Shown here one piece after another: positions 1 through 64,000 of a stretch of 64,000 bases of DNA. Made by a program: the position numbers and the translations under genes. The notes below the pieces were generated by a model. It saw nothing but the letters and a program-made list of their open reading frames with translations. It was not told where the DNA came from and ran no database searches. This stretch comes from Agathobacter sp. (GTDB taxonomy: Bacteria; Bacillota; Clostridia; Lachnospirales; Lachnospiraceae), in the NCBI GenBank assembly GCA_022775045.1, contig JALFLB010000031.1, positions 1 to 64,000 on the forward strand, written 5' to 3'. Numbering within the stretch: the first letter of the stretch is position 1; each line of letters opens with the position of its first letter.

Positions 1-356
1 AGAGAAGGAGAATATCAAAAAATTTTGTGATGGTCTGGATATAAAGATGGCAGAAGCGGGATTTGATGATAATCGGTCTGTAAGTGATGTTTTTTCTGAG
101 CGTCAGGTCTATATGAGCCTGTATGGAAGTCTGTTCTTTATCGGTATTTTTATTGGTCTTCTTTTTATGGCTGCAACGGTCATGATTATTTATTATAAGC
201 AGATTTCAGAAGGCTATGATGACAGAGAGCGATTTGTCATTAGTTAACGTACCGCTTTTGATTGGATGCCTGATTGCAACGGTTGCAGTTTATGTGATTG
301 GGTACGCAATCGTGTATGGTCTGACGGCCCGCACCTACTACAAAATTGTAAAATAG
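1..356 (+). pseudogene. C-terminal remnant of an FtsX-type ABC transporter permease, internally deleted
   Basis: The reading frame is open from the window edge (frame starting at base 2) and encodes a transmembrane helix followed by YYKQISEGYDDRERF, a segment typical of BceB/YtrF-like FtsX permeases. It then stops at 245-247. The expected end of the same family (VPLLIGC, a last membrane helix, LTARTYYKIVK) continues at once in another frame, 231-356. The roughly 50 residues that normally lie between these two parts are absent. I infer a deletion plus frameshift near 228-240, so the last helix is no longer translated in frame. The beginning of the gene lies outside the window. A sequencing error alone would not explain the missing residues. 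Confidence 0.75.
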
Positions 357-428
357 TAAAAGATAAAATAGGCTCTGCTATGAGATATCATATAACCCAA
401 TCGGCAGTATATAGTTATCCTTTTTTTA

Positions 429-457
429 TTGACAAAATCAGGAAAAACCAGTACATT
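429..457 (+). promoter_or_regulatory. Promoter of the rubrerythrin gene
   Basis: TTGACA (429-434), a 17-base spacer, then TACATT (452-457). A transcript would start near 464, immediately before the perfect 14-base palindrome TCCTGATATCAGGA (467-480). This leaves a leader of about 120 nt before rubrerythrin. Confidence 0.6.
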
Positions 458-466
458 AGTACTAAG

Positions 467-542
467 TCCTGATATCAGGAAGAGGCGGTGCTACCGGTTC
501 CAGTCCGTTGGTGCTTCGGGAGGCAACTTCCGTTCCACCAAC
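467..542 (+). promoter_or_regulatory. Structured 5' leader of rubrerythrin (unassigned RNA element)
   Basis: Three pairing elements follow one another. First, the palindrome at 467-480. Second, a nested hairpin at 478-501, with GGAA/TTCC outside and CGGT/ACCG inside. Third, a stem at 507-542 in which GTTGGTG pairs with CACCAAC around a GGGAG/CTTCC stem capped by a GCAA (GNRA) tetraloop. The first two overlap by four bases and so are mutually exclusive. I do not recognise a known riboswitch class. A regulatory leader is inferred from the density of pairing and the place between promoter and ribosome binding site. Confidence 0.5.
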
Positions 543-582
543 CAATATTGACAATCATATAACAAATAAGGAGGATATCAAA

Positions 583-1239
583 ATGAGTCAGTACAAGTGC
601 AAATTATGTGGAGAAGTATTTGAAGTTAAGGAAGGGGAGACACCGGTTTGTCCGCGGTGTAAGGCAACCGGCGACCAGCTTGAGCTGATTGCGCCACCGG
701 CAGGAAACAAGTACGCGGGAACCCAGACGGAGAAGAATCTCCATGCTGCATTTGGTGGAGAGTCCGAGGCAAGAAACAAGTATACATATTTTGCATCCGT
801 AGCAAAAAAAGAGGGATATGAGCAGATTGCCGCTCTGTTTTTAAAGACAGCAGAGAACGAGAAAGAACATGCGAAGATGTGGTTCAAGGAGTTGAAAGGG
901 ATCGGAGATACACCGGCCAATCTTCTTGCTGCGGCTGAGGGAGAAAACTACGAGTGGACCGATATGTACGAAGGTTTTGCAAAGACTGCTGAGGAGGAAG
1001 GTTTTCCTGAACTTGCAGAAAAGTTCCGTATGGTTGGAGAAATAGAAAAGCAGCATGAGGAGCGATACCGTGCACTGCTCAAGAATGTGGAGACCGCTTC
1101 GGTCTTCGAGAAGAGTGAGGTTAAGGTTTGGGAGTGTCGCAACTGTGGTCATGTTGTTGTTGGAACTAAGGCACCAGAGGTTTGCCCGGTCTGCGCACAT
1201 CCGCAGAGCTACTTTGAGATCAGAGAGCAAAATTATTAA
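583..1239 (+). CDS. rbr: Rubrerythrin with rubredoxin-like domains at both ends
   Basis: A 218-residue cytoplasmic non-haem iron protein that reduces hydrogen peroxide with electrons passed through rubredoxin-type sites, part of oxidative defence in anaerobes. A short N-terminal zinc/iron ribbon (C6, C9, C23, C26) precedes the four-helix diiron domain (about residues 45-170, with glutamates in ESEAR, ENEKEH and EIEKQHEE). A C-terminal rubredoxin follows (C185, C188, C201, C204, ending in FEI). The start is set by AAGGAGG about 8 bases before ATG 583; the frame is open further upstream, but that stretch lies in the structured leader. Classical rubrerythrin has only the C-terminal rubredoxin. 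It stands alone between its own promoter and a strong terminator. Confidence 0.93.
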
Positions 1240-1269
1240 GAGGATTTATTTCAGAATTGTAATGAATAA

Positions 1270-1312
1270 AGACGCCCGCATGTGCATTGTGCCTGTGCGG
1301 GCGTTTTATTAA
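1270..1312 (+). terminator. Intrinsic terminator after rubrerythrin
   Basis: GACGCCCGCA (1271-1280) pairs with TGCGGGCGT around a short loop, followed by TTTTATT. Confidence 0.88.
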
Positions 1313-1361
1313 ATATTTTATTTGGGAATTCATTTGTGGGGTGGTGTTCTGGTGTCGAATT

Positions 1362-1370
1362 TGGTATAAT
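1362..1370 (+). promoter_or_regulatory. Extended -10 promoter of the two-component operon
   Basis: TGG-TATAAT at 1362-1370 gives an extended -10 element (TGN before TATAAT). No clear -35 box lies 17 bases upstream. It sits 38 bases before the start of the receiver protein. Confidence 0.5.
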
Positions 1371-1408
1371 AATGGAAATCTATGGTTTAGGGATGGAGAT
1401 GAAAGAGC

Positions 1409-2179
1409 ATGAATAACACAATGATCAATGTGCTGGCAATTGACGATGATCCGGAAGTGTTTGAAATATTGAAAATTTATTTAAAAGGGATTGCGGATGT
1501 GACATTTGCCCCAAATGGCAAGCAGGCGTTAACGCAGGTGCGTCAGCAGAGATTTGATGTAATTCTGCTTGATATCGAGATGCCAATCATGAATGGATTT
1601 ATGGTTTTGGAACAGCTGCGTAATGTAAAAGAATGCGTGAATATTCCAGTGATTATGCTTACGGCAAAGAAAGATAAATATTATGTTATGAACTCAATTG
1701 CGATGGGAATTGACGGCTATCTCCTGAAACCGGTGAATAAAAATGAACTGGTCAGCAAGGTGAGCGAGGTATGTCAGAAAAGGCAGCAGCATCGGAATAG
1801 CAAGACGATTCTGGCGATTGATGATGACATGTCATATCTGAAGCAGATTAACAGTTTTCTTAAGGAATACTATAATGTCATTATGATTAATACTACAAAG
1901 CTTGCGCTTGATTATCTGACGCATCATGTTCCGGATCTCATTCTTTTGGATTATCAGATGCCGCTATACAATGGCGTTGCGTTGCTGAATATGATCCGGC
2001 AGAACGATAAAATCAAGGATGTTCCGGTTATCATCCTGTCCGGGTCACTGAATCAGGAGGCAATTGTTGAATTTTATGCGTTCAAACCGGAGGCGTGTCT
2101 GGCAAAGACCGTTGGTAAGGATGTTCTTTTAGAAAAAATTAATCTTGTATTGACACAGAATGCAGAGGTGAAAAACTAG
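1409..2179 (+). CDS. Response regulator made of two receiver domains, no output domain
   Basis: A 256-residue protein of two CheY-like receiver domains and nothing else. The first (about 5-125) has the acidic cluster IDDD, phospho-acceptor D55 in LLDIEMP, and K107 in LLKP. The second (about 132-252) has AIDDD, D181 in LLDYQMP and K233. Both keep the key residues, so both could be phosphorylated. There is no DNA-binding, GGDEF or methylesterase domain. The stop codon touches the ATG of the hybrid kinase, so the two are co-translated and most likely form one phosphorelay. It could act as a phosphate sink, an intermediate relay, or a protein-protein switch; the sequence does not say which. Confidence 0.88.
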   Translation: MNNTMINVLAIDDDPEVFEILKIYLKGIADVTFAPNGKQALTQVRQQRFDVILLDIEMPIMNGFMVLEQLRNVKECVNIPVIMLTAKKDKYYVMNSIAMGIDGYLLKPVNKNELVSKVSEVCQKRQQHRNSKTILAIDDDMSYLKQINSFLKEYYNVIMINTTKLALDYLTHHVPDLILLDYQMPLYNGVALLNMIRQNDKIKDVPVIILSGSLNQEAIVEFYAFKPEACLAKTVGKDVLLEKINLVLTQNAEVKN

Positions 2180-5089
2180 ATGGAAACCAAAATTTTCCCG
2201 TATATACTATTTGCCTGCTTTATTTTTGCACTTTATTTATCGGTAAAGCAGTATAATAAGGAATCAAGGAAGTATGCAGAGAACCGCCTTTTTTCAGCGT
2301 TATGCTTAGCAAGTGCGGTATGGAGCTTTGGTTTTTGGGGAATCATTATTCAGGTCGAGCCGGATAGGGCACATTGGTTTCGTATCATTGGGATGGTGGG
2401 GGTGTTTGCGTATCTGATCATTGCGCAGCTGTTGTTCTGTCAGATCATGGGGACATTGAAGAAGTTTGTCGGACCTATTGCAATTGCTTCCATTTTTGCA
2501 TATGTAATCTGCTATTTTATCTGTCAGAAAGGGCAGGTAATCTATCAATTGGGCAAGATTGGGATGACCTATAATTTTAAGCCTGGATTTTGGAATAATG
2601 TGTATGTGGGATTCTGTATTATAGTTGCAATTAATCTGTTTTGCAGTGTCCTTTATATGGGGTTTTCTTCGTGTCGCAAGAGGTTGTGGGTACTGGCCAA
2701 GAGATTAATGGTTGTGCTGTTTATCATTGTGTTCGGAATGGTGTTTGATACGATTCTGCCTTTGTTCGGAATACCAGCCATACCGGGAAGTACCATCGGG
2801 CAGTTCGTTGCATTGATTGCATTGTATCAGACGCTTTGTTTTGCAGATCGTTCACGAATTACCGTCGATAATATGTCTTCCTATGTGTATTCTTCCTTTA
2901 CGACACCGGTTCTTGTTTATGATGATAATTATTCCCTTAAGCTTTTGAATGATGTAGTATGTGATTTCTTTGGATTAACCGAAGCGGATATGAAGAGCTA
3001 CAGAATTAATGAACTTTTTTGCGTGGATGAGGAGGATGTATTCTGTTTTTGGGGAAAGCGTAAAGAAATTGATGTGTTATGTCGGAGCAATCAGTTACAG
3101 TGTAATCTGACGATCAGTAAGATTCATGATGATTATCAGGATGTTATTGGGTATATCATTACAGTCACTGATTTGTCAGAACGTATTGAATATATAACCA
3201 AGCTCGAACAGGCAATACGCGATGCTGAGAGTGCAAATAAGGCAAAGACAACATTTCTTGCAAATATGTCACATGAAATTCGGACACCGATGAATGCAAT
3301 TATGGGTTTTGCGGAACTGGCCTTAAAACAGAGGGTCAGCAAAGAAGTCAGAGAGTATATTCAGGGAATTCATCTGGCTTCTAAAAATCTTCTGGCAATC
3401 ATTAATGACATTCTTGATATTACGAAGATTGAATCGGGTAAGATGGAGATTGTTCCAGCGAATTACTATGTTGCCGATCTGTTGGATGATGTATCACTGA
3501 TTATTTCTCAACAGGCGAAGAAAAAGGGACTTGCCTTTTTTATGAAGACGGATGAGGCAATTCCGACACAGCTGTACGGTGACAAAGTGCGTATTCGTGG
3601 GGTGCTCATAAATATTTTAAATAATGCGGTCAAATATACAAATGAGGGCAGTGTTTCCTTTGAGATTAAAATCTTATCCCAAATTGATGATAAGATTATG
3701 ATCTCATTTATTGTCAGTGATACCGGAATCGGGATTAAGCAAGAGGATGTGAGCCATCTTTTCAAAAGCTTCGAGCGTCTGGACCAGCAGATTCATTATG
3801 GTGTGGAAGGATCAGGTCTCGGACTGGCAATTGCGAAAGGGTATGTCAATCTGATGGGCGGTGAGATTACGGTTGACAGCGTTTATGGTCAGGGGTCTGT
3901 CTTTACGATTAACATTGAACAGAAAGTCATTGATGCAACGCCTTTACAGCATCGTTTTACAATCGAGCGGGCACATGAGGAGGAGAAACCACCAAAACAG
4001 CTTGTGATTCGTGATACGCATGTTCTTTTAGTAGATGATAATCAGATCAATCTGATGGTGGCCAAGGGACTGTTGTCTTCCTATGGTTTGACGGTGGATA
4101 CGGCATCGAGCGGTGCCGAAGCAATTGAACTGTGCCAAAAGAAGCATTATCCGATTGTTTTCTTAGACCAGATGATGCCGGAGATAGACGGAATTGAGGC
4201 AATGAAGCAGATCCGGAAAATTGACGATTTCTATGCAGCAGGAGGAGAAGGGAAAATTATTGTACTGACGGCAAATGCCATCCGTGGCTCCAGGCAGATG
4301 CTGATGCAGGAAGGGTTTGATGAATATCTCGGAAAGCCGATGAACTTAAAACAGGTGGAGCGACTTCTGGTTTCTTATACGCCTGGAGAAAAAGTCAGCT
4401 ATATAGATGTTCCGGTGGATGCAGATGAGGAGCCAAAGGTGCAGGAACAGGATTCCGAACAAGAGGAGATTCGTTATCTGAAGGAGCAAATGCCGAAGGT
4501 GGATGTGGAAGCTGGATTGAAAAGCTGCGGAGGAAAAGTTGATGACTATTTGAATATACTTAAGATTAATCATTCCTATGGCGGGAAAAATTTGGAAGAA
4601 TTGAGGGAATTGCTGAACCAAAAGGATTATAAAAATTATACCATCAAGATTCATGCGATGAAGAGTACAACCAGAGGAATCGGAGCCAATGAAGTGGCGG
4701 ATATGGCACTCAAGCAGGAAGAAGCTGGTAATGCCGGAGCTTACCGTTATATTGATGAGAATTTTGAAGCGTTCCGGGAAGCTTATGAGGCACAGCTGCG
4801 GGAAATAGGAGAAGTACTCCGGCATTTTCAATTAATCGGGGAGAAGCAGGTAGATGAGGATGCGAAGCTGCTTGACGACTGTATGATTTCCAACATCTTG
4901 ATTAATATTAGAAATCAGGTGGAAAATTTTGATTTTGCGAAGGTTTTTGAAATACTGGAAGAAGTGAAGAAGAACAGGTTATCCGGGGAAGATGAGATGC
5001 TGTTTGAAAAATTGGAAAAATTAATGGATGATCTTGCCGTAGAGCAGGTGAAGGAATTGATTGAGAAAAGGTTGGGAGAACTTTCCTGA
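2180..5089 (+). CDS. Hybrid histidine kinase: 7 TM sensor, PAS, HisKA, ATPase, receiver, HPt
   Basis: A 969-residue membrane sensor kinase carrying a complete internal phosphorelay. Residues 1-220 hold about seven hydrophobic helices of the 7TM-histidine-kinase type. A PAS-like segment follows (about 230-335), then the dimerisation domain with H365 in MSHEIRTPMN. The ATPase domain shows an N box (NILNNAVKYT), DTGIG and GSGLGLAIAKG. A receiver domain follows with D663 in FLDQMMPEIDG, then a C-terminal HPt-like domain with H825 in KIHAMKS. It starts directly after the stop of the tandem-receiver gene, its likely partner. No transcription factor is encoded in the operon. The ligand is unknown. 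Confidence 0.9.
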   Translation: METKIFPYILFACFIFALYLSVKQYNKESRKYAENRLFSALCLASAVWSFGFWGIIIQVEPDRAHWFRIIGMVGVFAYLIIAQLLFCQIMGTLKKFVGPIAIASIFAYVICYFICQKGQVIYQLGKIGMTYNFKPGFWNNVYVGFCIIVAINLFCSVLYMGFSSCRKRLWVLAKRLMVVLFIIVFGMVFDTILPLFGIPAIPGSTIGQFVALIALYQTLCFADRSRITVDNMSSYVYSSFTTPVLVYDDNYSLKLLNDVVCDFFGLTEADMKSYRINELFCVDEEDVFCFWGKRKEIDVLCRSNQLQCNLTISKIHDDYQDVIGYIITVTDLSERIEYITKLEQAIRDAESANKAKTTFLANMSHEIRTPMNAIMGFAELALKQRVSKEVREYIQGIHLASKNLLAIINDILDITKIESGKMEIVPANYYVADLLDDVSLIISQQAKKKGLAFFMKTDEAIPTQLYGDKVRIRGVLINILNNAVKYTNEGSVSFEIKILSQIDDKIMISFIVSDTGIGIKQEDVSHLFKSFERLDQQIHYGVEGSGLGLAIAKGYVNLMGGEITVDSVYGQGSVFTINIEQKVIDATPLQHRFTIERAHEEEKPPKQLVIRDTHVLLVDDNQINLMVAKGLLSSYGLTVDTASSGAEAIELCQKKHYPIVFLDQMMPEIDGIEAMKQIRKIDDFYAAGGEGKIIVLTANAIRGSRQMLMQEGFDEYLGKPMNLKQVERLLVSYTPGEKVSYIDVPVDADEEPKVQEQDSEQEEIRYLKEQMPKVDVEAGLKSCGGKVDDYLNILKINHSYGGKNLEELRELLNQKDYKNYTIKIHAMKSTTRGIGANEVADMALKQEEAGNAGAYRYIDENFEAFREAYEAQLREIGEVLRHFQLIGEKQVDEDAKLLDDCMISNILINIRNQVENFDFAKVFEILEEVKKNRLSGEDEMLFEKLEKLMDDLAVEQVKELIEKRLGELS

Positions 5090-5118
5090 TTGACGAGTGA
5101 TTTGTTTGTCGGTATAAT
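5090..5118 (+). promoter_or_regulatory. Promoter of the OPT transporter operon
   Basis: TTGACG (5090-5095), a 17-base spacer, TATAAT (5113-5118). The -35 box starts one base after the stop codon of the upstream kinase gene. Confidence 0.8.
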
Positions 5119-5164
5119 ATTATGTATGTAGGTTATAGTGGTTATAACTAGGAGGATTAGACAA

Positions 5165-7084
5165 ATGAATCAAGAACAAGAATTTAAGCCGTATGTTCCG
5201 GCAGACAAAGTCCTGCCGGAGCTTACGCCAACTTCCATTATCTTAGGCATTCTTCTGGCCGTTATCTTTGGCGGAGCAAATGCTTATCTGGGGTTGAGAG
5301 TGGGAATGACTGTGTCTGCATCTATTCCCGCAGCAGTTATTTCTATGGGAATTATCCGTGTTATTTTAAGGCGGGATTCAATCTTAGAGAATAATATTGT
5401 ACAGACCATTGGCTCCGCAGGAGAGTCTGTTGCAGCAGGCGCGATTTTTACGCTTCCGGCTTTGTTTATGTGGGCGGCAGAAGGCGGAACCGAGACACCT
5501 TCACTTGTTGAAATTGCTCTGATAGCATTGATTGGCGGTGTGATTGGTGTTTTATTTATGATTCCGCTACGCAGTGCACTGATTGTGCAGGAGCACGGCA
5601 AGCTTCCGTATCCGGAAGGAAAAGCCTGTGCAGAAGTGCTGGTGGCTGGAGAAGAGGGCGGTACAAAGGCCGGTACAGTATTTGCCGGGCTTGGGATTGC
5701 TGCACTCTATAAGTTTATTGCAGACGGGCTGAAAGTATTTCCGAGTGAAGTGACCTATGAGATCAAGTCCTATAAAGGCTCAGGAATTGGGATGGATGTA
5801 CTTCCGGCATTACTTGGTGTAGGATATATCTGTGGTGCAAGAGTTTCTTCTTATCTTCTGGCAGGAGGTATTGTCGGATGGTTTGTGATTATGCCGCTCA
5901 TAGCACTGTTTGGGGCAGATCTTACAATCTTTCCGGCAAGTGTTCCGGTATCACAGCTCGGACCAGACGGAATTTGGTCAAATTATGTCCGCTATATTGG
6001 CGCGGGAGCCGTGGCGGCAGGCGGTATTATCAGCCTGGTTAAGAATCTGCCGTTGATTGTCAAGACGTTCCGCCAGGCACTGAAGGGTTATGGAAGCAAG
6101 GCGGAGGAAAATAGCAGCCGTGTAAGCAAGGATATTCCGATGAAGCTTGTACTGCTGGGAATTGGTATTATGGCAATTGCTATGTGGCTCATTCCGGCGG
6201 TTCCGGTTAATCTTCTGGGAGCGATTATCATAATTGTATTTGGATTTTTCTTTGCAACCGTTTCATCTAGAATGGTTGGCATTGTAGGAAGTTCCAATAA
6301 TCCGGTGTCCGGGATGGCTATTGCAACGCTTTTGATTACAACAATGATTTTAAAAGCTACTGGCATGATCGGCATGACCGGAATGGTGGCGTCAATTGCT
6401 GTTGGATCCGTCATTTGTATTATTGCGGCCATTGCGGGAGATACCTCACAGGATTTAAAAACCGGATATATTGTAGGTGCAACACCGTGGAAACAGCAGA
6501 TCGGAGAGCTGATTGGTGTTGTGGTATCTGCAATCACGATTGGTGGAGTGCTTTATCTTCTAAACGCGGCATGGAGTTATGGAACGACAGAACTTCCTGC
6601 ACCGCAGGCAACTTTGATGAAGATGGTGGTTGAAGGTGTTATGGAAGGAAACCTTCCTTGGGTACTGGTATTTGCCGGTGTGGGAATTGCTATTGTTGTA
6701 GAGATTCTCGGTATTCCGGTTCTTCCATTTGCAGTAGGTCTTTATTTGCCAATTTATTTGAGCACGCCGATGATCGTAGGCGGATTGATCCGGTTGTATT
6801 TTGATAAGAAAAAGGCGGATCCGGAGGAAGAGAGAAAGCGTAAGACGGAAAATGGAGTGCTCTATTCTTCCGGTCTGATTGCGGGAGAAGGACTGGTTGG
6901 AATTCTTTTGGCAGTGTGTGCGGTGATTCCGTTCAAGGGAAAAACTTTTGCGGATGCTTTCAATCTTTCAGAAAAATTTGGTTTTACCCTTGGAAAAATC
7001 GGTGGATTGGTGTTCTTTGCACTTCTTACAGCAACGCTGGTATTCTTTATCAGGAGAAAAGATAAGGCAAAGGAACAGAAATAA
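5165..7084 (+). CDS. OPT-family oligopeptide transporter
   Basis: A 639-residue integral membrane protein of the OPT family (secondary, proton-coupled peptide uptake), with some 14 hydrophobic stretches and the N-terminal motif GANAYLGLRVGMTVSASIPAAV typical of the bacterial branch, here spanning about residues 36-57. The ATG at 5165 is chosen because TAGGAGGATT sits just upstream; an in-frame ATG at 5138 has no such site. The C-terminus is short, basic and cytoplasmic. The next two genes follow within a few bases and include a dipeptidase, which supports uptake and breakdown of short peptides as the role of this operon. The exact substrate cannot be read. Confidence 0.92.
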   Translation: MNQEQEFKPYVPADKVLPELTPTSIILGILLAVIFGGANAYLGLRVGMTVSASIPAAVISMGIIRVILRRDSILENNIVQTIGSAGESVAAGAIFTLPALFMWAAEGGTETPSLVEIALIALIGGVIGVLFMIPLRSALIVQEHGKLPYPEGKACAEVLVAGEEGGTKAGTVFAGLGIAALYKFIADGLKVFPSEVTYEIKSYKGSGIGMDVLPALLGVGYICGARVSSYLLAGGIVGWFVIMPLIALFGADLTIFPASVPVSQLGPDGIWSNYVRYIGAGAVAAGGIISLVKNLPLIVKTFRQALKGYGSKAEENSSRVSKDIPMKLVLLGIGIMAIAMWLIPAVPVNLLGAIIIIVFGFFFATVSSRMVGIVGSSNNPVSGMAIATLLITTMILKATGMIGMTGMVASIAVGSVICIIAAIAGDTSQDLKTGYIVGATPWKQQIGELIGVVVSAITIGGVLYLLNAAWSYGTTELPAPQATLMKMVVEGVMEGNLPWVLVFAGVGIAIVVEILGIPVLPFAVGLYLPIYLSTPMIVGGLIRLYFDKKKADPEEERKRKTENGVLYSSGLIAGEGLVGILLAVCAVIPFKGKTFADAFNLSEKFGFTLGKIGGLVFFALLTATLVFFIRRKDKAKEQK

Positions 7085-7086
7085 TT

Positions 7087-7452
7087 ATGGCAAAAAAGCA
7101 GAAAGAAAATTATCTGGATTACATTCCTCGTCCGAATACCCTGTTTGAATGGAATCGGAATGAGAGCGGTAAAATAGAGGTAAAGGTTCACAATAAAGGT
7201 GTATTTAATAAAATCGCCCAGATTATTTTTAAAAAACCAAAATATAGTTACATCGAGCTGGATGAATTTGGAAGCTTTGTCTGGGAGCAGATGGATGGAA
7301 AACGTTCCATCTTTGAGATTGGAATATTGGTAAGAGAACAGTTCGGAGAGAAAGCTGAGCCTCTTTATTCCCGTCTTGCGCAGTATATTAAGCTGTTACA
7401 CAATAATCATTTTATTGTATATGAAAATAAATTGAGAAAGAAGGAAGCGTAA
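7087..7452 (+). CDS. PqqD-like protein, standing alone
   Basis: A 121-residue protein with a PqqD-type fold signature (about residues 50-115: ELDEFGSFVWEQMDGKRSI, then a helical IGILVREQFG...RLAQYIKLL pattern, and an HFIVYE end). In peptide-modification systems PqqD domains bind a precursor leader peptide and hand it to a radical SAM enzyme. No radical SAM gene or precursor peptide is next to it. Instead it lies three bases after the OPT transporter and its stop overlaps the start of pepD by one base. The basic N-terminal 45 residues are extra relative to PqqD. I infer a peptide-binding accessory role for the transporter/peptidase pair; this is unproven. Confidence 0.72.
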   Translation: MAKKQKENYLDYIPRPNTLFEWNRNESGKIEVKVHNKGVFNKIAQIIFKKPKYSYIELDEFGSFVWEQMDGKRSIFEIGILVREQFGEKAEPLYSRLAQYIKLLHNNHFIVYENKLRKKEA

Positions 7453-8894
7453 TGAGCGTATTGGAAGGATTAGAACCCAGGGAAGTGTTTCACTATTTTG
7501 AGGAAATCAGTAAAATTCCACGTCCTTCTTACAAGGAAGAGAAAATCAGTAATTATCTGGTAGAATTTGCAAAAGCCCACAGTCTGGAATATTATCAGGA
7601 TGGCTTGAATAATGTTATCATCATTAAAGAGGCTACATCGGGCTATGAAGAAGTTGAGCCAGTGATCATTCAGGGGCACATGGACATGGTCTGTGAAAAG
7701 GAACCGGATTGTACGATTGATTTTGAAAAGGATCCGCTTTCACTGCAGATTGAAGGGGATTACATCACGGCAAATGGAACGACACTTGGTGGAGATGACG
7801 GGATTGCCGTTGCATATGCACTGGCAATTCTGGATTCTGATACGATTGCGCATCCACGCCTGGAATTTATCTGTACGGTTTCGGAAGAGGTTGGAATGGA
7901 AGGCGCAAAGGGGATTGATGTCTCCATGCTGAAGGGAAAGAAACTACTGAATCTGGATTCGGAAGATGAAGGAATGATGCTGGTAAGCTGTGCAGGTGGA
8001 TGTAGTGCAGAATGTGTTCTTCCGGCAGAGTGGGAAAAAGCAGCAGGGCAGGAAGTAATTATTCATGTATCCGGATTAAAGGGCGGTCATTCCGGTGCGG
8101 AAATTGATAAAGGACGGGCAAATTCGAATCTGCTATTGGGAAGGATTCTGTTGGAATTGAGTGAGGTCTTTTCTTATCAGATCCGGGAACTCTGTGGCGG
8201 AAACAAGGATAATGCAATTCCAAGAGAAAGCAAAGCAGTGATTCTTGTCCAGAATCAGGCAAAGAAGCTGGCTAACCATATAGAGGAGATTGCAGAGGAA
8301 ATCGGCAAAGAGTTCTCTACAAGTGATCCGGACATTCGCGTGACGGTGACAGTGGTAGAATCATCTGAGGCGGAGGTGCTCACAGCGGATGCAACAAGAA
8401 AGAGTGTTGTACTCTTGAATCTGCTTCCAAATGGAATCCAGCGAATGAGCGATGATATCCAGGGACTGGTAGAAACTTCACTGAATCTTGGCGTTATGAA
8501 TTTGCAACATGAAAATTTATCTCTGCGCTATGCAGTGAGAAGTTCTGTGGGAACTGAGAAAAAATATTTGTTAAAAAAACTTACGGCTTTGACGGAGGAA
8601 TTCGGCGGAAGTGTGACCTGTACCGGAGATTATCCGGCATGGGAGTATCGCAAGGAATCGAAGTTTCGGGAAGATATGGTTCGGATCTTTCGGGAAATGT
8701 ATGGATATGAACCGAAGGTGGAGGCTATTCATGCCGGACTAGAATGTGGAATTCTGGCAGGGAAGATTCAGAATCTGGATGGTGTTTCCATTGGACCGGA
8801 TATGATTGCAATACACACAACGGAGGAGAAGCTGAGTATCTCCTCGACCCAGAGAGTCTGGGAGTATATCTTGAAGGTGTTAGCCTGCAAGTAG
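7452..8894 (+). CDS. pepD: Aminoacyl-histidine dipeptidase (PepD, M20 family)
   Basis: A 480-residue cytoplasmic zinc dipeptidase (beta-Ala-His or Xaa-His dipeptidase family) that cleaves dipeptides to amino acids. Visible M20 metal ligands and catalytic residues are H76 and D78 in GHMDMVCE, D115 in GGDDG, and E145/E146 in SEEVGMEG. A lid domain sits in the middle (about 200-380) and the last metal histidine lies in the HAGLECG/AIHTTEE region. Length agrees with the family. Its ATG overlaps the stop of the PqqD-like gene, so it is translationally coupled to the peptide-uptake operon. Confidence 0.93.
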   Translation: MSVLEGLEPREVFHYFEEISKIPRPSYKEEKISNYLVEFAKAHSLEYYQDGLNNVIIIKEATSGYEEVEPVIIQGHMDMVCEKEPDCTIDFEKDPLSLQIEGDYITANGTTLGGDDGIAVAYALAILDSDTIAHPRLEFICTVSEEVGMEGAKGIDVSMLKGKKLLNLDSEDEGMMLVSCAGGCSAECVLPAEWEKAAGQEVIIHVSGLKGGHSGAEIDKGRANSNLLLGRILLELSEVFSYQIRELCGGNKDNAIPRESKAVILVQNQAKKLANHIEEIAEEIGKEFSTSDPDIRVTVTVVESSEAEVLTADATRKSVVLLNLLPNGIQRMSDDIQGLVETSLNLGVMNLQHENLSLRYAVRSSVGTEKKYLLKKLTALTEEFGGSVTCTGDYPAWEYRKESKFREDMVRIFREMYGYEPKVEAIHAGLECGILAGKIQNLDGVSIGPDMIAIHTTEEKLSISSTQRVWEYILKVLACK

Positions 8895-8980
8895 GAAAAG
8901 ATTTGAATAAAGATGGGAATTCCCAGGAGCTGTTCTACCAGCAGGCCTATGATAACGTAAAGGAAGATTGTGAAAAATAG

Positions 8981-9009
8981 TTGACAATATAAACTTTTGG
9001 TGCTATTTT
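8981..9009 (+). promoter_or_regulatory. Promoter of the cstA T-box transcript
   Basis: TTGACA (8981-8986), a 17-base spacer, TATTTT (9004-9009), starting right after the pepD tail region. Transcription would begin near 9016. Confidence 0.7.
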
Positions 9010-9016
9010 GTCTTTA

Positions 9017-9335
9017 ACAAAGGGTAAATGCATTGAACAGAATACGATCATCAGAAATCTGTACCTCAGAGAGTCGCCGGTTGGTGTGAGGCGATGTACG
9101 CTCTTGATGACCATCCTCTGTGAGCAGTACGCTGAATTTCCGTAAGGAACATTAGGTGTCACCGGTTTTCCACCGTTATCGGGAAGCTTATTTCTGCATT
9201 GTTTTGTATAGAAGCGTGTGCGGTGATGAGACGGAGAGGCCGTATCATGCGGCAAATAGAGTGGTAACGCGGAAGCATGAGCTTTCGTCTTTATATACAT
9301 GACAGGTGTATAAAGGCGAAAGCTTTTTTGATGCT
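9017..9335 (+). promoter_or_regulatory. T-box riboswitch leader of cstA
   Basis: A leader of about 320 nt with T-box landmarks. The AGAGAG...GGTTGGTGTGA stem I distal region sits at about 9070-9096. The T-box AGAGTGGTAACGCGG is at 9258-9272. A long terminator hairpin (about 9280-9331, arms AGCTTTCG/CGAAAGCT) ends in TTTTTT. Uncharged tRNA would stabilise the antiterminator and let cstA be transcribed. The TGGT bulge implies a tRNA with discriminator base A. I cannot place the specifier codon with certainty: ATC, ACC and TAC occur in plausible positions at about 9108-9135. Confidence 0.9.
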
Positions 9336-9385
9336 TTAGCTCTTTGTGAATTTTAAGAAGGGAGCCGCCGAAAGGCGGGAAAAAA

Positions 9386-11068
9386 ATGAATGGTTTAGTT
9401 ATTGTATTAATCGGAATTGTAGTACTTGGTGCCGGCTATCTGCTTTATGGCCGCTGGCTGGCAAACAAATGGGGACTTGACCCAAAAGCGAAGACCCCGG
9501 CTTACACGCACGAGGATGGCGAGGATTATGTGCCATCTTCTAAGTTCACAGTATTTTCCCATCAGTTTTCTTCTATTGCAGGTGCAGGTCCTGTCACCGG
9601 GCCAATTCTGGCATCGGTATTTGGATGGGTTCCGGTGCTCTTGTGGCTCATTATCGGAGGCTTGTTCTTCGGTGCTGTACAGGATTTTGGAGCGCTGTAC
9701 GCATCTGTTAAGAACGAAGGAAAGTCAATGGGCATGATCATCGAGAAATACATCGGAAAGACAGGAAGAAAGCTGTTCATGTTGTTCTGTTGGCTGTTCA
9801 CCCTGCTTGTGATTGCAGCATTTACCGATATGGTTGCAGGAACCTTTGTTGGAAAAGGGGTAGAGGGAATGACAGAGGCAACCAGCTATGCAAATTCGGC
9901 GGCAGCTTCTATTTCCATGCTCTTTATCGTAGTTGCTGTGGTTTTTGGCGTGATTCAGAAGCGTGTTGGTAAGATGAATGAAATTGTACGTGCGGTTGTT
10001 GCGATCGCTCTGCTGGTGGCTATGTTTGCAATTGGAATGAAGCTTCCAATCTACGCCACAAAGACTGCCTGGATTTATATTGTTATGGCTTATCTGTTCC
10101 TTGCATCGGTTATGCCAATGTGGCTTTTGATGCAGCCGCGTGATTACATGACAACGTTTATGCTTCTCGGTATGATCATCGGAGCTGTTGTCGGTGTCCT
10201 CGTTGCACATCCGACGATGCAGCTGAATGCGTTTAATGGATTCAACGTAAACGGAAGTTATCTCTTCCCAACGCTGTTTGTCACGATTGCCTGTGGTGCA
10301 GTGTCCGGATTCCACAGTCTGGTGTCTTCCGAGACTTCTTCTAAGACCATCAGCAATGAGAAAGATATGCCAATGGTTGGGTATGGAGCCATGGTTGTTG
10401 AGTCATTGCTTGGTATTGTAGCACTTGTCGTTGTCGGTGCAGTTGCAGTGAATGGAACCAAGCCGGAGGGAACACCATTTGCCATTTTCTCCACCGGTGT
10501 TGCAGGATTTTTGGAGAAGCTGGGGCTTCCGGTACAGTTTGCAACAGTATTTATGACTATGTGCGTATCTGCGTTGGCTCTGACATCTCTTGATTCCGTT
10601 GCACGAATCGGACGTATGTCCTTCCAGGAACTGTTCTATGGGGATACTACTGATCCTACAAAGATGCCGGCATGGCAGCGTGTACTGACTAACAAATATT
10701 TTGCCACGGTTATCACCCTGTTCTTTGGTTATCTGCTGACTCTTGGCGGCTACAACAATGTATGGCCGCTGTTTGGATCCGCAAATCAGCTTCTTGCAGC
10801 ATTGGTACTGATCGCTTTGGCCGTATTTTTAAAGACAACCGGCAGAACCGGCTGGACTTTGTACATACCGATGTTTGTCATGCTGGCAGTAACCTTTACC
10901 GCACTGGTGCAGAAGACCATCGCACTGGTTACCAACATGGTAAATGGTCAGGCTACGCTTCTCGTTGATGGACTTCAGTTTATTGTGGCAATTCTTTTGA
11001 TGGTGCTTGGCGTGCTGGTGGCAGTAAGCTGTCTGAAGAAGCTTTTCTGTAAAAAGGCAGAGGCATAA
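9386..11068 (+). CDS. cstA: CstA-family carbon starvation protein (pyruvate/peptide transporter)
   Basis: A 560-residue polytopic membrane protein of the CstA family with about 15 hydrophobic segments. It contains the family signatures FGWVPVLLWLIIGG and FGALYASVKNEGKS near residues 75-115 and the GFHSLVSSETSSKTI segment near 310. Family members import pyruvate or are tied to peptide use. Control by a T-box suggests amino-acid starvation as the signal here, which fits the peptide genes just upstream. A GCCGCC-GAAA-GGCGG hairpin (about 9364-9378) lies between a GAAGGGAG sequence and the ATG, so the ribosome binding site is either spaced by this hairpin or partly hidden in it. Confidence 0.92.
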   Translation: MNGLVIVLIGIVVLGAGYLLYGRWLANKWGLDPKAKTPAYTHEDGEDYVPSSKFTVFSHQFSSIAGAGPVTGPILASVFGWVPVLLWLIIGGLFFGAVQDFGALYASVKNEGKSMGMIIEKYIGKTGRKLFMLFCWLFTLLVIAAFTDMVAGTFVGKGVEGMTEATSYANSAAASISMLFIVVAVVFGVIQKRVGKMNEIVRAVVAIALLVAMFAIGMKLPIYATKTAWIYIVMAYLFLASVMPMWLLMQPRDYMTTFMLLGMIIGAVVGVLVAHPTMQLNAFNGFNVNGSYLFPTLFVTIACGAVSGFHSLVSSETSSKTISNEKDMPMVGYGAMVVESLLGIVALVVVGAVAVNGTKPEGTPFAIFSTGVAGFLEKLGLPVQFATVFMTMCVSALALTSLDSVARIGRMSFQELFYGDTTDPTKMPAWQRVLTNKYFATVITLFFGYLLTLGGYNNVWPLFGSANQLLAALVLIALAVFLKTTGRTGWTLYIPMFVMLAVTFTALVQKTIALVTNMVNGQATLLVDGLQFIVAILLMVLGVLVAVSCLKKLFCKKAEA

Positions 11069-11116
11069 CAGTATTTTTGAAGATAAAATTAAGCAGCCTT
11101 GAAAGTCATAATTTAC

Positions 11117-11146
11117 TTGACATGAGGAAATCAATTACCGTATAAT
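11117..11146 (+). promoter_or_regulatory. Promoter of the thi operon
   Basis: TTGACA (11117-11122), an 18-base spacer, TATAAT (11141-11146). The start would be near 11153, only some 14 bases before a terminator-type hairpin. Confidence 0.8.
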
Positions 11147-11166
11147 GGACGGCAGAGTGAGACATA

Positions 11167-11220
11167 AGTCACACGAAGGGGTACACCACCACGGGTGTAG
11201 TTCTTTGTGTGGCTTTTTTT
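11167..11220 (+). terminator. Attenuator-type terminator in the thi leader
   Basis: AGTCACACGAAG (11167-11178) pairs over 12 positions, two to three of them G-U, with CTTTGTGTGGCT (11203-11214). An inner TACACC/GGTGTA stem continues the helix, and seven Ts follow. Just upstream, GTGA could pair with the TCAC of the 5' arm and weaken it. It lies between promoter and thiS, so most transcripts should stop here unless released. No TPP aptamer is recognisable. Confidence 0.75.
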
Positions 11221-11230
11221 CATATAGGCG

Positions 11231-11276
11231 ATTGTGAAACTCCATGATAGCAATTGCTATCATGGAGTTTCACAAT
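11231..11276. repeat. 46-bp perfect palindrome upstream of thiS
   Basis: Bases 11231-11253 are exactly complementary to 11254-11276 (outer end ATTGTGAAACTCC, centre GCAATTGC) with no loop and no mismatch. It ends 5 bases before the GAAGGGAGG ribosome binding site of thiS. No second full copy was seen in the window. It may be a dispersed palindromic element, a protein site, or an RNA hairpin affecting thiS translation. Confidence 0.9.
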
Positions 11277-11295
11277 TAGAAGGGAGGAAACACAT

Positions 11296-11490
11296 ATGGT
11301 ACATATCAACGGGAAGGATGAAGCTGCTGCAGGAATGACCGTGCAGGAATATCTCGGGAAAAATGAATATCCGCTGGAGTGGATTGTGGTCGAATGCAAT
11401 GAGGAGATTGTGCCGAAGGCAGATTACGCCACGAGACAGCTTCAGGATGGAGACATCGTCGAAATTGTCAGTTTTGTAGGCGGGGGTTGA
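11296..11490 (+). CDS. thiS: Sulfur carrier protein ThiS
   Basis: A 64-residue ubiquitin-fold carrier ending in VSFVGGG. Its C-terminal glycine is adenylated and turned into a thiocarboxylate that supplies sulfur for the thiazole ring of thiamine. The MVHINGK start and the conserved N-E-E-I-V-P segment are typical. ATG 11296 is preceded by GAAGGGAGG at a good distance, so I prefer it to an upstream in-frame ATG at 11254 that lies inside the palindrome. No thiF follows in this operon; a ThiF-like enzyme is encoded about 21 kb downstream in the sulfur island. Confidence 0.93.
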   Translation: MVHINGKDEAAAGMTVQEYLGKNEYPLEWIVVECNEEIVPKADYATRQLQDGDIVEIVSFVGGG

Positions 11491-11545
11491 TTGGAGTTCC
11501 GCAGAGGCCAATGATATACAGTTATGAGAAAGGAATGGATACAAT

Positions 11546-12316
11546 ATGAACAACGATACATTTAAGATTGGCGGTAAGGAATTTACTTCCAGATTTATTC
11601 TTGGTTCCGGAAAATATTCCATGGAGCTGATTAAGGCGGCAGTGGAAAATGCCGGCGCACAGATCATTACACTGGCAGTGAGAAGAACCAATACAAAGAA
11701 AAATGAGAGTATTCTTGACTATATCCCCAAGGGAGTGACACTGCTTCCGAATACCTCCGGTGCAAGGGATGCGAAGGAAGCGGTTCGCATTGCACGCATG
11801 GCGAGAGAACTGGGGTGCGGCGATTTTGTTAAGGTGGAGATTATGAAGGACTCCAAGTATCTGCTGCCGGACAATGTGGAGACAGTCAAGGCCACAGAGA
11901 TGCTGGCAAAGGAAGGTTTTGTGGTGCTTCCGTATATGTATCCGGATCTGTATACCGCAAGAGATCTGGTAAATGCCGGAGCGGCAGCAGTGATGCCTCT
12001 GGCTTCACCAATCGGTTCCAATAAGGGTCTGGCAACGAGAGAATTTATTCAGATTCTGATCGACGAAATAGATCTTCCAATCATTGTGGATGCTGGAATC
12101 GGAAGACCGTCTCAGGCGTGTGAGGCGATGGAAATGGGGGCAGCGGCGGTGATGGCGAACACGGCCATTGCGACAGCGGGAGATATTCCGGCGATGGCAG
12201 CAGCATTTAAATCTGCAATTGAAGCTGGAAGAAGTGCGCATCTGGCCGGTTTAGGGCGCGTACTGGAGCGTGGTGCTGCAGCATCAGACCCATTGACCGG
12301 ATTTTTAAGAGACTAA
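11546..12316 (+). CDS. thiG: Thiazole synthase ThiG
   Basis: A 256-residue TIM-barrel enzyme that joins 1-deoxy-D-xylulose 5-phosphate, dehydroglycine and the sulfur of ThiS thiocarboxylate into the thiazole phosphate moiety of thiamine. The sequence shows [12 protein letters not shown] at the start, the conserved [20 protein letters not shown] segment (about 71-90), and the phosphate-binding end with [10 protein letters not shown] (about 183-192) and [14 protein letters not shown]. Length matches the family. It lies 55 bases after thiS and 15 before thiH. Confidence 0.95.
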
Positions 12317-12331
12317 GCGGAGGCAGATATC

Positions 12332-13585
12332 ATGGCAGAAAACCAATTTTTTATCGACTCAGACAAATTAAGTGAAGAAGCGCTGGCCCGCAAGCATCAG
12401 CTGGAGACGGATCCTTCCAGCCGGACAAACCACATGGAATATATGGAGGGAATGGAACAGATTGATTCTGATATCCGTCAGAAAACTCTTACAGAGATGC
12501 AAGCATACGATTACAGCAAATATACGGAGCGGGATGTGCGTATGGCCCTTTCTCATGAAACATGCTCTATTGAGGATTTCAAAGCATTGCTTTCCCCGGC
12601 GGCCGCCCCGTTTCTGGAGGAGATGGCACAGCGGGCAAAGATGGAGACCAGCAAACATTTTGGTAACACGGTTTATCTGTTTACACCTCTTTACATCGCA
12701 AACTACTGTGAGAATTACTGCGTGTACTGTGGCTTTAACTGCTACAACGATATTCATCGGAAGAAGTTAAGTGCCGATGAAATCGAGCACGAGATGAAGG
12801 TTATTGCAGATTCAGGAATCGAGGAGATTCTGATGCTGACCGGAGAGAGCCGCGCCGCAAGTGATGTGACTTATATAGGAGAGGCATGCAAGCTGGCAAG
12901 AAAATATTTTCGAAATGTCGGGTTGGAGATTTACCCGGTCAACAGCGATGAGTACCGTTATCTTCACGAGTGCGGTGCCGATTACGTGACCGTATTTCAG
13001 GAGACCTACGATTCGGATAAGTATGAAACACTTCATCTGTTGGGACATAAGCGGGTATTCCCGTATCGATTTGAGGCACAGGAACGCGCAATCATGGGCG
13101 GCATGCGCGGCGTGGGTTTTTCAGCACTGCTGGGACTGTCCGATTTCCGGAAGGACGCTCTTGCTACAGCGCTGCATGTTTACTATCTGCAGAGAAAATA
13201 TCCCCATGTGGAGTATTCCCTCTCATGTCCGAGGCTTCGCCCAATCATCAACAATGACAAGATCAATCCGCTGGATGTGCATGAAAAAGAGTTGTGTCAG
13301 ATTTTATGTGCATACCGTATTTTTCTTCCGTATGTTGGAATTACGGTTTCATCCCGGGAGCAGAAGCATTTTCGGGATGGTATTGTAAAGATTGCGGCGA
13401 CCAAGGTTTCGGCGGGAGTGTCCACCGGAATTGGTGACCATGAGAGTAAATATTCAGGGGAGGAGAGTGCGGATGCCGGTGATGAGCAGTTTGAAATCTC
13501 CGATGGAAGGAGTTTTGACCAGATGTACGGAGATATGGAGAGCGAGGGGCTGCAGCCGGTTCTGAACGATTATGTCTATGTATAA
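12332..13585 (+). CDS. thiH: 2-iminoacetate synthase ThiH (radical SAM)
   Basis: A 417-residue radical SAM enzyme that splits tyrosine to give dehydroglycine (2-iminoacetate) and p-cresol, the anaerobic route used instead of ThiO. The [4Fe-4S]/SAM cysteines are C126, C130 and C133 in YCENYCVYCGF. The C-terminal ThiH domain contains SSREQKHFRDGIV. It sits between thiG and the thiE-like gene and overlaps the latter by 14 bases. Its presence together with thiS and thiG shows thiazole synthesis under anoxic conditions. Confidence 0.95.
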   Translation: MAENQFFIDSDKLSEEALARKHQLETDPSSRTNHMEYMEGMEQIDSDIRQKTLTEMQAYDYSKYTERDVRMALSHETCSIEDFKALLSPAAAPFLEEMAQRAKMETSKHFGNTVYLFTPLYIANYCENYCVYCGFNCYNDIHRKKLSADEIEHEMKVIADSGIEEILMLTGESRAASDVTYIGEACKLARKYFRNVGLEIYPVNSDEYRYLHECGADYVTVFQETYDSDKYETLHLLGHKRVFPYRFEAQERAIMGGMRGVGFSALLGLSDFRKDALATALHVYYLQRKYPHVEYSLSCPRLRPIINNDKINPLDVHEKELCQILCAYRIFLPYVGITVSSREQKHFRDGIVKIAATKVSAGVSTGIGDHESKYSGEESADAGDEQFEISDGRSFDQMYGDMESEGLQPVLNDYVYV

Positions 13586-14135
13586 AATATGTGTAACCAA
13601 CCGGAAACTGGTATCCGGAGACTTTCTTTCGCAGATTGCGAGGGTGCTGGAAAAAAAGCCTTACGCAATCATTCTGCGGGAAAAGGATTTGAGCGCAGAA
13701 GAATACGAAAAGCTGGCAGGGCGGGTAAAGGGACTCTGTGACGGGAGCGATACGCTTCTTATTCTTCACAGTTTCCCGGAGGTGGCAAAGCGGCTTGGAG
13801 TGGACAGACTCCATATGCCGCTTGCTGCTTTTTTAGAGATGTCTATAAAGGACAAAAGGCGTTTCAGGATGATTGGAGTCTCTATCCATTCGGTGGAGGA
13901 GGCTATCGTGGCAGAAGCAAACGGAGCAACTTATATTACCGCCGGGCATGTGTTTGTGACAGACTGCAAAAAAGGAGTTCCGCCCAGAGGAATTTCCTTT
14001 TTGCGGGAGGTATGTGATGCAGTGTCCATTCCGGTTTATGCCATTGGGGGTGTCCATGAAGAGAATATGAAAGAATGCATCGCACAGGGGGCTGCGGGAG
14101 TGTGCATGATGTCAGATTTTATGGGCAAACAGTAA
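13572..14135 (+). CDS. thiE: Thiamine-phosphate synthase / TenI family protein
   Basis: A 187-residue small TIM-barrel protein of the ThiE/TenI family. It has the family core (YITAGHVFVTDCKKGVPPRG, then IPVYAIGGV near 155-163). The region that in true ThiE reads as a DGVHLGQ-like pyrophosphate/substrate motif is here DRLHMPL, and the protein is about 25 residues shorter than typical ThiE. It may be a TenI-type thiazole tautomerase rather than the coupling enzyme. It starts inside thiH; ATG 13578 is a possible second start. No thiD or thiC occurs in the window. Confidence 0.75.
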   Translation: MSMYKICVTNRKLVSGDFLSQIARVLEKKPYAIILREKDLSAEEYEKLAGRVKGLCDGSDTLLILHSFPEVAKRLGVDRLHMPLAAFLEMSIKDKRRFRMIGVSIHSVEEAIVAEANGATYITAGHVFVTDCKKGVPPRGISFLREVCDAVSIPVYAIGGVHEENMKECIAQGAAGVCMMSDFMGKQ

Positions 14136-14160
14136 AAGAAAAGGAAACACTGCAAGCGGA

Positions 14161-14189
14161 TTGTCAAAACGGTATATTTTGGATATAAT
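14161..14189 (+). promoter_or_regulatory. Promoter of the chemoreceptor gene
   Basis: TTGTCA (14161-14166), a 17-base spacer, TATAAT (14184-14189), 48 bases before the ATG. Confidence 0.75.
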
Positions 14190-14236
14190 AACAATATGCG
14201 AAAGAAAAAGATTCAAAATACAAGGAGAAGAAGTGG

Positions 14237-16333
14237 ATGAAATCGATCAGAGGTAAGGTAGTAGCACTGGTGGTATTGTGCTCACTGGTTTCGATTTTGA
14301 TCTGTGGGGGAATCAGTATTGCAAAGTCGCTGAATGTTTCCAATCGCGATGCAGAAAAAATCATGAGTGCAGAGTGCAAAAGTAATGTGCAGGATTTGAA
14401 TTTGATGATGGAGAAGATAGAGCAGTCGGTGGATACGCTTGCTCAGATTACCACAAGCTCCATTGAAGATTTTTCGCGGTTTAAAACGGATCCGGCCTAT
14501 GTGACGGAAGTGACGGACTCTCTTGCACCGGTTGCAATGGAGTTCGCGGAGCAGACAGAGGGGGCACTGACTTATTATATTCGATATAATCCTGAGTTCA
14601 CGGAGCCGACTTCCGGAATTTTTGCCACCAAGAATTCGGAGGATGAGCCATTCCAGATGCTGACACCAACGGATTTTTCTGTTTATGATCCGACGGATCT
14701 GGAACATGTGGGCTGGTACTATATACCGGTCAATAACGGAGCTCCGACATGGATGGATCCATATCTGAATTCCAATATCAATGTATATATGATTTCTTAT
14801 GTAGTGCCGATTTATGTGAACGGGGAGTCTGTTGGAATTGTTGGTATGGACATCGATTTCAGCAAGATACAGAACAAAATCGATGCGATCAAAGTTTATG
14901 ACACGGGCTATGCATTTATTGTGAATGCACAAAATCAGATTATGTACCATAAGGACGTAGAGTATGGAACTGCCGTCGCAGAGATGGGAAAGGGCAGCCT
15001 TGGGAATCTGGATCAGGCCCTTGGTAAGGAAGAAGAGGAATATCGGGAAATCAATTATACCTGTAACGGGGAAAAGATGGATGCATTCTATGGAACCCTC
15101 AGAAATGGAATGAAGCTGGTTGAAACTGTTCCGAATCAGGAGTTCGTTGCAGATACCATGGAAATTATGAAAGGACTTCTGATCGGGGAAGTGATTGGTG
15201 TTCTTTTATCTGCAGTCTGTGGCTTTGTATTCAGTTCGAAGTTGGTAAAGCCTATCAAAAAGGTTACCGAAATTATCAAGAAGCAAGAAGATCTGAATCT
15301 GAAAAAGGATGCGGAACTGGATCGGCTGGTTAAGATGAAAGATGAGACCGGAGATATGGCGAGAGCGGTAAAGGCCATGAACGGAAAGCTTTGTGAGATG
15401 GTACAGTTGCTTGAGAAAACGGGAATGTCGGTTCTGGACAATTCAAGAATGCTTGGGGACAGTTCTCAGGAGGTTGGAAGAATGTGTACCGACAACTCTG
15501 CAACAACACAGGAGTTGGCGGCTGCAATGCAGGAGGCTGCTTCCACAACGGAAAGTGTAAATCAGAATATCGGAACTGTTACGGAGAATGCCAAAGTTAT
15601 TTTGGAGCTTTCGCAAAAGGGCGAGAAGGAAGCCCGGGAAATTCTGGAGCGTGCAAGAGAATTAAGCACAAGAACACAGAGTGCAAATGAGAATACACGC
15701 AGTATGTATGACCAGATCATGCAGCAGAGAAAGGAGGCTGCGGAGAAGGCAAAAGCGGTAGAACAGATTAATACTCTTACGCAGAATATTATGGATATTT
15801 CCTCCCAGACCAATCTGTTGGCACTGAATGCTTCAATTGAAGCGGCGAGAGCCGGAGAGGCAGGCCGTGGATTTGCGGTTGTGGCAGAAGAAATCGGTAC
15901 ACTGGCAGTACAGACGAGAGAATCTGTTCAGAACATCGAGAATATTATTGCAGAAGTTAATGATGCAGTACTGAATCTGGGGGACTGCCTCCATGCATCC
16001 ATGGAATTCCTCGAGGGAACCGTAATGGGCGACTATGGAGAATTCCTGAATGTCAGTGAGCAGTATGCAGAGGATGCAAAGAATTTTGAACAGGGGATGC
16101 AGCAGATTGCCGGTTCTGTGGAGGAACTCAATCAGGTGATTGACCAGATTGCCGTTTCCATGGAGGATATCGGAAGAGTGACGAACGAAGCTGCAGACGG
16201 AGTATCACTGGTGGCCGGAAAAACAACGGAGATTGTGCAGAAGATGGCAGATGAGGAAAGTCTGGTACAGGGTAATTCCGAGTATGCAGGTCAGTTGACA
16301 GATATCGTTGGAAAATTTACAATTGATAAATAA
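14237..16333 (+). CDS. Methyl-accepting chemotaxis protein with Cache sensor
   Basis: A 698-residue transmembrane chemoreceptor. The first helix is at about 9-29. The extracellular double-Cache region (about 35-300) contains [30 protein letters not shown] and VGMDIDF. A second helix lies at about 312-334, followed by a short HAMP-like linker ([10 protein letters not shown]) and the cytoplasmic signalling domain, whose tip [20 protein letters not shown] lies at about 525-544. It would signal to CheA/CheW, which are not in the window. The same sensor motifs recur in the GGDEF protein at 36708. The WYY...DPY...D pattern resembles amino-acid-binding dCache but lacks the usual arginine, so the ligand is open. 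Confidence 0.92.
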
Positions 16334-16357
16334 TAATCGGACAATAGGAGGATTACC

Positions 16358-17161
16358 ATGAATTTAGGAACAGTTTCGGTTGCAAGCATTGCAGGAATGG
16401 CAGTTTCCGTTCTGATTTCAATTGGATTGCCGATTTTTCTGATGTTTTATGTCAAGTACAGAACAAAAGCGAAAGTGCAGTTCTTTTTTATCGGAGGTGC
16501 GATGTTTATTATCTCTGCGCTGATGCTCGAGCAGCTTTGTCATGCACTTGTTTTTGGACTGACAAAGGGAACCATACAGGATCATATTTGGCTTTATGCG
16601 TTGTATGGAGGACTGGCAGCAGCCGTTTTCGAGGAAACAGGGCGGTTGATTGCGATGAAATATTTTATGAAACACAGGAAGCTTACAATGGACAATGCCA
16701 ATGCATTTATGTACGGAATCGGGCACGGCGGTGCGGAGTCAATTCTGATTGTTGGAATGGCCTGTATCAATAATCTCACTACTGCAATTATGCTCAATAC
16801 AGGATCGCTTGAGACCAGTATTAATGCACTGGAAGGGGAGGCAAAAGAACAGGCAGTTGCAGGAATCGGACAGCTGGTAGAGGCTGCACCGGTCAGTTTC
16901 TATTTTGCAGGAGTCGAGCGGATTCTTGCGATTGCACTGCAGATTGCCCTTACGATTTTGGTATATCAGGCAGTGAAACATGGTAAAAAGCAGTATACAC
17001 TTTTGGCGTATGGGGCACATTTCCTTGTCGATTTTGTAGCAGTGGCAGCTTCCAATTTCCTGCCGGTTATTTCTGTGGAATGTCTGATTGCGGCAATGAC
17101 GGCGGCAGTCGGCGTCTTTACATATCAGATCTGGCAGAAGAATGAGAAGGAGACAGCATGA
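16358..17161 (+). CDS. YhfC-family putative intramembrane metalloprotease
   Basis: A 267-residue membrane protein with about eight hydrophobic helices and the YhfC family signatures FEETGR (E92, E93) and GIGHGGAES (H123, E127), which resemble the metal-binding EExxR and HxxxE motifs of CPBP-type intramembrane proteases. Enzymatic activity is a family-based inference. It has a good GGAGG site and follows the chemoreceptor gene by 24 bases, so it may be co-transcribed with it. Its stop overlaps the next start by four bases (ATGA). Confidence 0.82.
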   Translation: MNLGTVSVASIAGMAVSVLISIGLPIFLMFYVKYRTKAKVQFFFIGGAMFIISALMLEQLCHALVFGLTKGTIQDHIWLYALYGGLAAAVFEETGRLIAMKYFMKHRKLTMDNANAFMYGIGHGGAESILIVGMACINNLTTAIMLNTGSLETSINALEGEAKEQAVAGIGQLVEAAPVSFYFAGVERILAIALQIALTILVYQAVKHGKKQYTLLAYGAHFLVDFVAVAASNFLPVISVECLIAAMTAAVGVFTYQIWQKNEKETA

Positions 17162-17733
17162 ATTACTATTTGGTAGATTATGAGAATGTGAAGGCGCATG
17201 GGCTGGACGGAATTACAAGTTTGGACAGTGGCGATGTGCTGGTGATTTTTTACAGTGAGAATGCGGACAGTCTGACCTTTGGACTGCACCGCAGACTCAA
17301 TGAGTCCAAAGCGAAGATTTCCTACCAGAAGGTGGACGTGGGGACGAAAAATGCTCTGGATTTCCAGCTTGCCACCTATCTTGGATATCTGGTGCGGGAC
17401 AATGAGGGTGGTGAGAATTCTTATTATATTGTCACAAAGGATCAGGGATTTATGAGTCTGGTCAATTATTGGAAAAAGCGCAAGGTGGATGTGTCTCTGA
17501 TCGTGGATTTGTCGGGCAGAGATGTACAGAAGGAGAAGAATGAACTGCGGATACAGGTGGAGAAGGCTGTACCGGATAAGGCGGTTGTTGATATTGTGGT
17601 AAAATATATCCAGCAGTACAAGACGAAGTTGGGAATCAACAATGCGCTGGCAAAGGAATTTAAGGACAGCAAGAAAGCAAGCGAGATTTATAACTCAATT
17701 AAGCCTCTGATTGCTGACAAGAAGGGGCAGTAG
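17158..17733 (+). CDS. NYN/PIN-like domain protein
   Basis: A 191-residue protein beginning YYLVDYENVKAHG, the D-x-E-N-V pattern of PIN/NYN nuclease-like folds, followed by a core with conserved acidic residues (NALDFQLATYLG, near 65-75; VTKDQGF, near 92-98). The C-terminal 60 residues are helical and basic. Such domains often cut RNA, but no substrate can be inferred. It overlaps the YhfC gene by four bases and is two bases from the EamA transporter, so the four genes 16358-19582 look like one unit. Confidence 0.75.
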   Translation: MNYYLVDYENVKAHGLDGITSLDSGDVLVIFYSENADSLTFGLHRRLNESKAKISYQKVDVGTKNALDFQLATYLGYLVRDNEGGENSYYIVTKDQGFMSLVNYWKKRKVDVSLIVDLSGRDVQKEKNELRIQVEKAVPDKAVVDIVVKYIQQYKTKLGINNALAKEFKDSKKASEIYNSIKPLIADKKGQ

Positions 17734-17735
17734 TT

Positions 17736-18635
17736 GTGAATCGGCTGGTAGTCAGGCATTCATTGTTACTGCTTTTGACGGCTGCAATCTGGGGGGTCGC
17801 ATTCGTAGCACAGAGTGTAGGGATGGATTATGTCGGACCATTTACGTTTACGGCGGTGCGTTCCGTGATCGGAGGGGCAGTGCTTCTTCCAGTGATTGCA
17901 TTTCGAGAGAAAAAGCGGGAGAAGCGACAGGAGAACCATGCCAAAGTAGTAGTGGGGGGGATTCTTTGCGGTACACTGTTATGTATCGCATCAAATTTGC
18001 AGCAGATCGGGATTCAATATACTACCGTTGGAAAGTCGGGGTTTGTGACAGCTATGTATATCGTGCTGGTTCCGATTCTCGGCCTTTTTTTGCATAAAAA
18101 GGCGGGGGCGAAGATCTGGATCGGAGTGGGGCTTGCAGTGTGCGGATTGTATCTGCTCTGTATGACCAGTGGAGAAGTTGTGCTGCAAAGAGGAGATATT
18201 CTGACGCTTCTCTGTGCGCTTGCCTTTTCGTTTCAGATTCTTGCAGTTGATTATTTTGCCCCAATGGTGGATGGTGTGCAGCTCGCCTGCATACAGTTTT
18301 TTGTCTGTGGCTTGCTGTCTTCGGTTCCGATGTTTGTAATCGAGCATCCGGAAATGAAACTCATTTTGGCAGCGTGGGTTCCCATTCTCTACGCTGGTAT
18401 TTTATCTAACGGAGTTGCTTACACCCTGCAGATAGTGGCGCAGCGGGGAATGAATCCGACGGCAGCCTCTCTCCTTATGAGCATGGAGTCGGTATTTTCG
18501 GTTTTGGCCGGCTGGATTTTGCTGCAGCAGAAGATGAGTGTACGAGAGATAATGGGCTGTGTCTTGATGTTCGCAGCGATTATTCTGGTGCAGATGAGGG
18601 GGCAAAAAGAGGATGAAAAGAGGATTTCGAAATGA
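17736..18635 (+). CDS. EamA/DMT-family transporter
   Basis: A 299-residue membrane protein with ten predicted helices arranged as two EamA repeats (about 5-140 and 150-290). Family members export metabolites such as amino acids, including cysteine pathway intermediates in some bacteria. The start is GTG 17736, with GAAGGGG upstream and only two bases between genes. It overlaps the serine acetyltransferase gene by four bases; a link to O-acetylserine or cysteine export is possible but only inferred from that neighbour. Confidence 0.88.
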   Translation: MNRLVVRHSLLLLLTAAIWGVAFVAQSVGMDYVGPFTFTAVRSVIGGAVLLPVIAFREKKREKRQENHAKVVVGGILCGTLLCIASNLQQIGIQYTTVGKSGFVTAMYIVLVPILGLFLHKKAGAKIWIGVGLAVCGLYLLCMTSGEVVLQRGDILTLLCALAFSFQILAVDYFAPMVDGVQLACIQFFVCGLLSSVPMFVIEHPEMKLILAAWVPILYAGILSNGVAYTLQIVAQRGMNPTAASLLMSMESVFSVLAGWILLQQKMSVREIMGCVLMFAAIILVQMRGQKEDEKRISK

Positions 18636-19582
18636 AGAATATAATAGAAAATGAAGTAAATACAATCTTATCTGATATTCTGGAGGATTACCAAAAGGAA
18701 CGCGCGGTTGACAAGATGGATATTTACAATCAGCCAGATAAAGCAGAGATCATGAACATTCTTGATGAATTATTTTCCATTGTATATCCGGGATTTTTTC
18801 GTGATAAGACCCACAAGATCTACAATATTGAGCATACAGTTTCAACTGTGATTGAGGATGTGATGTTTCATCTGAATAAACAGATCATGGTAGTTCTCAA
18901 ATATACAAAGGTTTTTCAGGATGGGGAGGAGGAAAAACTTGAGGAATTTTCGCAGAATGCCTGTGTACAGTTCATGAAGTCCATTCCGAAGGTGCGTGAG
19001 TATCTGGAGACAGATTTGCAGGCAGCTTACGATGGAGATCCGGCGGCACGCAGTAAAGATGAAATCATTTTTTCCTATCCGGGTATTTACGCAATCACAG
19101 TTTACCGTCTGGCACACGAACTGTTCCTTTTGAACGTGCCACTCATTCCTCGTATGATGACAGAGCAGGCTCACAGCAAGACAGGAATTGATATTCATCC
19201 GGGAGCAACAATTGGAAAGTATTTCTTTATTGACCATGGGACCGGAATTGTTGTCGGAGAGACCACAATCATTGGTGAGCATGTGAAGCTTTATCAGGGG
19301 GTTACCCTGGGCGCGCTTTCTACCAAGGGAGGTCAGAAGTTACGGGATGTTCGTCGTCATCCAACAATCAAGGACAACGTAACCATTTATTCAGGAGCAT
19401 CGATTCTCGGCGGAGAGACGGTGATCGAGGAGGGCGTTGTCGTGGGCGGTAACTCCTTTATCACAAAGTCTATCAGTAAGGGAACGAAAGTCAGTGTTAA
19501 AAATCAGGAGCTTGTTTACCACAGCGATGATGAGACACTGCACCAGAATGCTTCCGATGAATCGTGGTTTTATATCATATGA
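18632..19582 (+). CDS. cysE: Serine O-acetyltransferase (EpsC/CysE type)
   Basis: A 316-residue enzyme making O-acetylserine from serine and acetyl-CoA, the carbon acceptor for cysteine synthase. The N-terminal helical domain covers about 1-185. A left-handed beta-helix of hexapeptide repeats follows (about 190-285: GIDIHPGATIGKYFFIDHG, VVGETTIIG, LGALSTKGG). The catalytic His/Asp are expected in DIHPGA...FIDHGTG. The longer N-terminal part fits the EpsC branch. It ends an overlapping four-gene unit and is followed by a strong terminator, with the cysK/sulfate operon starting just beyond. Confidence 0.92.
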   Translation: MKNIIENEVNTILSDILEDYQKERAVDKMDIYNQPDKAEIMNILDELFSIVYPGFFRDKTHKIYNIEHTVSTVIEDVMFHLNKQIMVVLKYTKVFQDGEEEKLEEFSQNACVQFMKSIPKVREYLETDLQAAYDGDPAARSKDEIIFSYPGIYAITVYRLAHELFLLNVPLIPRMMTEQAHSKTGIDIHPGATIGKYFFIDHGTGIVVGETTIIGEHVKLYQGVTLGALSTKGGQKLRDVRRHPTIKDNVTIYSGASILGGETVIEEGVVVGGNSFITKSISKGTKVSVKNQELVYHSDDETLHQNASDESWFYII

Positions 19583-19612
19583 TTAGGAATGCTGGTGTTG
19601 AGCACATAACAT

Positions 19613-19655
19613 ACACCTCGCACGGTTTCAATTATGAAATTGTGCGGGGTTTTTT
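19613..19655 (+). terminator. Intrinsic terminator after cysE
   Basis: CCTCGCACGGTTTCA pairs with TGAAATTGTGCGGGG around a short loop, followed by TTTTTT. Confidence 0.87.
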
Positions 19656-19666
19656 ACGTTAACAAG

Positions 19667-19713
19667 TTAAACCTATAAAACCTATTGACATGATAGGAAT
19701 TTAAGAGTATGAT
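19667..19713 (+). promoter_or_regulatory. Promoter and putative operator of the sulfate assimilation operon
   Basis: TTGACA (19685-19690), a 17-base spacer, TATGAT (19708-19713). Around the -35 box lie TTAAACCTAT (19667-19676) and an inverted pair CCTAT (19681-19685) / ATAGG (19693-19697). The same TTAAACCTA occurs at the metY promoter (29332-29340). I infer a shared operator for the Rrf2/CymR-like regulator encoded at 34562. Confidence 0.65.
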
Positions 19714-19757
19714 AGACAAAGATTCAGACATGGAAGGATATGGAAGGAGCATTATTC

Positions 19758-20687
19758 ATGGGGAAGATCGCAAAGCAGCTAACAGAGCTGATTGGACATA
19801 CACCGCTATTGGAACTGAGCAATTATGAGAGGGAAGAGAAGCTGGAGGCACAACTGATTGCCAAGCTGGAGTACTTCAATCCTCTTGGAAGCGTCAAGGA
19901 TCGTGTTGCCTATGCGATGATCGAACAGGGGATTCGGGATGGTCAGATTAATCAGGACACTGTAATCATTGAACCAACCAGCGGTAACACTGGAATCGGT
20001 CTTGCGTTTGTGACGGCGGCAAAGGGGTTGCACCTGATTCTTACGATGCCGGATACTATGAGCGTCGAGAGAAGGAAGATCGTCAGTGCTCTTGGTGCCG
20101 AGATTGTACTGACGCCGGGGCGCGCGGGAATGCGGGGCGCTATCGATAAGGCGGCACAGTTAAAAGAAGAGTACGGCAACGCCTTCATCCCTCAACAGTT
20201 TGAGAATGAGGCGAATCCCGCTATACATAAGCAGACCACAGCACAGGAAATCTGGGAAGATACGGAGGGACATATCGATATCTTCGTTTCCTCGGTCGGT
20301 ACGGGAGGAACTCTCTCCGGTACGGCAGAGGGACTTCGGGAAAAGAATCCGGGTGTAAAGATTGTTGCGGTGGAACCTTCTGGTTCGGCGGTTCTTTCGG
20401 GAGAGAAGCCGGGACCCCACAAGATTCAGGGAATTGGCGCTGGATTTATTCCTAAGGTTATGCGCATGGATCTGGTGGATGAGATTGTTAAGGTGGAAAA
20501 TGAGGAGGCTTTTGGGACGGCACGTAAGGTGGCGAAGACGGATGGACTTTTGGTTGGAATTTCCTCCGGGGCTGCGCTGTTTGCGGCAACCAAGCTGGCT
20601 CGATGCCCGGAAAATAAAGGAAAGCGGATTGTTGTGCTTCTTCCGGATTCTGGAGAGCGCTACCTTTCCACCTCCTTATTCCAATGA
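19758..20687 (+). CDS. cysK: Cysteine synthase A (first copy)
   Basis: A 309-residue PLP enzyme that makes cysteine from O-acetylserine and sulfide. K47 in GSVKDR is the PLP lysine; [10 protein letters not shown] (about 70-79) and the [14 protein letters not shown] phosphate-binding loop (about 172-185) are intact. ATG 19758 is used because GGAAGGAG lies 8 bases upstream; an ATG 18 bases earlier overlaps that site. It is the first gene of the operon that continues into the sulfate importer, so end product synthesis and sulfate uptake are co-expressed. Confidence 0.95.
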
Positions 20688-20711
20688 TTAGTAACAAATA
20701 CGAGGAGAAAA

Positions 20712-21737
20712 ATGAAGCACAGATCTAAACATGGGAAAAAGAGAATAGGGACTGTGGTAATGCTGGTTTCGGCGCTGATGATGTTGGCTGGATGCGGCAA
20801 TGCAAAGGATGGTGTGCTGACAATCACCAATGTCTCCTACGATCCGACGCGGGAGTTTTACGAGGCATACAACCCACTTTTTGAAACCTACTATCAGAAG
20901 AATTACGGAGAAGAGGTTGAGGTGATTCAGTCCCACGGCGGATCCAGCGCGCAGGCCCGCTCGGTGGTCGAAGGCAGTAACGCTGATGTGGTGACACTTG
21001 CACTGGAGCACGACATCACACTGATTGAGCAGACGAAGCTGATTGAGCCGGGCTGGAAAGAGGAATTTGCCGAAGATTCGGCACCATATACTTCAACAAT
21101 CGTGTTTCTGGTGCGAAGGGGAAATCCAAAGCAGATTCAAGACTGGGATGATCTGGTGAAACCGGATGTGGAGATTATCACACCGGATCCCAAGAGCAGC
21201 GGTGGGGCCTGTTGGAATTTTCTTGCGGCTCTCTCCTATGCAAAGGAGAATTATCACAACACAAATCAGGAACTGGACTTTGTGCAACGTCTGTATGAGC
21301 AGGTGTCCGTCATGGACTCCGGTGCCCGGGGTTCCACCACAACCTTTGTGGAAAACGGCAAGGGGGATGTGCTGATTGCGTGGGAAAACGAGGCGATTGC
21401 AACCATGAAGAACTATCCGGATGAGTATGAGATGATAACACCATCCGTTAGTATTCTGGCGCAGCCAAGTGTGGCGATCGTGGATGACAATGCCAACGCA
21501 AACGGCACTCAGGAAGTCAGTCGGGCTTATCTGGAGTATTTGTACAGCGATGAAGCGCAGCGCCTGGCGGCAGATTATGGATATCGCCCCAGCAATGAAG
21601 AAATCTTACAGGAATTTTCGGATCGCTTTGATCTCAATCTTACGCTGTATACGATAGATGATTACGGCGGCTGGGACAAAGCCTATGAGACTTATTTTGA
21701 CGATGGAGCAATATTTGATGAAATCTACGGTTACTAA
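20712..21737 (+). CDS. cysP: Sulfate ABC transporter substrate-binding lipoprotein
   Basis: A 341-residue extracellular binding protein. A signal peptide with lipobox LAGC (Cys near residue 27) anchors it to the membrane. The mature part has the sulfate-binding family motifs ITNVSYDPTREFYEAYN, SHGGSSAQARSVVEG and PDPKSSGGACWNFLAA, which surround the oxyanion without a counter-ion. It precedes two permeases and an ATPase. Its 3' end overlaps the first permease by 20 bases. Thiosulfate is a possible additional substrate. Confidence 0.94.
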   Translation: MKHRSKHGKKRIGTVVMLVSALMMLAGCGNAKDGVLTITNVSYDPTREFYEAYNPLFETYYQKNYGEEVEVIQSHGGSSAQARSVVEGSNADVVTLALEHDITLIEQTKLIEPGWKEEFAEDSAPYTSTIVFLVRRGNPKQIQDWDDLVKPDVEIITPDPKSSGGACWNFLAALSYAKENYHNTNQELDFVQRLYEQVSVMDSGARGSTTTFVENGKGDVLIAWENEAIATMKNYPDEYEMITPSVSILAQPSVAIVDDNANANGTQEVSRAYLEYLYSDEAQRLAADYGYRPSNEEILQEFSDRFDLNLTLYTIDDYGGWDKAYETYFDDGAIFDEIYGY

Positions 21738-22569
21738 GAAAACAAAAAAAGTAAGAGTGATCCCGGGGTATCACCTGACAATGGGAATTACGGTTACAAT
21801 GCTTTCTCTGATTGTATTGATACCGTTGGCATCGGTGTTTGTATATGCATTGAAACTCTCACCGGCGGAAATCTGGAAATTGATCTCGAAACCAACAGTA
21901 CTGCATGCGTTTCAGACCAGTATCTTGTGTTCCCTGGCAGCAGCTCTGATCAACTGTGTGTTTGGTGTAATCATTGCCTGGGTGCTTGTCAAATATGATT
22001 TTCCAGGCAAACGTATTCTCGACGGATGTATTGAACTCCCCTTTGCACTGCCGACTGCTGTGGCGGGTATTACATTATCAAAACTTTATTCCGAGACAGG
22101 TGCACTCGGGAAGCCTCTTGCGGCGCTTGGTATCAAGGTTTCTTACACCCGTTTGGGGTTAATCATTGCGCTGGTATTTATTGGGATTCCATTTGTTATC
22201 CGGGCAGTGCAGCCAGTGTTGGAGAAACTGGATCATCAGTACGAGGAGGCGGCATTCATGCTGGGTGCAACAAGGGCGCAGACCTTTCGCAGGGTCATCC
22301 TTCCAGAGATGCGTCCGGCAATCCTGACCGGCTTCGGACTGGCATTTGCAAGGGGGCTGGGTGAGTATGGAAGTGTCATTTACATTTCCGGCAACAGTGC
22401 AAAAGAGCAGACTCAGGTCATTTCCTACGTTATCATGCAAAAGCTTGGCTATATTGATTATGCCAGCGCAACCGCCATTGCGTTAGTGATGCTGATTTTG
22501 TCCTTTGTGTTGCTTTTGGCAGTTAATGTTGTGCAGATGCGGCAGGCGTCGAGGACGAACATACTGTAA
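21718..22569 (+). CDS. cysT: Sulfate ABC transporter permease CysT
   Basis: A 283-residue inner membrane permease with six helices and the EAA loop EEAAFMLGATRAQTFRRVILP (about residues 178-198), which contacts the ATPase CysA. I place the start at ATG 21718, inside the end of the binding-protein gene, because the N-terminus KSTVTKKTKKVRVIPGYH fits the family and GGAGC lies upstream; an earlier in-frame ATG exists. Pairs with CysW to form the channel. Confidence 0.93.
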   Translation: MKSTVTKKTKKVRVIPGYHLTMGITVTMLSLIVLIPLASVFVYALKLSPAEIWKLISKPTVLHAFQTSILCSLAAALINCVFGVIIAWVLVKYDFPGKRILDGCIELPFALPTAVAGITLSKLYSETGALGKPLAALGIKVSYTRLGLIIALVFIGIPFVIRAVQPVLEKLDHQYEEAAFMLGATRAQTFRRVILPEMRPAILTGFGLAFARGLGEYGSVIYISGNSAKEQTQVISYVIMQKLGYIDYASATAIALVMLILSFVLLLAVNVVQMRQASRTNIL

Positions 22570-22609
22570 TATTTCGAATGCAATTGCCAGGTAGATAGGA
22601 GAATTTTGT

Positions 22610-23470
22610 ATGAACAACAAAAGTGAAGAGAAGAAAAAGCACATAACAAAAATTATTCTGATCACCATCAGTTATCTCTTTATTGGTGTGATGCTGGTAC
22701 TTCCTCTTTTTTCCATTATCATAGGTGCTTTAAAAGAAGGCTTGGGTTTCTATTTCGAGGCAATCTCCACCGAGTATGTCAGAAGTGCATTGCTTGTTAC
22801 GCTTCTGGCAACCGTGATTGCCGTTGCAGTCAATACATTTTTCGGAATTGTGGCATCGTGGCTTCTGACGAAGTTTTCTTTTCGGGGAAAGCAGGTGCTT
22901 GCAACATTAATTGATATTCCGTTTTCGATTTCACCGGTTATTGTAGGGCTGGCATTCCTAATGACCTTCGGGCGGCTGGGGTGGACTTATCCGGCAATCC
23001 GCGCAATTAATCAGTTTTTTGGAACGAATATCAGGATTACGTTTGCACTGCCGGGGGTGGTGCTTGCAACAATCTTTGTGACATTTCCTTTTGTATCGCG
23101 AGAGGTCATTCCAATTCTGAATGCACAGGGAAAGGACGAGGAGGAAGCGGCAGCGCTCATGGGGGCAAGCGGATTAAAAATTTTTCGCAGGATTACACTT
23201 CCGCAGATGAAATGGGGATTGATCTATGGAATCATCCTCTGCAGTGCAAGAGCTCTTGGGGAGTTCGGGGCGGTCAACGCATTATCTAAGACAAGAGGGG
23301 AGACCTTCACACTTCCGCTGGAAATCGATGCGTTGTATATGTCGGGAACCGACAACTCAATTACGGCGGCGTTTGCGGTATCTTCCATACTGGTGCTGAT
23401 TGCGGTGTTGGTGCTGATCGTTCGCAATATATTTGAGTATCGCAGTAAGAACAAACAGACGGAGCGATAA
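22610..23470 (+). CDS. cysW: Sulfate ABC transporter permease CysW
   Basis: A 286-residue permease with six helices, the second channel subunit of the sulfate importer. The coupling loop EEEAAALMGASGLKIFRRITLP is at about 180-201, and FSISPVIVGLAF plus GEFGAVNALS are typical of CysW. The start follows GATAGGAG at a normal distance. Located between cysT and cysA in the usual order. Confidence 0.94.
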   Translation: MNNKSEEKKKHITKIILITISYLFIGVMLVLPLFSIIIGALKEGLGFYFEAISTEYVRSALLVTLLATVIAVAVNTFFGIVASWLLTKFSFRGKQVLATLIDIPFSISPVIVGLAFLMTFGRLGWTYPAIRAINQFFGTNIRITFALPGVVLATIFVTFPFVSREVIPILNAQGKDEEEAAALMGASGLKIFRRITLPQMKWGLIYGIILCSARALGEFGAVNALSKTRGETFTLPLEIDALYMSGTDNSITAAFAVSSILVLIAVLVLIVRNIFEYRSKNKQTER

Positions 23471-23481
23471 GGAGAAAACGA

Positions 23482-24540
23482 ATGTACGTGGAAATGAAAA
23501 ATATAAACAAAACATACGGGGATTTCAAAGCCTCCGACAATGTCAGTTTCGGCATTGAAAAAGGCAAGCTGGTGGCGCTTCTGGGTCCGTCCGGCAGTGG
23601 AAAGACTACGCTGCTACGCATGATCGCCGGACTTGAGTCACCAAACTCCGGAGATATTTATATTGATGGGCGCCGCGTCAACGATGTTCCGGCGGCAAAA
23701 AGGGGGATTGGATTTGTATTCCAAAGCTATGCACTTTTCCGCTATATGACGGTATATGACAATGTGGCGTTTGGTCTTGAATTGATGAAAATGCCCAAGA
23801 AAGAGATAAAAAAGAGAGTTACCGAACTTTTGGAGCTGACCGGACTTTCCGGAATGGAAAAGAGATATCCGAACCAGCTCTCCGGCGGACAGAGGCAGAG
23901 AGTTGCATTTGCGAGGGCGCTGGCACCGAATCCTCAGGTATTGCTTTTGGATGAACCCTTTGCGGCAATCGATGCGAAGGTGCGCACGGAGCTTCGGACG
24001 TGGCTGCGGGAGATGGTGACAAAGCTTGGTATCACAAGCATTTTTGTAACCCATGATCAGGATGAGGCAGTGGAGGTTGCGGATGAGATCATCATTACGA
24101 ATCATGGGCGGATTGAGCAGATGGGGACACCAATGGAGATTTATAAATCCCCCGATACACCGTTTGTTGCACAGTTTATCGGTCGCTCCTCTGTGGTGGA
24201 GCATTACGAGAGGCTGAGGGGGTTTGATCCGGTTGAAGGTGCAACGCAGGCGGTTGTAAGACCGGAATTCATCCGGGTTTCAAGAAGCGCACCGGACCGC
24301 TACATCAGTGCAACTGAGGACGGCATCGTAAAGGATGTGGTTTTTCGTGGCAACCACCTGGATGTGGTGGTGGACATCAATGGCATCCAGATTGTGGCAG
24401 AACGCTCACTGGAGAAGGATCCTGTGGAGATTGGCGAGCATGTGTATGCGCTGATCTACCGGCTTTACATATTTGATGAGCATCAGACTTACCTGGTGGA
24501 GAATCAGGAGATGCAGGAGGACGATGTATTTTACATTTAG
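23482..24540 (+). CDS. cysA: Sulfate ABC transporter ATP-binding protein CysA
   Basis: A 352-residue ATPase powering sulfate import. Walker A GPSGSGKT (35-42), signature LSGGQRQR, Walker B LLLDEPFAAID and the H-loop THDQDEA are all intact. A C-terminal TOBE-like regulatory domain fills about 235-352. The start at 23482 follows AAGGAG. The gene is 11 bases after cysW and 44 before the APS reductase genes. Confidence 0.94.
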   Translation: MYVEMKNINKTYGDFKASDNVSFGIEKGKLVALLGPSGSGKTTLLRMIAGLESPNSGDIYIDGRRVNDVPAAKRGIGFVFQSYALFRYMTVYDNVAFGLELMKMPKKEIKKRVTELLELTGLSGMEKRYPNQLSGGQRQRVAFARALAPNPQVLLLDEPFAAIDAKVRTELRTWLREMVTKLGITSIFVTHDQDEAVEVADEIIITNHGRIEQMGTPMEIYKSPDTPFVAQFIGRSSVVEHYERLRGFDPVEGATQAVVRPEFIRVSRSAPDRYISATEDGIVKDVVFRGNHLDVVVDINGIQIVAERSLEKDPVEIGEHVYALIYRLYIFDEHQTYLVENQEMQEDDVFYI

Positions 24541-24584
24541 GCGGGCTGTTTTAACAGTGAGCTTCAAAGGAGGAAGACAAGGTT

Positions 24585-26285
24585 ATGAAGATAGAAGAAA
24601 AGCAGATACTGCATACGGACATCTTAATCATTGGTGGTGGGACGGCAGGCTGCTATGCCGCCATGACAATCCGGGAACATTCTGATTATTCGGTTATTAT
24701 TGCAGAAAAGGCAAATATCAAGCGGAGCGGCTGTCTGGCAGCCGGTGTCAACGCATTGAATGCCTACATCACCAAGGGGCATGTCCCGCAGGATTATGTG
24801 GATTATGCTGACAAGGATGCAGACCATATTGTGCGTCAGGATCTCCTGCTTACCATGGCGGAGGGAGTAAACCGTGTAACGGCGAAGATGGAGCAGCTGG
24901 GACTGGTCATTTTAAAGGATGAAAATGGTGAGTATGTTGCAAGGGGAAACCGCAATATCAAGATTAACGGCGAGAACTTTAAACCGCTGCTTGCGGATGC
25001 AGTAAGCAGGTTAGATGATGTGACCGTCATCAATCAGCTGAACATCACGGACTATGTGGTGGAGAAAGGCAGCATCAAAGGCGCTTTCGGATTTTCAATC
25101 GCAGAGAACAAGGCCTATGAGATTCGAGCGAAAAAAGTGCTGATTGCTACAGGGGGAGCAGCAGGACTGTATCGACCGAACAATCCGGGCTTTTCCAGAC
25201 ATAAGATGTGGTACCCGCCATTTAACACGGGGGCGGGATATGCGATGGGCATCCGTGCAGGCGCAGAGATGACAACTTTTGAGATGCGCTTCATCGCTCT
25301 TCGCTGCAAAGATACTATCGCACCGACCGGAACAATTGCGCAGGGGGTTGGGGCGAAGCAGGTCAATTCGTTGGGCGATGTTTATGAAGATAAATACGGA
25401 TTGACCACTTCCCAACGTGTCTACGGCACAGTGAAGGAAAATCTGGAAGGAAGGGGACCGTGTTATCTCAGGACTGAGGGTATTTCGAAGGAGCAGGATG
25501 ATTCTTTGCGGAAGGCGTATCTGAACATGGCGCCGAGCCAGACACTCAAGTGGGTGGAGGCCGGAAAGAATCCAAGTGAACAGAACGTTGAAATTGAAGG
25601 AACCGAGCCTTACATTGTCGGCGGGCATACAGCCAGTGGCTACTGGGTGGATACGAATCGGGAGACGACGATTCACGGACTCTTTGCTGCGGGGGATGTG
25701 GCCGGCGGCTGTCCCCAAAAGTATGTGACCGGAGCCCTTGTGGAGGGCGAGATCGCAGCACTTCGCATGGTGGAGCAGCTGGATGCGGAAGCGGGAGCAC
25801 AGACAACCGGGAGCAGTGAGGAGCAGAAGCTTCTGGATGACAAAGTTGCAGAGTATGACAGTTTTCTGCAGAATGAGAAAGCCATGTTCACGGTAGAACA
25901 GCTGGAGGAAGCAATGCAGAAGGTCATGGATGCCTACGCAGGCGGAATCGGAAGCCATTATCAGTTCAACGAAAAGCAGCTGAAGATGGCGGATGAGAAA
26001 ATAAGACAGCTGCAGACGCTGGTGGAGAATGTGAATGCGGAGGATATGCATGAGCTGATGTTTGTTTATGAGCTGAAGGAGAGGCTGACCGTGTGTCTGT
26101 CCGTCATCGCGCATCTGGAGGCTCGCAAGGAGACCCGCTGGCACAGTTTCGCTGAGAATCTGGATTATCCGAATAAGAGTGATGAGTGGCTGTGTTATGT
26201 GAATTCCCGCATGGAAGACGGTGAATTGAAAATGATTTACCGGGATCTGGTCAAGAAAGGAGAGACCTATGAGCATTGCAATTGA
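24585..26285 (+). CDS. aprA: Adenylylsulfate reductase-like flavoprotein (AprA type)
   Basis: A 566-residue FAD enzyme of the AprA/fumarate-reductase flavoprotein family. The dinucleotide-binding motif IIGGGTAGCYAA is at about 14-25. The FAD-domain segments AKKVLIATGGAAGLY, FNTGAGYAMGIRAGAEM and HGLFAAGDVAGGCPQKYVTGALVEG follow. With the AprB-like ferredoxin it overlaps, and with CysD/CysN next to it, it most likely reduces APS to sulfite. No CysH or APS kinase is present, so this is an assimilatory use of an enzyme type known mainly from dissimilatory sulfate reducers. On sequence alone a fumarate-reductase-like role could not be excluded; the context decides. Confidence 0.85.
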   Translation: MKIEEKQILHTDILIIGGGTAGCYAAMTIREHSDYSVIIAEKANIKRSGCLAAGVNALNAYITKGHVPQDYVDYADKDADHIVRQDLLLTMAEGVNRVTAKMEQLGLVILKDENGEYVARGNRNIKINGENFKPLLADAVSRLDDVTVINQLNITDYVVEKGSIKGAFGFSIAENKAYEIRAKKVLIATGGAAGLYRPNNPGFSRHKMWYPPFNTGAGYAMGIRAGAEMTTFEMRFIALRCKDTIAPTGTIAQGVGAKQVNSLGDVYEDKYGLTTSQRVYGTVKENLEGRGPCYLRTEGISKEQDDSLRKAYLNMAPSQTLKWVEAGKNPSEQNVEIEGTEPYIVGGHTASGYWVDTNRETTIHGLFAAGDVAGGCPQKYVTGALVEGEIAALRMVEQLDAEAGAQTTGSSEEQKLLDDKVAEYDSFLQNEKAMFTVEQLEEAMQKVMDAYAGGIGSHYQFNEKQLKMADEKIRQLQTLVENVNAEDMHELMFVYELKERLTVCLSVIAHLEARKETRWHSFAENLDYPNKSDEWLCYVNSRMEDGELKMIYRDLVKKGETYEHCN

Positions 26286-26583
26286 TTCAATGAAATGTAA
26301 AGGGTGCAGAAAATGTACTACCGTCTGTCCTGGAAGCTTGATTGAACTGGATGAGAATAAAAAAGCGTACATCCGGTACCCGAAGGATTGCTGGGGCTGT
26401 GCTTCGTGTATCAAGGAGTGTGCCTTTGGAGCAATCGCCTTTTATCTGGGGGCGGACATTGGCGGCATGGGAAGTAAGATGACTGTGTCGACAGAGGGAG
26501 ATCTCCTGAACTGGCAGATTGAAAAGACAGATGGAACAAAAGAAGTAATCGCAGTCAACAAAAAGGACGCGAACAAATATTAA
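26269..26583 (+). CDS. aprB: Adenylylsulfate reductase beta-like ferredoxin subunit (AprB type)
   Basis: A 104-residue iron-sulfur protein with two [4Fe-4S] motifs: [13 protein letters not shown] (C9-C12-C15-C19) and [11 protein letters not shown]. It overlaps aprA by 17 bases and would feed electrons to its FAD. Dissimilatory AprB is about 150 residues with a C-terminal tail that wraps the alpha subunit; here only some 45 residues follow the clusters, so the interface must be smaller. Eleven bases separate it from cysD. Confidence 0.88.
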
Positions 26584-26593
26584 GGAGGACGTT

Positions 26594-27496
26594 ATGAGTG
26601 AATTATCCCATCTTGACGCATTAGAAGCGGAAGCAATTTATATTATCCGTGAAGTGGCAGCTGAGTGTGAAAAGCCGGTTATGCTGTATTCCATTGGAAA
26701 GGACAGCTCAGTCATGCTGCATCTGGCAATGAAAGCATTTTATCCGGAGAAACCACCATTTCCATTTCTTCATGTGAATACCACATGGAAATTCAAGGAG
26801 ATGATTCAGTTCCGTGATGAGACAGCAAAGAAGTTAGGCATTGAAATGCTGGAGTACATCAACGAGGACGGCGTAAAGCAGGGCATCAATCCATTTGACC
26901 ACGGCAGCGCCTACACGGATATCATGAAGACGCAGGCCTTGAAGCAGGCGTTAAATAAATATGGATTTACGGCGGCTTTCGGCGGCGGCCGGAGAGACGA
27001 GGAGAAGTCCCGTGCGAAAGAACGTATCTTTTCCTTCCGAAACGAGAACCACGCATGGGACCCGAAGAATCAGAGACCGGAGATGTGGAAACTGTACAAC
27101 TCCAAGATCCATAAGGGAGAGAGCATCCGTGTGTTCCCAATCTCCAACTGGACGGAGGCCGATATCTGGGAGTACATCAAGCGGGAGAATATTGATATTG
27201 TACCGCTTTACTTTGCAAAGGAGCGACCGGTGATTGAGCGGGATGGCAATCTCATTATGGTGGATGATGACCGTCTGAAGCTTCGCCCGGGAGAGAAGAT
27301 TGAGTACAAGAGCGTGCGATTCCGTACGCTGGGCTGCTACCCGCTGACCGGAGCAACCGAATCCACAGCCACCACGCTGGATGAGATTATCGATGAAACA
27401 TTGAGTGCTGTTGAGTCTGAGCGTACCACCCGTGTTATCGACAACGACGGCGGTGCTGCCAGCATGGAAAAGAGAAAGAGGGAGGGATACTTCTAA
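26594..27496 (+). CDS. cysD: Sulfate adenylyltransferase subunit CysD
   Basis: A 300-residue ATP pyrophosphatase-type enzyme that adenylates sulfate to APS, driven by GTP hydrolysis on CysN. The PP-motif [13 protein letters not shown] lies at about 34-46, [16 protein letters not shown] near 130-145, and [12 protein letters not shown] near 248-259. Length is that of the family. It sits between the APS reductase genes and cysN. Confidence 0.96.
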
Positions 27497-27497
27497 G

Positions 27498-29192
27498 ATG
27501 AGCGGATTATTGAAATTTATTACCTGTGGCAGTGTAGATGATGGAAAGTCCACACTGATCGGACATATTTTATATGATTCCAAGCTGTTATACACAGATC
27601 AGGAAAAAGCCCTGGAACTGGACAGCAAGGTGGGAAGCCGTGGCGGTGCCATTGACTATTCCCTCCTTCTGGATGGTCTGATGGCGGAGCGTGAGCAGGG
27701 CATTACCATCGATGTTGCCTACCGCTATTTTACAACCGACAAGAGAAGCTTTATCGTAGCAGATACACCGGGACATGAGGAGTACACCAGAAACATGGCA
27801 GTTGGTGCATCCTTTGCAGACCTTGCGGTCATCCTGGTGGATGCCAAGCAGGGTGTGCTGGTTCAGACGAGACGCCACGCGAGAATCTGTGCCCTAATGG
27901 GAATCAAATATTTTGTATTTGCAGTCAATAAGATGGATCTCGTGGATTACAGCGAGGGTCGTTTCAAAGAAATTGTGGGTCAGATTGAGGAGCTGGCAAA
28001 GGAGCTTTCTCTTGCCAGTGTCAAGATTATTCCGGTCTCTGCCACAGAGGGCGACAATGTGACCAAGCGTTCCGAAAATATGCCTTGGTATCAGGGAGAG
28101 GTTCTATTGTCTTACCTGGAGGAGATAGATGTCAGTGAGAAAAAGCAGGAGGAAGGCTTCTATCTTCCGGTACAGCGTGTCTGCCGTCCGGATCATACCT
28201 TCCGTGGTTTCCAGGGGCAGATAGAGAGTGGAAGTGTTTCTGTGGGCGATGAGATTGTCACCCTTCCAAGCCGTGAGCACGCGAAGGTAAAAACCATCCT
28301 TGTGGGGGATAGAGAATCTCAGAGCGCCGATGCCGGGCGTCCGGTTACCATCCAGCTGGACAAGGAAGTGGATGTATCGAGAGGTTGCGTACTTACAAAG
28401 GGTACAAATCTTCCAATCAGCAAGAATCTGACAGCAACAATCCTGTGGATGGATGATGAGGAACTGACCGTTGGCAAGGATTACCTGGTGAAGATCGGGA
28501 CCAAGACGATTCCGGGTGTGCTCAAGAACATCCAGTATAAGATTGATGTGAATACCGGTGAGTTCATTCCGGTGGGACGCCTCAGAAAGAATGAGATAGC
28601 GGTTTGTGACCTGGTGCTTCAGGAGGAGATTGTTCTGGATGCGTTCTTAAAGCATAAGACATTAGGTGAATTAATCCTGATTGACCGAATCACCAACATG
28701 ACCTCCGCCTGCGGTGTTGTTGAGAATCCGGAACTTGATGAGCATAAGGATTTGAAGTGTGCATTCGTATCCGGCAGCCTGAAGGCTAACGGTGATATTT
28801 TTGAGGAGTTCTATTATGATCTGGAGAGTATGAATGTTTTCAAGGTGCAGCCTTCCAACAAGACTTACACCATTGGGGATGAGATCCCGGTTGAGGGCGA
28901 GAGCTATCACTATCCGGATGACTTTGATGTGGTTGTTCTGCGGGAGCAGGTGGCCGTGTCTGTAAGAGATAAAAAGATTATCTCAATTATTCCGCTGGCA
29001 GATTACAACTATGCAGATGTGCCGGTTATCAATGGACGTGGCTTTGCGGTTCATGTGTCGAGTGCAGAGGATGTTGCATCCTTTAAGGCAGAGCTTGCTG
29101 CACAGGGTAAGCAGATTTCAGAGGAGTTCTTCAATAAGTGGGTGGACTTTGAAACATACCGCAGAATTGTGTTTAAGAACGAGCGCTGGTAG
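27498..29192 (+). CDS. cysN: Sulfate adenylyltransferase GTPase subunit CysN with non-kinase C-terminal extension
   Basis: A 564-residue GTPase partner of CysD. G1 is CGSVDDGKSTLIG (about 9-21), G3 is DTPGHEEYTRN, and G4 is NKMD. Two beta-barrel domains run to about residue 415. The remaining 145 residues contain no P-loop, so this is not the CysNC fusion with APS kinase, in agreement with APS reduction by AprAB. The extension is of unknown function. Start 27498 is chosen by homology to the usual KFITCGSVDD beginning, with GGAGGG upstream inside cysD. Last gene of the operon before a terminator. Confidence 0.94.
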   Translation: MSGLLKFITCGSVDDGKSTLIGHILYDSKLLYTDQEKALELDSKVGSRGGAIDYSLLLDGLMAEREQGITIDVAYRYFTTDKRSFIVADTPGHEEYTRNMAVGASFADLAVILVDAKQGVLVQTRRHARICALMGIKYFVFAVNKMDLVDYSEGRFKEIVGQIEELAKELSLASVKIIPVSATEGDNVTKRSENMPWYQGEVLLSYLEEIDVSEKKQEEGFYLPVQRVCRPDHTFRGFQGQIESGSVSVGDEIVTLPSREHAKVKTILVGDRESQSADAGRPVTIQLDKEVDVSRGCVLTKGTNLPISKNLTATILWMDDEELTVGKDYLVKIGTKTIPGVLKNIQYKIDVNTGEFIPVGRLRKNEIAVCDLVLQEEIVLDAFLKHKTLGELILIDRITNMTSACGVVENPELDEHKDLKCAFVSGSLKANGDIFEEFYYDLESMNVFKVQPSNKTYTIGDEIPVEGESYHYPDDFDVVVLREQVAVSVRDKKIISIIPLADYNYADVPVINGRGFAVHVSSAEDVASFKAELAAQGKQISEEFFNKWVDFETYRRIVFKNERW

Positions 29193-29223
29193 TTATAAAT
29201 TTTAAAAGGAACTAAAAAATCAA

Positions 29224-29263
29224 GAAAAATCGCTTAGGTCGTGAGGCTTAAGCGATTTTTTGC
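29224..29263 (+). terminator. Intrinsic terminator after cysN
   Basis: AAAATCGCTTA (from 29226) pairs with TAAGCGATTTT, followed by a T run. It closes the cysK-to-cysN operon. Confidence 0.85.
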
Positions 29264-29292
29264 GATCCATTATTTTTTATGGTAAAAACTGG

Positions 29293-29344
29293 TTGACAAA
29301 ACCCTGGGAAAGGGGTATAGTATAAAACATATTAAACCTACTAG
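29293..29344 (+). promoter_or_regulatory. Promoter and putative operator of the metY-hcy operon
   Basis: TTGACA (29293-29298), a 17-base spacer, TATAGT (29316-29321). TTAAACCTACTAG (29332-29344) lies just downstream of the expected start and shares TTAAACCTA with the cysK promoter. A repressor bound there would block the polymerase. No SAM riboswitch is present. Confidence 0.68.
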
Positions 29345-29374
29345 ATAACTATGATTTATAAAAGGAGCGACAAA

Positions 29375-30616
29375 ATGGGCTTCAACACAGAACTTTTGCA
29401 CGGGGCGAAAGAAGGGGATCCTGCTACAGGAGCGACACTGACTCCGGTATATCAGTCCAGTGCATTTTATCAGCCATCGGCGGAGCAGCACGAAAAGCTG
29501 TTCAACAATAAGGCGAATGGCTATTCCTATACGAGAATCAACAATCCGACGATTGCGGCTTTTGAAGAACGCATGACAGTGCTTGAGAAGGGACTTGCCT
29601 CTGTAGCGTGTTCCTCTGGTATGGCTGCGATCACGGATACACTTTTGAATATTGTAGGTGCGGGAAATGAGATTGTGACCAGTAACAGCCTGTATGGCGG
29701 AACCATCGATCTCTTCCATGATCTGGAGGCCTTTGGCATCACCACAAGGTTTGTGGACGGAGCCGATTTGGGAGAGGTGGAGTCAGCAATCAATGACAAG
29801 ACCAGGGCCATATTCGCGGAGACAATCGGAAACCCGAAGCTGGATGTGACGGACATTCCCGTCTGGGCAAAGCTGGCACATGATCATGGACTTCCACTCA
29901 TCATTGACAATACAGTGGCCACCGCGTTTTTGGTGAAGCCCTTGACATTGGGAGCTGATATTGTGATTAACTCCACATCGAAATATGTCAATGGCAACAG
30001 CAGTGCAATCAGCGGAGTAATTACGGACAGTGGAAAGTTCAAGTGGGATGCCGGGCGGTATCCGGGCTTGAAACCTTATGCGAAGTTTGGTCCATTCGCT
30101 TTTACCGCGAAGCTTCGGAACGGTCTGTTCCGCAACATGGGGGCCTGTATGGCACCACAGACCGCTTTTTATAATCTGGTGGGAATGGAGACTCTGGGGC
30201 TTCGCATGGAGCGTGCCTGTGACAATGCGGCGCAGCTTGCCGCGTACTTAGATCTTCTCCCAGGTGTGAACGTCAACTATCCGGGACTGGCATCCAGCCC
30301 ATGGTACGACACAGCAACACGATTGTTGAATGGCCGCTATGGTGCAATTTTCACACTTCGGGTAGGAAGTAAGGACAAGGCTTTTGCAATCATGAATTCG
30401 CTTAAGATTCCGATGATCGTATCGAATATCGGGGACACGAAGACCTTGATTGTACATCCGTCCTCCACATTGAGTGCTCACAGCACAGAGCAGGAGAAAA
30501 AGGATGCAGCAGTGTATGACGATATGATCAGAGTGAGCGTCGGCATCGAAGATATTGAGGATCTGATTCACGATTTTGAGGCGGCAATCGTGGGTGCCGG
30601 GGTCGGTGAAAGCTAA
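29375..30616 (+). CDS. metY: O-acetylhomoserine sulfhydrylase MetY
   Basis: A 413-residue PLP enzyme of the Cys/Met metabolism family that makes homocysteine from O-acetylhomoserine and a sulfur donor. Visible are TLTPVYQSSAF, SSGMAAITDTLL (about 76-87), NTVATAFLVKPLTLGADIVINSTSKYVNG with the PLP lysine in STSKY (near 207), and the C-terminal HPSSTLSAH. ATG 29375 follows AAAGGAG. In the known thiocarboxylate route MetY takes sulfur from HcyS; here hcyS-like, E1 and JAMM genes lie in the same operon 1.5 kb downstream. No metX (homoserine acetyltransferase) is in the window. Confidence 0.93.
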   Translation: MGFNTELLHGAKEGDPATGATLTPVYQSSAFYQPSAEQHEKLFNNKANGYSYTRINNPTIAAFEERMTVLEKGLASVACSSGMAAITDTLLNIVGAGNEIVTSNSLYGGTIDLFHDLEAFGITTRFVDGADLGEVESAINDKTRAIFAETIGNPKLDVTDIPVWAKLAHDHGLPLIIDNTVATAFLVKPLTLGADIVINSTSKYVNGNSSAISGVITDSGKFKWDAGRYPGLKPYAKFGPFAFTAKLRNGLFRNMGACMAPQTAFYNLVGMETLGLRMERACDNAAQLAAYLDLLPGVNVNYPGLASSPWYDTATRLLNGRYGAIFTLRVGSKDKAFAIMNSLKIPMIVSNIGDTKTLIVHPSSTLSAHSTEQEKKDAAVYDDMIRVSVGIEDIEDLIHDFEAAIVGAGVGES

Positions 30617-30720
30617 GGCATCTGTGAGAAAACAGAACATTGCGAATACATAGGAAAACTGATAAGGTTAACAGAGATAGAAATGATTCATACATAAATG
30701 ATAAGAAAAAGGAGAGCGTT

Positions 30721-31581
30721 ATGGCAGTTGATTATGCAGCATTAAAAAAGGGCGGTTTTATGCGCCAGAAGCAGAAGAACCATTTTTCATTAAGACTTGC
30801 AGTGGTAGGAGGAAATCTCACTGCGGAGAATTTAAAGATTATTGCTGAGGTAGCGGAGAAGTACGGAGATGGACATGTCCATCTGACCTCCCGTCAGAGC
30901 GTGGAGATTCCGTTTATCAAACTGGAACAGGTTGAGGAAGTGAAGGAGGCCCTTGCTACCGGTGGCTGTAAGCCGGGGGTCTGTGGTCCGAGAGTCCGCA
31001 CCATCACAGCCTGTCAGGGCTCTGAAATCTGCCCGAGCGGCAACATTGATACCTACGGTCTTGCGAAAAAGCTGGATGAGCGTTACTTTGCAAGAGAACT
31101 TCCACACAAGTTCAAGTTCGGTGTGACCGGCTGTCAGAACAATTGCTTAAAGGCGGAAGAGAACGATGTGGGAATCAAGGGTGCTTCCATCGTGGAGTGG
31201 GATGAGGATGCATGTATTATGTGCGGTGTTTGCGAGAAAACCTGCCGCGAAAGTGCCATTTCCGTGAAAGATGGAAAGATTGATTTAGATAGAGAGAAAT
31301 GTAACTACTGTGGACGCTGTGTGAAGGCATGTCCGACCGAGGCATGGAAGGGAACACCGGGATTTTTGGTTTCCTTCGGCGGACTGTTCGGGAACCGTGT
31401 GTACAAGGGAGAGAATTATCTTCCGGTCATTACATCGGAGGAACAGTTATTTGCAGTAACAGACGCAGCAATCCAGTTTTTTGATGACAATGCCAATCCG
31501 GGCGAGCGTTTCCGTATGACCATCGAGCGCGTGGGTCTGGATGCATTTAAGAAAGTAATAGAGGAGGCATATCATGGCTGA
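30721..31581 (+). CDS. Small siroheme sulfite reductase with two ferredoxin clusters
   Basis: A 286-residue one-piece sulfite (or nitrite) reductase. The ferredoxin-like half-domain HFSLRL...HLTSRQSVEIP comes first. The siroheme-[4Fe-4S] cysteines are C98 and C104 (CQGSEIC) and C138 and C142 (CQNNC). Two inserted [4Fe-4S] motifs follow: C165, C168, C171, C175 and C194, C197, C200, C204. It is half the size of CysI or the Dsr subunits, as in low-molecular-weight assimilatory enzymes. The start is ATG 30721 after AAAAGGAGAG. Placed between metY and tusA, it should reduce the sulfite made by AprAB to sulfide. Confidence 0.9.
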   Translation: MAVDYAALKKGGFMRQKQKNHFSLRLAVVGGNLTAENLKIIAEVAEKYGDGHVHLTSRQSVEIPFIKLEQVEEVKEALATGGCKPGVCGPRVRTITACQGSEICPSGNIDTYGLAKKLDERYFARELPHKFKFGVTGCQNNCLKAEENDVGIKGASIVEWDEDACIMCGVCEKTCRESAISVKDGKIDLDREKCNYCGRCVKACPTEAWKGTPGFLVSFGGLFGNRVYKGENYLPVITSEEQLFAVTDAAIQFFDDNANPGERFRMTIERVGLDAFKKVIEEAYHG

Positions 31582-31819
31582 TTATGAAATTGATGAAAGA
31601 GTAGATATTACCGATGTGGTCTGCCCGATGACCTTTGTGAAGGCGAAAGTGGCAATGGAGGAAATCGAAGTCGGTCAAGTGCTTGCAGTCACCATGAACG
31701 ACGGGGAACCGGTTCAGAATGTACCGCGCAGCTTTAAGGAAGAAGGGCAGCAGGTGTTAAAGCTGATTGATAATGGCAACGGCACCTATGACCTGATTGT
31801 AAAGAAGTTAGAGGAGTAA
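31574..31819 (+). CDS. TusA/SirA-like sulfur transfer protein
   Basis: An 81-residue protein of the TusA fold with the signature VVCPMTFVKAKVAM; C17 followed by P18 is the expected persulfide-carrying cysteine. Members pass sulfane sulfur between enzymes. It overlaps the sulfite reductase gene by 8 bases and is three bases from the thioredoxin gene. I infer it carries sulfur between the reductase and the carrier-activating enzyme; it need not act in tRNA thiolation here. Confidence 0.9.
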   Translation: MADYEIDERVDITDVVCPMTFVKAKVAMEEIEVGQVLAVTMNDGEPVQNVPRSFKEEGQQVLKLIDNGNGTYDLIVKKLEE

Positions 31820-31822
31820 CAG

Positions 31823-32140
31823 ATGGCAGCAAGAATCAGTAAAGACAGCTTTGAACAGGAAGTACTGAAAAGTGAGCTTCCGGTGATCGTGGATTTCTAT
31901 TCCGATTCCTGCATCCCTTGTAAGCAGCTTTCCCCAATTTTAGGAGATATCGAGGATGATTACGAGGATAAGATCAAGGTCTTCAAGGTAAATGTGAATT
32001 TTGATGAAGAGCTGGCCGAACAGTATGAAGTGCTGGCATCCCCGACCTTGGTATTTTTCAAGGATGGAAAGGAAGTGGACCGCATCCGCGGGCTGGTAAA
32101 GAAACAGGAATTAAGTGAGCACGTAGAAAAAATGTTATAA
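31823..32140 (+). CDS. Thioredoxin with CIPC active site
   Basis: A 105-residue thioredoxin. The active site is C30-I-P-C33 in SDSCIPCKQLSP, unlike the usual CGPC. The rest of the fold is standard (DFYSDS, cis-Pro loop ASPTLVFFKDGKEVDRIRG). Its own thioredoxin reductase follows in the same operon, so the pair probably forms a dedicated redox couple for sulfur chemistry, for example reducing persulfides on TusA or disulfides on the activating enzyme. Confidence 0.92.
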   Translation: MAARISKDSFEQEVLKSELPVIVDFYSDSCIPCKQLSPILGDIEDDYEDKIKVFKVNVNFDEELAEQYEVLASPTLVFFKDGKEVDRIRGLVKKQELSEHVEKML

Positions 32141-32154
32141 AAAAGGAGTATAGT

Positions 32155-32364
32155 ATGAAAGTAACAATTGCAGGTAACACTAAGGATATTGCAGAAAATA
32201 CAACAGTTGCACAGCTTGTTGTGGACGAGAAGGTGGACAATCCGGAGTACGTGACTGTTACCATCAACGATGAGTTTGTGGAACATCATGATTTTGAAAA
32301 TGTGGTATTAAAGGAGAATGATGTTGTTGAGTTCTTATACTTCATGGGAGGTGGAAGATTCTAA
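32155..32364 (+). CDS. ThiS-like sulfur carrier with masked C-terminus (HcyS-like)
   Basis: A 69-residue ubiquitin-fold carrier that resembles ThiS, but after the glycines G65-G66-G67 it carries two extra residues, R68 and F69. Such capped carriers (HcyS of Wolinella, QbsE of Pseudomonas, CysO-like proteins) cannot be activated until a JAMM protease trims them. Removing Arg-Phe would leave F-x-G-G-G, the same ending as the ThiS encoded at 11296. The next genes are an E1-like enzyme (overlapping by one base) and a JAMM protease. Inferred role: thiocarboxylate sulfur donor for homocysteine and possibly cysteine. Confidence 0.88.
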   Translation: MKVTIAGNTKDIAENTTVAQLVVDEKVDNPEYVTVTINDEFVEHHDFENVVLKENDVVEFLYFMGGGRF

Positions 32365-33173
32365 TGGCATTTACGAATGAACAGATGGAGCGTTACAGCC
32401 GTCACATCATCCTTCAGGAGGTTGGTGTGAAGGGGCAGAAGAAGCTCTTAAACGGAAAAGTATTAATTATCGGAGCGGGTGGACTTGGCGCACCGGCAGC
32501 TATGTATCTGGCAGCAGCCGGAGTAGGAACGATTGGTATTGTCGATGCAGATGAGGTTGATTTATCCAATTTGCAGAGACAGATCATCCATGGAACTGCA
32601 GATGTTGGAAAAGCAAAGGTAAAGTCTGCAAAAGAAACAATGAATGCTATGAATCCGGATGTACAGGTCAATACATACCGTGAGTTTGTAACATCAGAAA
32701 ACATCATGGATCTTATTAAGGATTATGATTTCATCATTGATGGAACCGACAATTTTCCAGCAAAATTTTTGATTAACGATGCCTGCGTTATGGCGAAAAA
32801 GCCGTTTTCCCATGCGGGAATCATCCGATTTAAGGGACAGCTGATGACCTATGTGCCTGGCGCAGGACCATGTTATCGTTGTGTATTTAAGAATCCGCCG
32901 CCAAAGGATGCGGTTCCGACCTGTAAGCAGGCCGGGGTCATCGGTGCGATGGGGGGTGTGATCGGAAGTCTTCAGGCAATGGAGGCCGTCAAGTATCTGC
33001 TCGGCGTGGGAGACCTGCTGACAGGTAAGCTTCTTACCTTCGATGCGCTTAAGATGGAATTCCATACAGTCAAGCTGCCGAAGGCAGATAAGAACTGTGC
33101 AATCTGCGGCGAACATCCAACTATCACAGAGCTGATTGATTATGAGCAGGTAGAGTGCCCTGACCATAAATAG
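32364..33173 (+). CDS. ThiF/MoeB-like carrier-activating enzyme (HcyF-like)
   Basis: A 269-residue E1-like adenylyltransferase. The nucleotide motif GAGGLG (37-42), the RQIIHGTADVGKAK region and DGTDNFPAKFLIND are intact. Zinc ligands are C170/C173 and C245/C248. A cysteine in PTCKQAG (C187) matches the position of the catalytic or sulfur-carrying cysteine of the family. There is no rhodanese domain, so sulfur must come from another protein such as TusA or directly from sulfide. It overlaps the carrier gene by one base. As the only ThiF-type gene in the window it may also charge the ThiS of the thi operon. Confidence 0.92.
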   Translation: MAFTNEQMERYSRHIILQEVGVKGQKKLLNGKVLIIGAGGLGAPAAMYLAAAGVGTIGIVDADEVDLSNLQRQIIHGTADVGKAKVKSAKETMNAMNPDVQVNTYREFVTSENIMDLIKDYDFIIDGTDNFPAKFLINDACVMAKKPFSHAGIIRFKGQLMTYVPGAGPCYRCVFKNPPPKDAVPTCKQAGVIGAMGGVIGSLQAMEAVKYLLGVGDLLTGKLLTFDALKMEFHTVKLPKADKNCAICGEHPTITELIDYEQVECPDHK

Positions 33174-33185
33174 AAAGAGGATATT

Positions 33186-33599
33186 ATGATACAACTAAGC
33201 AAAGCAGACTATGAAAAGATCATCGTCCATGCCAAGGAGCATCTTCCAGAGGAGGCCTGTGGCCTGATTGCAGGCACCAAAGAGGGCGATGTCAAGAAAA
33301 TTGAAAAGGTCTATCTACTGACCAATATTGACCATACCAACGAGCATTTTTCCATGGATCCAAAGGAGCAGCTGGCAGCGGTCAAGGATATGCGCGCCAA
33401 CGGCTACACGCCGCTGGGCAACTGGCATTCCCATCCGGAGTCCCCGGCTCGTCCATCCGAGGAGGATAAGCGTTTGGCCTATGATCCGACAGTCAACTAT
33501 CTGATTCTTTCGCTGATGAATCCGGAGGAGCCGGTGATCAAAGCGTTTGATATCGATAAGGATCGGAATGTGACGGTGGAGGAAATTTCAATCATTTAG
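33186..33599 (+). CDS. JAMM/MPN+ metalloprotease (HcyD-like)
   Basis: A 137-residue zinc protease of the Mov34/MPN/PAD-1 family. The JAMM signature is complete: E23 in EEACGLIAG, then H81-x-H83 in NWHSHPESP, with S91 and D94. It is a minimal domain without fusions, like the prokaryotic enzymes that trim ubiquitin-fold carriers (Mec+, QbsD, HcyD). It follows the E1 gene by 12 bases. Its probable substrate is the Arg-Phe cap of the adjacent carrier. Confidence 0.9.
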   Translation: MIQLSKADYEKIIVHAKEHLPEEACGLIAGTKEGDVKKIEKVYLLTNIDHTNEHFSMDPKEQLAAVKDMRANGYTPLGNWHSHPESPARPSEEDKRLAYDPTVNYLILSLMNPEEPVIKAFDIDKDRNVTVEEISII

Positions 33600-33627
33600 G
33601 AATGAAGCTCGTGAAATGGAGAGTTAT

Positions 33628-34545
33628 ATGTACGATTTAGTGATTATTGGAAGCGGTCCGGCAGGATTATCGGCAGCGGTATATGCAAAGAGAGCTTGTC
33701 TGGATCTCGTGATGGTCGAAAAGGAGCCGATGGGCGGAGGACAGATGATTTACACTCAGGAGGTGGATAATTATCTGGGGCTTCCCGGAATGGGCGGATT
33801 TGATCTGTCACAGAAATTCGAGGAACATGCTAAGAAAATGGGGGTTCTAACTCAAAATGGAGAGGTTGCGAATATCGAGAAGGTCAGGGATTACTGGCAG
33901 GTTGTTTTGGAGGCTGGCGAGATACTTGAGACCAGAACCGTGCTTCTTGCAACCGGTGCAAGCCATAGAAAGCTCTTGGTGCCTGGGGAGGAGAGACTGA
34001 CCGGAGCCGGTGTATCCTACTGTGCAACCTGTGACGGGGCTTTTTTCCGGGACAAGACAGTGGCGGTTGTCGGCGGTGGCGATGTGGCGCTTGAGGATGC
34101 GCTTTATCTTGCCAAAGGCTGTAAGCAGGTGTATCTGATTCATCGCAGACAGGAGCTGCGCGGTGCGAAGATTCTGCAGGAGCAGGTTGCAGGAGAGTCA
34201 AAGATTACATTCCTTCCGGATACCGTTATCACGCAAATTTACGGAGATAACAAGGTTGACGGAGTGACGCTTTTCAATAAAAAGGATGAGAGTACAAAGG
34301 AGCTTGCATTGGATGGTGTCTTTATCGCTGTCGGTATGCATCCTCAGACCGAGACGGTTGAGAAGCTTCTTTGCCTTGATCATGGTTATGTCAGGGCGGG
34401 AGAAGATGGAATTACAGATCAGCCGGGATTGTTTGTAGCTGGGGATGTCCGCACCAAGAGGCTTCGTCAGATTGTGACGGCGGTTGCGGATGGAGCTAAT
34501 GCTGTCACAAGTATTATCGATTATCTGTCACAGAGAGAAAACTAG
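33628..34545 (+). CDS. trxB: Thioredoxin reductase
   Basis: A 305-residue NAD(P)H:flavin disulfide reductase. FAD motif GSGPAG (8-13), redox pair C132-A-T-C135, NAD(P)-binding VVGGGDVALEDALYLA, and the second FAD motif GLFVAGDV are present. The second nucleotide motif and surrounding HRRQELRGAKIL fit NADPH-type enzymes. I use ATG 33628 (GGAGAG upstream); an ATG four codons earlier is possible. It probably serves the CIPC thioredoxin encoded 1.5 kb upstream. Confidence 0.92.
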   Translation: MYDLVIIGSGPAGLSAAVYAKRACLDLVMVEKEPMGGGQMIYTQEVDNYLGLPGMGGFDLSQKFEEHAKKMGVLTQNGEVANIEKVRDYWQVVLEAGEILETRTVLLATGASHRKLLVPGEERLTGAGVSYCATCDGAFFRDKTVAVVGGGDVALEDALYLAKGCKQVYLIHRRQELRGAKILQEQVAGESKITFLPDTVITQIYGDNKVDGVTLFNKKDESTKELALDGVFIAVGMHPQTETVEKLLCLDHGYVRAGEDGITDQPGLFVAGDVRTKRLRQIVTAVADGANAVTSIIDYLSQREN

Positions 34546-34561
34546 GAAAGGTGGTGAAATC

Positions 34562-34993
34562 ATGCTGATATCTTCAAGAGGCCAATATGCAATCCGCATC
34601 CTTCTGGATCTGGCAATCCATGAGGATGGGGGAGAAGCAATTAATGTCAAGACAATTGCACAGCGGCAGGAGCTTTCCGAAAAATATATGGAGCAGATTT
34701 TAAGTGTTCTTCAAAAAGCAGGCTTTGTTATCAGTACCAGAGGGTATCATGGTGGTTATCATCTGTCCGGAAAGCCGGAGAACTATTCTGTGGGGAAAAT
34801 TCTCCGCACAGTGGACGGACCCCTTATTCCGGCAAACCAGCAGACTTCGGGAGAGAATAAGCCGGTGGATTTGGTAGTTAATGAGCTGTGGGTCAATCTG
34901 CAGGATAAGATTGAGAAGACGCTCGATGATGTAACACTTTTGGATCTGATGAACAGTTATAATGAAAAACTATGCTTTAATTATATGATATAG
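34562..34993 (+). CDS. Rrf2-family regulator, CymR-like
   Basis: A 143-residue winged-helix repressor of the Rrf2 family (MLISSRGQYAIRILLDLA, recognition helix SEKYMEQILSVLQKAG, wing STRGYHGGYHL). The three cysteines that hold the Fe-S cluster in IscR and NsrR are missing, so a metal-free CymR-type sensor is more likely. In Bacillus and Staphylococcus CymR binds CysK to repress sulfur genes when cysteine is plentiful; here cysK follows directly, 10 bases later. Likely targets are the two TTAAACCTA-bearing promoters in this window. ATG 34562 has AAAGGTGG upstream. Confidence 0.88.
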   Translation: MLISSRGQYAIRILLDLAIHEDGGEAINVKTIAQRQELSEKYMEQILSVLQKAGFVISTRGYHGGYHLSGKPENYSVGKILRTVDGPLIPANQQTSGENKPVDLVVNELWVNLQDKIEKTLDDVTLLDLMNSYNEKLCFNYMI

Positions 34994-35003
34994 GAGGTAG
35001 CAC

Positions 35004-35936
35004 ATGGCAAAGCTGCAACAGGGAATTCTCGGAACAATTGGTCATACACCGCTTGTCGAGGTACCTAATTTTGAAAAACTGTATGATTTGCATGCGCATC
35101 TGGCTGTAAAGATTGAGTCCTTCAATCCGGGGGGGAGTGTGAAAGACCGTATTGCTCTTGCGATGGTTGAGGATGCGGAATGTACAGGAAAATTAAAGCC
35201 GGGAGCAACAATCATCGAGCCGACCTCAGGGAATACCGGAATTGGGATTGCAGCAGTATCTGCCGCGAAGGGCTATCATGCAATTATGGTCATGCCGGAG
35301 ACAATGAGTGTTGAGCGCCGTAAGCTATTAAGTGCTTATGGGGCAGAGGTGATATTGACTCCGGGACATTTGGGGATGAAGGGAGCCATAAACAAGGCAG
35401 CGGAATTGAATGAGGAAATAGAGAATTCAGTGATCTTAAGCCAGTTTACCAACCCCTCTAATCCAAAAGCTCATGTGGCAACCACAGGACCGGAAATCTG
35501 GGAGCAGACAGACGGAGAAATTGATTTCTTTGTTGCAGGTGTCGGAACCGGAGGAACAGTATCAGGAGTGGGTATGTACTTAAAATCGAAAAATCCGAAG
35601 ATTAAAGTCGTTGCGGTGGAACCGGAAGGCTCACCGGTGCTTACAAAAGGCACGGCAGGACCACATATGATTCAGGGAATCGGTGCCGGATTTGTGCCGG
35701 ATACTCTCAATCGTTCTATTTATGATGAGGTGATTGATGTGGAAAATGAGTCGGCATTTGCATGCGCGAGAGAGTTGGCAAAGGCGGAAGGAATCCTGGT
35801 TGGAATCTCCTCGGGAGCGGCACTTTCCGCAGCCGTTGAGCTTGCAAAAAGACCGGAGAATGCAGGAAAGACAATTGTGGCGCTTCTCCCGGATACTGGA
35901 GAACGTTATCTGTCCACGATGCTGTTTAATAAATAG
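35004..35936 (+). CDS. cysK: Cysteine synthase (second copy)
   Basis: A 310-residue PLP-dependent O-acetylserine sulfhydrylase with K47 in [16 protein letters not shown] (about 70-79), and [13 protein letters not shown] (about 174-186). It is clearly related to the enzyme at 19758 but not a recent duplicate, as many positions differ. Placement right after the Rrf2 gene suggests a double role, catalysis and CymR corepression. It could alternatively accept sulfur from the thiocarboxylate carrier, as CysM of mycobacteria does; the sequence does not decide. TAGGAGG precedes the start. Confidence 0.94.
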
Positions 35937-35951
35937 AGGAGTGACGATGGC

Positions 35952-36614
35952 ATGTCAATTAAGAAGATTGCGGACAGTGTGGGAGTCTCGGCTGCTACAG
36001 TGTCCCGTGTACTGAATAATCCGGATTATCGATGCTCAACACCTGAGCTTCGGGATAAAATATGGAATACAGCAATGAAAATGAACTATGTGCCGAATGA
36101 GGCAGCCAGACGTCTGAAAACGGGGGTGGCGGAAACACAGAAGACGTATTGCATTAACGTGTTGATGACACGTATGGATGCGGTGATTCGGAGAATGTTC
36201 GAGGAAACACAAGGCCGCGGTGATGGTCTGATTATCATTGGAAAGTGTAATCATCAGGCTCTTAAAAAACTGGAGCAGTTTTTGAATTCTGATAAGTGCC
36301 CGACCGGAATCTATTGCTCCAATGACATTACGGCCATCGGAATGCTCAAATGTTTAAGCAAGCATAAAAACCGTTATTTCAATCCGTCCATCATTTCCAG
36401 CGACGGGATCGAAGAGGCACAGTATACAACACCAATGCTTACGACGATACAGGTTTCCCGCGAGGAGATGGGAAAATTTGCAATGTACCTGCTTGTGGAC
36501 AGGCTTCGGGGAGGTCATCGCGGTAAAGTGAAAATCGAATTGGAGTGCAGACTGGTCAAAAGGGAGAGTTGTATGCTGGCAGAGGAGAGTAAATGGTGCG
36601 ATTATTACATATAA
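35952..36614 (+). CDS. LacI-family regulator, internally shortened
   Basis: A 220-residue protein with an intact LacI DNA-binding head (MSIKKIADSVGVSAATVSRVLNNPDY, hinge MNYVPNEAARRLKTG). It is joined to only part of the ligand-binding domain, including YPTGIYC-like PTGIYCSNDITAIGM and the C-terminal TTIQVSREEMGKFAMYLLVDRL. LacI proteins usually have 330-340 residues. Around YCINVLMTRMDA and again after NHQALKKL, family members have long stretches that are absent here, while the frame is kept. I infer one or two in-frame internal deletions. It could still bind DNA but probably not its sugar. Its stop lies 94 bases before the cyclase gene. Confidence 0.82.
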   Translation: MSIKKIADSVGVSAATVSRVLNNPDYRCSTPELRDKIWNTAMKMNYVPNEAARRLKTGVAETQKTYCINVLMTRMDAVIRRMFEETQGRGDGLIIIGKCNHQALKKLEQFLNSDKCPTGIYCSNDITAIGMLKCLSKHKNRYFNPSIISSDGIEEAQYTTPMLTTIQVSREEMGKFAMYLLVDRLRGGHRGKVKIELECRLVKRESCMLAEESKWCDYYI

Positions 36615-36707
36615 GTTGCATATAAAGTGAAAAAAATACTGTATATTTGGAAGAAATAGAGTATAATAAAAGCATATATCTGTGAGGGAAAACTAAGGAG
36701 AAGTGTA

Positions 36708-38378
36708 ATGAAGTCAATCCGAGCAAAGTATTTGGTGCTGATACTATGCTGTATTCTTGTGACAAATATCACAATTGTTGTAGCAGGGGTGAAGAATGCG
36801 AATGGAATTTTGTCTGAGGATTCCACGACGATTCTGAATTTGCAGTGTACAAAAGAGGCCAATGAAATGAACCGCATATTAGGGGGAATCAGCCAGTCAG
36901 TGAAGCAGATTAGTAATTATGCTCTTGAACAGATTGGAGATCCGCAGGAACTTTTGAGCAATCAGGAACAGCAGGATTCTTATGTGGAAAAACTACGGGA
37001 GATTTCCGTCAATGCAGCGGAGACAACAGATGGAGCTGTAGCGGTATATCTTCGTTTCAATAAGGATCTGACGAGCCCGAAAGCAGGTTTTTTTATCACG
37101 AAAGAAGCCAGGAGCGGGAGATTTATCGATCATGAGTTGACGGATCTTTCCCAATACGCGGAAGATGATATGAACCATGTGGGCTGGTACTATATTCCGA
37201 TGGAGAACGGTAAGGGAACATGGCTGGATCCGTATGAGAATCAAAATTTGGGAATCTATATGATTTCTTATGTGATACCAATCTATAAGGATGATGTCCC
37301 AATTGCGGTTGTGGGAATGGATATTGACATGTCACTGCTGCGCACACGGGTAAGCAAAATGCAGGTGTATGACAGCGGATACGCATTTCTGTGGAGTGCC
37401 GGAGGGGATTTGCTCTATCATCCGGATTATCCGGAGGGCGTGAAGCGAGAGGAATTCTTCTCCAGAATTGAACAGATGAGACAGTTGTCCAATAAGGCAA
37501 AGACACAGGGAGAACCTCTTATGTACAAGTGGGAGAAAGAGAAAAAGTATTTAAGAAGCCAGCAACTGGACAACGGAATGACTTTTTCCATCTGCGTTGA
37601 ACAAAGCGAGATTGATGAGCCGGTGAATCGGTTTATACGGACTTCTGTGATGCTTCTTTTGGGGCTTATGGCTGTTTCTATACTTTTCACGATTTATATT
37701 ACCGGTATTATGGTAAGACCAATCCGAAAGCTTACGGAGTCTGCACAGAAGATGATTGAGGGAGATCTGGATGTGGACATCGTGTGTGAGAGCGAGGATG
37801 AGGTTGGTGTGTTGGCGGAGAGTTTTCATCAGATGGCAAGGAAGCTGAAGGAACAACTGGTTTACATTCGTAATCTGGCATATTTTGACTCTCTCACCGG
37901 AGTGAAGAATAAGACGGCATACGAGGAGATGGTAGGCAATCTGGAAGACCACATGAAGGCGAAGGATGCGATGTTTGCCGTTGTTGTTATGGATATTAAT
38001 AATCTGAAGCATATGAACGATACTTATGGGCATGAACTGGGGGATCGCCTGATTTCCGATAGTGTGTCCATTATGAAAAAAATTTTCCCACAGGATCGCC
38101 TTTACCGGATTGGTGGAGATGAATTTGTTGCACTGTTATCCGCAGCGGAGATTCCTTCCTGCAGGGATAGACTGATTGAATTCCAGAAAGAAATTGCCCG
38201 TTTTAACACAACCAGAAGAGCCTATAAGGAGGAACTTCATGTAGCGGCGGGAGCATCTATTTATGATGAGGAAAGGGATAAGACATACACAAGTGTCTTC
38301 CGCAGGGCGGATTCGAGAATGTATAAAGATAAAATCGGTCAGAAGAAAATGCAGCAGGATGGAGGTACGGTCAGGTGA
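36708..38378 (+). CDS. Cache-HAMP-GGDEF diguanylate cyclase
   Basis: A 556-residue membrane sensor that makes cyclic di-GMP. Helix one at about 8-28, an extracellular Cache sensor (about 35-290), helix two at about 308-330, HAMP (about 332-385), and a GGDEF domain with intact GGDEF at 469-473 in YRIGGDEFVALL. The allosteric I-site RxxD expected five residues before is FPQD, so product inhibition is probably lost. The sensor part ([36 protein letters not shown]) closely parallels that of the chemoreceptor at 14237, suggesting both respond to the same ligand class. Confidence 0.92.
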   Translation: MKSIRAKYLVLILCCILVTNITIVVAGVKNANGILSEDSTTILNLQCTKEANEMNRILGGISQSVKQISNYALEQIGDPQELLSNQEQQDSYVEKLREISVNAAETTDGAVAVYLRFNKDLTSPKAGFFITKEARSGRFIDHELTDLSQYAEDDMNHVGWYYIPMENGKGTWLDPYENQNLGIYMISYVIPIYKDDVPIAVVGMDIDMSLLRTRVSKMQVYDSGYAFLWSAGGDLLYHPDYPEGVKREEFFSRIEQMRQLSNKAKTQGEPLMYKWEKEKKYLRSQQLDNGMTFSICVEQSEIDEPVNRFIRTSVMLLLGLMAVSILFTIYITGIMVRPIRKLTESAQKMIEGDLDVDIVCESEDEVGVLAESFHQMARKLKEQLVYIRNLAYFDSLTGVKNKTAYEEMVGNLEDHMKAKDAMFAVVVMDINNLKHMNDTYGHELGDRLISDSVSIMKKIFPQDRLYRIGGDEFVALLSAAEIPSCRDRLIEFQKEIARFNTTRRAYKEELHVAAGASIYDEERDKTYTSVFRRADSRMYKDKIGQKKMQQDGGTVR

Positions 38379-38884
38379 GAATCCTAAGGACAATGGACAG
38401 GAAAGATTATACTGAGAAGATGCCTCTGTTTGAAAAGTATTCCGTGCGGGCTGTGATTCTTCGTGAAGGTCGTTTGGCCGTGCAACAGTCTGCGGCAGGG
38501 GATTATAAAATACTCGGAGGAGGCGTGGAAAGCGGTGAAACATTGCAGGAGGCTCTGATTCGTGAGGTTCAGGAGGAGTCAGGACTGGTGGTGATTCCTG
38601 AGACCATCCGGGAGATTGGAGAGATTGTTGAACGGCGCAGGGATCTTTTTGAGCCGGAGAAGATTTATGTCTGTCATTCCTGTTTTTTCTTTTGTGAAGC
38701 AGCAGAGCAACTTGCAGAGACCCATATGACAGAGAGCGAGCTGGAAAAGGGATTTCATCTTGTCTGGGCTCTGCCGGAGGAAATCATAGCAGGGAATGCG
38801 CCGTTTTGTGATTCCCAGCCATGGAGTTATCGTGATCGGGAATTTGTCCGGATGCTGCCGGAACTCATGAAGAAACATATTTGA
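38375..38884 (+). CDS. Nudix hydrolase
   Basis: A 169-residue hydrolase with a complete Nudix box GGGVESGETLQEALIREVQEESG (split here: GGGVESGET, EALIREVQEESG) near 49-71. It cleaves nucleoside diphosphate-linked substrates; which one is unknown. GTG 38375 overlaps the stop of the cyclase gene; ATG 38393 is a reasonable alternative start. Coupling to a cyclic di-GMP gene is noted but no functional link can be shown. Confidence 0.85.
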   Translation: MRILRTMDRKDYTEKMPLFEKYSVRAVILREGRLAVQQSAAGDYKILGGGVESGETLQEALIREVQEESGLVVIPETIREIGEIVERRRDLFEPEKIYVCHSCFFFCEAAEQLAETHMTESELEKGFHLVWALPEEIIAGNAPFCDSQPWSYRDREFVRMLPELMKKHI

Positions 38885-38993
38885 CCTGAATTTTACATAC
38901 TGTTTACAAAAAGAAACCCATCAGTTTTACATGATACTGCTAAGATAAAATCGCAAGAAGGTTTGAATCTATTGGGAAAGCAGGGACGAAATC

Positions 38994-39650
38994 ATGGAAG
39001 AACAGATACAGATAGAAAAACTTCGCAGATCATGGGAGAACGATGAGTTTCAGCGTATGCATGCGCTTGCAAGGGAGACAGTTGTACGGAATCTGCGGGA
39101 ATTAAATGGATTTTATATTGTAAAGACAGGACATGGGTTTACCCGTTTTGTAGAGTCCCGAATGAAGACTCCGGAAAGTATTTGCGGAAAACTCAAGAGG
39201 AAGGGGTATGATATTGATTTTGAAACTGCCGTTTCAGAGTTGAATGATATTTCAGGGGTGCGCTGTATCTGCTACAGTGTCAAAGAAATATACTGGATTG
39301 CCCGTCAGATTGGGAAAGATTCGCGTTTTACCATTATAAAAGTTAAAGATTATATTCGAAAGCCCAAGAAGAATGGTTATGAGAGTTATCATATTGTGAT
39401 GGATGTTCCGGTGCAGATGGAGGATTCGGAACAGGGCTTAAAGAAAAAGGAACAGCCGGACACCCGGATGGTGCGTGTAGAGTTACAGCTTCGCACGATG
39501 ATTATGGATGCCTGGGCGGGAATGGATAACCGCGTTTCCTACAAGAAGGAGAAAGAAGTATCTCCGGAGATGGCAAAAAGGATTGAAAAGTATGCCAAAA
39601 TCGGAAGGCGGCTCGATAAGCTGATTCAGCGGACACTGGATGAAGCATAA
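38994..39650 (+). CDS. Small alarmone synthetase (RelA/SpoT domain)
   Basis: A 218-residue stand-alone (p)ppGpp synthetase-type protein. The RelA_SpoT domain runs about 40-185, with the SRMKTPESICGKLKRKG, SDISGVRCIC-like NDISGVRCIC, VKDYIRKPKKNGYESYHIV and ELQLRTMIMDAWAGMDN motifs. No hydrolase or regulatory domains are present, as in YjbM/YwaC-like small synthetases. It would make the stringent-response alarmone from GTP/GDP and ATP in the cytoplasm. It lies alone with 110 bases of upstream space that shows no clear promoter. Confidence 0.9.
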   Translation: MEEQIQIEKLRRSWENDEFQRMHALARETVVRNLRELNGFYIVKTGHGFTRFVESRMKTPESICGKLKRKGYDIDFETAVSELNDISGVRCICYSVKEIYWIARQIGKDSRFTIIKVKDYIRKPKKNGYESYHIVMDVPVQMEDSEQGLKKKEQPDTRMVRVELQLRTMIMDAWAGMDNRVSYKKEKEVSPEMAKRIEKYAKIGRRLDKLIQRTLDEA

Positions 39651-39748
39651 AGGCTTTATTTCTGATTGGAAGTATGATAGAATGGAAAAGTACATATTCT
39701 GAAATATACCGCATATGGAAGGCGGTGTGGATTTAGGAGAGAAATTCC

Positions 39749-40714
39749 ATGATTGACAAGAAGAAATTAAGCAATGTATTGAATAAGCAGTCGGCACAGC
39801 CAAAGGCTCCAACAGATCCGAATCTGACGCTTGATGTGAAGAATGAGGAAGTGGAAGCACAGATTAAGACATATCTCAAGGAGAAGACCGGAGACAATCT
39901 GAATACACTCATTGAGTTGATTCGTACACGGAGAATTTTGGTTCCTGCAAATGTCAATGAAGAGAATAAACCAATTCCGTGTCTGATTGAGCATCCTGCA
40001 AACGGAAAGTTTCTACCTGTCTATACAAGCAAGGAGCAGGTTCCTGAGGAACCAAAGAGTGCAGCACTGGTTAATATGCCGTACCTTGCGGCAAACCAGA
40101 TGGTGGCGGCGCAGAGGGAAGATCAGGTTTCCGGAGTTGTGATTAATCCATTTACTGATAATTTGATTTTTAAGCGTCCTCTGATTGAAAAAATTGAGGA
40201 AGTGGAGAAAATCCGCAAATCAGGTGCGAAGGCAAAGACGATGCAGTTGACACCGGAACAGTATTTGCAGTTTGAACGCAAGCAGTTTGAATTTGGTTTT
40301 TTGCCGAAACGCTTTTTCGAACAGGGCAAAAAGATGCTGGATGAGTTGTGTGAGAAAAAGGAGGAGTATATTGATTCCTTTTTTGAGGAGTGTTATCAGC
40401 AGAAGCGGATGTATCCGTATTTGCCGGAGGATTTTTCCGTAATGGTTATGAATATTTCGGAGAAACTTTTAGTGATCCGCGTGGATCTTCCGAACAAGGA
40501 TATGGGAATTCCATCCTGCTACCGCGTTTACTTCTCCTGGAACAGCAGCACGGATATGGGAAGATATTTTACCATCGAGCGCACCAAGGATGCAGGGGTT
40601 CATCTGCTGGGGGAATTCGGCAGAGACTGGAAGCATATTGACCATGGGGCTGCACCGGTGGAGGGGGCAGAGCTGCAGCGTGTGCTTGATCTGATTCAGG
40701 AACAAAATTCATAA
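39749..40714 (+). CDS. SseB-like domain protein
   Basis: A 321-residue cytoplasmic protein. The part from about 35 to 145 (ELIRTRRILVPANV..., GKFLPVYTSKEQVP, ..NPFTDNLIFKRPLIEKIEE) resembles the SseB N-terminal domain. The C-terminal half (about 165-320) is predicted mixed alpha/beta and not recognised. SseB in enterobacteria is linked to serine tolerance, but its biochemical role is unknown, so no function is assigned. GAGAG precedes the start. A clean terminator follows. Confidence 0.72.
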   Translation: MIDKKKLSNVLNKQSAQPKAPTDPNLTLDVKNEEVEAQIKTYLKEKTGDNLNTLIELIRTRRILVPANVNEENKPIPCLIEHPANGKFLPVYTSKEQVPEEPKSAALVNMPYLAANQMVAAQREDQVSGVVINPFTDNLIFKRPLIEKIEEVEKIRKSGAKAKTMQLTPEQYLQFERKQFEFGFLPKRFFEQGKKMLDELCEKKEEYIDSFFEECYQQKRMYPYLPEDFSVMVMNISEKLLVIRVDLPNKDMGIPSCYRVYFSWNSSTDMGRYFTIERTKDAGVHLLGEFGRDWKHIDHGAAPVEGAELQRVLDLIQEQNS

Positions 40715-40728
40715 AGAGGATATCTTTC

Positions 40729-40763
40729 AAAGAGAGTCTGATTTTTGTCAGACTCTTTTTTTG
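40729..40763 (+). terminator. Intrinsic terminator after the SseB-like gene
   Basis: AGAGTCTGA pairs with TCAGACTCT around TTTTTG, followed by a run of Ts. Confidence 0.88.
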
Positions 40764-40921
40764 TTGTATTTAAGAAAGAACGAAAAATGCAATAGGAAAA
40801 TATTCCTGCTTTTCTTTAAAAATGGGAAATTTGTACGATTCTTCGGAACTTTCAAGTTTCACAATTTGAAATTGTTAAATTTGGTAAAAATAGAGAAAAC
40901 GAAATATTACGAAAAAACACC

Positions 40922-40950
40922 TTGAAATACAAAAACTGAAAGACTAAGAT
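40922..40950 (+). promoter_or_regulatory. Possible promoter of the amylase gene
   Basis: TTGAAA (40922-40927), a 17-base spacer, TAAGAT (40945-40950). AGACT...AGTCT flanks the -10 box as an inverted repeat. The rest of the 305-base gap (40715-41019) is very AT-rich and contains only the terminator at its start and a small TTTCACAATTTGAAATTGT inverted repeat near 40856. Confidence 0.45.
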
Positions 40951-41019
40951 TAAGTCTGCAAGGGTAAAAAGTTGTAACAATTAATTGAATGGTATGAGTT
41001 CAAGGTAGGAGGAGAGAAA

Positions 41020-43809
41020 ATGAAACAAAACCCAAAAAGACTATGGGCATGGCTGCTGTCACTTGCATTATTTATCGCAGCGGCTGTAAGCAGTCCCGCA
41101 CAGATTTCAGTACAGGCATCGGTTGCACAGACATCAACTGCCGTGGTGCAGGCTGCGCAGGAGAGAAGTGTACAGGAAGGGCTTACTCTGCAGTGTTGGA
41201 ACTGGTCATATGCGAACATAGAAGCTAATATGGGAAAGATAGCCGAACAGGGCTATACCGCCATTCAGACTTCGCCAATTCAGCAGGCAAAAGAATCAAC
41301 CAGTGGAAAAACAGTAGGGGGACACTGGTGGGTATACTATCAGCCGGCAGCCTTTGCAATTGATAACACAGGAAACAGTGCGTTAGGAACAAAAGCAGAA
41401 TTTGAGAAAATGTGTAAGACCGCACATTCATACGGTATTAAAGTAATCGTGGATGTTGTGGCAAATCACATGGGAAACAGAACAGGAAATAACCTTGCAG
41501 ACACCATTACACCGGATATCAAAAATGATTCTTCATGCTGGCATGATATTAGCAAGAATACAACGGATTATTCAAGCCGTTATAATATCACACAGTACTG
41601 CATGGATGGATTACCTGACTTAAATACATCCAACAAGAAGGTACAGAATTATGTACTGAACTTCCTGAAGGAGTGTATCGATTCAGGAGCAGACGGATTC
41701 CGTTTTGATGCTGCAAAGCATATTGAGACACCGGACGACAGCTCTTCAGGCTGCGGCAGTGACTTCTGGCCGACCGTGATCAATGGTGCAAAGTCTTATG
41801 CATCATCAACGAGAGGAATTGATTTGTACTGCTACGGAGAAGTGTTGGATAAGCCGGATTCATCCGGAAAGCTGCCAGTCAGCGCATATACAAAATATAT
41901 GAGCGTAACCGATAATGAGCAGGGAAACAACCTTCGCGGATATGTGCAGAGTGGAAATGCAACATCTGCTGGTTCACCTTCTTACTGCAAAAATACAACT
42001 GCAAAGCATCTGGTTCTGTGGGCAGAATCTCATGATACTTATGCTGGAAACCAGTCTTCTTCGGTATCAACAGCAAACATTAACAAAACATGGGCACTTG
42101 TAGCTGCAAGAGCAGACGCTATGGGTCTTTATTTTGCACGTCCAAACAGTGGCTCCACAAAGCTTGGTGCAGCAGATAAGACAGGCTGGTCATATAGTGA
42201 GATTGGAGCAGTAAACAAGTTCCACAACACTTTTGCTGGACAGACTGAGTATATGGCAAGTGAAAACGGAATTGCATACTGTGAGAGAGGAACATCCGGA
42301 GTTGTACTTGTTAACTGCAATGGAACCAATTGCAGTGTAAACGTAAAAGCAAATAAGATAAAGGATGGAACCTATAAGGATCAGATCAGCAACACAACAT
42401 TTAAGGTTTCCAATGGAAGAATTACCGGAAATATCGGAAGCACAGGAATCGCAGTTGTATATAATGTGAGTGTTAAGCCGGAAGTGACATTGTCACAGAA
42501 AGGTGGAACATTCTCATCTGATACATTACCATTGACGGCAACACTTTCTAATGCAACAAGCGGAACATACAAGATTGGAAATAAGTCAGCAGTAACCTTC
42601 AGCGGAAGCAAGAAGTTTATCATTGGCGCTGACATGAAGGTTGGGGATAAGGTTGTTGTGAAACTGACAGCAACCAAGGGCTCGGAAACAACAAGTGAGT
42701 CCTATGAATTTGAAAAGGTTGAGAAGTCAGACAATGTAGCTTACATTAAGCTCCCGGCCGGATGGGGCAGCAGGGTATACTGCTATGCCTATGATTCTGA
42801 GACCGAGAAAGTAACCAACGGTGCATGGCCGGGCGTTGCAATGACCAGTGTTGGAAATGGTGTATACAGCTATGAGGTGCCGGAGAACATTAAGAATCCA
42901 AGAGTCATCTTCTACAGCAGTGACAGCTGCCGTTATCCGGCAGATATGCAGCCGGGGCTCCTTTTGAAGGGAAGCATGATCTATAAGGATGGAAGCTGGA
43001 TCAGCTATCAGGAACAGGTATACGGAAAGGTTACTGTCAAGTATGTGGATCAATCAGGAAAGAGCCTGGCAGATACAGTAACTACTACCGGAAAAGTCGG
43101 TGAGAGCTATAAGACCAGCGCCAAGAGCATTTCAGGATATGAGCTTGTTGAGGTTTCCGGTAATGCCAGCGGTGTTTATACGGAGGGGACAATCACCGTA
43201 AAGTATATTTATAAGACTTCTGCGGTAACAACTTCCAATGTCGCCTACATTGAGAAACCGTCCGGATGGGGCAGCAAGGTATATTGCTACGCATACTCGG
43301 AGAAGAATGAGAGCAATAAGAATTCTTCATGGCCGGGTGTGGAAATGACAAAGGTGTCCGGTAATATTTACAAGTATGAAGTTCCGGTAAAGATTTCAGA
43401 TCCACTTGTTATTTTCACAGATGGAAAGAATCAGTATCCGGCTTCCATGCAGAAGGGACTGGATCTGTCAGGAAAGATGATTTACCGGAACGGTAAGTGG
43501 AAGAAATATGAAACGACAACAACTGCAAATGTAGCATATATTGCAAAAGATTCCTCATGGGGAAGCAAGATGTACTGTTATGTATATTCAGCAGATAATT
43601 CCGGCAGCAAGAACGCTTCATGGCCGGGCGTTGCAATGACCAAGGTAGCTGGCAACATTTACAAATATGAAGTGCCGGACAACATCAAGAATCCGCGTAT
43701 TATTTTCACGGATGGACAGAGTCAGTACCCGGGAGCCATGAAGGAAGGCTTAACTATAACGGGCAGTATGATTTACGAAAACGGTAAATGGATCAGCTAT
43801 AAAGAATGA
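41020..43809 (+). CDS. Secreted alpha-amylase (GH13) with three CBM26 and one MucBP-like module
   Basis: A 929-residue secreted starch-degrading enzyme. A signal peptide (about 1-32, ending in VSSPAQISVQA) leads into the GH13 barrel (about 45-480) with VVDVVANHMG, nucleophile D230 in DGFRFDAAKH, acid/base E274 in YGEVLD, and D339 in ESHDTY. A linker domain follows (about 485-565), then CBM26 starch-binding modules at about 571-665, 737-831 and 835-929, each with WGSxxYCYxY and WPGVxMT. A MucBP-like repeat sits at about 669-732 between the first and second. No LPXTG or wall-sorting tail exists, so it is released or held by other contacts. It has its own promoter region and terminator. Confidence 0.95.
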   Translation: MKQNPKRLWAWLLSLALFIAAAVSSPAQISVQASVAQTSTAVVQAAQERSVQEGLTLQCWNWSYANIEANMGKIAEQGYTAIQTSPIQQAKESTSGKTVGGHWWVYYQPAAFAIDNTGNSALGTKAEFEKMCKTAHSYGIKVIVDVVANHMGNRTGNNLADTITPDIKNDSSCWHDISKNTTDYSSRYNITQYCMDGLPDLNTSNKKVQNYVLNFLKECIDSGADGFRFDAAKHIETPDDSSSGCGSDFWPTVINGAKSYASSTRGIDLYCYGEVLDKPDSSGKLPVSAYTKYMSVTDNEQGNNLRGYVQSGNATSAGSPSYCKNTTAKHLVLWAESHDTYAGNQSSSVSTANINKTWALVAARADAMGLYFARPNSGSTKLGAADKTGWSYSEIGAVNKFHNTFAGQTEYMASENGIAYCERGTSGVVLVNCNGTNCSVNVKANKIKDGTYKDQISNTTFKVSNGRITGNIGSTGIAVVYNVSVKPEVTLSQKGGTFSSDTLPLTATLSNATSGTYKIGNKSAVTFSGSKKFIIGADMKVGDKVVVKLTATKGSETTSESYEFEKVEKSDNVAYIKLPAGWGSRVYCYAYDSETEKVTNGAWPGVAMTSVGNGVYSYEVPENIKNPRVIFYSSDSCRYPADMQPGLLLKGSMIYKDGSWISYQEQVYGKVTVKYVDQSGKSLADTVTTTGKVGESYKTSAKSISGYELVEVSGNASGVYTEGTITVKYIYKTSAVTTSNVAYIEKPSGWGSKVYCYAYSEKNESNKNSSWPGVEMTKVSGNIYKYEVPVKISDPLVIFTDGKNQYPASMQKGLDLSGKMIYRNGKWKKYETTTTANVAYIAKDSSWGSKMYCYVYSADNSGSKNASWPGVAMTKVAGNIYKYEVPDNIKNPRIIFTDGQSQYPGAMKEGLTITGSMIYENGKWISYKE

Positions 43810-43814
43810 TAAAG

Positions 43815-43846
43815 AAAAAGGAGCATCGATTGTGATGCTCCTTTTA
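43815..43846. terminator. Bidirectional terminator between amylase and YbaK genes
   Basis: AAAAGGAGCATC pairs with GATGCTCCTTTT around GATTGT; A-rich on one side and T-rich on the other, so it can serve both converging genes. Confidence 0.87.
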
Positions 43847-43871
43847 TAGAGTTTCTCGGTTATATATAAAA

Positions 43872-44348
43872 TTATGCAAGAACATCTGCGAAAGTGGCGT
43901 TGGTGACGCGGGCAAGATCCAGTGGGTTTAAGCGGATGCTGGTGCCGATGCGGCCACCGCTGACATAGATGGCTTTATATTGTTCCGCGGTGGAGTCGAT
44001 GACCGTCGGAAATGCTTTCTTCATGCCCAGGGGACTGCAGCCGCCACGCACATAGCCTGTGATGGCAGTCAGATCTTTGACATGGATCATCTCCACGGAT
44101 TTCTCATTGACGGCCCGCGCCGCAGCCTTTAAATCCACTTCCTCAGCGATTGGAATGACAAAAACATAGTATTTTTTGCTTTTCCCCTGCATAACTAATG
44201 TCTTGTAGGACTGCTCTACCGGGGCGCCGGTGGCCTCCGCCGTGTGGAGACCGTCTATAAATTCATCACACTCGTAGGTGAGTAGTTCGTATGAAATTTT
44301 GTTACGGTCTAAGATGCGAACCGCGTTGGTTTTTAATTCTTTTCCCAT
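43872..44348 (-). CDS. ybaK: YbaK/EbsC-family Cys-tRNA(Pro) deacylase
   Basis: A 158-residue aminoacyl-tRNA editing enzyme that hydrolyses mischarged Cys-tRNA(Pro). The conserved lysine lies in YKTLVMQGK (near 48-56), and GGCSPLGMKK plus the SGGRIGTSIRLNP end are characteristic of the bacterial YbaK branch. It is one of the two clear minus-strand genes with an assignable or full-length product here and is divergent from the HdeD-like gene. Confidence 0.93.
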   Translation of the reverse strand: MGKELKTNAVRILDRNKISYELLTYECDEFIDGLHTAEATGAPVEQSYKTLVMQGKSKKYYVFVIPIAEEVDLKAAARAVNEKSVEMIHVKDLTAITGYVRGGCSPLGMKKAFPTVIDSTAEQYKAIYVSGGRIGTSIRLNPLDLARVTNATFADVLA

Positions 44349-44398
44349 GGGGTACCTCCTGAACTGTTATCAATAGTATATCAAATTCGTTTAGAAAG

Positions 44399-44427
44399 TT
44401 GAAGAAAAAAAACAGTCGTGTTATAAT
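44399..44427 (+). promoter_or_regulatory. Promoter of the HdeD-like gene
   Basis: TTGAAG (44399-44404), a 17-base spacer, TATAAT (44422-44427). Confidence 0.72.
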
Positions 44428-44465
44428 GTTTCTCAAAAATTGGTAGAAAGGGGTAATTGAATCAT

Positions 44466-45059
44466 ATGAAAGAAATGCTGAAAAAGATAAAGGCGGACTA
44501 CTTATTGTCTTCGGTTCTTTGCATTGTGCTTGGTGTGATTTTCGTCATCTGGAAGGGTGGGGTCATCAATCTGCTGGGCAGTGTGCTTGCAATTTTAATG
44601 ATCATAATCGGGGCGGTATATCTGGGAAGTTTCCTGTTGAATATTATGACAAATGGCTTTTCGATGCTGATGGGAGTGTTGATTATGGCGGTGGGAATCT
44701 GGTTTTTGATTCAGCCATCCGTGATAGTCAGTCTGATTCCAATCGTAATCGGCGTGTTGCTGTTGTTTCATGGAATGCGTGCATTGAAAGAGATTCTGGA
44801 TGCAAAGAAATTTGGATATAGTGCATGGGGAACAGGATTTGTGCTGGCAGTGATCAGTATTATCTGTGGACTCATTTGTGTCTTTGATGCTTTTGGCGTT
44901 ATGGAGAAGGCAGTTATCGTTGTTGGAATTATCCTGATTTTTAACGGGGTGTCTAATATATGGATTGCAGTCAGTGCGACACATGCGGCGAGAGATTACG
45001 AGCGGCGCAACGGAACCATCGATGCAACATTTGTCGAGGACGGTGACGAAAACAGATGA
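44466..45059 (+). CDS. HdeD-like (DUF308) membrane protein
   Basis: A 197-residue protein with six hydrophobic helices arranged as repeated short DUF308 units (for example LLGSVLAILMIIIGAVYLGS, then a SLIPIVIGVLLLFHGMRALKE-like unit). HdeD relatives are linked to acid or envelope stress, but the molecular role is unknown. AAAGGGG lies 12 bases before ATG 44466; a TTG at 44457 is closer to it and could be the true start. The stop overlaps the next gene by four bases. Confidence 0.78.
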   Translation: MKEMLKKIKADYLLSSVLCIVLGVIFVIWKGGVINLLGSVLAILMIIIGAVYLGSFLLNIMTNGFSMLMGVLIMAVGIWFLIQPSVIVSLIPIVIGVLLLFHGMRALKEILDAKKFGYSAWGTGFVLAVISIICGLICVFDAFGVMEKAVIVVGIILIFNGVSNIWIAVSATHAARDYERRNGTIDATFVEDGDENR

Positions 45060-45286
45060 GACAGATGGAATTTAAGATGGAGCGACCGGGGCTTACTAAG
45101 GTGGGAGATCGTCTTAAAGTTACCGAGGGGAAGCTTCCGACATCTTATTATTATACGATCGAGCATGCAATTGCGATGTCCGGTAACTATGCTGTCAGTG
45201 AGCGTTTAAGCAGCCGTGAAGGTGTAGTTGTGGATGTGAAGGAAACGGAAAAAGGATTCTTTGTTACGATGGAATTTGATGAGTAG
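45056..45286 (+). CDS. Small conserved-looking protein of unknown function
   Basis: A 76-residue soluble protein, not recognised. It has a mixed pattern (FKMERPGLTKVGDRLKVTEG, then AIAMSGNYAVSERLSSREGVVVDV, ending EKGFFVTMEFDE) compatible with a small beta-rich fold. It overlaps the HdeD-like gene by ATGA and ends 7 bases before the TetR gene, so it is very probably translated as part of this unit. An inner ATG at 45065 is possible. Confidence 0.65.
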   Translation: MRQMEFKMERPGLTKVGDRLKVTEGKLPTSYYYTIEHAIAMSGNYAVSERLSSREGVVVDVKETEKGFFVTMEFDE

Positions 45287-45293
45287 GTAAGGT

Positions 45294-45860
45294 ATGATAG
45301 CGCAGGGCAGAAATGAGATTGACCGGCTGCTGGCGGACAGCCTGAAGGGGCTTGCCGAAAGACGACCGGTGGAGAAGATTACAATTAAAGAGATTACAGA
45401 CAAAGCCGGGGTAATCAGGCCGACCTTTTACAATCATTTTCAGGATAAGTTCGAACTGATTGAATGGATTATTGCAACGGATCTCCTGGAACCAATTCAG
45501 CCGTTACTTAAGATTGGGATGATTTCAGAGGCAATGGTACTTTTGTTTACCAATATTGAGAGGGACAAAGGGTTCTACACCCGTGTAACCAAAATGGAGG
45601 GACCGGTCACGTTCCATGATATTGCACAGAAATGTGTAAAAAAGATGCTGCTTGCAATCATTGAAGAACAGATGACCGGAAAGCAGACGAAACACAAATG
45701 GCTGACTCCAAATGTGATTGCGGCATATTATGCCCAGTCCATGTGTTTTGCGGCAGAAGAGTGGATCAATCAGGGCATGACGGTGCCGCCACAGGAGATG
45801 GCAGAGGCATATCAGTATATCATTTCGCGATCTATGGTGGATGTGATCAAAGAGTTGTAA
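45294..45860 (+). CDS. TetR-family regulator
   Basis: A 188-residue repressor. The N-terminal helix-turn-helix (about 22-55) contains TIKEITDKAGVIRPTFYNHFQDK; the rest is an all-helical ligand/dimer domain. It precedes an MMPL exporter and a secreted coiled-coil protein, so it most likely controls them. A terminator sits between, which suggests the exporter has its own start. The TGTATA...TATACA inverted repeat at 45912 is a candidate operator. Confidence 0.87.
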   Translation: MIAQGRNEIDRLLADSLKGLAERRPVEKITIKEITDKAGVIRPTFYNHFQDKFELIEWIIATDLLEPIQPLLKIGMISEAMVLLFTNIERDKGFYTRVTKMEGPVTFHDIAQKCVKKMLLAIIEEQMTGKQTKHKWLTPNVIAAYYAQSMCFAAEEWINQGMTVPPQEMAEAYQYIISRSMVDVIKEL

Positions 45861-45911
45861 TGGCATATAATTTAGGGTATTTGTGTATTCGCGTAGACAA
45901 ATTGCCGGATG

Positions 45912-45929
45912 TGTATATTTTTCTATACA
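45912..45929. promoter_or_regulatory. Inverted repeat between TetR gene and exporter gene
   Basis: TGTATA-TTTTTC-TATACA, 6-base arms and 6-base centre. Size and position fit an operator for the adjacent TetR protein, but no direct evidence exists. Confidence 0.4.
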
Positions 45930-45937
45930 GGGAAAAG

Positions 45938-45970
45938 GGATTGAATATTTTAATATTCAGTCTTTTTTTT
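45938..45970 (+). terminator. Intrinsic terminator after the TetR gene
   Basis: TTGAATATT pairs with AATATTCAG-side bases around TTT, followed by ten Ts. The stem is AT-rich, hence moderate strength. Confidence 0.65.
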
Positions 45971-46013
45971 TATACTCTTTGTTGAAAATAATTCGAAACG
46001 GATGGTGAAGGAC

Positions 46014-48089
46014 ATGATTAAATTTGGAAAAGGAGTTGTGAAACACAGAGTCCTGATTCTGATTCTGGCATTTCTGCTTTTGATTCCATCGGGAATCGGC
46101 TATGTGAACACCAGAATCAATTATGATATTCTCTCGTATCTGCCGGAGAATATTGAGACGATGAAGGGACAGGATATTCTGCTTGACGAATTTGGAACCG
46201 GAGCGTTCTCCTTTGTGGTCGTTGAGGGAATGGATGACAAAGATCTCAAAAAGGTTGCAGATCAGATAGAAGACATAGACCATGTCAAAAAGGTTGTCTG
46301 GTATGGAACCATCGGCGATTTTAGCATTCCAAGAGAAGTATTGCCTGATGATATCTATGATTTCTTTAATAATAAGGAAGCGGACAGTCAGCTGATGGCC
46401 GTTCTCTATGATGATTCAATGGCAGCGGACGGAACGATGCAGGCAATTGATGAAATCAACGATCTGGTGAAGGAAAAATGCTTCGTCAGCGGAATGGCTG
46501 CTGTCTGTAATGATATCCGAAAGATTTCCGAGCAGGAGACCGTTGTCTATGTCATCATTGCCTCCCTGCTGTCGCTGTTGATCCTTTCTCTTACGATGGA
46601 TTCTGCAGTGGTTCCACTGCTCTTCCTTTTGAGTATCGGAATGGCAATTGTTTATAACTTAGGATCGAATTTCTTCCTGGGTGAGATTTCGTATGTGACG
46701 AAAGCCCTTGCGGCAGTGTTGCAGTTGGGAGTGACCATGGATTATTCCATTTTCCTGTGGCACAGCTACCAGGAGCAGCAGGAACGGTTTGACGGGGATA
46801 AGGAACGTGCGATGGCTCATGCTATTTCAAATACAATCACCTCGGTTGTAGGAAGCTCCATTACGACAGTTGCGGGATTTGTTGCATTGTGCTTTATGAG
46901 TTTTACGCTTGGTAAGGATCTGGGCATTGTGATGGCAAAAGGTGTTGTATTTGGCGTAATTGGGTGCGTAACAATTTTACCGTCGCTGATTCTTGTCTGC
47001 GACAAAGCGATAGAGAAGACAAAGCATCGCGCAATTCTGCCGGATGTGGGTAGAATCGCAGAGTGGGTGACCAGACATTCTCCAGTGTTTCTGGTTGCAT
47101 TTTTACTCATTCTTGTACCGGCAATTTATGGATATACCCATACGGATGTGTATTATGATCTTGCCGGAACCATGCCGGATACCATTTCCAGCAAGGTGGC
47201 AAATGACAAGCTGAATGATCAGTATCATATGGGAGCAACGCATCTGATTATTGCAAAGAGCTCATTGCCGGAAAAGGAAAGCATGAACATGATCAATGAA
47301 ATCAAGAAAGTGGATGGTGTCAAGCTGGCGGTTTCCTTAGATTCTGCACTCGGGCCAAATATTCCGCGGGAGATGGTTCCGGAAGATATTCAGGAAATCA
47401 TGGTCAACGGAGACTATCAGATGATGCTGGTGTCTTCTAAATATGCAACAGCATCAGATGAAGTCAACAAGCAGTGTGATGAAATCGAAAAGATTGTGAA
47501 AAAATATGATGACTCTGCGATGCTGATTGGTGAAGCTCCTTGTACAAAGGACTTGATCGAGATTACGGATAAGGATTTCAAGAGAGTAAGTGCAATTTCG
47601 ATCGGTGTCATTTTCTTAATTATTGCTCTGGTATTTAAGTCAATAACGCTACCGGTTATTCTGGTTGCCGTGATAGAGTTTGCAATTTTCATCAATATGG
47701 GAATTCCAGCGTACACAGGAACCGTGCTTCCGTTTATTGCATCGATCGTAATTGGTACGATTCAGTTGGGAGCGACTGTTGACTATGCAATACTTATGAC
47801 GAATAAATACAAGAAAAATCGCTTCCGTGGAATGGGCAAAAAGGAAGCAATTACGGACGCTCTCGGCAAATCAACCCAATCCATTATTGTCAGTGCATTG
47901 AGTTTTTTTGCAGCGACAATCGGTGTCGGCTTATACTCCAATATTGATATGATCAGCTCTCTGTGCAGTCTGATGTCACGAGGAGCAATTATCAGTATGT
48001 TTGTGGTTGTCTTTGTATTGCCGTCCATGTTTATGGTATTTGATCGTGTTATTTGTTCGACCAGCGCAGGTTTTAAAAATAAAAATTAG
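46014..48089 (+). CDS. MMPL/RND-family exporter
   Basis: A 691-residue membrane transporter with twelve helices in two halves: helix 1 then a short extracellular domain, five clustered helices (about 185-345), and the same pattern again (about 360-380, 515-690). TMDYSIFLWHSYQEQ and TVDYAILMTNKYKKN occupy equivalent places in each half and carry the proton-relay aspartates of the family. MMPL proteins export lipids or hydrophobic compounds. ATG 46014 gives the usual MIKFGK start; ATG 46002 is possible. The next gene encodes an exported coiled-coil protein 13 bases later, likely its extracellular partner. Confidence 0.9.
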   Translation: MIKFGKGVVKHRVLILILAFLLLIPSGIGYVNTRINYDILSYLPENIETMKGQDILLDEFGTGAFSFVVVEGMDDKDLKKVADQIEDIDHVKKVVWYGTIGDFSIPREVLPDDIYDFFNNKEADSQLMAVLYDDSMAADGTMQAIDEINDLVKEKCFVSGMAAVCNDIRKISEQETVVYVIIASLLSLLILSLTMDSAVVPLLFLLSIGMAIVYNLGSNFFLGEISYVTKALAAVLQLGVTMDYSIFLWHSYQEQQERFDGDKERAMAHAISNTITSVVGSSITTVAGFVALCFMSFTLGKDLGIVMAKGVVFGVIGCVTILPSLILVCDKAIEKTKHRAILPDVGRIAEWVTRHSPVFLVAFLLILVPAIYGYTHTDVYYDLAGTMPDTISSKVANDKLNDQYHMGATHLIIAKSSLPEKESMNMINEIKKVDGVKLAVSLDSALGPNIPREMVPEDIQEIMVNGDYQMMLVSSKYATASDEVNKQCDEIEKIVKKYDDSAMLIGEAPCTKDLIEITDKDFKRVSAISIGVIFLIIALVFKSITLPVILVAVIEFAIFINMGIPAYTGTVLPFIASIVIGTIQLGATVDYAILMTNKYKKNRFRGMGKKEAITDALGKSTQSIIVSALSFFAATIGVGLYSNIDMISSLCSLMSRGAIISMFVVVFVLPSMFMVFDRVICSTSAGFKNKN

Positions 48090-48102
48090 GAGGAACATCA
48101 TT

Positions 48103-50235
48103 ATGAAATTACCGGAGTTGACAAAGAAATTCAGAAATAAATATATGATTCGTATTGTGGCAGGCGTGCTTACTGTTGCACTTCTCGGAAGCGGTATGAC
48201 AGCAGTTGCGGTACAGGCAGACCAGAAGGAAGGGGCAAAGGCGCAGACCGTTGCAGAGACAAAGAAGGAGACAAATACGGCTGGTGATCTGTCGGATCTG
48301 GTATCCATCGAAGTGAACAATAAAGAAATAGGGAAGGAGGAGAGCGTTTATCTGCTTTCTGATGCAACAGGAAAGGTGCATGATACCATTGTCAGCGATC
48401 ACTTAATTAACAGTGGGAAAAAATCATCGTTGGAAGATTGTTCCAATTTACATGATATTGAGAATGTAAAGGGAGATGAGACATTCACGCAAAATGGAGA
48501 GAACCTGACCTGGCAGGCGGACGGCAATGATATTTTTTATCAGGGGACTTCAAACGAGGAGCCTCCGGTCACACAGACCGTTACCTATTATCTGGATGGG
48601 GAGGAAATTACCCCGGAAGAACTGGCGGGAAAATCTGGAAAGGTCACAATTCATTTTGATTATGCAAATAATACTTCTTACGGAGATGTCAAAGTTCCGT
48701 TTGCAGCAGTGACTGCCATGGTACTGGATGACAGCTTTACGAACATTGAGGTAAAAAACGGAAAGATTGAGAACAACGGGGACAACAACATTGTTATCGG
48801 CTATGCACTTCCGGGAATTCGTGAGAGCCTGGATGTAGACAACTCTGATTTTGTGGAAGAGATGAATCTTCCAGAGGATTTTGAGGTTACAGCAGATGTA
48901 GAGAATTTTAAGCTCGATACAGCGATGACAATTGTTGCAAATGCAGGCAGCATGGTTTCCATGAAAACGGGGGACAGCTCATCCTTAGATGATATGATCC
49001 ATGATCTGGAAGATGCAAGCAGTCAGTTGAGGGATGGTTCTGCAGATCTTGCAAGTGGCATGGATACTTTCCAGAAAGGTCTTGCAGATTATGCAAGCGG
49101 CATGAGTGATCTGTATAAGGGAAGTGGAGATCTTGGAAAGGGGGTCGATACCTTAAATAAGAGTGCTGCATCGATTGATCAGGGAATCCAGACTCTGGAT
49201 CATGGATTGAAGAAAAAGATGAGCGAAAAGGAGAAGGCTGCAGCGCAAAAGACTGCCGAGGCAGCAGTTGCAGAAGAATTTAAGAATGGAAAAACGGAGG
49301 AAGTTGCGAATCAGATTTATACAGCACTTCGCTATACACAGAAAGAGGATGGCAATGTTGCAGATGGCGCTCTTTATACCTCATTATATGACGGAGCATA
49401 CAGCACAAAAGCGGCAGAGACAGTGTACAATGAGGTGGTGCGTCAGGTACTTTTGACAGCAGCAGGCCAGCCGGCAGACAGTAAGCTGAGCGCAGATCAG
49501 GCGGCATCAGGAATCAAAGCGGCATATGCCAAGGGTGCACAGGCGAATGATCCGACCGCTACAGCAATGTATGCAGTGAGCAATGGTATGACAAGTGAGC
49601 AACTGGCAGAGCTTCTCTATGCTAAGTCAGGTGCAAAGGATACGCTGTTTCACAAGACACAGAGCGCTATTGAGGCACAGCTTAGTGCGGGAAGAAATAA
49701 CGAGCAGATTAACTCTGCTGTGGAATCCAGCTTAAAACAGCTCTCCACCCAGCTGGCCGGTGCGTGCCAGCAGGCTGCGGCGCAGGCAGCTGGAAGTGCA
49801 GCAATCAGCGGAGCAGAGAGTGCAAAGGCGACTATAGCAGAACAGATTGAAACAGTACAGGCAAACGGTTACAGTCTGGTGACCGGAGCATCGGCACTCA
49901 GCAAGGGAACACAGTCTCTTGCGGATCAGGTCCCGGTGTTGACGGAAGGTATCACCGCATTAAATAATGCAACATTAAAACTAGTCAAAGGGGCGGATGA
50001 ACTGAATAATGGTTCGCATGATCTGGCAGATGGTATGGTTGAATTTGATGAGAAGGGAATTTCCAGGATTGTGAACTGCTATAATGGAGATATCAAGTCG
50101 CTTACCGACCGCTTGCAGGCAATGCTTGATGCAGGAGAAGATTATCAGACATTTACTTCCCTTGCAGATGGTGTCAATGGCAGTGTAAAATTTATCTATA
50201 AGCTTGACTCGATTAAGGAAACGGACGAACAATAG
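48103..50235 (+). CDS. Exported coiled-coil protein with YhgE/Pip-like LxxG repeats
   Basis: A 710-residue protein with an N-terminal signal or anchor helix (about 16-37), a beta-rich region (about 60-270), then helical regions with repeats of the pattern L-x-x-G about every seven residues (LRDGSADLASGMDTF, LYKGSGDLGKGVDTL near 305-355; again LVKGADELNNGSHDLADGM near 625-645). These heptad-like repeats occur in YhgE/Pip proteins. The middle part is alanine- and glutamine-rich. Unlike YhgE there is no C-terminal membrane domain; the preceding MMPL transporter would supply it. AGGAGG precedes ATG 48103. Confidence 0.8.
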   Translation: MKLPELTKKFRNKYMIRIVAGVLTVALLGSGMTAVAVQADQKEGAKAQTVAETKKETNTAGDLSDLVSIEVNNKEIGKEESVYLLSDATGKVHDTIVSDHLINSGKKSSLEDCSNLHDIENVKGDETFTQNGENLTWQADGNDIFYQGTSNEEPPVTQTVTYYLDGEEITPEELAGKSGKVTIHFDYANNTSYGDVKVPFAAVTAMVLDDSFTNIEVKNGKIENNGDNNIVIGYALPGIRESLDVDNSDFVEEMNLPEDFEVTADVENFKLDTAMTIVANAGSMVSMKTGDSSSLDDMIHDLEDASSQLRDGSADLASGMDTFQKGLADYASGMSDLYKGSGDLGKGVDTLNKSAASIDQGIQTLDHGLKKKMSEKEKAAAQKTAEAAVAEEFKNGKTEEVANQIYTALRYTQKEDGNVADGALYTSLYDGAYSTKAAETVYNEVVRQVLLTAAGQPADSKLSADQAASGIKAAYAKGAQANDPTATAMYAVSNGMTSEQLAELLYAKSGAKDTLFHKTQSAIEAQLSAGRNNEQINSAVESSLKQLSTQLAGACQQAAAQAAGSAAISGAESAKATIAEQIETVQANGYSLVTGASALSKGTQSLADQVPVLTEGITALNNATLKLVKGADELNNGSHDLADGMVEFDEKGISRIVNCYNGDIKSLTDRLQAMLDAGEDYQTFTSLADGVNGSVKFIYKLDSIKETDEQ

Positions 50236-50268
50236 ACCATAACAGGAAATCATTGGAGGAACAGGAAA

Positions 50269-50844
50269 ATGAACTGGATCGAGAATTTGTTGATCGTGGT
50301 GGGCGTATCCTTGGATATTTTCGCAGCGATGGAGTGTCAGGGGTCGCTGGTTGTCAAAATAAATAAAAAGCACTTATCCGGTATCTGTGTTATTGTGGCA
50401 ATCTGGCAGATGATCGCACTGTTTGCAGGGCATTTTTTATCTACCCTGTACTGTCAGCAGAATCCGGCAGCAGATGGTCAGATTCTCGGGGAGATCATTT
50501 CCATGTTGATTTTTATCGGACTTGGTATCCGGCTGCTTGTCAAAGCAATTCAAAATGAGCGGGTGGAGGAACATTTAGAGACCAATCTCGGTATCAGGCG
50601 CTTTGTTCGGATGGCATCAGTCAGCAGCATTTATACGATTCTTGCAGGAATTGCATTCGGTTTTCTGGAGACAGACATTACGGTAATCTTGATTATGATT
50701 GTTGTGCTGACGATCGTTGTTGTAATCGGCGGGATGTATACCGGATATCATCTTGGTTTTGCCTCCAAGACCGCTGTATATGTGATCGGAGCAGTTTTGC
50801 TGTGGGGGGCAGGATTTGATGTGTTGATTCGAAGAATATTATAA
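50269..50844 (+). CDS. MntP-like (DUF204) cation efflux protein
   Basis: A 191-residue membrane protein with six helices in the two-times-three arrangement of MntP (VVGVSLDIFAAMECQG in helix 1, and the matching SVSSIYTILAGIAFGFLE in the second half). MntP exports Mn2+. The first helix keeps an acidic residue (SLDIFA), but the second half lacks the usual D-A-x-x-x-G pattern, so ion specificity is doubtful. It follows the coiled-coil gene by 33 bases with TGGAGG upstream, and may belong to that operon. Confidence 0.72.
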   Translation: MNWIENLLIVVGVSLDIFAAMECQGSLVVKINKKHLSGICVIVAIWQMIALFAGHFLSTLYCQQNPAADGQILGEIISMLIFIGLGIRLLVKAIQNERVEEHLETNLGIRRFVRMASVSSIYTILAGIAFGFLETDITVILIMIVVLTIVVVIGGMYTGYHLGFASKTAVYVIGAVLLWGAGFDVLIRRIL

Positions 50845-50848
50845 GAAA

Positions 50849-50883
50849 AGGAACCGGCTGCAGGAATTGCAGCTGGTTTTTTG
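50849..50883 (+). terminator. Intrinsic terminator after the MntP-like gene
   Basis: AACCGGCTGCA pairs with TGCAGCTGGTT around GGAAT, followed by TTTT. Confidence 0.85.
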
Positions 50884-50940
50884 TGTGTTGTAGAATAAGA
50901 TAGAAAAGCAGATACTGGTATAAGGGAGAAAAACAGGCAT

Positions 50941-51639
50941 ATGAATAATTATACGGTAATTGATCTGGAGATGACCGGACTTGCTCCAAAGCAGGACAAG
51001 GTAATTGAAATCGGGGCGGTGAAGGTCAAAAACGGTCAGATTACAGAAACTTATGGGACACTTGTGAGACCGATAAGACCTATTCCGAAAAAGGTGACGC
51101 TACTGACCGGAATTACAGCAGAGATGGCCGATGGAGGGATGGAGGAGGATGAGGCGATGAAAAAACTCATTTCCTTTATTGCAGAGGATGTGATTGTTGG
51201 ACATAATATTTCCTTTGATTATAGTTTTATCAAGCAGTGGGCAGTGAATCAGAAAATCGGACTTGAACTGTATGCCTGTGATACACTTCGTCTTGCTCGG
51301 GCACTTTTGCCGGGGGAACAATCCAAAAAGCTGGAGGATCTTTGTAAGTTTTTTCATATTGAGAGGGAACACGCGCACAGGGCTCTGGATGATGCTCTGG
51401 AAACCCAGAAGGTATTTGAATGTTTAAAAGTATTGGCAGATGGAAAGGAAGAATTGGTCCAGCCGAGGCTGCTGACTTTTAAAGCGAAAAGACAGACACC
51501 CGCAACGGGGCACCAGATTCAGCGGCTGAAGGAATTGCGTGAAAAGTATCAGATTGTCGATGAAATCTGCTGGGAGACACTGACGCGCAGTGAGGCCTCC
51601 CGACTTCAGGATTTTTACTATGTGCATTATGGAAGATAA
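50941..51639 (+). CDS. DnaQ-like 3'-5' exonuclease
   Basis: A 232-residue DEDDh exonuclease. Exo I is VIDLEMTG with D8 and E10; Exo II is VGHNISFDYSF; Exo III is HRALDDALET. The exonuclease domain ends near residue 170; about 60 further residues (RQTPATGHQIQRLKELREKY) look like a small helical tail. Fused to no polymerase, it may act in proofreading or in general DNA or RNA trimming. Its last 13 bases overlap the end of the gene on the other strand. Confidence 0.9.
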   Translation: MNNYTVIDLEMTGLAPKQDKVIEIGAVKVKNGQITETYGTLVRPIRPIPKKVTLLTGITAEMADGGMEEDEAMKKLISFIAEDVIVGHNISFDYSFIKQWAVNQKIGLELYACDTLRLARALLPGEQSKKLEDLCKFFHIEREHAHRALDDALETQKVFECLKVLADGKEELVQPRLLTFKAKRQTPATGHQIQRLKELREKYQIVDEICWETLTRSEASRLQDFYYVHYGR

Positions 51640-52214
51640 GCATTTAACTTTTCGATGATAATGTTTTTGGAAACAGAATTAATCTCGTTAGCTGAATCGA
51701 TTAGGGAAGGAATGGAGTCCGCCTGTCCGTTCTGCTGATAGATATCCGCAAGCATTGTGTAGATGACACTGGCATCGGCATGGTAGGATACTGCCAGTTC
51801 CAGCAGCTCGCGGGCATCTTCAGTCTGTCCGGTATCTATGAGCTCGCGGGCGTAGATTGGGATTGTCTGCACGAAGGTGGTAAAATGGTTGTCATATTCA
51901 CACAAAGCATCGAGATTTGCGGCACCGTATTCCAGTTTCAGATCGGTGTTTGTCAGACCGGTCAGGTTTAGCATCTGACAGGAACTGAGATCTACCAGTG
52001 TTTTTTCCGCGTCGGTGTGAAGGTTTTGTGGTATTTTTTCTAGTGGTATGGTAAGATAGTTGAGATTGCTGATGTCTTTACGTCGGGTAAAGTTGGCCTT
52101 TTGTTCGCGACTCCAGAAGGATTCCTCCCGGCTGTGCTGGGAAACATTATTTTTGCGGATAAAATAGTTCATAATTAATACAAATATAATAAATGCAGCA
52201 AGAAAAATAAACAT
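51627..52214 (-). CDS. Membrane-anchored protein with a TPR-like end, function unknown
   Basis: A 195-residue protein with one N-terminal transmembrane helix (about 1-17, IFLAAFIIFVLIMNYFI), then a cytoplasmic or extracellular soluble part. The last 80 residues (DTGQTEDARELLELAVSYHADASVIYTMLADIYQQNGQ) have the helix spacing of TPR repeats. Not otherwise recognised. The start has GAAAGGAAT upstream on the minus strand. It converges on the exonuclease gene with a 13-base overlap and no terminator between. Confidence 0.75.
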   Translation of the reverse strand: MFIFLAAFIIFVLIMNYFIRKNNVSQHSREESFWSREQKANFTRRKDISNLNYLTIPLEKIPQNLHTDAEKTLVDLSSCQMLNLTGLTNTDLKLEYGAANLDALCEYDNHFTTFVQTIPIYARELIDTGQTEDARELLELAVSYHADASVIYTMLADIYQQNGQADSIPSLIDSANEINSVSKNIIIEKLNAYLP

Positions 52215-52279
52215 AATGAATTCCTTTCTTTTTATATTGTTTATTCATTATAACTGATTTTGAGGAAGAGGTGAATAGT

Positions 52280-52393
52280 ATGTATAATTTTAATGGTTCA
52301 AAACACAAAAAAAGGCTGATTGCAATCATATCGCTGATTTTAATTGCGGCTATGGTGGTAACGACCTTTGTATCCGCTCTGATTTTTGCTTAA
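52280..52393 (+). CDS. 37-residue single-helix membrane protein
   Basis: ATG 52280, preceded by GGAAGAGGTG, opens a frame of MYNFNGSKHKKR, a hydrophobic helix of about 24 residues (IAIISLILIAAMVVTTFVSALIF) split by no charge, and a stop at 52391-52393. The basic stretch before the helix predicts N-in topology. A short, well-formed membrane peptide with a good ribosome binding site is likely real. It is divergent from the TPR-like gene. Function unknown. Confidence 0.68.
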   Translation: MYNFNGSKHKKRLIAIISLILIAAMVVTTFVSALIFA

Positions 52394-52410
52394 ATTTGGT
52401 GTTAAACTGA

Positions 52411-52442
52411 ACATTTTCAAGCGAACTTGTACTTGAAAATGT
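52411..52442. promoter_or_regulatory. Perfect inverted repeat overlapping the -35 box of the VanW gene
   Basis: ACATTTTCAAG (52411-52421) is exactly complementary to CTTGAAAATGT (52432-52442), with a 10-base centre. The right arm contains the -35 hexamer TTGAAA. No T run follows, so an operator is more likely than a terminator. Confidence 0.6.
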
Positions 52443-52460
52443 GAGGGTTTGTGTTACAAT
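52433..52460 (+). promoter_or_regulatory. Promoter of the VanW-type gene
   Basis: TTGAAA (52433-52438), a 16-base spacer, TACAAT (52455-52460). Confidence 0.65.
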
Positions 52461-52500
52461 ATGTAGTCAGACGAAGAAAAGAAAAGTTTAAAGGATGATT

Positions 52501-54114
52501 ATGAGAAAAATAAGCAGATTAGGATTATTATTGACGGCAGCCGTCAGTGCTGTGTGGATTATGACCAGCGCAGATACGGTGATTGCAGCGGAGGAGACAA
52601 CAATTGAAGAAGGCATATATATCGGAAACGTTGATGTTGGCGGAATGACGGAGGAACAGGCGCGTTCTGCTGTGGAGGAGTATGTTGCGGGACTTATGGG
52701 AACGACCTTTTCCCTGCAGGGAGAGACTGGATCCATTCAGATGACTGCTGAGGATATGGGCGTAGCAGCTGATGCAGATGTGGCGGTGGAAGAAGCTCTT
52801 GCGGTTGGTCATGCAGGAAGTCTGATCAATCGATATAAGACGATTGAGGATTTAAAGACCCAGAAGCTGGTGCTTGATATGCATCTGAGCGTGGATAAGC
52901 AGGCAACTGCCCAGAAACTCTATGAGAGTGCAGATGAGCTTGCTGTGGGAGCCGTTGATAACGGACTTACCCGTGAGAATGGGACTTTTCAGTTCGTTCC
53001 AGGCAAGGAAGGCGTTGAAGTTGATATTGTAAATTCTGTTTACGCAATCAATGATTTTCTGGCTAGTGGCTGGGATGGCACTGACAATGAAATCACCCTT
53101 GTTACAAAGGTGGTTGAGCCGAGAGGCAGTCAGGAGGAGCTTGCTCAGGTTCAGGATCTGCTTGGATCTTATTCTACGAACTTTAGTAGTTCAAGTGCAG
53201 GTCGTGCCAAGAATGTGACAACCGGATGCAGCAAGGTCAATGGCACAATTCTCTATCCGGGTGAGGAATTTGAATTGTGCAAAACGGTCAGTCCGTTTAC
53301 CCAGGAGAATGGATATGAACTTGCCGGTGCATACCAGAATGGTACAACGGTTGAATCCTTCGGTGGAGGAATTTGTCAGGTAGCGACAACCTTATATAAT
53401 GCAGTAATCCGTGCAGAACTTGAGATTACCATGCGTTTTAATCATTCGATGCAGGTATCTTATGTACAGCCTTCCATGGATGCAGCAATCGCAGGTAATT
53501 ATAAGGATTTGAGATTTAAGAATAATACAGAAAGTCCAGTTTATATTGAAGGATACTGTAGCGGTGGAATCATTTATTTTAATGTTTATGGCAAGGAGAC
53601 GAGACCGGCAAATCGGGAGATCTCTTTTGAAAGTGAGACAGTTTCCACAACAGATCCAGAGACGAAGTTCAATCTGGACGCAAGTCAGCCCATCGGTTAC
53701 TGGAGTGTTGATCAGGGAGCGCATACTGGCTGTGTTGCGCAGCTTTGGAAGGTTGTAAAGGTGGATGGTGTACAGCAGAGTCGCGAACTGTTCAATAAAA
53801 GTAACTATCAGGCATCTCCGAAAATCATTACCATAGGTACGAAGGATGCAACCAAGGAGACCCTGGATGCCTTGAAGAAGGCTGTTGAGACCGGTGACGA
53901 AGCAACGGTAAGAGGAGCAGCTTCTGGTTTGAAGACGGAGGAAGAGGCCCAGAAGGAAGAAGAGGACGATAAGGAGAAACCAGACGACGAGAAGGATGGA
54001 AACTCTTCGGATGATAAGAAGAACGGCGATAAAAAGGGTGATGATAAAAAAGACAATGATAAGAAAAACGAGGAGAAACCTTCGGAAGAGATAGAAAATT
54101 CCGCGGAAGATTAG
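52501..54114 (+). CDS. VanW-family exported protein with peptidoglycan-binding-type domain
   Basis: A 537-residue exported protein: signal sequence (about 1-27), a putative peptidoglycan-binding domain of the YoaR type (about 35-215, with IYIGNVDVGGMTEEQA), and the VanW domain (about 225-350) with GTILYPGEEF, AYQNGTTVESFGGGICQVATTLYNA and NHSMQVSYVQPSMDAAI. A further beta domain (about 355-440) and a highly charged Asp/Glu/Lys tail (about 460-537) follow. VanW proteins are cell-wall linked; their activity is not established. ATG 52501 has AAAGGATG upstream. Confidence 0.9.
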   Translation: MRKISRLGLLLTAAVSAVWIMTSADTVIAAEETTIEEGIYIGNVDVGGMTEEQARSAVEEYVAGLMGTTFSLQGETGSIQMTAEDMGVAADADVAVEEALAVGHAGSLINRYKTIEDLKTQKLVLDMHLSVDKQATAQKLYESADELAVGAVDNGLTRENGTFQFVPGKEGVEVDIVNSVYAINDFLASGWDGTDNEITLVTKVVEPRGSQEELAQVQDLLGSYSTNFSSSSAGRAKNVTTGCSKVNGTILYPGEEFELCKTVSPFTQENGYELAGAYQNGTTVESFGGGICQVATTLYNAVIRAELEITMRFNHSMQVSYVQPSMDAAIAGNYKDLRFKNNTESPVYIEGYCSGGIIYFNVYGKETRPANREISFESETVSTTDPETKFNLDASQPIGYWSVDQGAHTGCVAQLWKVVKVDGVQQSRELFNKSNYQASPKIITIGTKDATKETLDALKKAVETGDEATVRGAASGLKTEEEAQKEEEDDKEKPDDEKDGNSSDDKKNGDKKGDDKKDNDKKNEEKPSEEIENSAED

Positions 54115-54123
54115 GATGGATAC

Positions 54124-54157
54124 AGGCTGCTTTATGTGTAGATACATGGGGCAGCCT
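54124..54157 (+). terminator. Possible terminator after the VanW gene
   Basis: AGGCTGC pairs with GCAGCCT, with an inner ATGT/ACAT helix. Only a weak T tract follows, so termination would be inefficient. Confidence 0.45.
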
Positions 54158-54205
54158 TGACGCTTATTATTCGATACAGGTCATGATGGAAAATACGGAG
54201 CAAGG

Positions 54206-55204
54206 ATGAAAGCAGGAAAATTATCAGAAACCGTACTGAAGCGTTCAGTGCTCAGACAACTTCATACAACAGACCCTCAGGTGTTGTTTCCTCCTGCGGT
54301 AGGCATGGATTTCTCGGCGGTGAAGATACAGCCGGGCGAAGTACTGGTATCAGCGATTGCTGCCCGTGGTCTTGGTACAGCTGTGATTGGAACATTGGGC
54401 GTATTTGCAGCGCTGAACAATCTTTGGTGCAGTGGTGCTCGTCCGATTGGAATTCTCAATAGTCTTCTGGTTCCTACTTCCTATACGGAGAACGAACTTC
54501 GAAGATTAATCGGAGAAATTCAGGACGTGTGTGCCAGTGAAAACATTTCGGTGCTGGGGGGGCATACGGAGGTTGTCCGGAGTGTAACGGAGCCGGTGCT
54601 TACAGTGACTGCACTTGGTGCAGTGGAAGAGTGCAGAATGAAAGCAACACAGGCAGTGAAACCGGGTATGGATATTCTGGTGACAAAATGGGTTGGACTG
54701 GAAGGTACAGCGGTACTTGCGATACAGAAGGAAGCGGAGCTGCGCAGTCGATATGCCCAGCCGTTTATTGAGCGGGCAAAAGCCTTTGCCGGATATTTGT
54801 CGGTTCGTTCGGAGGCTGCAGTCGCCGCAAAGTCTGGCGTTGCAGCAATGCACGATATCTCAGAGGGTGGCATTTTTGGAGCACTCTGGGAGTTGGGACA
54901 GTGCTCCGGCGTCGGACTTGAAATTGACTTAAAGAAGATTCCGATTCGTCAGGAAACAATCGAGATCTGTGAATTTTTTGATGTGAATCCCTATAAGCTG
55001 GTGTCGGGTGGAAGTATGTTGATGGCAGCTGAGGATGGAAATGCACTTATGCAGGCAATCAGGCGTGAAGGTGGTAAGGCAGTTGTAATCGGAAAGGCGA
55101 CAGACGGCAATGACCGTGTCCTGATTAATGGGGAGGAACGCAGATTCCTTGAAACAACACAGACAGACGAATTGTGGAGATTGGAGAATAGGAGGATATT
55201 ATGA
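54206..55204 (+). CDS. HypE-like / AIR synthase-related protein
   Basis: A 332-residue protein of the PurM/HypE superfamily: an N-terminal AIR-synthase domain (about 30-140, DFSAVKI, LGTAVIGTLGVFAALNNLWCSGARPIGILNSLLVP, ISVLGGHTEV) and a C-terminal domain (about 150-310, AAMHDISEGGIFGALWELG, LVSGGSMLMA). HypE dehydrates a thiocarbamate to make the cyanide ligand of hydrogenase and ends in a reactive cysteine; this protein ends NRRIL, without it. No other hyp or hydrogenase gene is near. Its stop overlaps the start of the Lrp gene, so its role may lie in amino-acid metabolism instead. Confidence 0.75.
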   Translation: MKAGKLSETVLKRSVLRQLHTTDPQVLFPPAVGMDFSAVKIQPGEVLVSAIAARGLGTAVIGTLGVFAALNNLWCSGARPIGILNSLLVPTSYTENELRRLIGEIQDVCASENISVLGGHTEVVRSVTEPVLTVTALGAVEECRMKATQAVKPGMDILVTKWVGLEGTAVLAIQKEAELRSRYAQPFIERAKAFAGYLSVRSEAAVAAKSGVAAMHDISEGGIFGALWELGQCSGVGLEIDLKKIPIRQETIEICEFFDVNPYKLVSGGSMLMAAEDGNALMQAIRREGGKAVVIGKATDGNDRVLINGEERRFLETTQTDELWRLENRRIL

Positions 55205-55680
55205 GAGAAAAAATCTTGACATTTATAGAGAAGAACAGCCGTATTGATTTGAAGGAGCTTGCGGTCATCCTCGGTGTGGATGAGACTACGGTCATGAACG
55301 AGCTTGAGAGCATGGAGAGCGAAGGAATTATCTGCGGCTATCACACATTGATCAATTGGGATAAAGCGGGCGTAGAGAAGGTGACTGCATTGATTGAGGT
55401 GCGAGTGACTCCGCAGAGAGGTATGGGATTTGATAAAGTGGCAGAGCGGATTTATAACTATCCAGAGGTAAACTCTGTTTACCTGATTTCCGGAGGCTTT
55501 GATTTGATGGTTACTCTGGAGGGAAGAACGCTTCGTGAGATTTCCCAGTTTGTATCTGACAAACTTTCTGCACTGGATCAGGTGCTGAGCACCAAGACGA
55601 ATTTTATTTTGAAGAAGTATAAGGACCATGGAACGGTCATGGCTGCAAAACCAAAAGATGAAAGGATTATGATGGCATAA
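55201..55680 (+). CDS. Lrp/AsnC-family regulator
   Basis: A 159-residue regulator with an N-terminal helix-turn-helix (about 10-55, DLKELAVILGVDETTVMNELESMESEGII) and a C-terminal RAM domain (about 70-145) that binds amino acids and forms multimers. It overlaps the HypE-like gene by four bases and the aminotransferase gene by one, so the three are co-expressed. Likely it senses an amino acid handled by that aminotransferase. Confidence 0.9.
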   Translation: MREKILTFIEKNSRIDLKELAVILGVDETTVMNELESMESEGIICGYHTLINWDKAGVEKVTALIEVRVTPQRGMGFDKVAERIYNYPEVNSVYLISGGFDLMVTLEGRTLREISQFVSDKLSALDQVLSTKTNFILKKYKDHGTVMAAKPKDERIMMA

Positions 55681-56861
55681 TGAGAAACCCACTATCAAAA
55701 ACAATTACAACGATTGAGCCATCGGGAATCCGTAAGTTTTTTGACATTGTAAGTGAGATGGAGGATGCCATCTCTCTCGGTGTCGGGGAGCCGGATTTCG
55801 ACACACCATGGCACATTCGGGATGAGGGAATTTACTCCCTTGAAAAAGGAAGAACCTTTTACACTTCAAATGCAGGTTTGAAGGAATTAAAAATAGAAAT
55901 TTCAAAATTTTTAGACCGCAGATACGGTCTGAGATATGATGCGAATAAGGAAATGCTGGTGACAGTTGGTGGAAGTGAGGCTATTGACATTGCCATGCGT
56001 GCCATGCTGGATCCGGGAGATGAGGTACTGATTCCGCAGCCGAGCTACGTCTCGTATGTGCCATGCTGTGTGCTGGCGAACGGAACGCCGGTTATTATTG
56101 AGCTGAAGTCGGAGAATAATTTCCGGCTGACAGCAGAGGAATTAGAGGCTGCAATTACACCGAAGACAAAGCTTTTGGTACTGCCGTTTCCAAATAATCC
56201 GACAGGAGCTGTCATGGAGCGGAAGGATCTCGAGGCAATCGCTGCGGTGATTGAAAAATATGATTTATTTGTACTGAGTGATGAAATTTACTCAGAACTT
56301 ACATATCTGGACAATCATGTGTCCATTGCCTCCCTTCCGGGAATGAGGGAGAGGACAATTGTGATCAACGGATTTTCCAAGTCTCATGCCATGACCGGAT
56401 GGCGCCTGGGCTACGCCTGCGGACCGGAAGTAATCGTTAAGCAGATGCTCAAGATTCATCAGTTCGCGATTATGTGTGCACCGACAACCAGCCAGTATGC
56501 GGCGGTTGAGGCTTTGCGCAACGGGGATGAAGATGTGAAGATGATGCGTGAGGAATATAATGGAAGACGCCGTTATCTTTTGAAACGGTTCAAGGAGATG
56601 GGACTTTCCTGTTTTGAACCCTTTGGTGCATTTTATGTGTTCCCTTGTATCAAGGAGTTTGGCATGACATCGGATGAGTTTGCCAATGAGCTGTTGCGCT
56701 CTAAGAAGGTTGCAGTAGTTCCGGGGACGGCCTTTGGTAATTCAGGAGAGGGATTTATTCGTATTTCCTATGCATATTCGCTGGATGATCTTAAGCTGGC
56801 ACTTGGCAGAGTGGAAGAATTTATTACGGAATTGAGGGAGAAACAGGCAGGAAATGCTTAA
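55680..56861 (+). CDS. Class I/II aminotransferase
   Basis: A 393-residue PLP enzyme. VGEPDFDTPWHIRD (about 37-50), PFPNNPTGAV (about 170-179), SDEIYSELTY, and the PLP lysine K234 in NGFSKSHAMTGWRLG are present, with the substrate-carboxylate arginine in GFIRISYAYS. This is the AspC/aromatic aminotransferase-like branch (MalY/PatA-like or alanine aminotransferase-like types cannot be told apart). It starts at the last base of the Lrp stop codon. Confidence 0.92.
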   Translation: MRNPLSKTITTIEPSGIRKFFDIVSEMEDAISLGVGEPDFDTPWHIRDEGIYSLEKGRTFYTSNAGLKELKIEISKFLDRRYGLRYDANKEMLVTVGGSEAIDIAMRAMLDPGDEVLIPQPSYVSYVPCCVLANGTPVIIELKSENNFRLTAEELEAAITPKTKLLVLPFPNNPTGAVMERKDLEAIAAVIEKYDLFVLSDEIYSELTYLDNHVSIASLPGMRERTIVINGFSKSHAMTGWRLGYACGPEVIVKQMLKIHQFAIMCAPTTSQYAAVEALRNGDEDVKMMREEYNGRRRYLLKRFKEMGLSCFEPFGAFYVFPCIKEFGMTSDEFANELLRSKKVAVVPGTAFGNSGEGFIRISYAYSLDDLKLALGRVEEFITELREKQAGNA

Positions 56862-57351
56862 TGTTGTTTTACATGAGCCGGAGATACCGGCAAATACAGG
56901 AAATATCGGACGTACCTGCGTTGCCACAGGAACCAGACTCCATCTGATTGAACCGCTGGGTTTTTCGCTTTCCGAAAAGCACTTAAAGCGTGCAGGAATG
57001 GATTACTGGGATGATCTGGATGTTACGACCTATGTGAATTGGGAGGATTTTTGCAATAGGAATCCTGAAGCTAAGATTTATTACGCGACTACGAAGGGGC
57101 GTCATGTGTATTCGGATGTCAGCTATGAGCCGGATTGTTACATTATGTTTGGAAAGGAAAGCGCGGGAATTCCGGAGGAAATCTTAAAAGAAAATCCCGA
57201 TACCTGTGTGCGGATTCCGATGATTGGAGAGACTCGTTCTCTCAATCTGTCGAATTCTGTGGCAATTGTGCTTTATGAGGCACTTCGTCAGAACCATTTT
57301 GACCATATGAAGTTGGAAGGACAGCTCCACAGACTGAGCTGGGATGAGTAG
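56854..57351 (+). CDS. trmL: tRNA (cytidine(34)-2'-O)-methyltransferase TrmL
   Basis: A 165-residue SPOUT-class methyltransferase that methylates the wobble ribose of tRNA-Leu. The knotted C-terminal region is complete: IMFGKESAGIPEEIL (about 97-111), RIPMIGETRSLNLSNSVAIVLYEALRQ (about 124-149), and the start HEPEIPANTGNIGRTC is typical. Overlaps the aminotransferase gene by eight bases and touches the ECF genes. Confidence 0.93.
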   Translation: MLNVVLHEPEIPANTGNIGRTCVATGTRLHLIEPLGFSLSEKHLKRAGMDYWDDLDVTTYVNWEDFCNRNPEAKIYYATTKGRHVYSDVSYEPDCYIMFGKESAGIPEEILKENPDTCVRIPMIGETRSLNLSNSVAIVLYEALRQNHFDHMKLEGQLHRLSWDE

Positions 57352-57352
57352 G

Positions 57353-58210
57353 ATGGGAATAATCAAAGCAAAAAATCTTGTACATGAGTTTTTCCGAAGG
57401 GATGAGGAGGGCAATGTCGAGTCTATTACGACAGCATTGGATCATGTGAATCTGAATGTAAAAGAGGGGCAGTTTATTGCGATTCTCGGACATAACGGTT
57501 CCGGTAAATCTACTCTTGCAAAGCATATTAATGCGCTTCTGACACCGAGTGAGGGTGTTCTGTGGGTGGACGGTATGGATACCATGGAGGAGGAAAATAC
57601 GATTCCAATCCGAAAGACAGCAGGGATGGTTTTTCAGAATCCGGATAACCAGATTATTGCGAGTGTAGTGGAGGAGGATGTCGGATTCGGACCGGAGAAT
57701 ATTGGAGTGCCTACCGATGAAATCTGGGAGCGTGTGGACAGAAGTCTTGCGGCGGTCGATATGGTCAAATACCGCAAGCATTCCCCCAATAAACTTTCCG
57801 GGGGACAAAAGCAGAGGGTGGCAATTGCAGGAGTGGTTGCTATGGAACCAAAGTGTATTGTGTTTGATGAGCCGACGGCGATGTTGGATCCGAACGGACG
57901 GAGGGAAGTGATTGCAACCGCCCATGAGTTGAATCAGAAAAAGGGTGTTACCATTATTCTGATTACTCATTATATGGAAGAAGTAGTAGGGGCAGATTAT
58001 GTCTACGTCATGGAAGAGGGACAGATTATCATGGATGGGACACCGCGGGAATTGTTCTCTCATGTGGATGAGCTTAAGGCGCATCGGTTGGATGTGCCGC
58101 AGGCAACACTGGTTGCGGACGAACTTAGAAAATCAGGGCTGCCGATTCCGGCAGGAATTTTGACGCGGGAGGAACTCGTAGATGCGATTATGAATGCGTC
58201 AAAGGAGTAA
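57353..58210 (+). CDS. ecfA1: ECF transporter ATPase EcfA1
   Basis: A 285-residue ATPase of the energy-coupling-factor module that powers vitamin and metal uptake by different S subunits. Walker A GHNGSGKST (about 46-54), Q-loop FQNPDNQIIA, signature LSGGQKQR, Walker B CIVFDEPTAML and THYMEE are intact. I use ATG 57353 (MGIIKAKNL, the usual beginning); ATG 57344 inside trmL is possible. Part of the standard ecfA1-ecfA2-ecfT order. No S component is encoded nearby, as expected for a shared group II module. Confidence 0.95.
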   Translation: MGIIKAKNLVHEFFRRDEEGNVESITTALDHVNLNVKEGQFIAILGHNGSGKSTLAKHINALLTPSEGVLWVDGMDTMEEENTIPIRKTAGMVFQNPDNQIIASVVEEDVGFGPENIGVPTDEIWERVDRSLAAVDMVKYRKHSPNKLSGGQKQRVAIAGVVAMEPKCIVFDEPTAMLDPNGRREVIATAHELNQKKGVTIILITHYMEEVVGADYVYVMEEGQIIMDGTPRELFSHVDELKAHRLDVPQATLVADELRKSGLPIPAGILTREELVDAIMNASKE

Positions 58211-58214
58211 GAAG

Positions 58215-59063
58215 ATGTCAATCATATTGGATAAAATCAATTATGTCTACAGTGATGAGACTGCATACCGGATTCAGGCACTGAAGGACATTAATCTGAA
58301 AATTGAAGAGGGGGAATTCATTGGAATCATCGGGCATACTGGTTCAGGAAAATCAACGCTTACACAGCTTTTGAATGGTTTGCTACGTGCCACAAGTGGG
58401 CATATCTATGTGGATGGAGAGGATATCTACGATGAAGATTATGATATGAAAAAGCTTCGGAACAAAGTGGGACTTGTTTTTCAGTATCCGGATCATCAGC
58501 TGTTTGAAACAACCAATTTTGAGGATGTGTGTTTCGGACCGAAGAATCAGGGGCTGGACCGTAAGGAAGTGGAACTGCGCGCTTACGAGGCATTGCGCAA
58601 GGTTGGATTTCCGCAGGAGTTGTTCTATCAGCCTCCATTTGATCTGTCGGGAGGACAGAAGCGTCGTGTTGCAATCGCGGGTGTGCTGGCAATGAAACCG
58701 GATGTATTGATTCTCGATGAACCGACGGCCGGACTTGACCCGGCTGGGCGAGATGAAATACTCGGGCTGGTGTCAAAAATGCACCGCGAACTTGGAATTA
58801 CAATTATCCTTGTGTCCCACAGTATGGAGGATGTCGCAGAGTATGTGGACCGGATCATTGTTATGAATCAGGGAAGTGTTCTCTATGATGCTTTGCCGAA
58901 GGAGGTCTTTGCCCATTACAAGGAGTTGGAGGCTGTGGGGCTTGCAGCGCCACAGGTGACATATCTGGTCCATGAACTTGCAGAGAGGGGACTTGCGGTT
59001 GATACAGGAGCAACAACTGTCAGGGAGGCTGCGCAGACAATTTTGAAGGCATTACAATCATAA
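58215..59063 (+). CDS. ecfA2: ECF transporter ATPase EcfA2
   Basis: A 282-residue second ATPase of the ECF module. Walker A GHTGSGKST, Q-loop FQYPDHQLFE, signature LSGGQKRR, Walker B LILDEPTAGLDP and SHSMEDV are present. ATG 58215 follows AAAGGAG four bases after the ecfA1 stop; an earlier in-frame ATG lies inside ecfA1. Forms a heterodimer with EcfA1. Confidence 0.95.
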   Translation: MSIILDKINYVYSDETAYRIQALKDINLKIEEGEFIGIIGHTGSGKSTLTQLLNGLLRATSGHIYVDGEDIYDEDYDMKKLRNKVGLVFQYPDHQLFETTNFEDVCFGPKNQGLDRKEVELRAYEALRKVGFPQELFYQPPFDLSGGQKRRVAIAGVLAMKPDVLILDEPTAGLDPAGRDEILGLVSKMHRELGITIILVSHSMEDVAEYVDRIIVMNQGSVLYDALPKEVFAHYKELEAVGLAAPQVTYLVHELAERGLAVDTGATTVREAAQTILKALQS

Positions 59064-59075
59064 CAGGGAGATATT

Positions 59076-59891
59076 ATGTTAAGAGATATCACTTTGGGTC
59101 AGTATTATCCGGCAGATTCTGTCGTGCATAAGCTTGATCCGCGCGTAAAGCTATTTGCAACTTTAATCTATATCATAGCCTTATTTTCGTTTAAAGGATT
59201 ACTGGGCTTTGCGATTATAACAGGAATGCTGGTTTTTATGATTCACATTTCAAAGGTTCCGTTTTCTTATATTGTCAAGGGGCTGAAGGCAATTGTTGTT
59301 CTGCTTGTAATTACCGCTGTCTTCAATCTGGTATTTACTTCGAGCGGTACAGAGTATTGGCATTGGGGACCATTTCATATTACGGATGCGGGAATTACCA
59401 ATGCGGTTTTGATGACGGTTCGTTTGATTTATCTGATCATTGGAACATCATTGATGACATTGACAACTACGCCGAACCAGCTGACGGATGGATTGGAAAA
59501 GTCTCTATCCGGCCTGAACCGGATTCATGTGCCGGTGCATGCAATCGCCATGATGATGTCGATTGCCCTCCGTTTCATACCGATTTTGATGGAGGAGACC
59601 GACAAGATTATGAAGGCACAGATGGCGCGTGGGGCTGATTTTGAGAATGGAAATCTGATTCAGAAAGCAAAAAATATGATTCCGCTTTTGATTCCGCTTT
59701 TTGTTTCGGCATTCCGCCGCGCGGATGACCTTGCGATGGCGATGGAGGCGCGTTGCTACAGTGGCGGGCAGGGAAGAACAAAGATGAAACCGTTGTGCTA
59801 TGGACATAATGATCGTGTTGCCTATGTGGTGCTTTTTGCGTTTTTGGCGGTAGTAATTGCGGTACGTATTCTTCTGCCATTTCCTCAGTAA
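59076..59891 (+). CDS. ecfT: ECF transporter transmembrane subunit EcfT
   Basis: A 271-residue membrane coupling protein with the N-terminal GQYYPADSVVHKLDPRVKL segment, about six helices, and the two coupling-helix motifs AQMARGAD and AMEARCY (A-R-G and A-R-C types) that dock on EcfA1/A2. Directly follows ecfA2. Confidence 0.94.
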   Translation: MLRDITLGQYYPADSVVHKLDPRVKLFATLIYIIALFSFKGLLGFAIITGMLVFMIHISKVPFSYIVKGLKAIVVLLVITAVFNLVFTSSGTEYWHWGPFHITDAGITNAVLMTVRLIYLIIGTSLMTLTTTPNQLTDGLEKSLSGLNRIHVPVHAIAMMMSIALRFIPILMEETDKIMKAQMARGADFENGNLIQKAKNMIPLLIPLFVSAFRRADDLAMAMEARCYSGGQGRTKMKPLCYGHNDRVAYVVLFAFLAVVIAVRILLPFPQ

Positions 59892-59946
59892 GAGGATCCT
59901 TTGAAGCCTGTTATTGTAAAATCTTTTGAAAAAGGTAAAGGGAAGT

Positions 59947-60690
59947 ATGAGAGTCAAAATGATTGTGGCCTACGATGGCACGAATTACAGCGGCTGGCAG
60001 GTTCAGCCAAACGGAGTGACCATTGAACAGAAACTGAATGAAGCATTATCGGCACTCCTCGGGGAAGACATCCGCGTGACCGGTGCAAGCCGCACCGATG
60101 CGGGGGTCCATTCTCTGGGGAATGTTTGCGTTTTTGACACTAATACGCGAATGCCGGCAGAGAAAATAAGTTTTGCCTTAAACCAGCGTCTTCCGGAGGA
60201 TATTGTTGTGCAGGATTCATGTGAGGTGGAGGAGAGCTTTCACCCGCGTTTTTCTAAAAGCCGCAAGACTTATGAATACCGGATTTTGAATCGCCGTTTT
60301 CGGATGCCGACCAGAAGACTGGATACGTATTTTTACTATTATCCCTTAGACGTAGCGCAAATGCAGGTAGCTGCCTCCTATCTGGTAGGAGAGCATGATT
60401 TTAAGAGTTTTTGCGCGGCAAATGCGCAGTCACAGACCAGCGTGCGCACGATTTACGACTGCAGGGTGACGAAGATGGATGATATCATCACCATCCGTGT
60501 GACCGGGAACGGATTCCTTTACAATATGGTAAGGATCATTGCTGGGACGCTGATCAAAGTGGGAGCCGGGGAGCTTGCACCTGCCGATATGCAGCAGATT
60601 CTGGAAGCCTGTGACCGCAGTGCGGCGGGGCCAACAGCTCCGGCACATGGTTTGACGATGATCGGGCTGGAGTATGAAGCATGTTCGTAA
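59947..60690 (+). CDS. truA: tRNA pseudouridine synthase A
   Basis: A 247-residue enzyme that converts uridines 38-40 of the tRNA anticodon arm to pseudouridine. The catalytic aspartate is D51 in ASRTDAGVH; YDGTNYSGWQVQP and NGFLYNMVRIIAGTL are family hallmarks. ATG 59947 follows AAGGGAAG; an upstream in-frame start has no site. The order ecfT-truA-(rplM-rpsI) is common in Firmicutes; here truA and rplM are separated by about 1.2 kb of mostly remnant sequence. Confidence 0.95.
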   Translation: MRVKMIVAYDGTNYSGWQVQPNGVTIEQKLNEALSALLGEDIRVTGASRTDAGVHSLGNVCVFDTNTRMPAEKISFALNQRLPEDIVVQDSCEVEESFHPRFSKSRKTYEYRILNRRFRMPTRRLDTYFYYYPLDVAQMQVAASYLVGEHDFKSFCAANAQSQTSVRTIYDCRVTKMDDIITIRVTGNGFLYNMVRIIAGTLIKVGAGELAPADMQQILEACDRSAAGPTAPAHGLTMIGLEYEACS

Positions 60691-60728
60691 AAGAATAACG
60701 GAATTTAAGGTGTAAAGCCGCTTTAAAC

Positions 60729-60760
60729 AAATGGTGGGCAATTTTGCCCACCATTTCTTG
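60729..60760 (+). terminator. Intrinsic terminator after truA
   Basis: AAATGGTGGGCAA pairs perfectly with TTGCCCACCATTT around a 2-base centre (13 pairs), followed by CTTG, a weak T tract. Confidence 0.7.
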
Positions 60761-60832
60761 TCATCAGTCTGCTATAATAAATATGGAGTATTTTGTCATT
60801 TAGAGGGTTGTGAGATACCTAGGGGACCGGCT

Positions 60833-61015
60833 ATGAGAACTACAAGAGAGCTTTTTACCAATATAAGACACATGTCATCACCAAAGGAACTGGAAAAGGA
60901 AGATTTTGATGAGATAGATTTTCCTGCGTATCTGAAAGCGGTTATGAATGAGCGGGGCGTAACGTATTGTCCGGCTACAGCAAACTTACAATGGTTACAA
61001 TCCCTTCTACTGTGA
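60833..61015 (+). pseudogene. 5' fragment of an XRE-like regulator gene, fused to foreign sequence
   Basis: ATG 60833 opens MRTTRELFTNIRHMSSPKEL, followed by a stretch (LEKEDFDEIDFPAYLKAVMNERGVT) that matches the N-terminus of helix-turn-helix regulators common in Lachnospiraceae, which continue into a DNA-binding domain. Here, after about 44 residues, the frame runs into unrelated sequence (YCPATANLQWLQSLLL) and stops. The DNA-binding helix is missing. The breakpoint is near 60964-60972, where a different gene fragment begins in another frame. Confidence 0.65.
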
Positions 61016-61140
61016 CAAAAATCGGAAAGAATGCATTCGCAAACATTGCAAAGAAGCCTGTCATTGCGGTTCCGAAGAACAAAAAGAGTGCATATAAAAA
61101 GTTGTTGGATAAAGCGGGATATAAGAAAACCGTCAAATAA
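60967..61140 (+). pseudogene. 3' fragment of a leucine-rich-repeat (BspA-like) surface protein gene
   Basis: In the frame 60967-61140 the sequence reads LSGYSKLTMVTIPSTVTKIG, then KNAFANIAKKPVIAVPKNKK and SAYKKLLDKAGYKKTVK, then stop. This is the typical last LRR_5 repeat and C-terminus of BspA-like cell-surface proteins. No start codon or upstream repeats exist; it is joined directly to the regulator fragment. Evidence of a deletion that removed the end of one gene and nearly all of the other. Confidence 0.72.
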
Positions 61141-61152
61141 CAAATATTGCAC

Positions 61153-61188
61153 CAAATCGAGGAGGGAGTTTGTTCCCTCCTCGATTTG
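61153..61188 (+). terminator. Long hairpin after the surface-protein remnant
   Basis: CAAATCGAGGAGGGA pairs perfectly with TCCCTCCTCGATTTG around GTTTGT (15 pairs). The tail TCTTG has few Ts. Probably the original terminator of the LRR protein gene. Confidence 0.65.
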
Positions 61189-61273
61189 TCTTGATTATGG
61201 AAGCGTGTTATACTCATTTTAAGAGAAATTGGTACGAATGAGTGTAACATCTTCATAATGTTTTGGATTTGAA

Positions 61274-61576
61274 CTATAATTTTTCGAAGCGTCTGTGGAA
61301 CTTGTCCTCTCCGCAGACATGTTTCTCGATGTTGCCATCCTCATCTGCCTCGCAGATAATGTAATCCCCTTCGCGGATAAATACCAGGCCGCGGCGGTTT
61401 CGGACATAAGGACAGACAATGGTACCATCTTCGCGGTTGATCAAAATAATGCCATCGGTGACGATTCCTTCACTGGTGACAATCTGGGAATAGAGACGGA
61501 AACCATCCTCCATGCCCTGATTCAGTTCATATTTTGCAGCTGTGACTTCAAGCGGCACACGTTTGTATCTCTCCAT
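61274..61576 (-). CDS. Small protein of unknown function
   Basis: A 100-residue soluble protein beginning MERYKRVPLEVTAAKYELNQ and ending HVCGEDKFHRRFEKL. The GDYIICEADEDGNIEKHVCGEDKF part resembles short proteins often seen in phage or integrated-element contexts in Clostridia, but I cannot name a family with confidence. AAGGGGGAAA precedes the start on the minus strand. It lies divergent from the ribosomal protein promoter, on its own. Confidence 0.65.
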   Translation of the reverse strand: MERYKRVPLEVTAAKYELNQGMEDGFRLYSQIVTSEGIVTDGIILINREDGTIVCPYVRNRRGLVFIREGDYIICEADEDGNIEKHVCGEDKFHRRFEKL

Positions 61577-61693
61577 ATTGTTTCCCCCTTGGTATTTATT
61601 AGAATTTCAGTAACGACTCAGAACCTCTTAGAACAGGTACTAATATTATTATAATGTGCGATTGGAAAATAGGCAATGATTTCGTATTTTTTC

Positions 61694-61722
61694 TTGACAT
61701 CTGAATTTGGGCGTAATATAAT
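61694..61722 (+). promoter_or_regulatory. Promoter of rplM-rpsI
   Basis: TTGACA (61694-61699), a 17-base spacer, TATAAT (61717-61722): both hexamers and the spacing are consensus. Confidence 0.9.
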
Positions 61723-61728
61723 ATGTAA

Positions 61729-61873
61729 GTCTGTGATAGTATGTAAATGTAAGCCAAAGCCCCGGCGAGCATTTAAACTATATAGAAGAGCAGAATGAGG
61801 CAGCGTCCGGACATACGAGGCTTTCACTGTTCACAAGAAGAATTGATTGAATATCTATCAAGGAGGAGAACCC
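61729..61873 (+). promoter_or_regulatory. 5' leader of rplM, possible L13 autoregulatory leader
   Basis: A 145-nt leader between the promoter and rplM. Firmicutes rplM transcripts often carry the L13 leader bound by the protein itself. Short pairing segments (for example around GCCCCGGCGAGC and GGCAGCGTCC) are visible, but I could not fit the known consensus by eye, so this is inference from position. Confidence 0.4.
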
Positions 61874-62302
61874 ATGAAAACATTTATGGCTAGTCCTGCT
61901 ACCATCGAGAGAAAATGGTATGTAGTAGACGCTGAAGGTAAGACATTAGGACGTTTAGCATCAGAAGTTGCTAAGGTATTAAGAGGAAAGAATAAAGCAA
62001 TCTTCACACCACATATTGATACCGGTGATTATGTCATTGTTGTCAACGCTGAGAAGATTAAGGTTACTGGTAAGAAGTTAGACCAGAAGGTATATTACCG
62101 TCATTCCGGATACGTTGGAGGAATGAAGGAGACAACCCTTAAGGAAATGCTTGCAAAGCATCCGGAGCGCGTAATTGAGAACGCTGTTAAGGGAATGCTT
62201 CCAAAGGGACCTTTAGGACGTCAGATGTATACAAAGTTATTTGTATATGCAGGACCGGATCACAAGCATGCAGCACAGAAGCCAGAAGCTTTAACATTCT
62301 AA
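61874..62302 (+). CDS. rplM: Ribosomal protein L13 (uL13)
   Basis: A 142-residue protein of the large ribosomal subunit, needed early in 50S assembly. [44 protein letters not shown] and [18 protein letters not shown] are all characteristic. ATG 61874 follows AAGGAGGAG. First gene of the usual rplM-rpsI pair. Confidence 0.98.
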
Positions 62303-62318
62303 GAGGAGGTAAATGACA

Positions 62319-62711
62319 GTGGCTAATACAAAGTATTACGGAACAGGAAGAAGAAAATCATCTGTTGCAAGAGTATATTTAGTACCGGGAACAGGTAAGA
62401 TTACAATCAATAAAAGAGATATCGATGAGTATTTAGGTCTTGAGACATTAAAGGTAGTTGTTCGTCAGCCGTTAGTTGCTACAGAGAACGTTGACAAGTT
62501 TGACGTTTTAGTAAACGTTAAGGGTGGCGGATATTCAGGACAGGCAGGGGCAATCCGTCATGGTATTGCACGTGCGCTCCTTCAGGTAGATGCAGATTAC
62601 AGACCGGTTCTTAAGTCTGCTGGATTCTTAACAAGAGATCCACGTATGAAAGAGCGTAAGAAGTATGGTCTCAAAGCCGCACGTCGTGCTCCACAGTTTT
62701 CAAAGAGATAA
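62319..62711 (+). CDS. rpsI: Ribosomal protein S9 (uS9)
   Basis: A 130-residue small-subunit protein whose C-terminal tail (ending PQFSKR) reaches the P-site t[17 protein letters not shown] and [20 protein letters not shown] are typical. I prefer GTG 62319 (MANTKYYG, 8 bases after AGGAGGT) over ATG 62313, which is only two bases from that site. Followed by a terminator. Confidence 0.97.
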
Positions 62712-62748
62712 TTTTTTTCGTAGAGAGATATTTTCACGTGTATATCAT

Positions 62749-62777
62749 CCCGGAAGCCATTGGCTTCCGGGTATTTC
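62749..62777 (+). terminator. Intrinsic terminator after rpsI
   Basis: CCCGGAAGCC pairs with GGCTTCCGGG around ATT, followed by TATTTCT. Confidence 0.8.
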
Positions 62778-62989
62778 TATCTTGTACCGTGTTTGGTACA
62801 TAATTCCCATAGTATTATTAAAAATTGTAGATTGAGTTTATAATTCCATTCTTACCGGACCGTGTTGGAAATAGTCTGTTTTGTAGGACGAAACCAGCCA
62901 ATGTGGAAGCTAGACCGTACAAAAGTCAGAATCAGTACGAACAAAATCAGCGAAAGTGAATTCAATGTTCAAAGAAAGGAAAAAAATGT

Positions 62990-63136
62990 ATGTATGGACT
63001 AAAAGAAATGTTACTAAAAGAGCAGGGAAGGCTTGGAATGCTGTTTTATGCAGATATCTATCAGTTTGAAGATGAACTTCACAGCGAAATAGAAAAGATC
63101 TCCATTATGGAGGGATTGCCGGATTCCTGGACATAA
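62990..63136 (+). CDS. 48-residue small protein or gene remnant
   Basis: ATG 62990, after AGAAAGGA, opens MYGLKEMLLKEQGRLGMLFY, then ADIYQFEDELHSEIEKISIM and EGLPDSWT. The peptide is helical and acidic, without a recognised family. It may be a genuine small protein or the start of a lost gene. The surrounding gap 62778-63161 shows no other coding signal: 62778-62989 is AT-rich with no clear element. Confidence 0.42.
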   Translation: MYGLKEMLLKEQGRLGMLFYADIYQFEDELHSEIEKISIMEGLPDSWT

Positions 63137-63161
63137 TAATAATATTTTTTGTGAATACATA

Positions 63162-63226
63162 TTGACAAGGTAGTAAAATGCTACTATAATGCATATATAA
63201 GAAAAAGTAGCAAAATACTACTATAT
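63162..63226 (+). promoter_or_regulatory. Promoter with two repeated operators upstream of the Nudix gene
   Basis: TTGACA (63162-63167), a 17-base spacer, TATAAT (63185-63190). Two copies of GTAGYAAAATRCTACTATA lie at 63170-63188 and 63207-63225, 37 bases apart. Each contains the dyad GTAG-N7-CTAC. The first covers spacer and -10, the second the start of the transcript, an arrangement suited to cooperative repression. The following 63227-63423 is an untranslated leader of about 190 nt with only a short GCAAAGCTTTGC palindrome. Confidence 0.75.
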
Positions 63227-63423
63227 ATCGCTTGGAACAATAATCTATTTCACGGATGTGTGCAGCAAAGCTTTGCGTAACAGAGAAGATATGCAATAAA
63301 GGGATTTTGCCAAGTTTACTGTGAAAAGTTGATATGTAGCTTGTGATACATCGAAGATGTACCATCGTTGCCAGTACATTTGTAAAGGCATGCATGGGCC
63401 GATGTTCAAAGGAGGATGGATCA

Positions 63424-64000
63424 ATGGAAAAAGTAAATAAAGACGGACTTACAGAAGAAGAATTCTTAGCAGCATACAACCCCGGCAATTATGAACGGCC
63501 ATCGGTGACGGTTGATATGATGCTGCTTCGCCTGAAAAAAGATATGTCCTGTCTGCAGATTCTTTTGATTCAGCGGAAGAATCATCCATGCATCGATGAA
63601 TGGGCTCTGCCGGGCGGTTTCATCAATATTGATGAGTCGGCCTATCAGGCTGCGTGCCGGGAGCTGGAGGAAGAGACGGGATTAAAGGATGTTTACCTGG
63701 AGCAGCTTTATACCATGAGTCAGCCGGATCGGGATCCGCGGATGCGGGTGATTGATATAGCATACACAGGGCTTCTGCCATTTCATTATGAGGGGCAGGA
63801 AAAGGCGGGGGATGATGCTAAAGATGCCGCGTGGTTTGATCTTGTTTTTACAGACGAACAGATGCAGTTTACCAATGAACAGAATGGTGTTGCCATCACA
63901 TATAAATTGGAGAAGAAAACTTTTAAGAACGGGGTTTTAAGTATTCAGAATTTCATACCGGTACAGGAAAGTGAGGATGCCCTTGCTTTTGACCATGAGC
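63424..64000 (+). CDS. Nudix protein, possibly an NrtR-type regulator (truncated by window end)
   Basis: The first 192 residues of a Nudix protein, cut by the window edge. RPSVTVDMMLLRL (about 34-46) leads to the Nudix box GGFINIDESAYQAACRELEEE (G-x5-E-x7-REUxEExG pattern, near 66-88). This layout is shared by ADP-ribose pyrophosphatases and by NrtR, a repressor of NAD-biosynthesis genes that adds a winged helix after the Nudix domain; the missing C-terminus would tell which. AAAGGAGGATGG precedes ATG 63424. Twin operators at its promoter favour a self-regulated transcription factor or a member of such a regulon. Confidence 0.82.
   Translation, partial: MEKVNKDGLTEEEFLAAYNPGNYERPSVTVDMMLLRLKKDMSCLQILLIQRKNHPCIDEWALPGGFINIDESAYQAACRELEEETGLKDVYLEQLYTMSQPDRDPRMRVIDIAYTGLLPFHYEGQEKAGDDAKDAAWFDLVFTDEQMQFTNEQNGVAITYKLEKKTFKNGVLSIQNFIPVQESEDALAFDHE

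What the first reader, a model, noticed from the sequence alone, without database searches (positions are those of the whole stretch)
29293..35936. A protein-thiocarboxylate sulfur assimilation operon (capped ThiS-like carrier, E1, JAMM protease) with MetY, sulfite reductase and CysK
Seen: one operon encodes MetY, a small siroheme sulfite reductase, TusA, thioredoxin, a ThiS-like carrier ending G-G-G-R-F, a ThiF-like E1, a complete JAMM protease, thioredoxin reductase, an Rrf2 regulator and CysK. Known: HcyS/HcyF/HcyD with MetY make homocysteine from a carrier thiocarboxylate in Wolinella succinogenes; QbsE/QbsD remove a two-residue cap before activation. Inference: this gut Firmicute uses a ubiquitin-like, protease-activated carrier rather than free sulfide to build homocysteine, and perhaps cysteine. 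The TusA and CIPC thioredoxin between reductase and carrier are additions to the simple scheme.
Basis: partly seen in the sequence, partly recalled or inferred. Interest (0 to 1): 0.9.

Follow-up and report, generated by a model that had tools for sequence, protein, structure and literature searches.

The report
Protease-trimmed sulfur carrier for methionine
This bacterium carries a known type of gene set that appears to load sulfur onto a small ubiquitin-like protein to make methionine, and comparison with related bacteria suggests that the same protease and loading enzyme also serve vitamin B1 synthesis.

Summary
In detail: 29293-35936 holds a sigma-70-type promoter, MetY, a small siroheme sulfite reductase, TusA, a CIPC thioredoxin, a ThiS-like carrier ending FLYFMGGG-RF, an E1 without rhodanese, a complete JAMM protease, TrxB, Rrf2 and CysK. 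Sulfate uptake/reduction genes lie just upstream.

The system is of a known kind: Iyer et al. 2006 listed such operons, TusA (SirA) included, and the Wolinella HcyS/HcyF/HcyD/MetY route is the biochemical precedent (recalled). The cysteine branch is not supported.

Two comparative results look new. In four genomes E1+JAMM stand apart from any methionine carrier found, and all four have capped or fused ThiS. So JAMM and E1 probably mature and charge ThiS too. The window fits: its ThiS (11296-11490, uncapped) has no ThiF found in the genome.

All evidence is sequence-based.

The parts
29293..29321 (+). sigma-70-type promoter TTGACA-17-TATAGT before metY
   Evidence: a similar promoter and the following AACATATTAAACCTA-TAGATAA-TATG stretch are in Roseburia faecis L044
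29375..30616 (+). MetY, O-acetylhomoserine sulfhydrylase type, short form
   Evidence: PF01053; below the TIGR01326 cut-off; shorter than most solved MetYs, same net length as 3ri6
30721..31581 (+). small siroheme sulfite reductase with inserted ferredoxin domain
   Evidence: PF01077, PF03460, Fer4 with two stretches; nearest solved chains are F420-dependent sulfite reductases 7np8/7npa
31574..31819 (+). TusA (SirA) sulfur carrier, VCPMT motif
   Evidence: PF01206; TusA in 45 of 46 loci
31823..32140 (+). thioredoxin with SCIPC site
   Evidence: PF00085; SCIPC or SCVPC in 63 of 75 operon thioredoxins, 5 of the 75 without a readable motif
32155..32364 (+). ThiS-like sulfur carrier, FLYFMGGG followed by cap RF
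   Evidence: PF02597, TIGR01683; cap comparison
32364..33173 (+). E1-like adenylating enzyme (ThiF/MoeB type, no rhodanese)
   Evidence: PF00899; NCBIfam; only ThiF/MoeB-type E1 found in this genome
33186..33599 (+). JAMM metalloprotease with complete motif
   Evidence: PF14464; invariant residues; nearest solved chain 2kks
33616..34545 (+). thioredoxin reductase (TrxB-like)
   Evidence: PF07992; TIGR01292 just below cut-off
34562..34993 (+). Rrf2-family regulator, CymR-like
   Evidence: PF02082; CymR model 109 bits, below its cut-off of 195
35004..35936 (+). CysK cysteine synthase A (CysK2)
   Evidence: TIGR01139 over cut-off
18632..19582 (+). serine O-acetyltransferase-like CysE
   Evidence: TIGR01172 below cut-off
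19740..20687 (+). CysK1
   Evidence: TIGR01139 over cut-off
20712..24540 (+). sulfate ABC transporter (substrate-binding, CysT, CysW, ATPase)
24585..26583 (+). adenylylsulfate reductase AprA (PRK06854) and a ferredoxin-like AprB
   Evidence: AprA 950 bits, cut-off 557; Fer4 domains (the name AprB is by position)
26594..29192 (+). sulfate adenylyltransferase CysD and CysN
11296..11490 (+). thiamine ThiS, stops right after FVGGG (uncapped); no ThiF beside it
   Evidence: PF02597
11546..14135 (+). ThiG, a ThiH-like radical SAM enzyme and ThiE
   Evidence: the name ThiH is recalled; one search shows Radical_SAM and BATS

Best explanation
The operon is a protein-thiocarboxylate route to homocysteine. 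Sulfate is taken up and reduced by CysD/CysN, AprAB and the small sulfite reductase. The carrier is translated with a short cap after GGG; the JAMM protease removes the cap; the E1 adenylates the free C-terminus, which becomes a thiocarboxylate with sulfur from sulfite reductase or TusA; MetY joins it to O-acetylhomoserine; the JAMM then cuts the same bond again to release homocysteine. The JAMM and E1 also act on thiamine ThiS: the E1 replaces ThiF, and where ThiS carries a cap or is fused to ThiG the JAMM frees its GGG end. Shown here: gene content, motifs, caps on every carrier read, P1' bias, and the JAMM-dependent distribution of ThiS caps and of ThiF loss. Inferred: every chemical step and the physical cleavage.
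For: Gene content and motifs. Conserved context in 46 loci. No carrier read ends at GGG: 0 of 105 rows (93 distinct) and 0 of 11 further ones. P1' in the 93: Q 30, R 23, S 17, A 15, C 5, H, M and T 1 each; ThiS caps and fusions begin with C, S, A or Q. ThiS capped or fused in 16 of 40 JAMM+ and 0 of 128 JAMM- genomes, Fisher p 7e-12 without phylogenetic correction; ThiF_fam2 missing in 15 of the 16. On a ThiG tree the capped or fused ThiS fall in about seven places, each among JAMM+ rows. In four JAMM+ genomes (G004, G032, G047, G434) no methionine carrier was found at E 0.001 and the E1+JAMM pair lies without MetY, sulfite reductase or TusA in the DNA held (G032 only 3.9 kb, beside CysE); all four have capped or fused ThiS and no ThiF_fam2. 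The window's genome has one ThiF/MoeB-type E1 plus a TcdA-like protein, no MoaE, a MetA-family and a MetH-like gene. The closest solved relative of the carrier (2k5p/3cwi) also has a residue after GGG, K, perhaps before a tag.
Against: No reaction was tested. The genome has two other MetY-type enzymes that may use free sulfide. The window's own ThiS is uncapped, so here the thiamine link rests on the missing ThiF alone, in an assembly 90% complete. 24 of 40 JAMM+ genomes have uncapped ThiS, so a cap is not needed. G378 has E1+JAMM with sulfite reductase, TusA and MetY but no carrier found in 16 kb, keeps ThiF, and its ThiS is uncapped. L113 has a capped carrier and no JAMM in its 20 kb locus. 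19 of 128 JAMM- genomes with a ThiS-type row also lack ThiF_fam2. The sulfite reductase was not found in 11 and MetY in 3 of 46 loci. Iyer et al. 2006 list ThiS-ThiG fusions in many proteobacteria; whether those have a JAMM was not checked.
Confidence: 0.7

Rival explanations
1. The JAMM is mainly the product-release hydrolase (carrier-homocysteine amide), as Mec+ is for CysO-Cys. Caps are drift: once such an enzyme is present, loss of the stop codon after GGG is harmless and caps build up without a function of their own.
For: Caps vary in length and sequence and 56 of 105 are a single residue; 47 of 93 first cap codons are one step from a stop codon. A single-residue cap looks chemically like the product adduct (inference).
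Against: None of 116 carrier rows read is uncapped, whereas drift should leave some (inference); 13 of 17 Ser codons at P1' are AGC, not one step from a stop; JAMM+ genomes that keep ThiF have uncapped ThiS in 16 of 17.
Confidence: 0.35
2. MetY and CysK here work with free sulfide; the carrier, E1 and JAMM serve thiamine or another thiolation.
For: Other MetY-type enzymes and ordinary CysKs are present; four genomes have E1+JAMM away from MetY.
Against: MetY lies within 6 kb of the carrier in 43 of 46 loci; operon MetY matches 3ri6 over 403 positions with no net length change, while most other solved MetYs are 12-16 residues longer (2cb1 only 5); G321, G429 and G215 have both the carrier and a separate uncapped ThiS, and seven of the 145 relatives have the carrier but no thiamine ThiS found.
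Confidence: 0.15
3. The operon makes cysteine from the charged carrier through CysK2.
For: CysK2 is the last gene of the operon; CysO/CysM of Mycobacterium is a precedent (recalled).
Against: CysK2 within 6 kb in 6 of 46 loci; CysK2 scores as CysK, not CysM; some relatives carry a separate CysO-like-E1-rhodanese fusion near CysE, CysK or MetY, and the window's genome shows no such second E1.
Confidence: 0.07
4. The link between ThiS caps and JAMM is only shared ancestry within a few lineages.
For: 13 of the 16 capped or fused cases lie in one family (f1), 11 of them in one genus; G004 and G047 are near neighbours on the tree.
Against: Capped or fused ThiS occurs in four families (f1, f21, f33, f71) and about seven places on the ThiG tree, interleaved with JAMM- ThiF+ uncapped rows; the caps differ, and fusions occur in four genomes at three places on the tree.
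Confidence: 0.12

Closest known systems
[quoted passage not shown] paper not held, details recalled; cited in PMC6225789 and PMC5764234, passages seen)
   Same: Capped ThiS-like carrier, E1, JAMM, MetY, sulfite reductase and sulfate genes in one cluster (recalled); MetY of the same net length as 3ri6 (its Wolinella origin recalled).
   Different: Cap is RF here (a single Ala in HcyS, recalled); CIPC thioredoxin, TrxB, Rrf2 and CysK in the operon; AprAB; likely sharing of JAMM and E1 with thiamine ThiS.
Row 4e operons of Iyer, Burroughs and Aravind 2006 (PMC1779556, passages seen)
   Same: Same core gene set in low-GC Gram-positives, including SirA (TusA) and an E1 without rhodanese.
   Different: [quoted passage not shown] the passages seen do not describe caps on thiamine ThiS; AprAB-type reductase here.
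QbsE/QbsD of thioquinolobactin synthesis (recalled)
   Same: JAMM removes a two-residue cap before charging.
   Different: Siderophore pathway, different acceptor.
CysO/Mec+/CysM of Mycobacterium tuberculosis (recalled)
   Same: JAMM hydrolyses a carrier-amino acid adduct.
   Different: Makes cysteine; CysO is not capped (recalled).
TtuC of Thermus thermophilus, one E1 for TtuB, MoaD and ThiS (PMC3980101, passages seen)
   Same: Precedent for one E1 shared by thiamine and another sulfur carrier.
   Different: No ThiS precursor processing by JAMM is described in the passages seen.
BilA/BilC (PMC11354881, passage seen)
   Same: JAMM-type protease exposes the C-terminal glycine of a ubiquitin-like precursor in bacteria.
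   Different: A four-gene ubiquitination-type operon, not sulfur transfer.

Membership tests
Iyer 2006 row 4e sulfur-assimilation UBL operon | ThiS/MoaD-like protein, JAB and E1 encoded together | tested here: met
Iyer 2006 row 4e sulfur-assimilation UBL operon | E1 lacks rhodanese; SirA/TusA present | tested here: met
   (only PF00899 in the E1; PF01206 present)
Iyer 2006 row 4e sulfur-assimilation UBL operon | sulfite reductase, MetY, ATP sulfurylase, sulfate transporter | tested here: met
Iyer 2006 row 4e sulfur-assimilation UBL operon | PAPS reductase and adenylylsulfate kinase (listed components) | tested here: inconclusive
   none among the 20 genes scanned, which hold an AprA-type reductase instead; the rest of the genome was not searched, and the authors' name may cover CysD
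HcyS/HcyD/HcyF/MetY homocysteine route | carrier with residues after the C-terminal glycines | tested here: met
   FLYFMGGG-RF; 0 of 105 rows end at GGG
HcyS/HcyD/HcyF/MetY homocysteine route | JAMM with complete catalytic motif beside carrier and E1 | tested here: met
HcyS/HcyD/HcyF/MetY homocysteine route | MetY of the Wolinella (3ri6) type | tested here: inconclusive
   same net length as 3ri6 (403 to 403 positions) where most other MetYs are 12-16 longer, yet 3ri6 is only rank 7 by score; no tree was made
HcyS/HcyD/HcyF/MetY homocysteine route | cap removal, thiocarboxylate formation and transfer by MetY | not testable with these tools
   needs protein chemistry
CysO/Mec+/CysM cysteine route | CysM-type synthase linked to the carrier | tested here: not met
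   CysK2 below the CysM cut-offs; CysK2 match near the carrier in 6 of 46 loci
Thiamine ThiS/ThiF system | carrier ends exactly at GG and sits with ThiF/ThiG | tested here: not met
   the operon carrier is capped and no thi gene is adjacent; the separate ThiS at 11296 is the thiamine one

The most novel reading that the evidence does not exclude
In these Clostridia one JAMM protease and one E1 form a common maturation-and-charging station for several ubiquitin-like sulfur carriers. Thiamine ThiS has come under it repeatedly: ThiF was lost, and ThiS then became a precursor with a cap or a ThiS-ThiG polyprotein that must be cut at GGG before it can carry sulfur, a bacterial parallel of ubiquitin-precursor processing inside vitamin B1 synthesis. 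In some lineages thiamine is the pair's only client left.
Probability: 0.55. Interest if true: 0.75.

Novelty: new variant of a known kind. Interest (0 to 1): 0.56.

Why it matters
If the ThiS result holds, thiamine synthesis in many of these bacteria involves a deubiquitinase-type protease, which the 2006 survey did not find in thiamine pathways, and carrier caps gain a testable rule: any tail after GGG, with a preferred first residue.

Tried and rejected
Cysteine branch: rejected for lack of CysK conservation and of a CysM match. Moco as the E1's client: no MoaE found in the genome. Upstream alignment for an Rrf2 operator: only R. faecis aligned; most chosen windows missed the metY start, so no motif is claimed. 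Literature: the listings (titles and starts of abstracts; capped at 40 of 687, 15 of 19, 12 of 21) showed no paper on caps of thiamine ThiS or JAMM in thiamine synthesis, and searches returned nothing; 'ThiS' also matched the word 'this'. The statement that this is unreported rests on those searches of an open-access library only. Structure prediction was not run.

Rows dropped or assigned: weak JAMM hits (G099; G185, G397, G524 in the class sample) were counted as JAMM-negative. G414, whose second match was not listed, and G241 and G409, with only one match, next to the JAMM, were left out of the ThiS table. The class count uses the 150 rows listed; 16 of the 147 matching genomes had only unlisted rows and were not read. 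In the class sample the second match of a JAMM+ genome was taken as thiamine ThiS; ThiG next to it was checked only in fetched loci. Two JAMM- rows ending LLAGG (G237, one of G322) are probably MoaD; leaving them out changes nothing. Some of the 11 further carriers may come from genomes also among the named loci. One genome (the window's own) is twice among the 105 carrier rows.
Full report
What is there. On the + strand the window holds a sulfate-assimilation block in two parts. The first (18632-29192) encodes a CysE-like acetyltransferase, CysK1, a sulfate ABC transporter, an AprA-type adenylylsulfate reductase with a small ferredoxin, CysD and CysN. The second, the finding, starts with TTGACA-17-TATAGT at 29293 and encodes MetY, a small siroheme sulfite reductase with an inserted ferredoxin domain, TusA, a thioredoxin with SCIPC, a ThiS-like carrier ending FLYFMGGGRF, an E1, a JAMM protease, TrxB, an Rrf2 regulator and CysK2. 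The nearest named relatives of the carrier are from Lachnospiraceae, among them Roseburia faecis; that the host is a gut Lachnospiraceae member is inferred from this.

Conservation. In the 46 of these loci with at least 6 kb on both sides of the carrier, counting matches of 40% identity or more on the same strand, the E1 is present in 46, JAMM in 45, TusA in 45, MetY in 43, Trx in 37, the sulfite reductase in 35, AprA in 27 and TrxB in 19 (18 within 6 kb), while CysK2 is within 6 kb in 6. So the core is carrier, E1, JAMM, TusA and MetY; CysK is not part of it.

Caps. Every carrier read has FLYFMGGG or a one-letter variant of it and then at least one more residue: 105 rows, tail lengths 1 (56 rows), 2 (30), 3 to 6 (16), 8, 10 and 25 (one each). 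Ninety-three are distinct; P1' is Q 30, R 23, S 17, A 15, C 5, H 1, M 1, T 1. Eleven further carriers from a class-wide sample are capped too, one with N at P1'. The search patterns used the residues up to FMG and an internal stretch, not the cap. A preserved cleavage point with a free but biased P1' is what a protease cutting after GGG would leave. The mature end is therefore most likely GGG, and RF the cap (inference).

Thiamine ThiS. The window also encodes thiamine ThiS, ThiG, a ThiH-like enzyme and ThiE (11296-14135) without ThiF beside them. The genome has three matches to the ThiF family: the operon E1, a TcdA-like protein (below the model's cut-off) and a weak hit inside a malic-enzyme-like frame (the last name is by inspection). 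The operon E1 passes the cut-off of the ThiF model TIGR02356. Among 145 relatives, 44 have a thiamine ThiS; 21 of these have the JAMM and 13 of the 21 have a ThiS with a tail (CR, A, C, Q, SGA, an 11-residue tail) or a ThiS-ThiG fusion through GGG, while 0 of the 23 without the JAMM do. ThiF_fam2 over its cut-off is missing in 17 of 21 against 2 of 23. Fisher p values are 3.9e-6 and 1.6e-6, not corrected for ancestry.

Replication. In 393 genomes drawn evenly from the class (at least 90% complete), 23 have the JAMM at over 100 bits; 20 of them have a thiamine ThiS with a readable end. Three are capped or fused (G510 tail SC, G485 tail C, G434 fusion) and all three lack ThiF_fam2. All 108 JAMM- genomes among the 150 listed rows end at GG: 92 rows by a stop at the cap position and 17 rows fetched and read. 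Sixteen of the 147 matching genomes had only unlisted rows. The stop column agreed with the sequence in 30 of 30 loci. Merged without duplicates: 16 of 40 JAMM+ against 0 of 128 JAMM-; within JAMM+, 15 of 23 without ThiF_fam2 and 1 of 17 with it. On a ThiG tree of 49 genomes the capped or fused ThiS fall in about seven places, next to uncapped ThiF+ JAMM- rows (21 of 46 inner branches are well supported).

E1 and JAMM without a methionine carrier. In five JAMM+ genomes no methionine carrier was found at E 0.001: G004, G032 and G047, G434 and G378. In G004, G047 and G434 the E1+JAMM pair lies outside any MetY-sulfite reductase-TusA operon in the 8 to 19 kb held; in G032 it follows CysE on a 3.9 kb contig. 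These four have ThiS tails CR and CR or ThiS-ThiG fusions, and none has ThiF_fam2 over the cut-off. G378 is the exception: the pair sits with sulfite reductase, TusA and MetY, ThiF is present and ThiS is uncapped. G004 and G047 are close relatives, so the four are perhaps three independent cases.

How it most likely works. Sulfate becomes sulfite and then sulfide or a TusA persulfide. The JAMM removes RF; the E1 adenylates the GGG end and sulfur is loaded; MetY adds the thiocarboxylate to O-acetylhomoserine (a MetA-family enzyme is present; its acyl donor was not tested); after an S-to-N shift the JAMM cuts the amide and frees homocysteine for the MetH-like enzyme. The dual JAMM role is recalled from Wolinella. 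That P1' lacks acidic, aromatic and proline residues and is almost never beta-branched fits a pocket that must also accept homocysteine (inference). The thioredoxin and TrxB may keep TusA or the E1 cysteine reduced (inference). The same JAMM and E1 then serve ThiS. That ThiF+ JAMM+ genomes keep ThiS uncapped in 16 of 17 suggests that ThiF loss comes first and caps follow (inference).

Known or new. The operon type is known: Iyer et al. 2006 list it, with TusA always present, and Wolinella gives the chemistry (recalled; cited in two papers whose passages were seen). A shared E1 has a precedent in Thermus TtuC. Iyer et al. suggested that a JAB protein might free ThiS or MoaD from fusions but reported its complete absence from thiamine pathways. 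The tie between JAMM and capped or fused thiamine ThiS was seen in none of the listings of the ten literature searches. Hence new variant of a known kind.

Limits. Everything is sequence comparison. The genome is a 90% complete assembly, so a missing ThiF could be a gap. Two other MetY-type enzymes mean methionine need not depend on this route. The window's own ThiS is uncapped. L113 lacks a JAMM near a capped carrier; the rest of that genome was not searched. The Fisher tests ignore ancestry: 13 of the 16 capped or fused cases are in one family.

Noticed in passing
L071 4586-6061, L094 4676-6172, L106 13153-14625, L047 3823-5277: Natural fusions of a MoaD/CysO-like domain (ending AGG|A or AGG|S), a MoeB-type E1 and a rhodanese, in loci with CysE, CysK or MetY and, in three of the four (not L047), beside a second JAMM; Pfam on three of the four proteins confirms the domains. 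The internal AGG would also need cutting.
   Followed up: partly
L288 3032-4245 and L283 2491-3543 (G434): E1+JAMM pair outside any sulfur operon in a genome whose only carrier found is a ThiS-ThiG fusion; by eye this E1 lacks the cysteine of the window E1's PTCKQAG.
   Followed up: partly
L295 8523-12388 (G378): E1-JAMM-sulfite reductase-TusA-MetY operon in which no carrier was found in 16 kb.
   Followed up: no
L216 509-1375 (G028): A MoeB-type E1 (58% to the operon E1) sits between ThiS and ThiG in place of ThiF.
   Followed up: no
29322-29350: Stretch just after the -10 box, shared with Roseburia faecis (AACATATTAAACCTA-TAGATAA-TATG), a candidate Rrf2 operator.
   Followed up: no
29215-29265: Inverted repeat around AATCGCTTA...TAAGCGATTTTTT between cysN and metY looks like a terminator by eye; the scan did not report it.
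   Followed up: no
9024-9295: T-box leader (RF00230) before a carbon-starvation-type transporter at 9386 (transporter named by inspection).
   Followed up: no
31823-32140 and related loci: The operon thioredoxin has SCIPC or SCVPC instead of the usual WCGPC (recalled) in 63 of 75 related operons, a possible dedicated partner of TusA or the E1.
   Followed up: partly
PDB 2k5p/3cwi and 2kks: Deposited as ThiS and as an uncharacterized protein; by sequence they are close to the carrier and the JAMM of this system.
   Followed up: no
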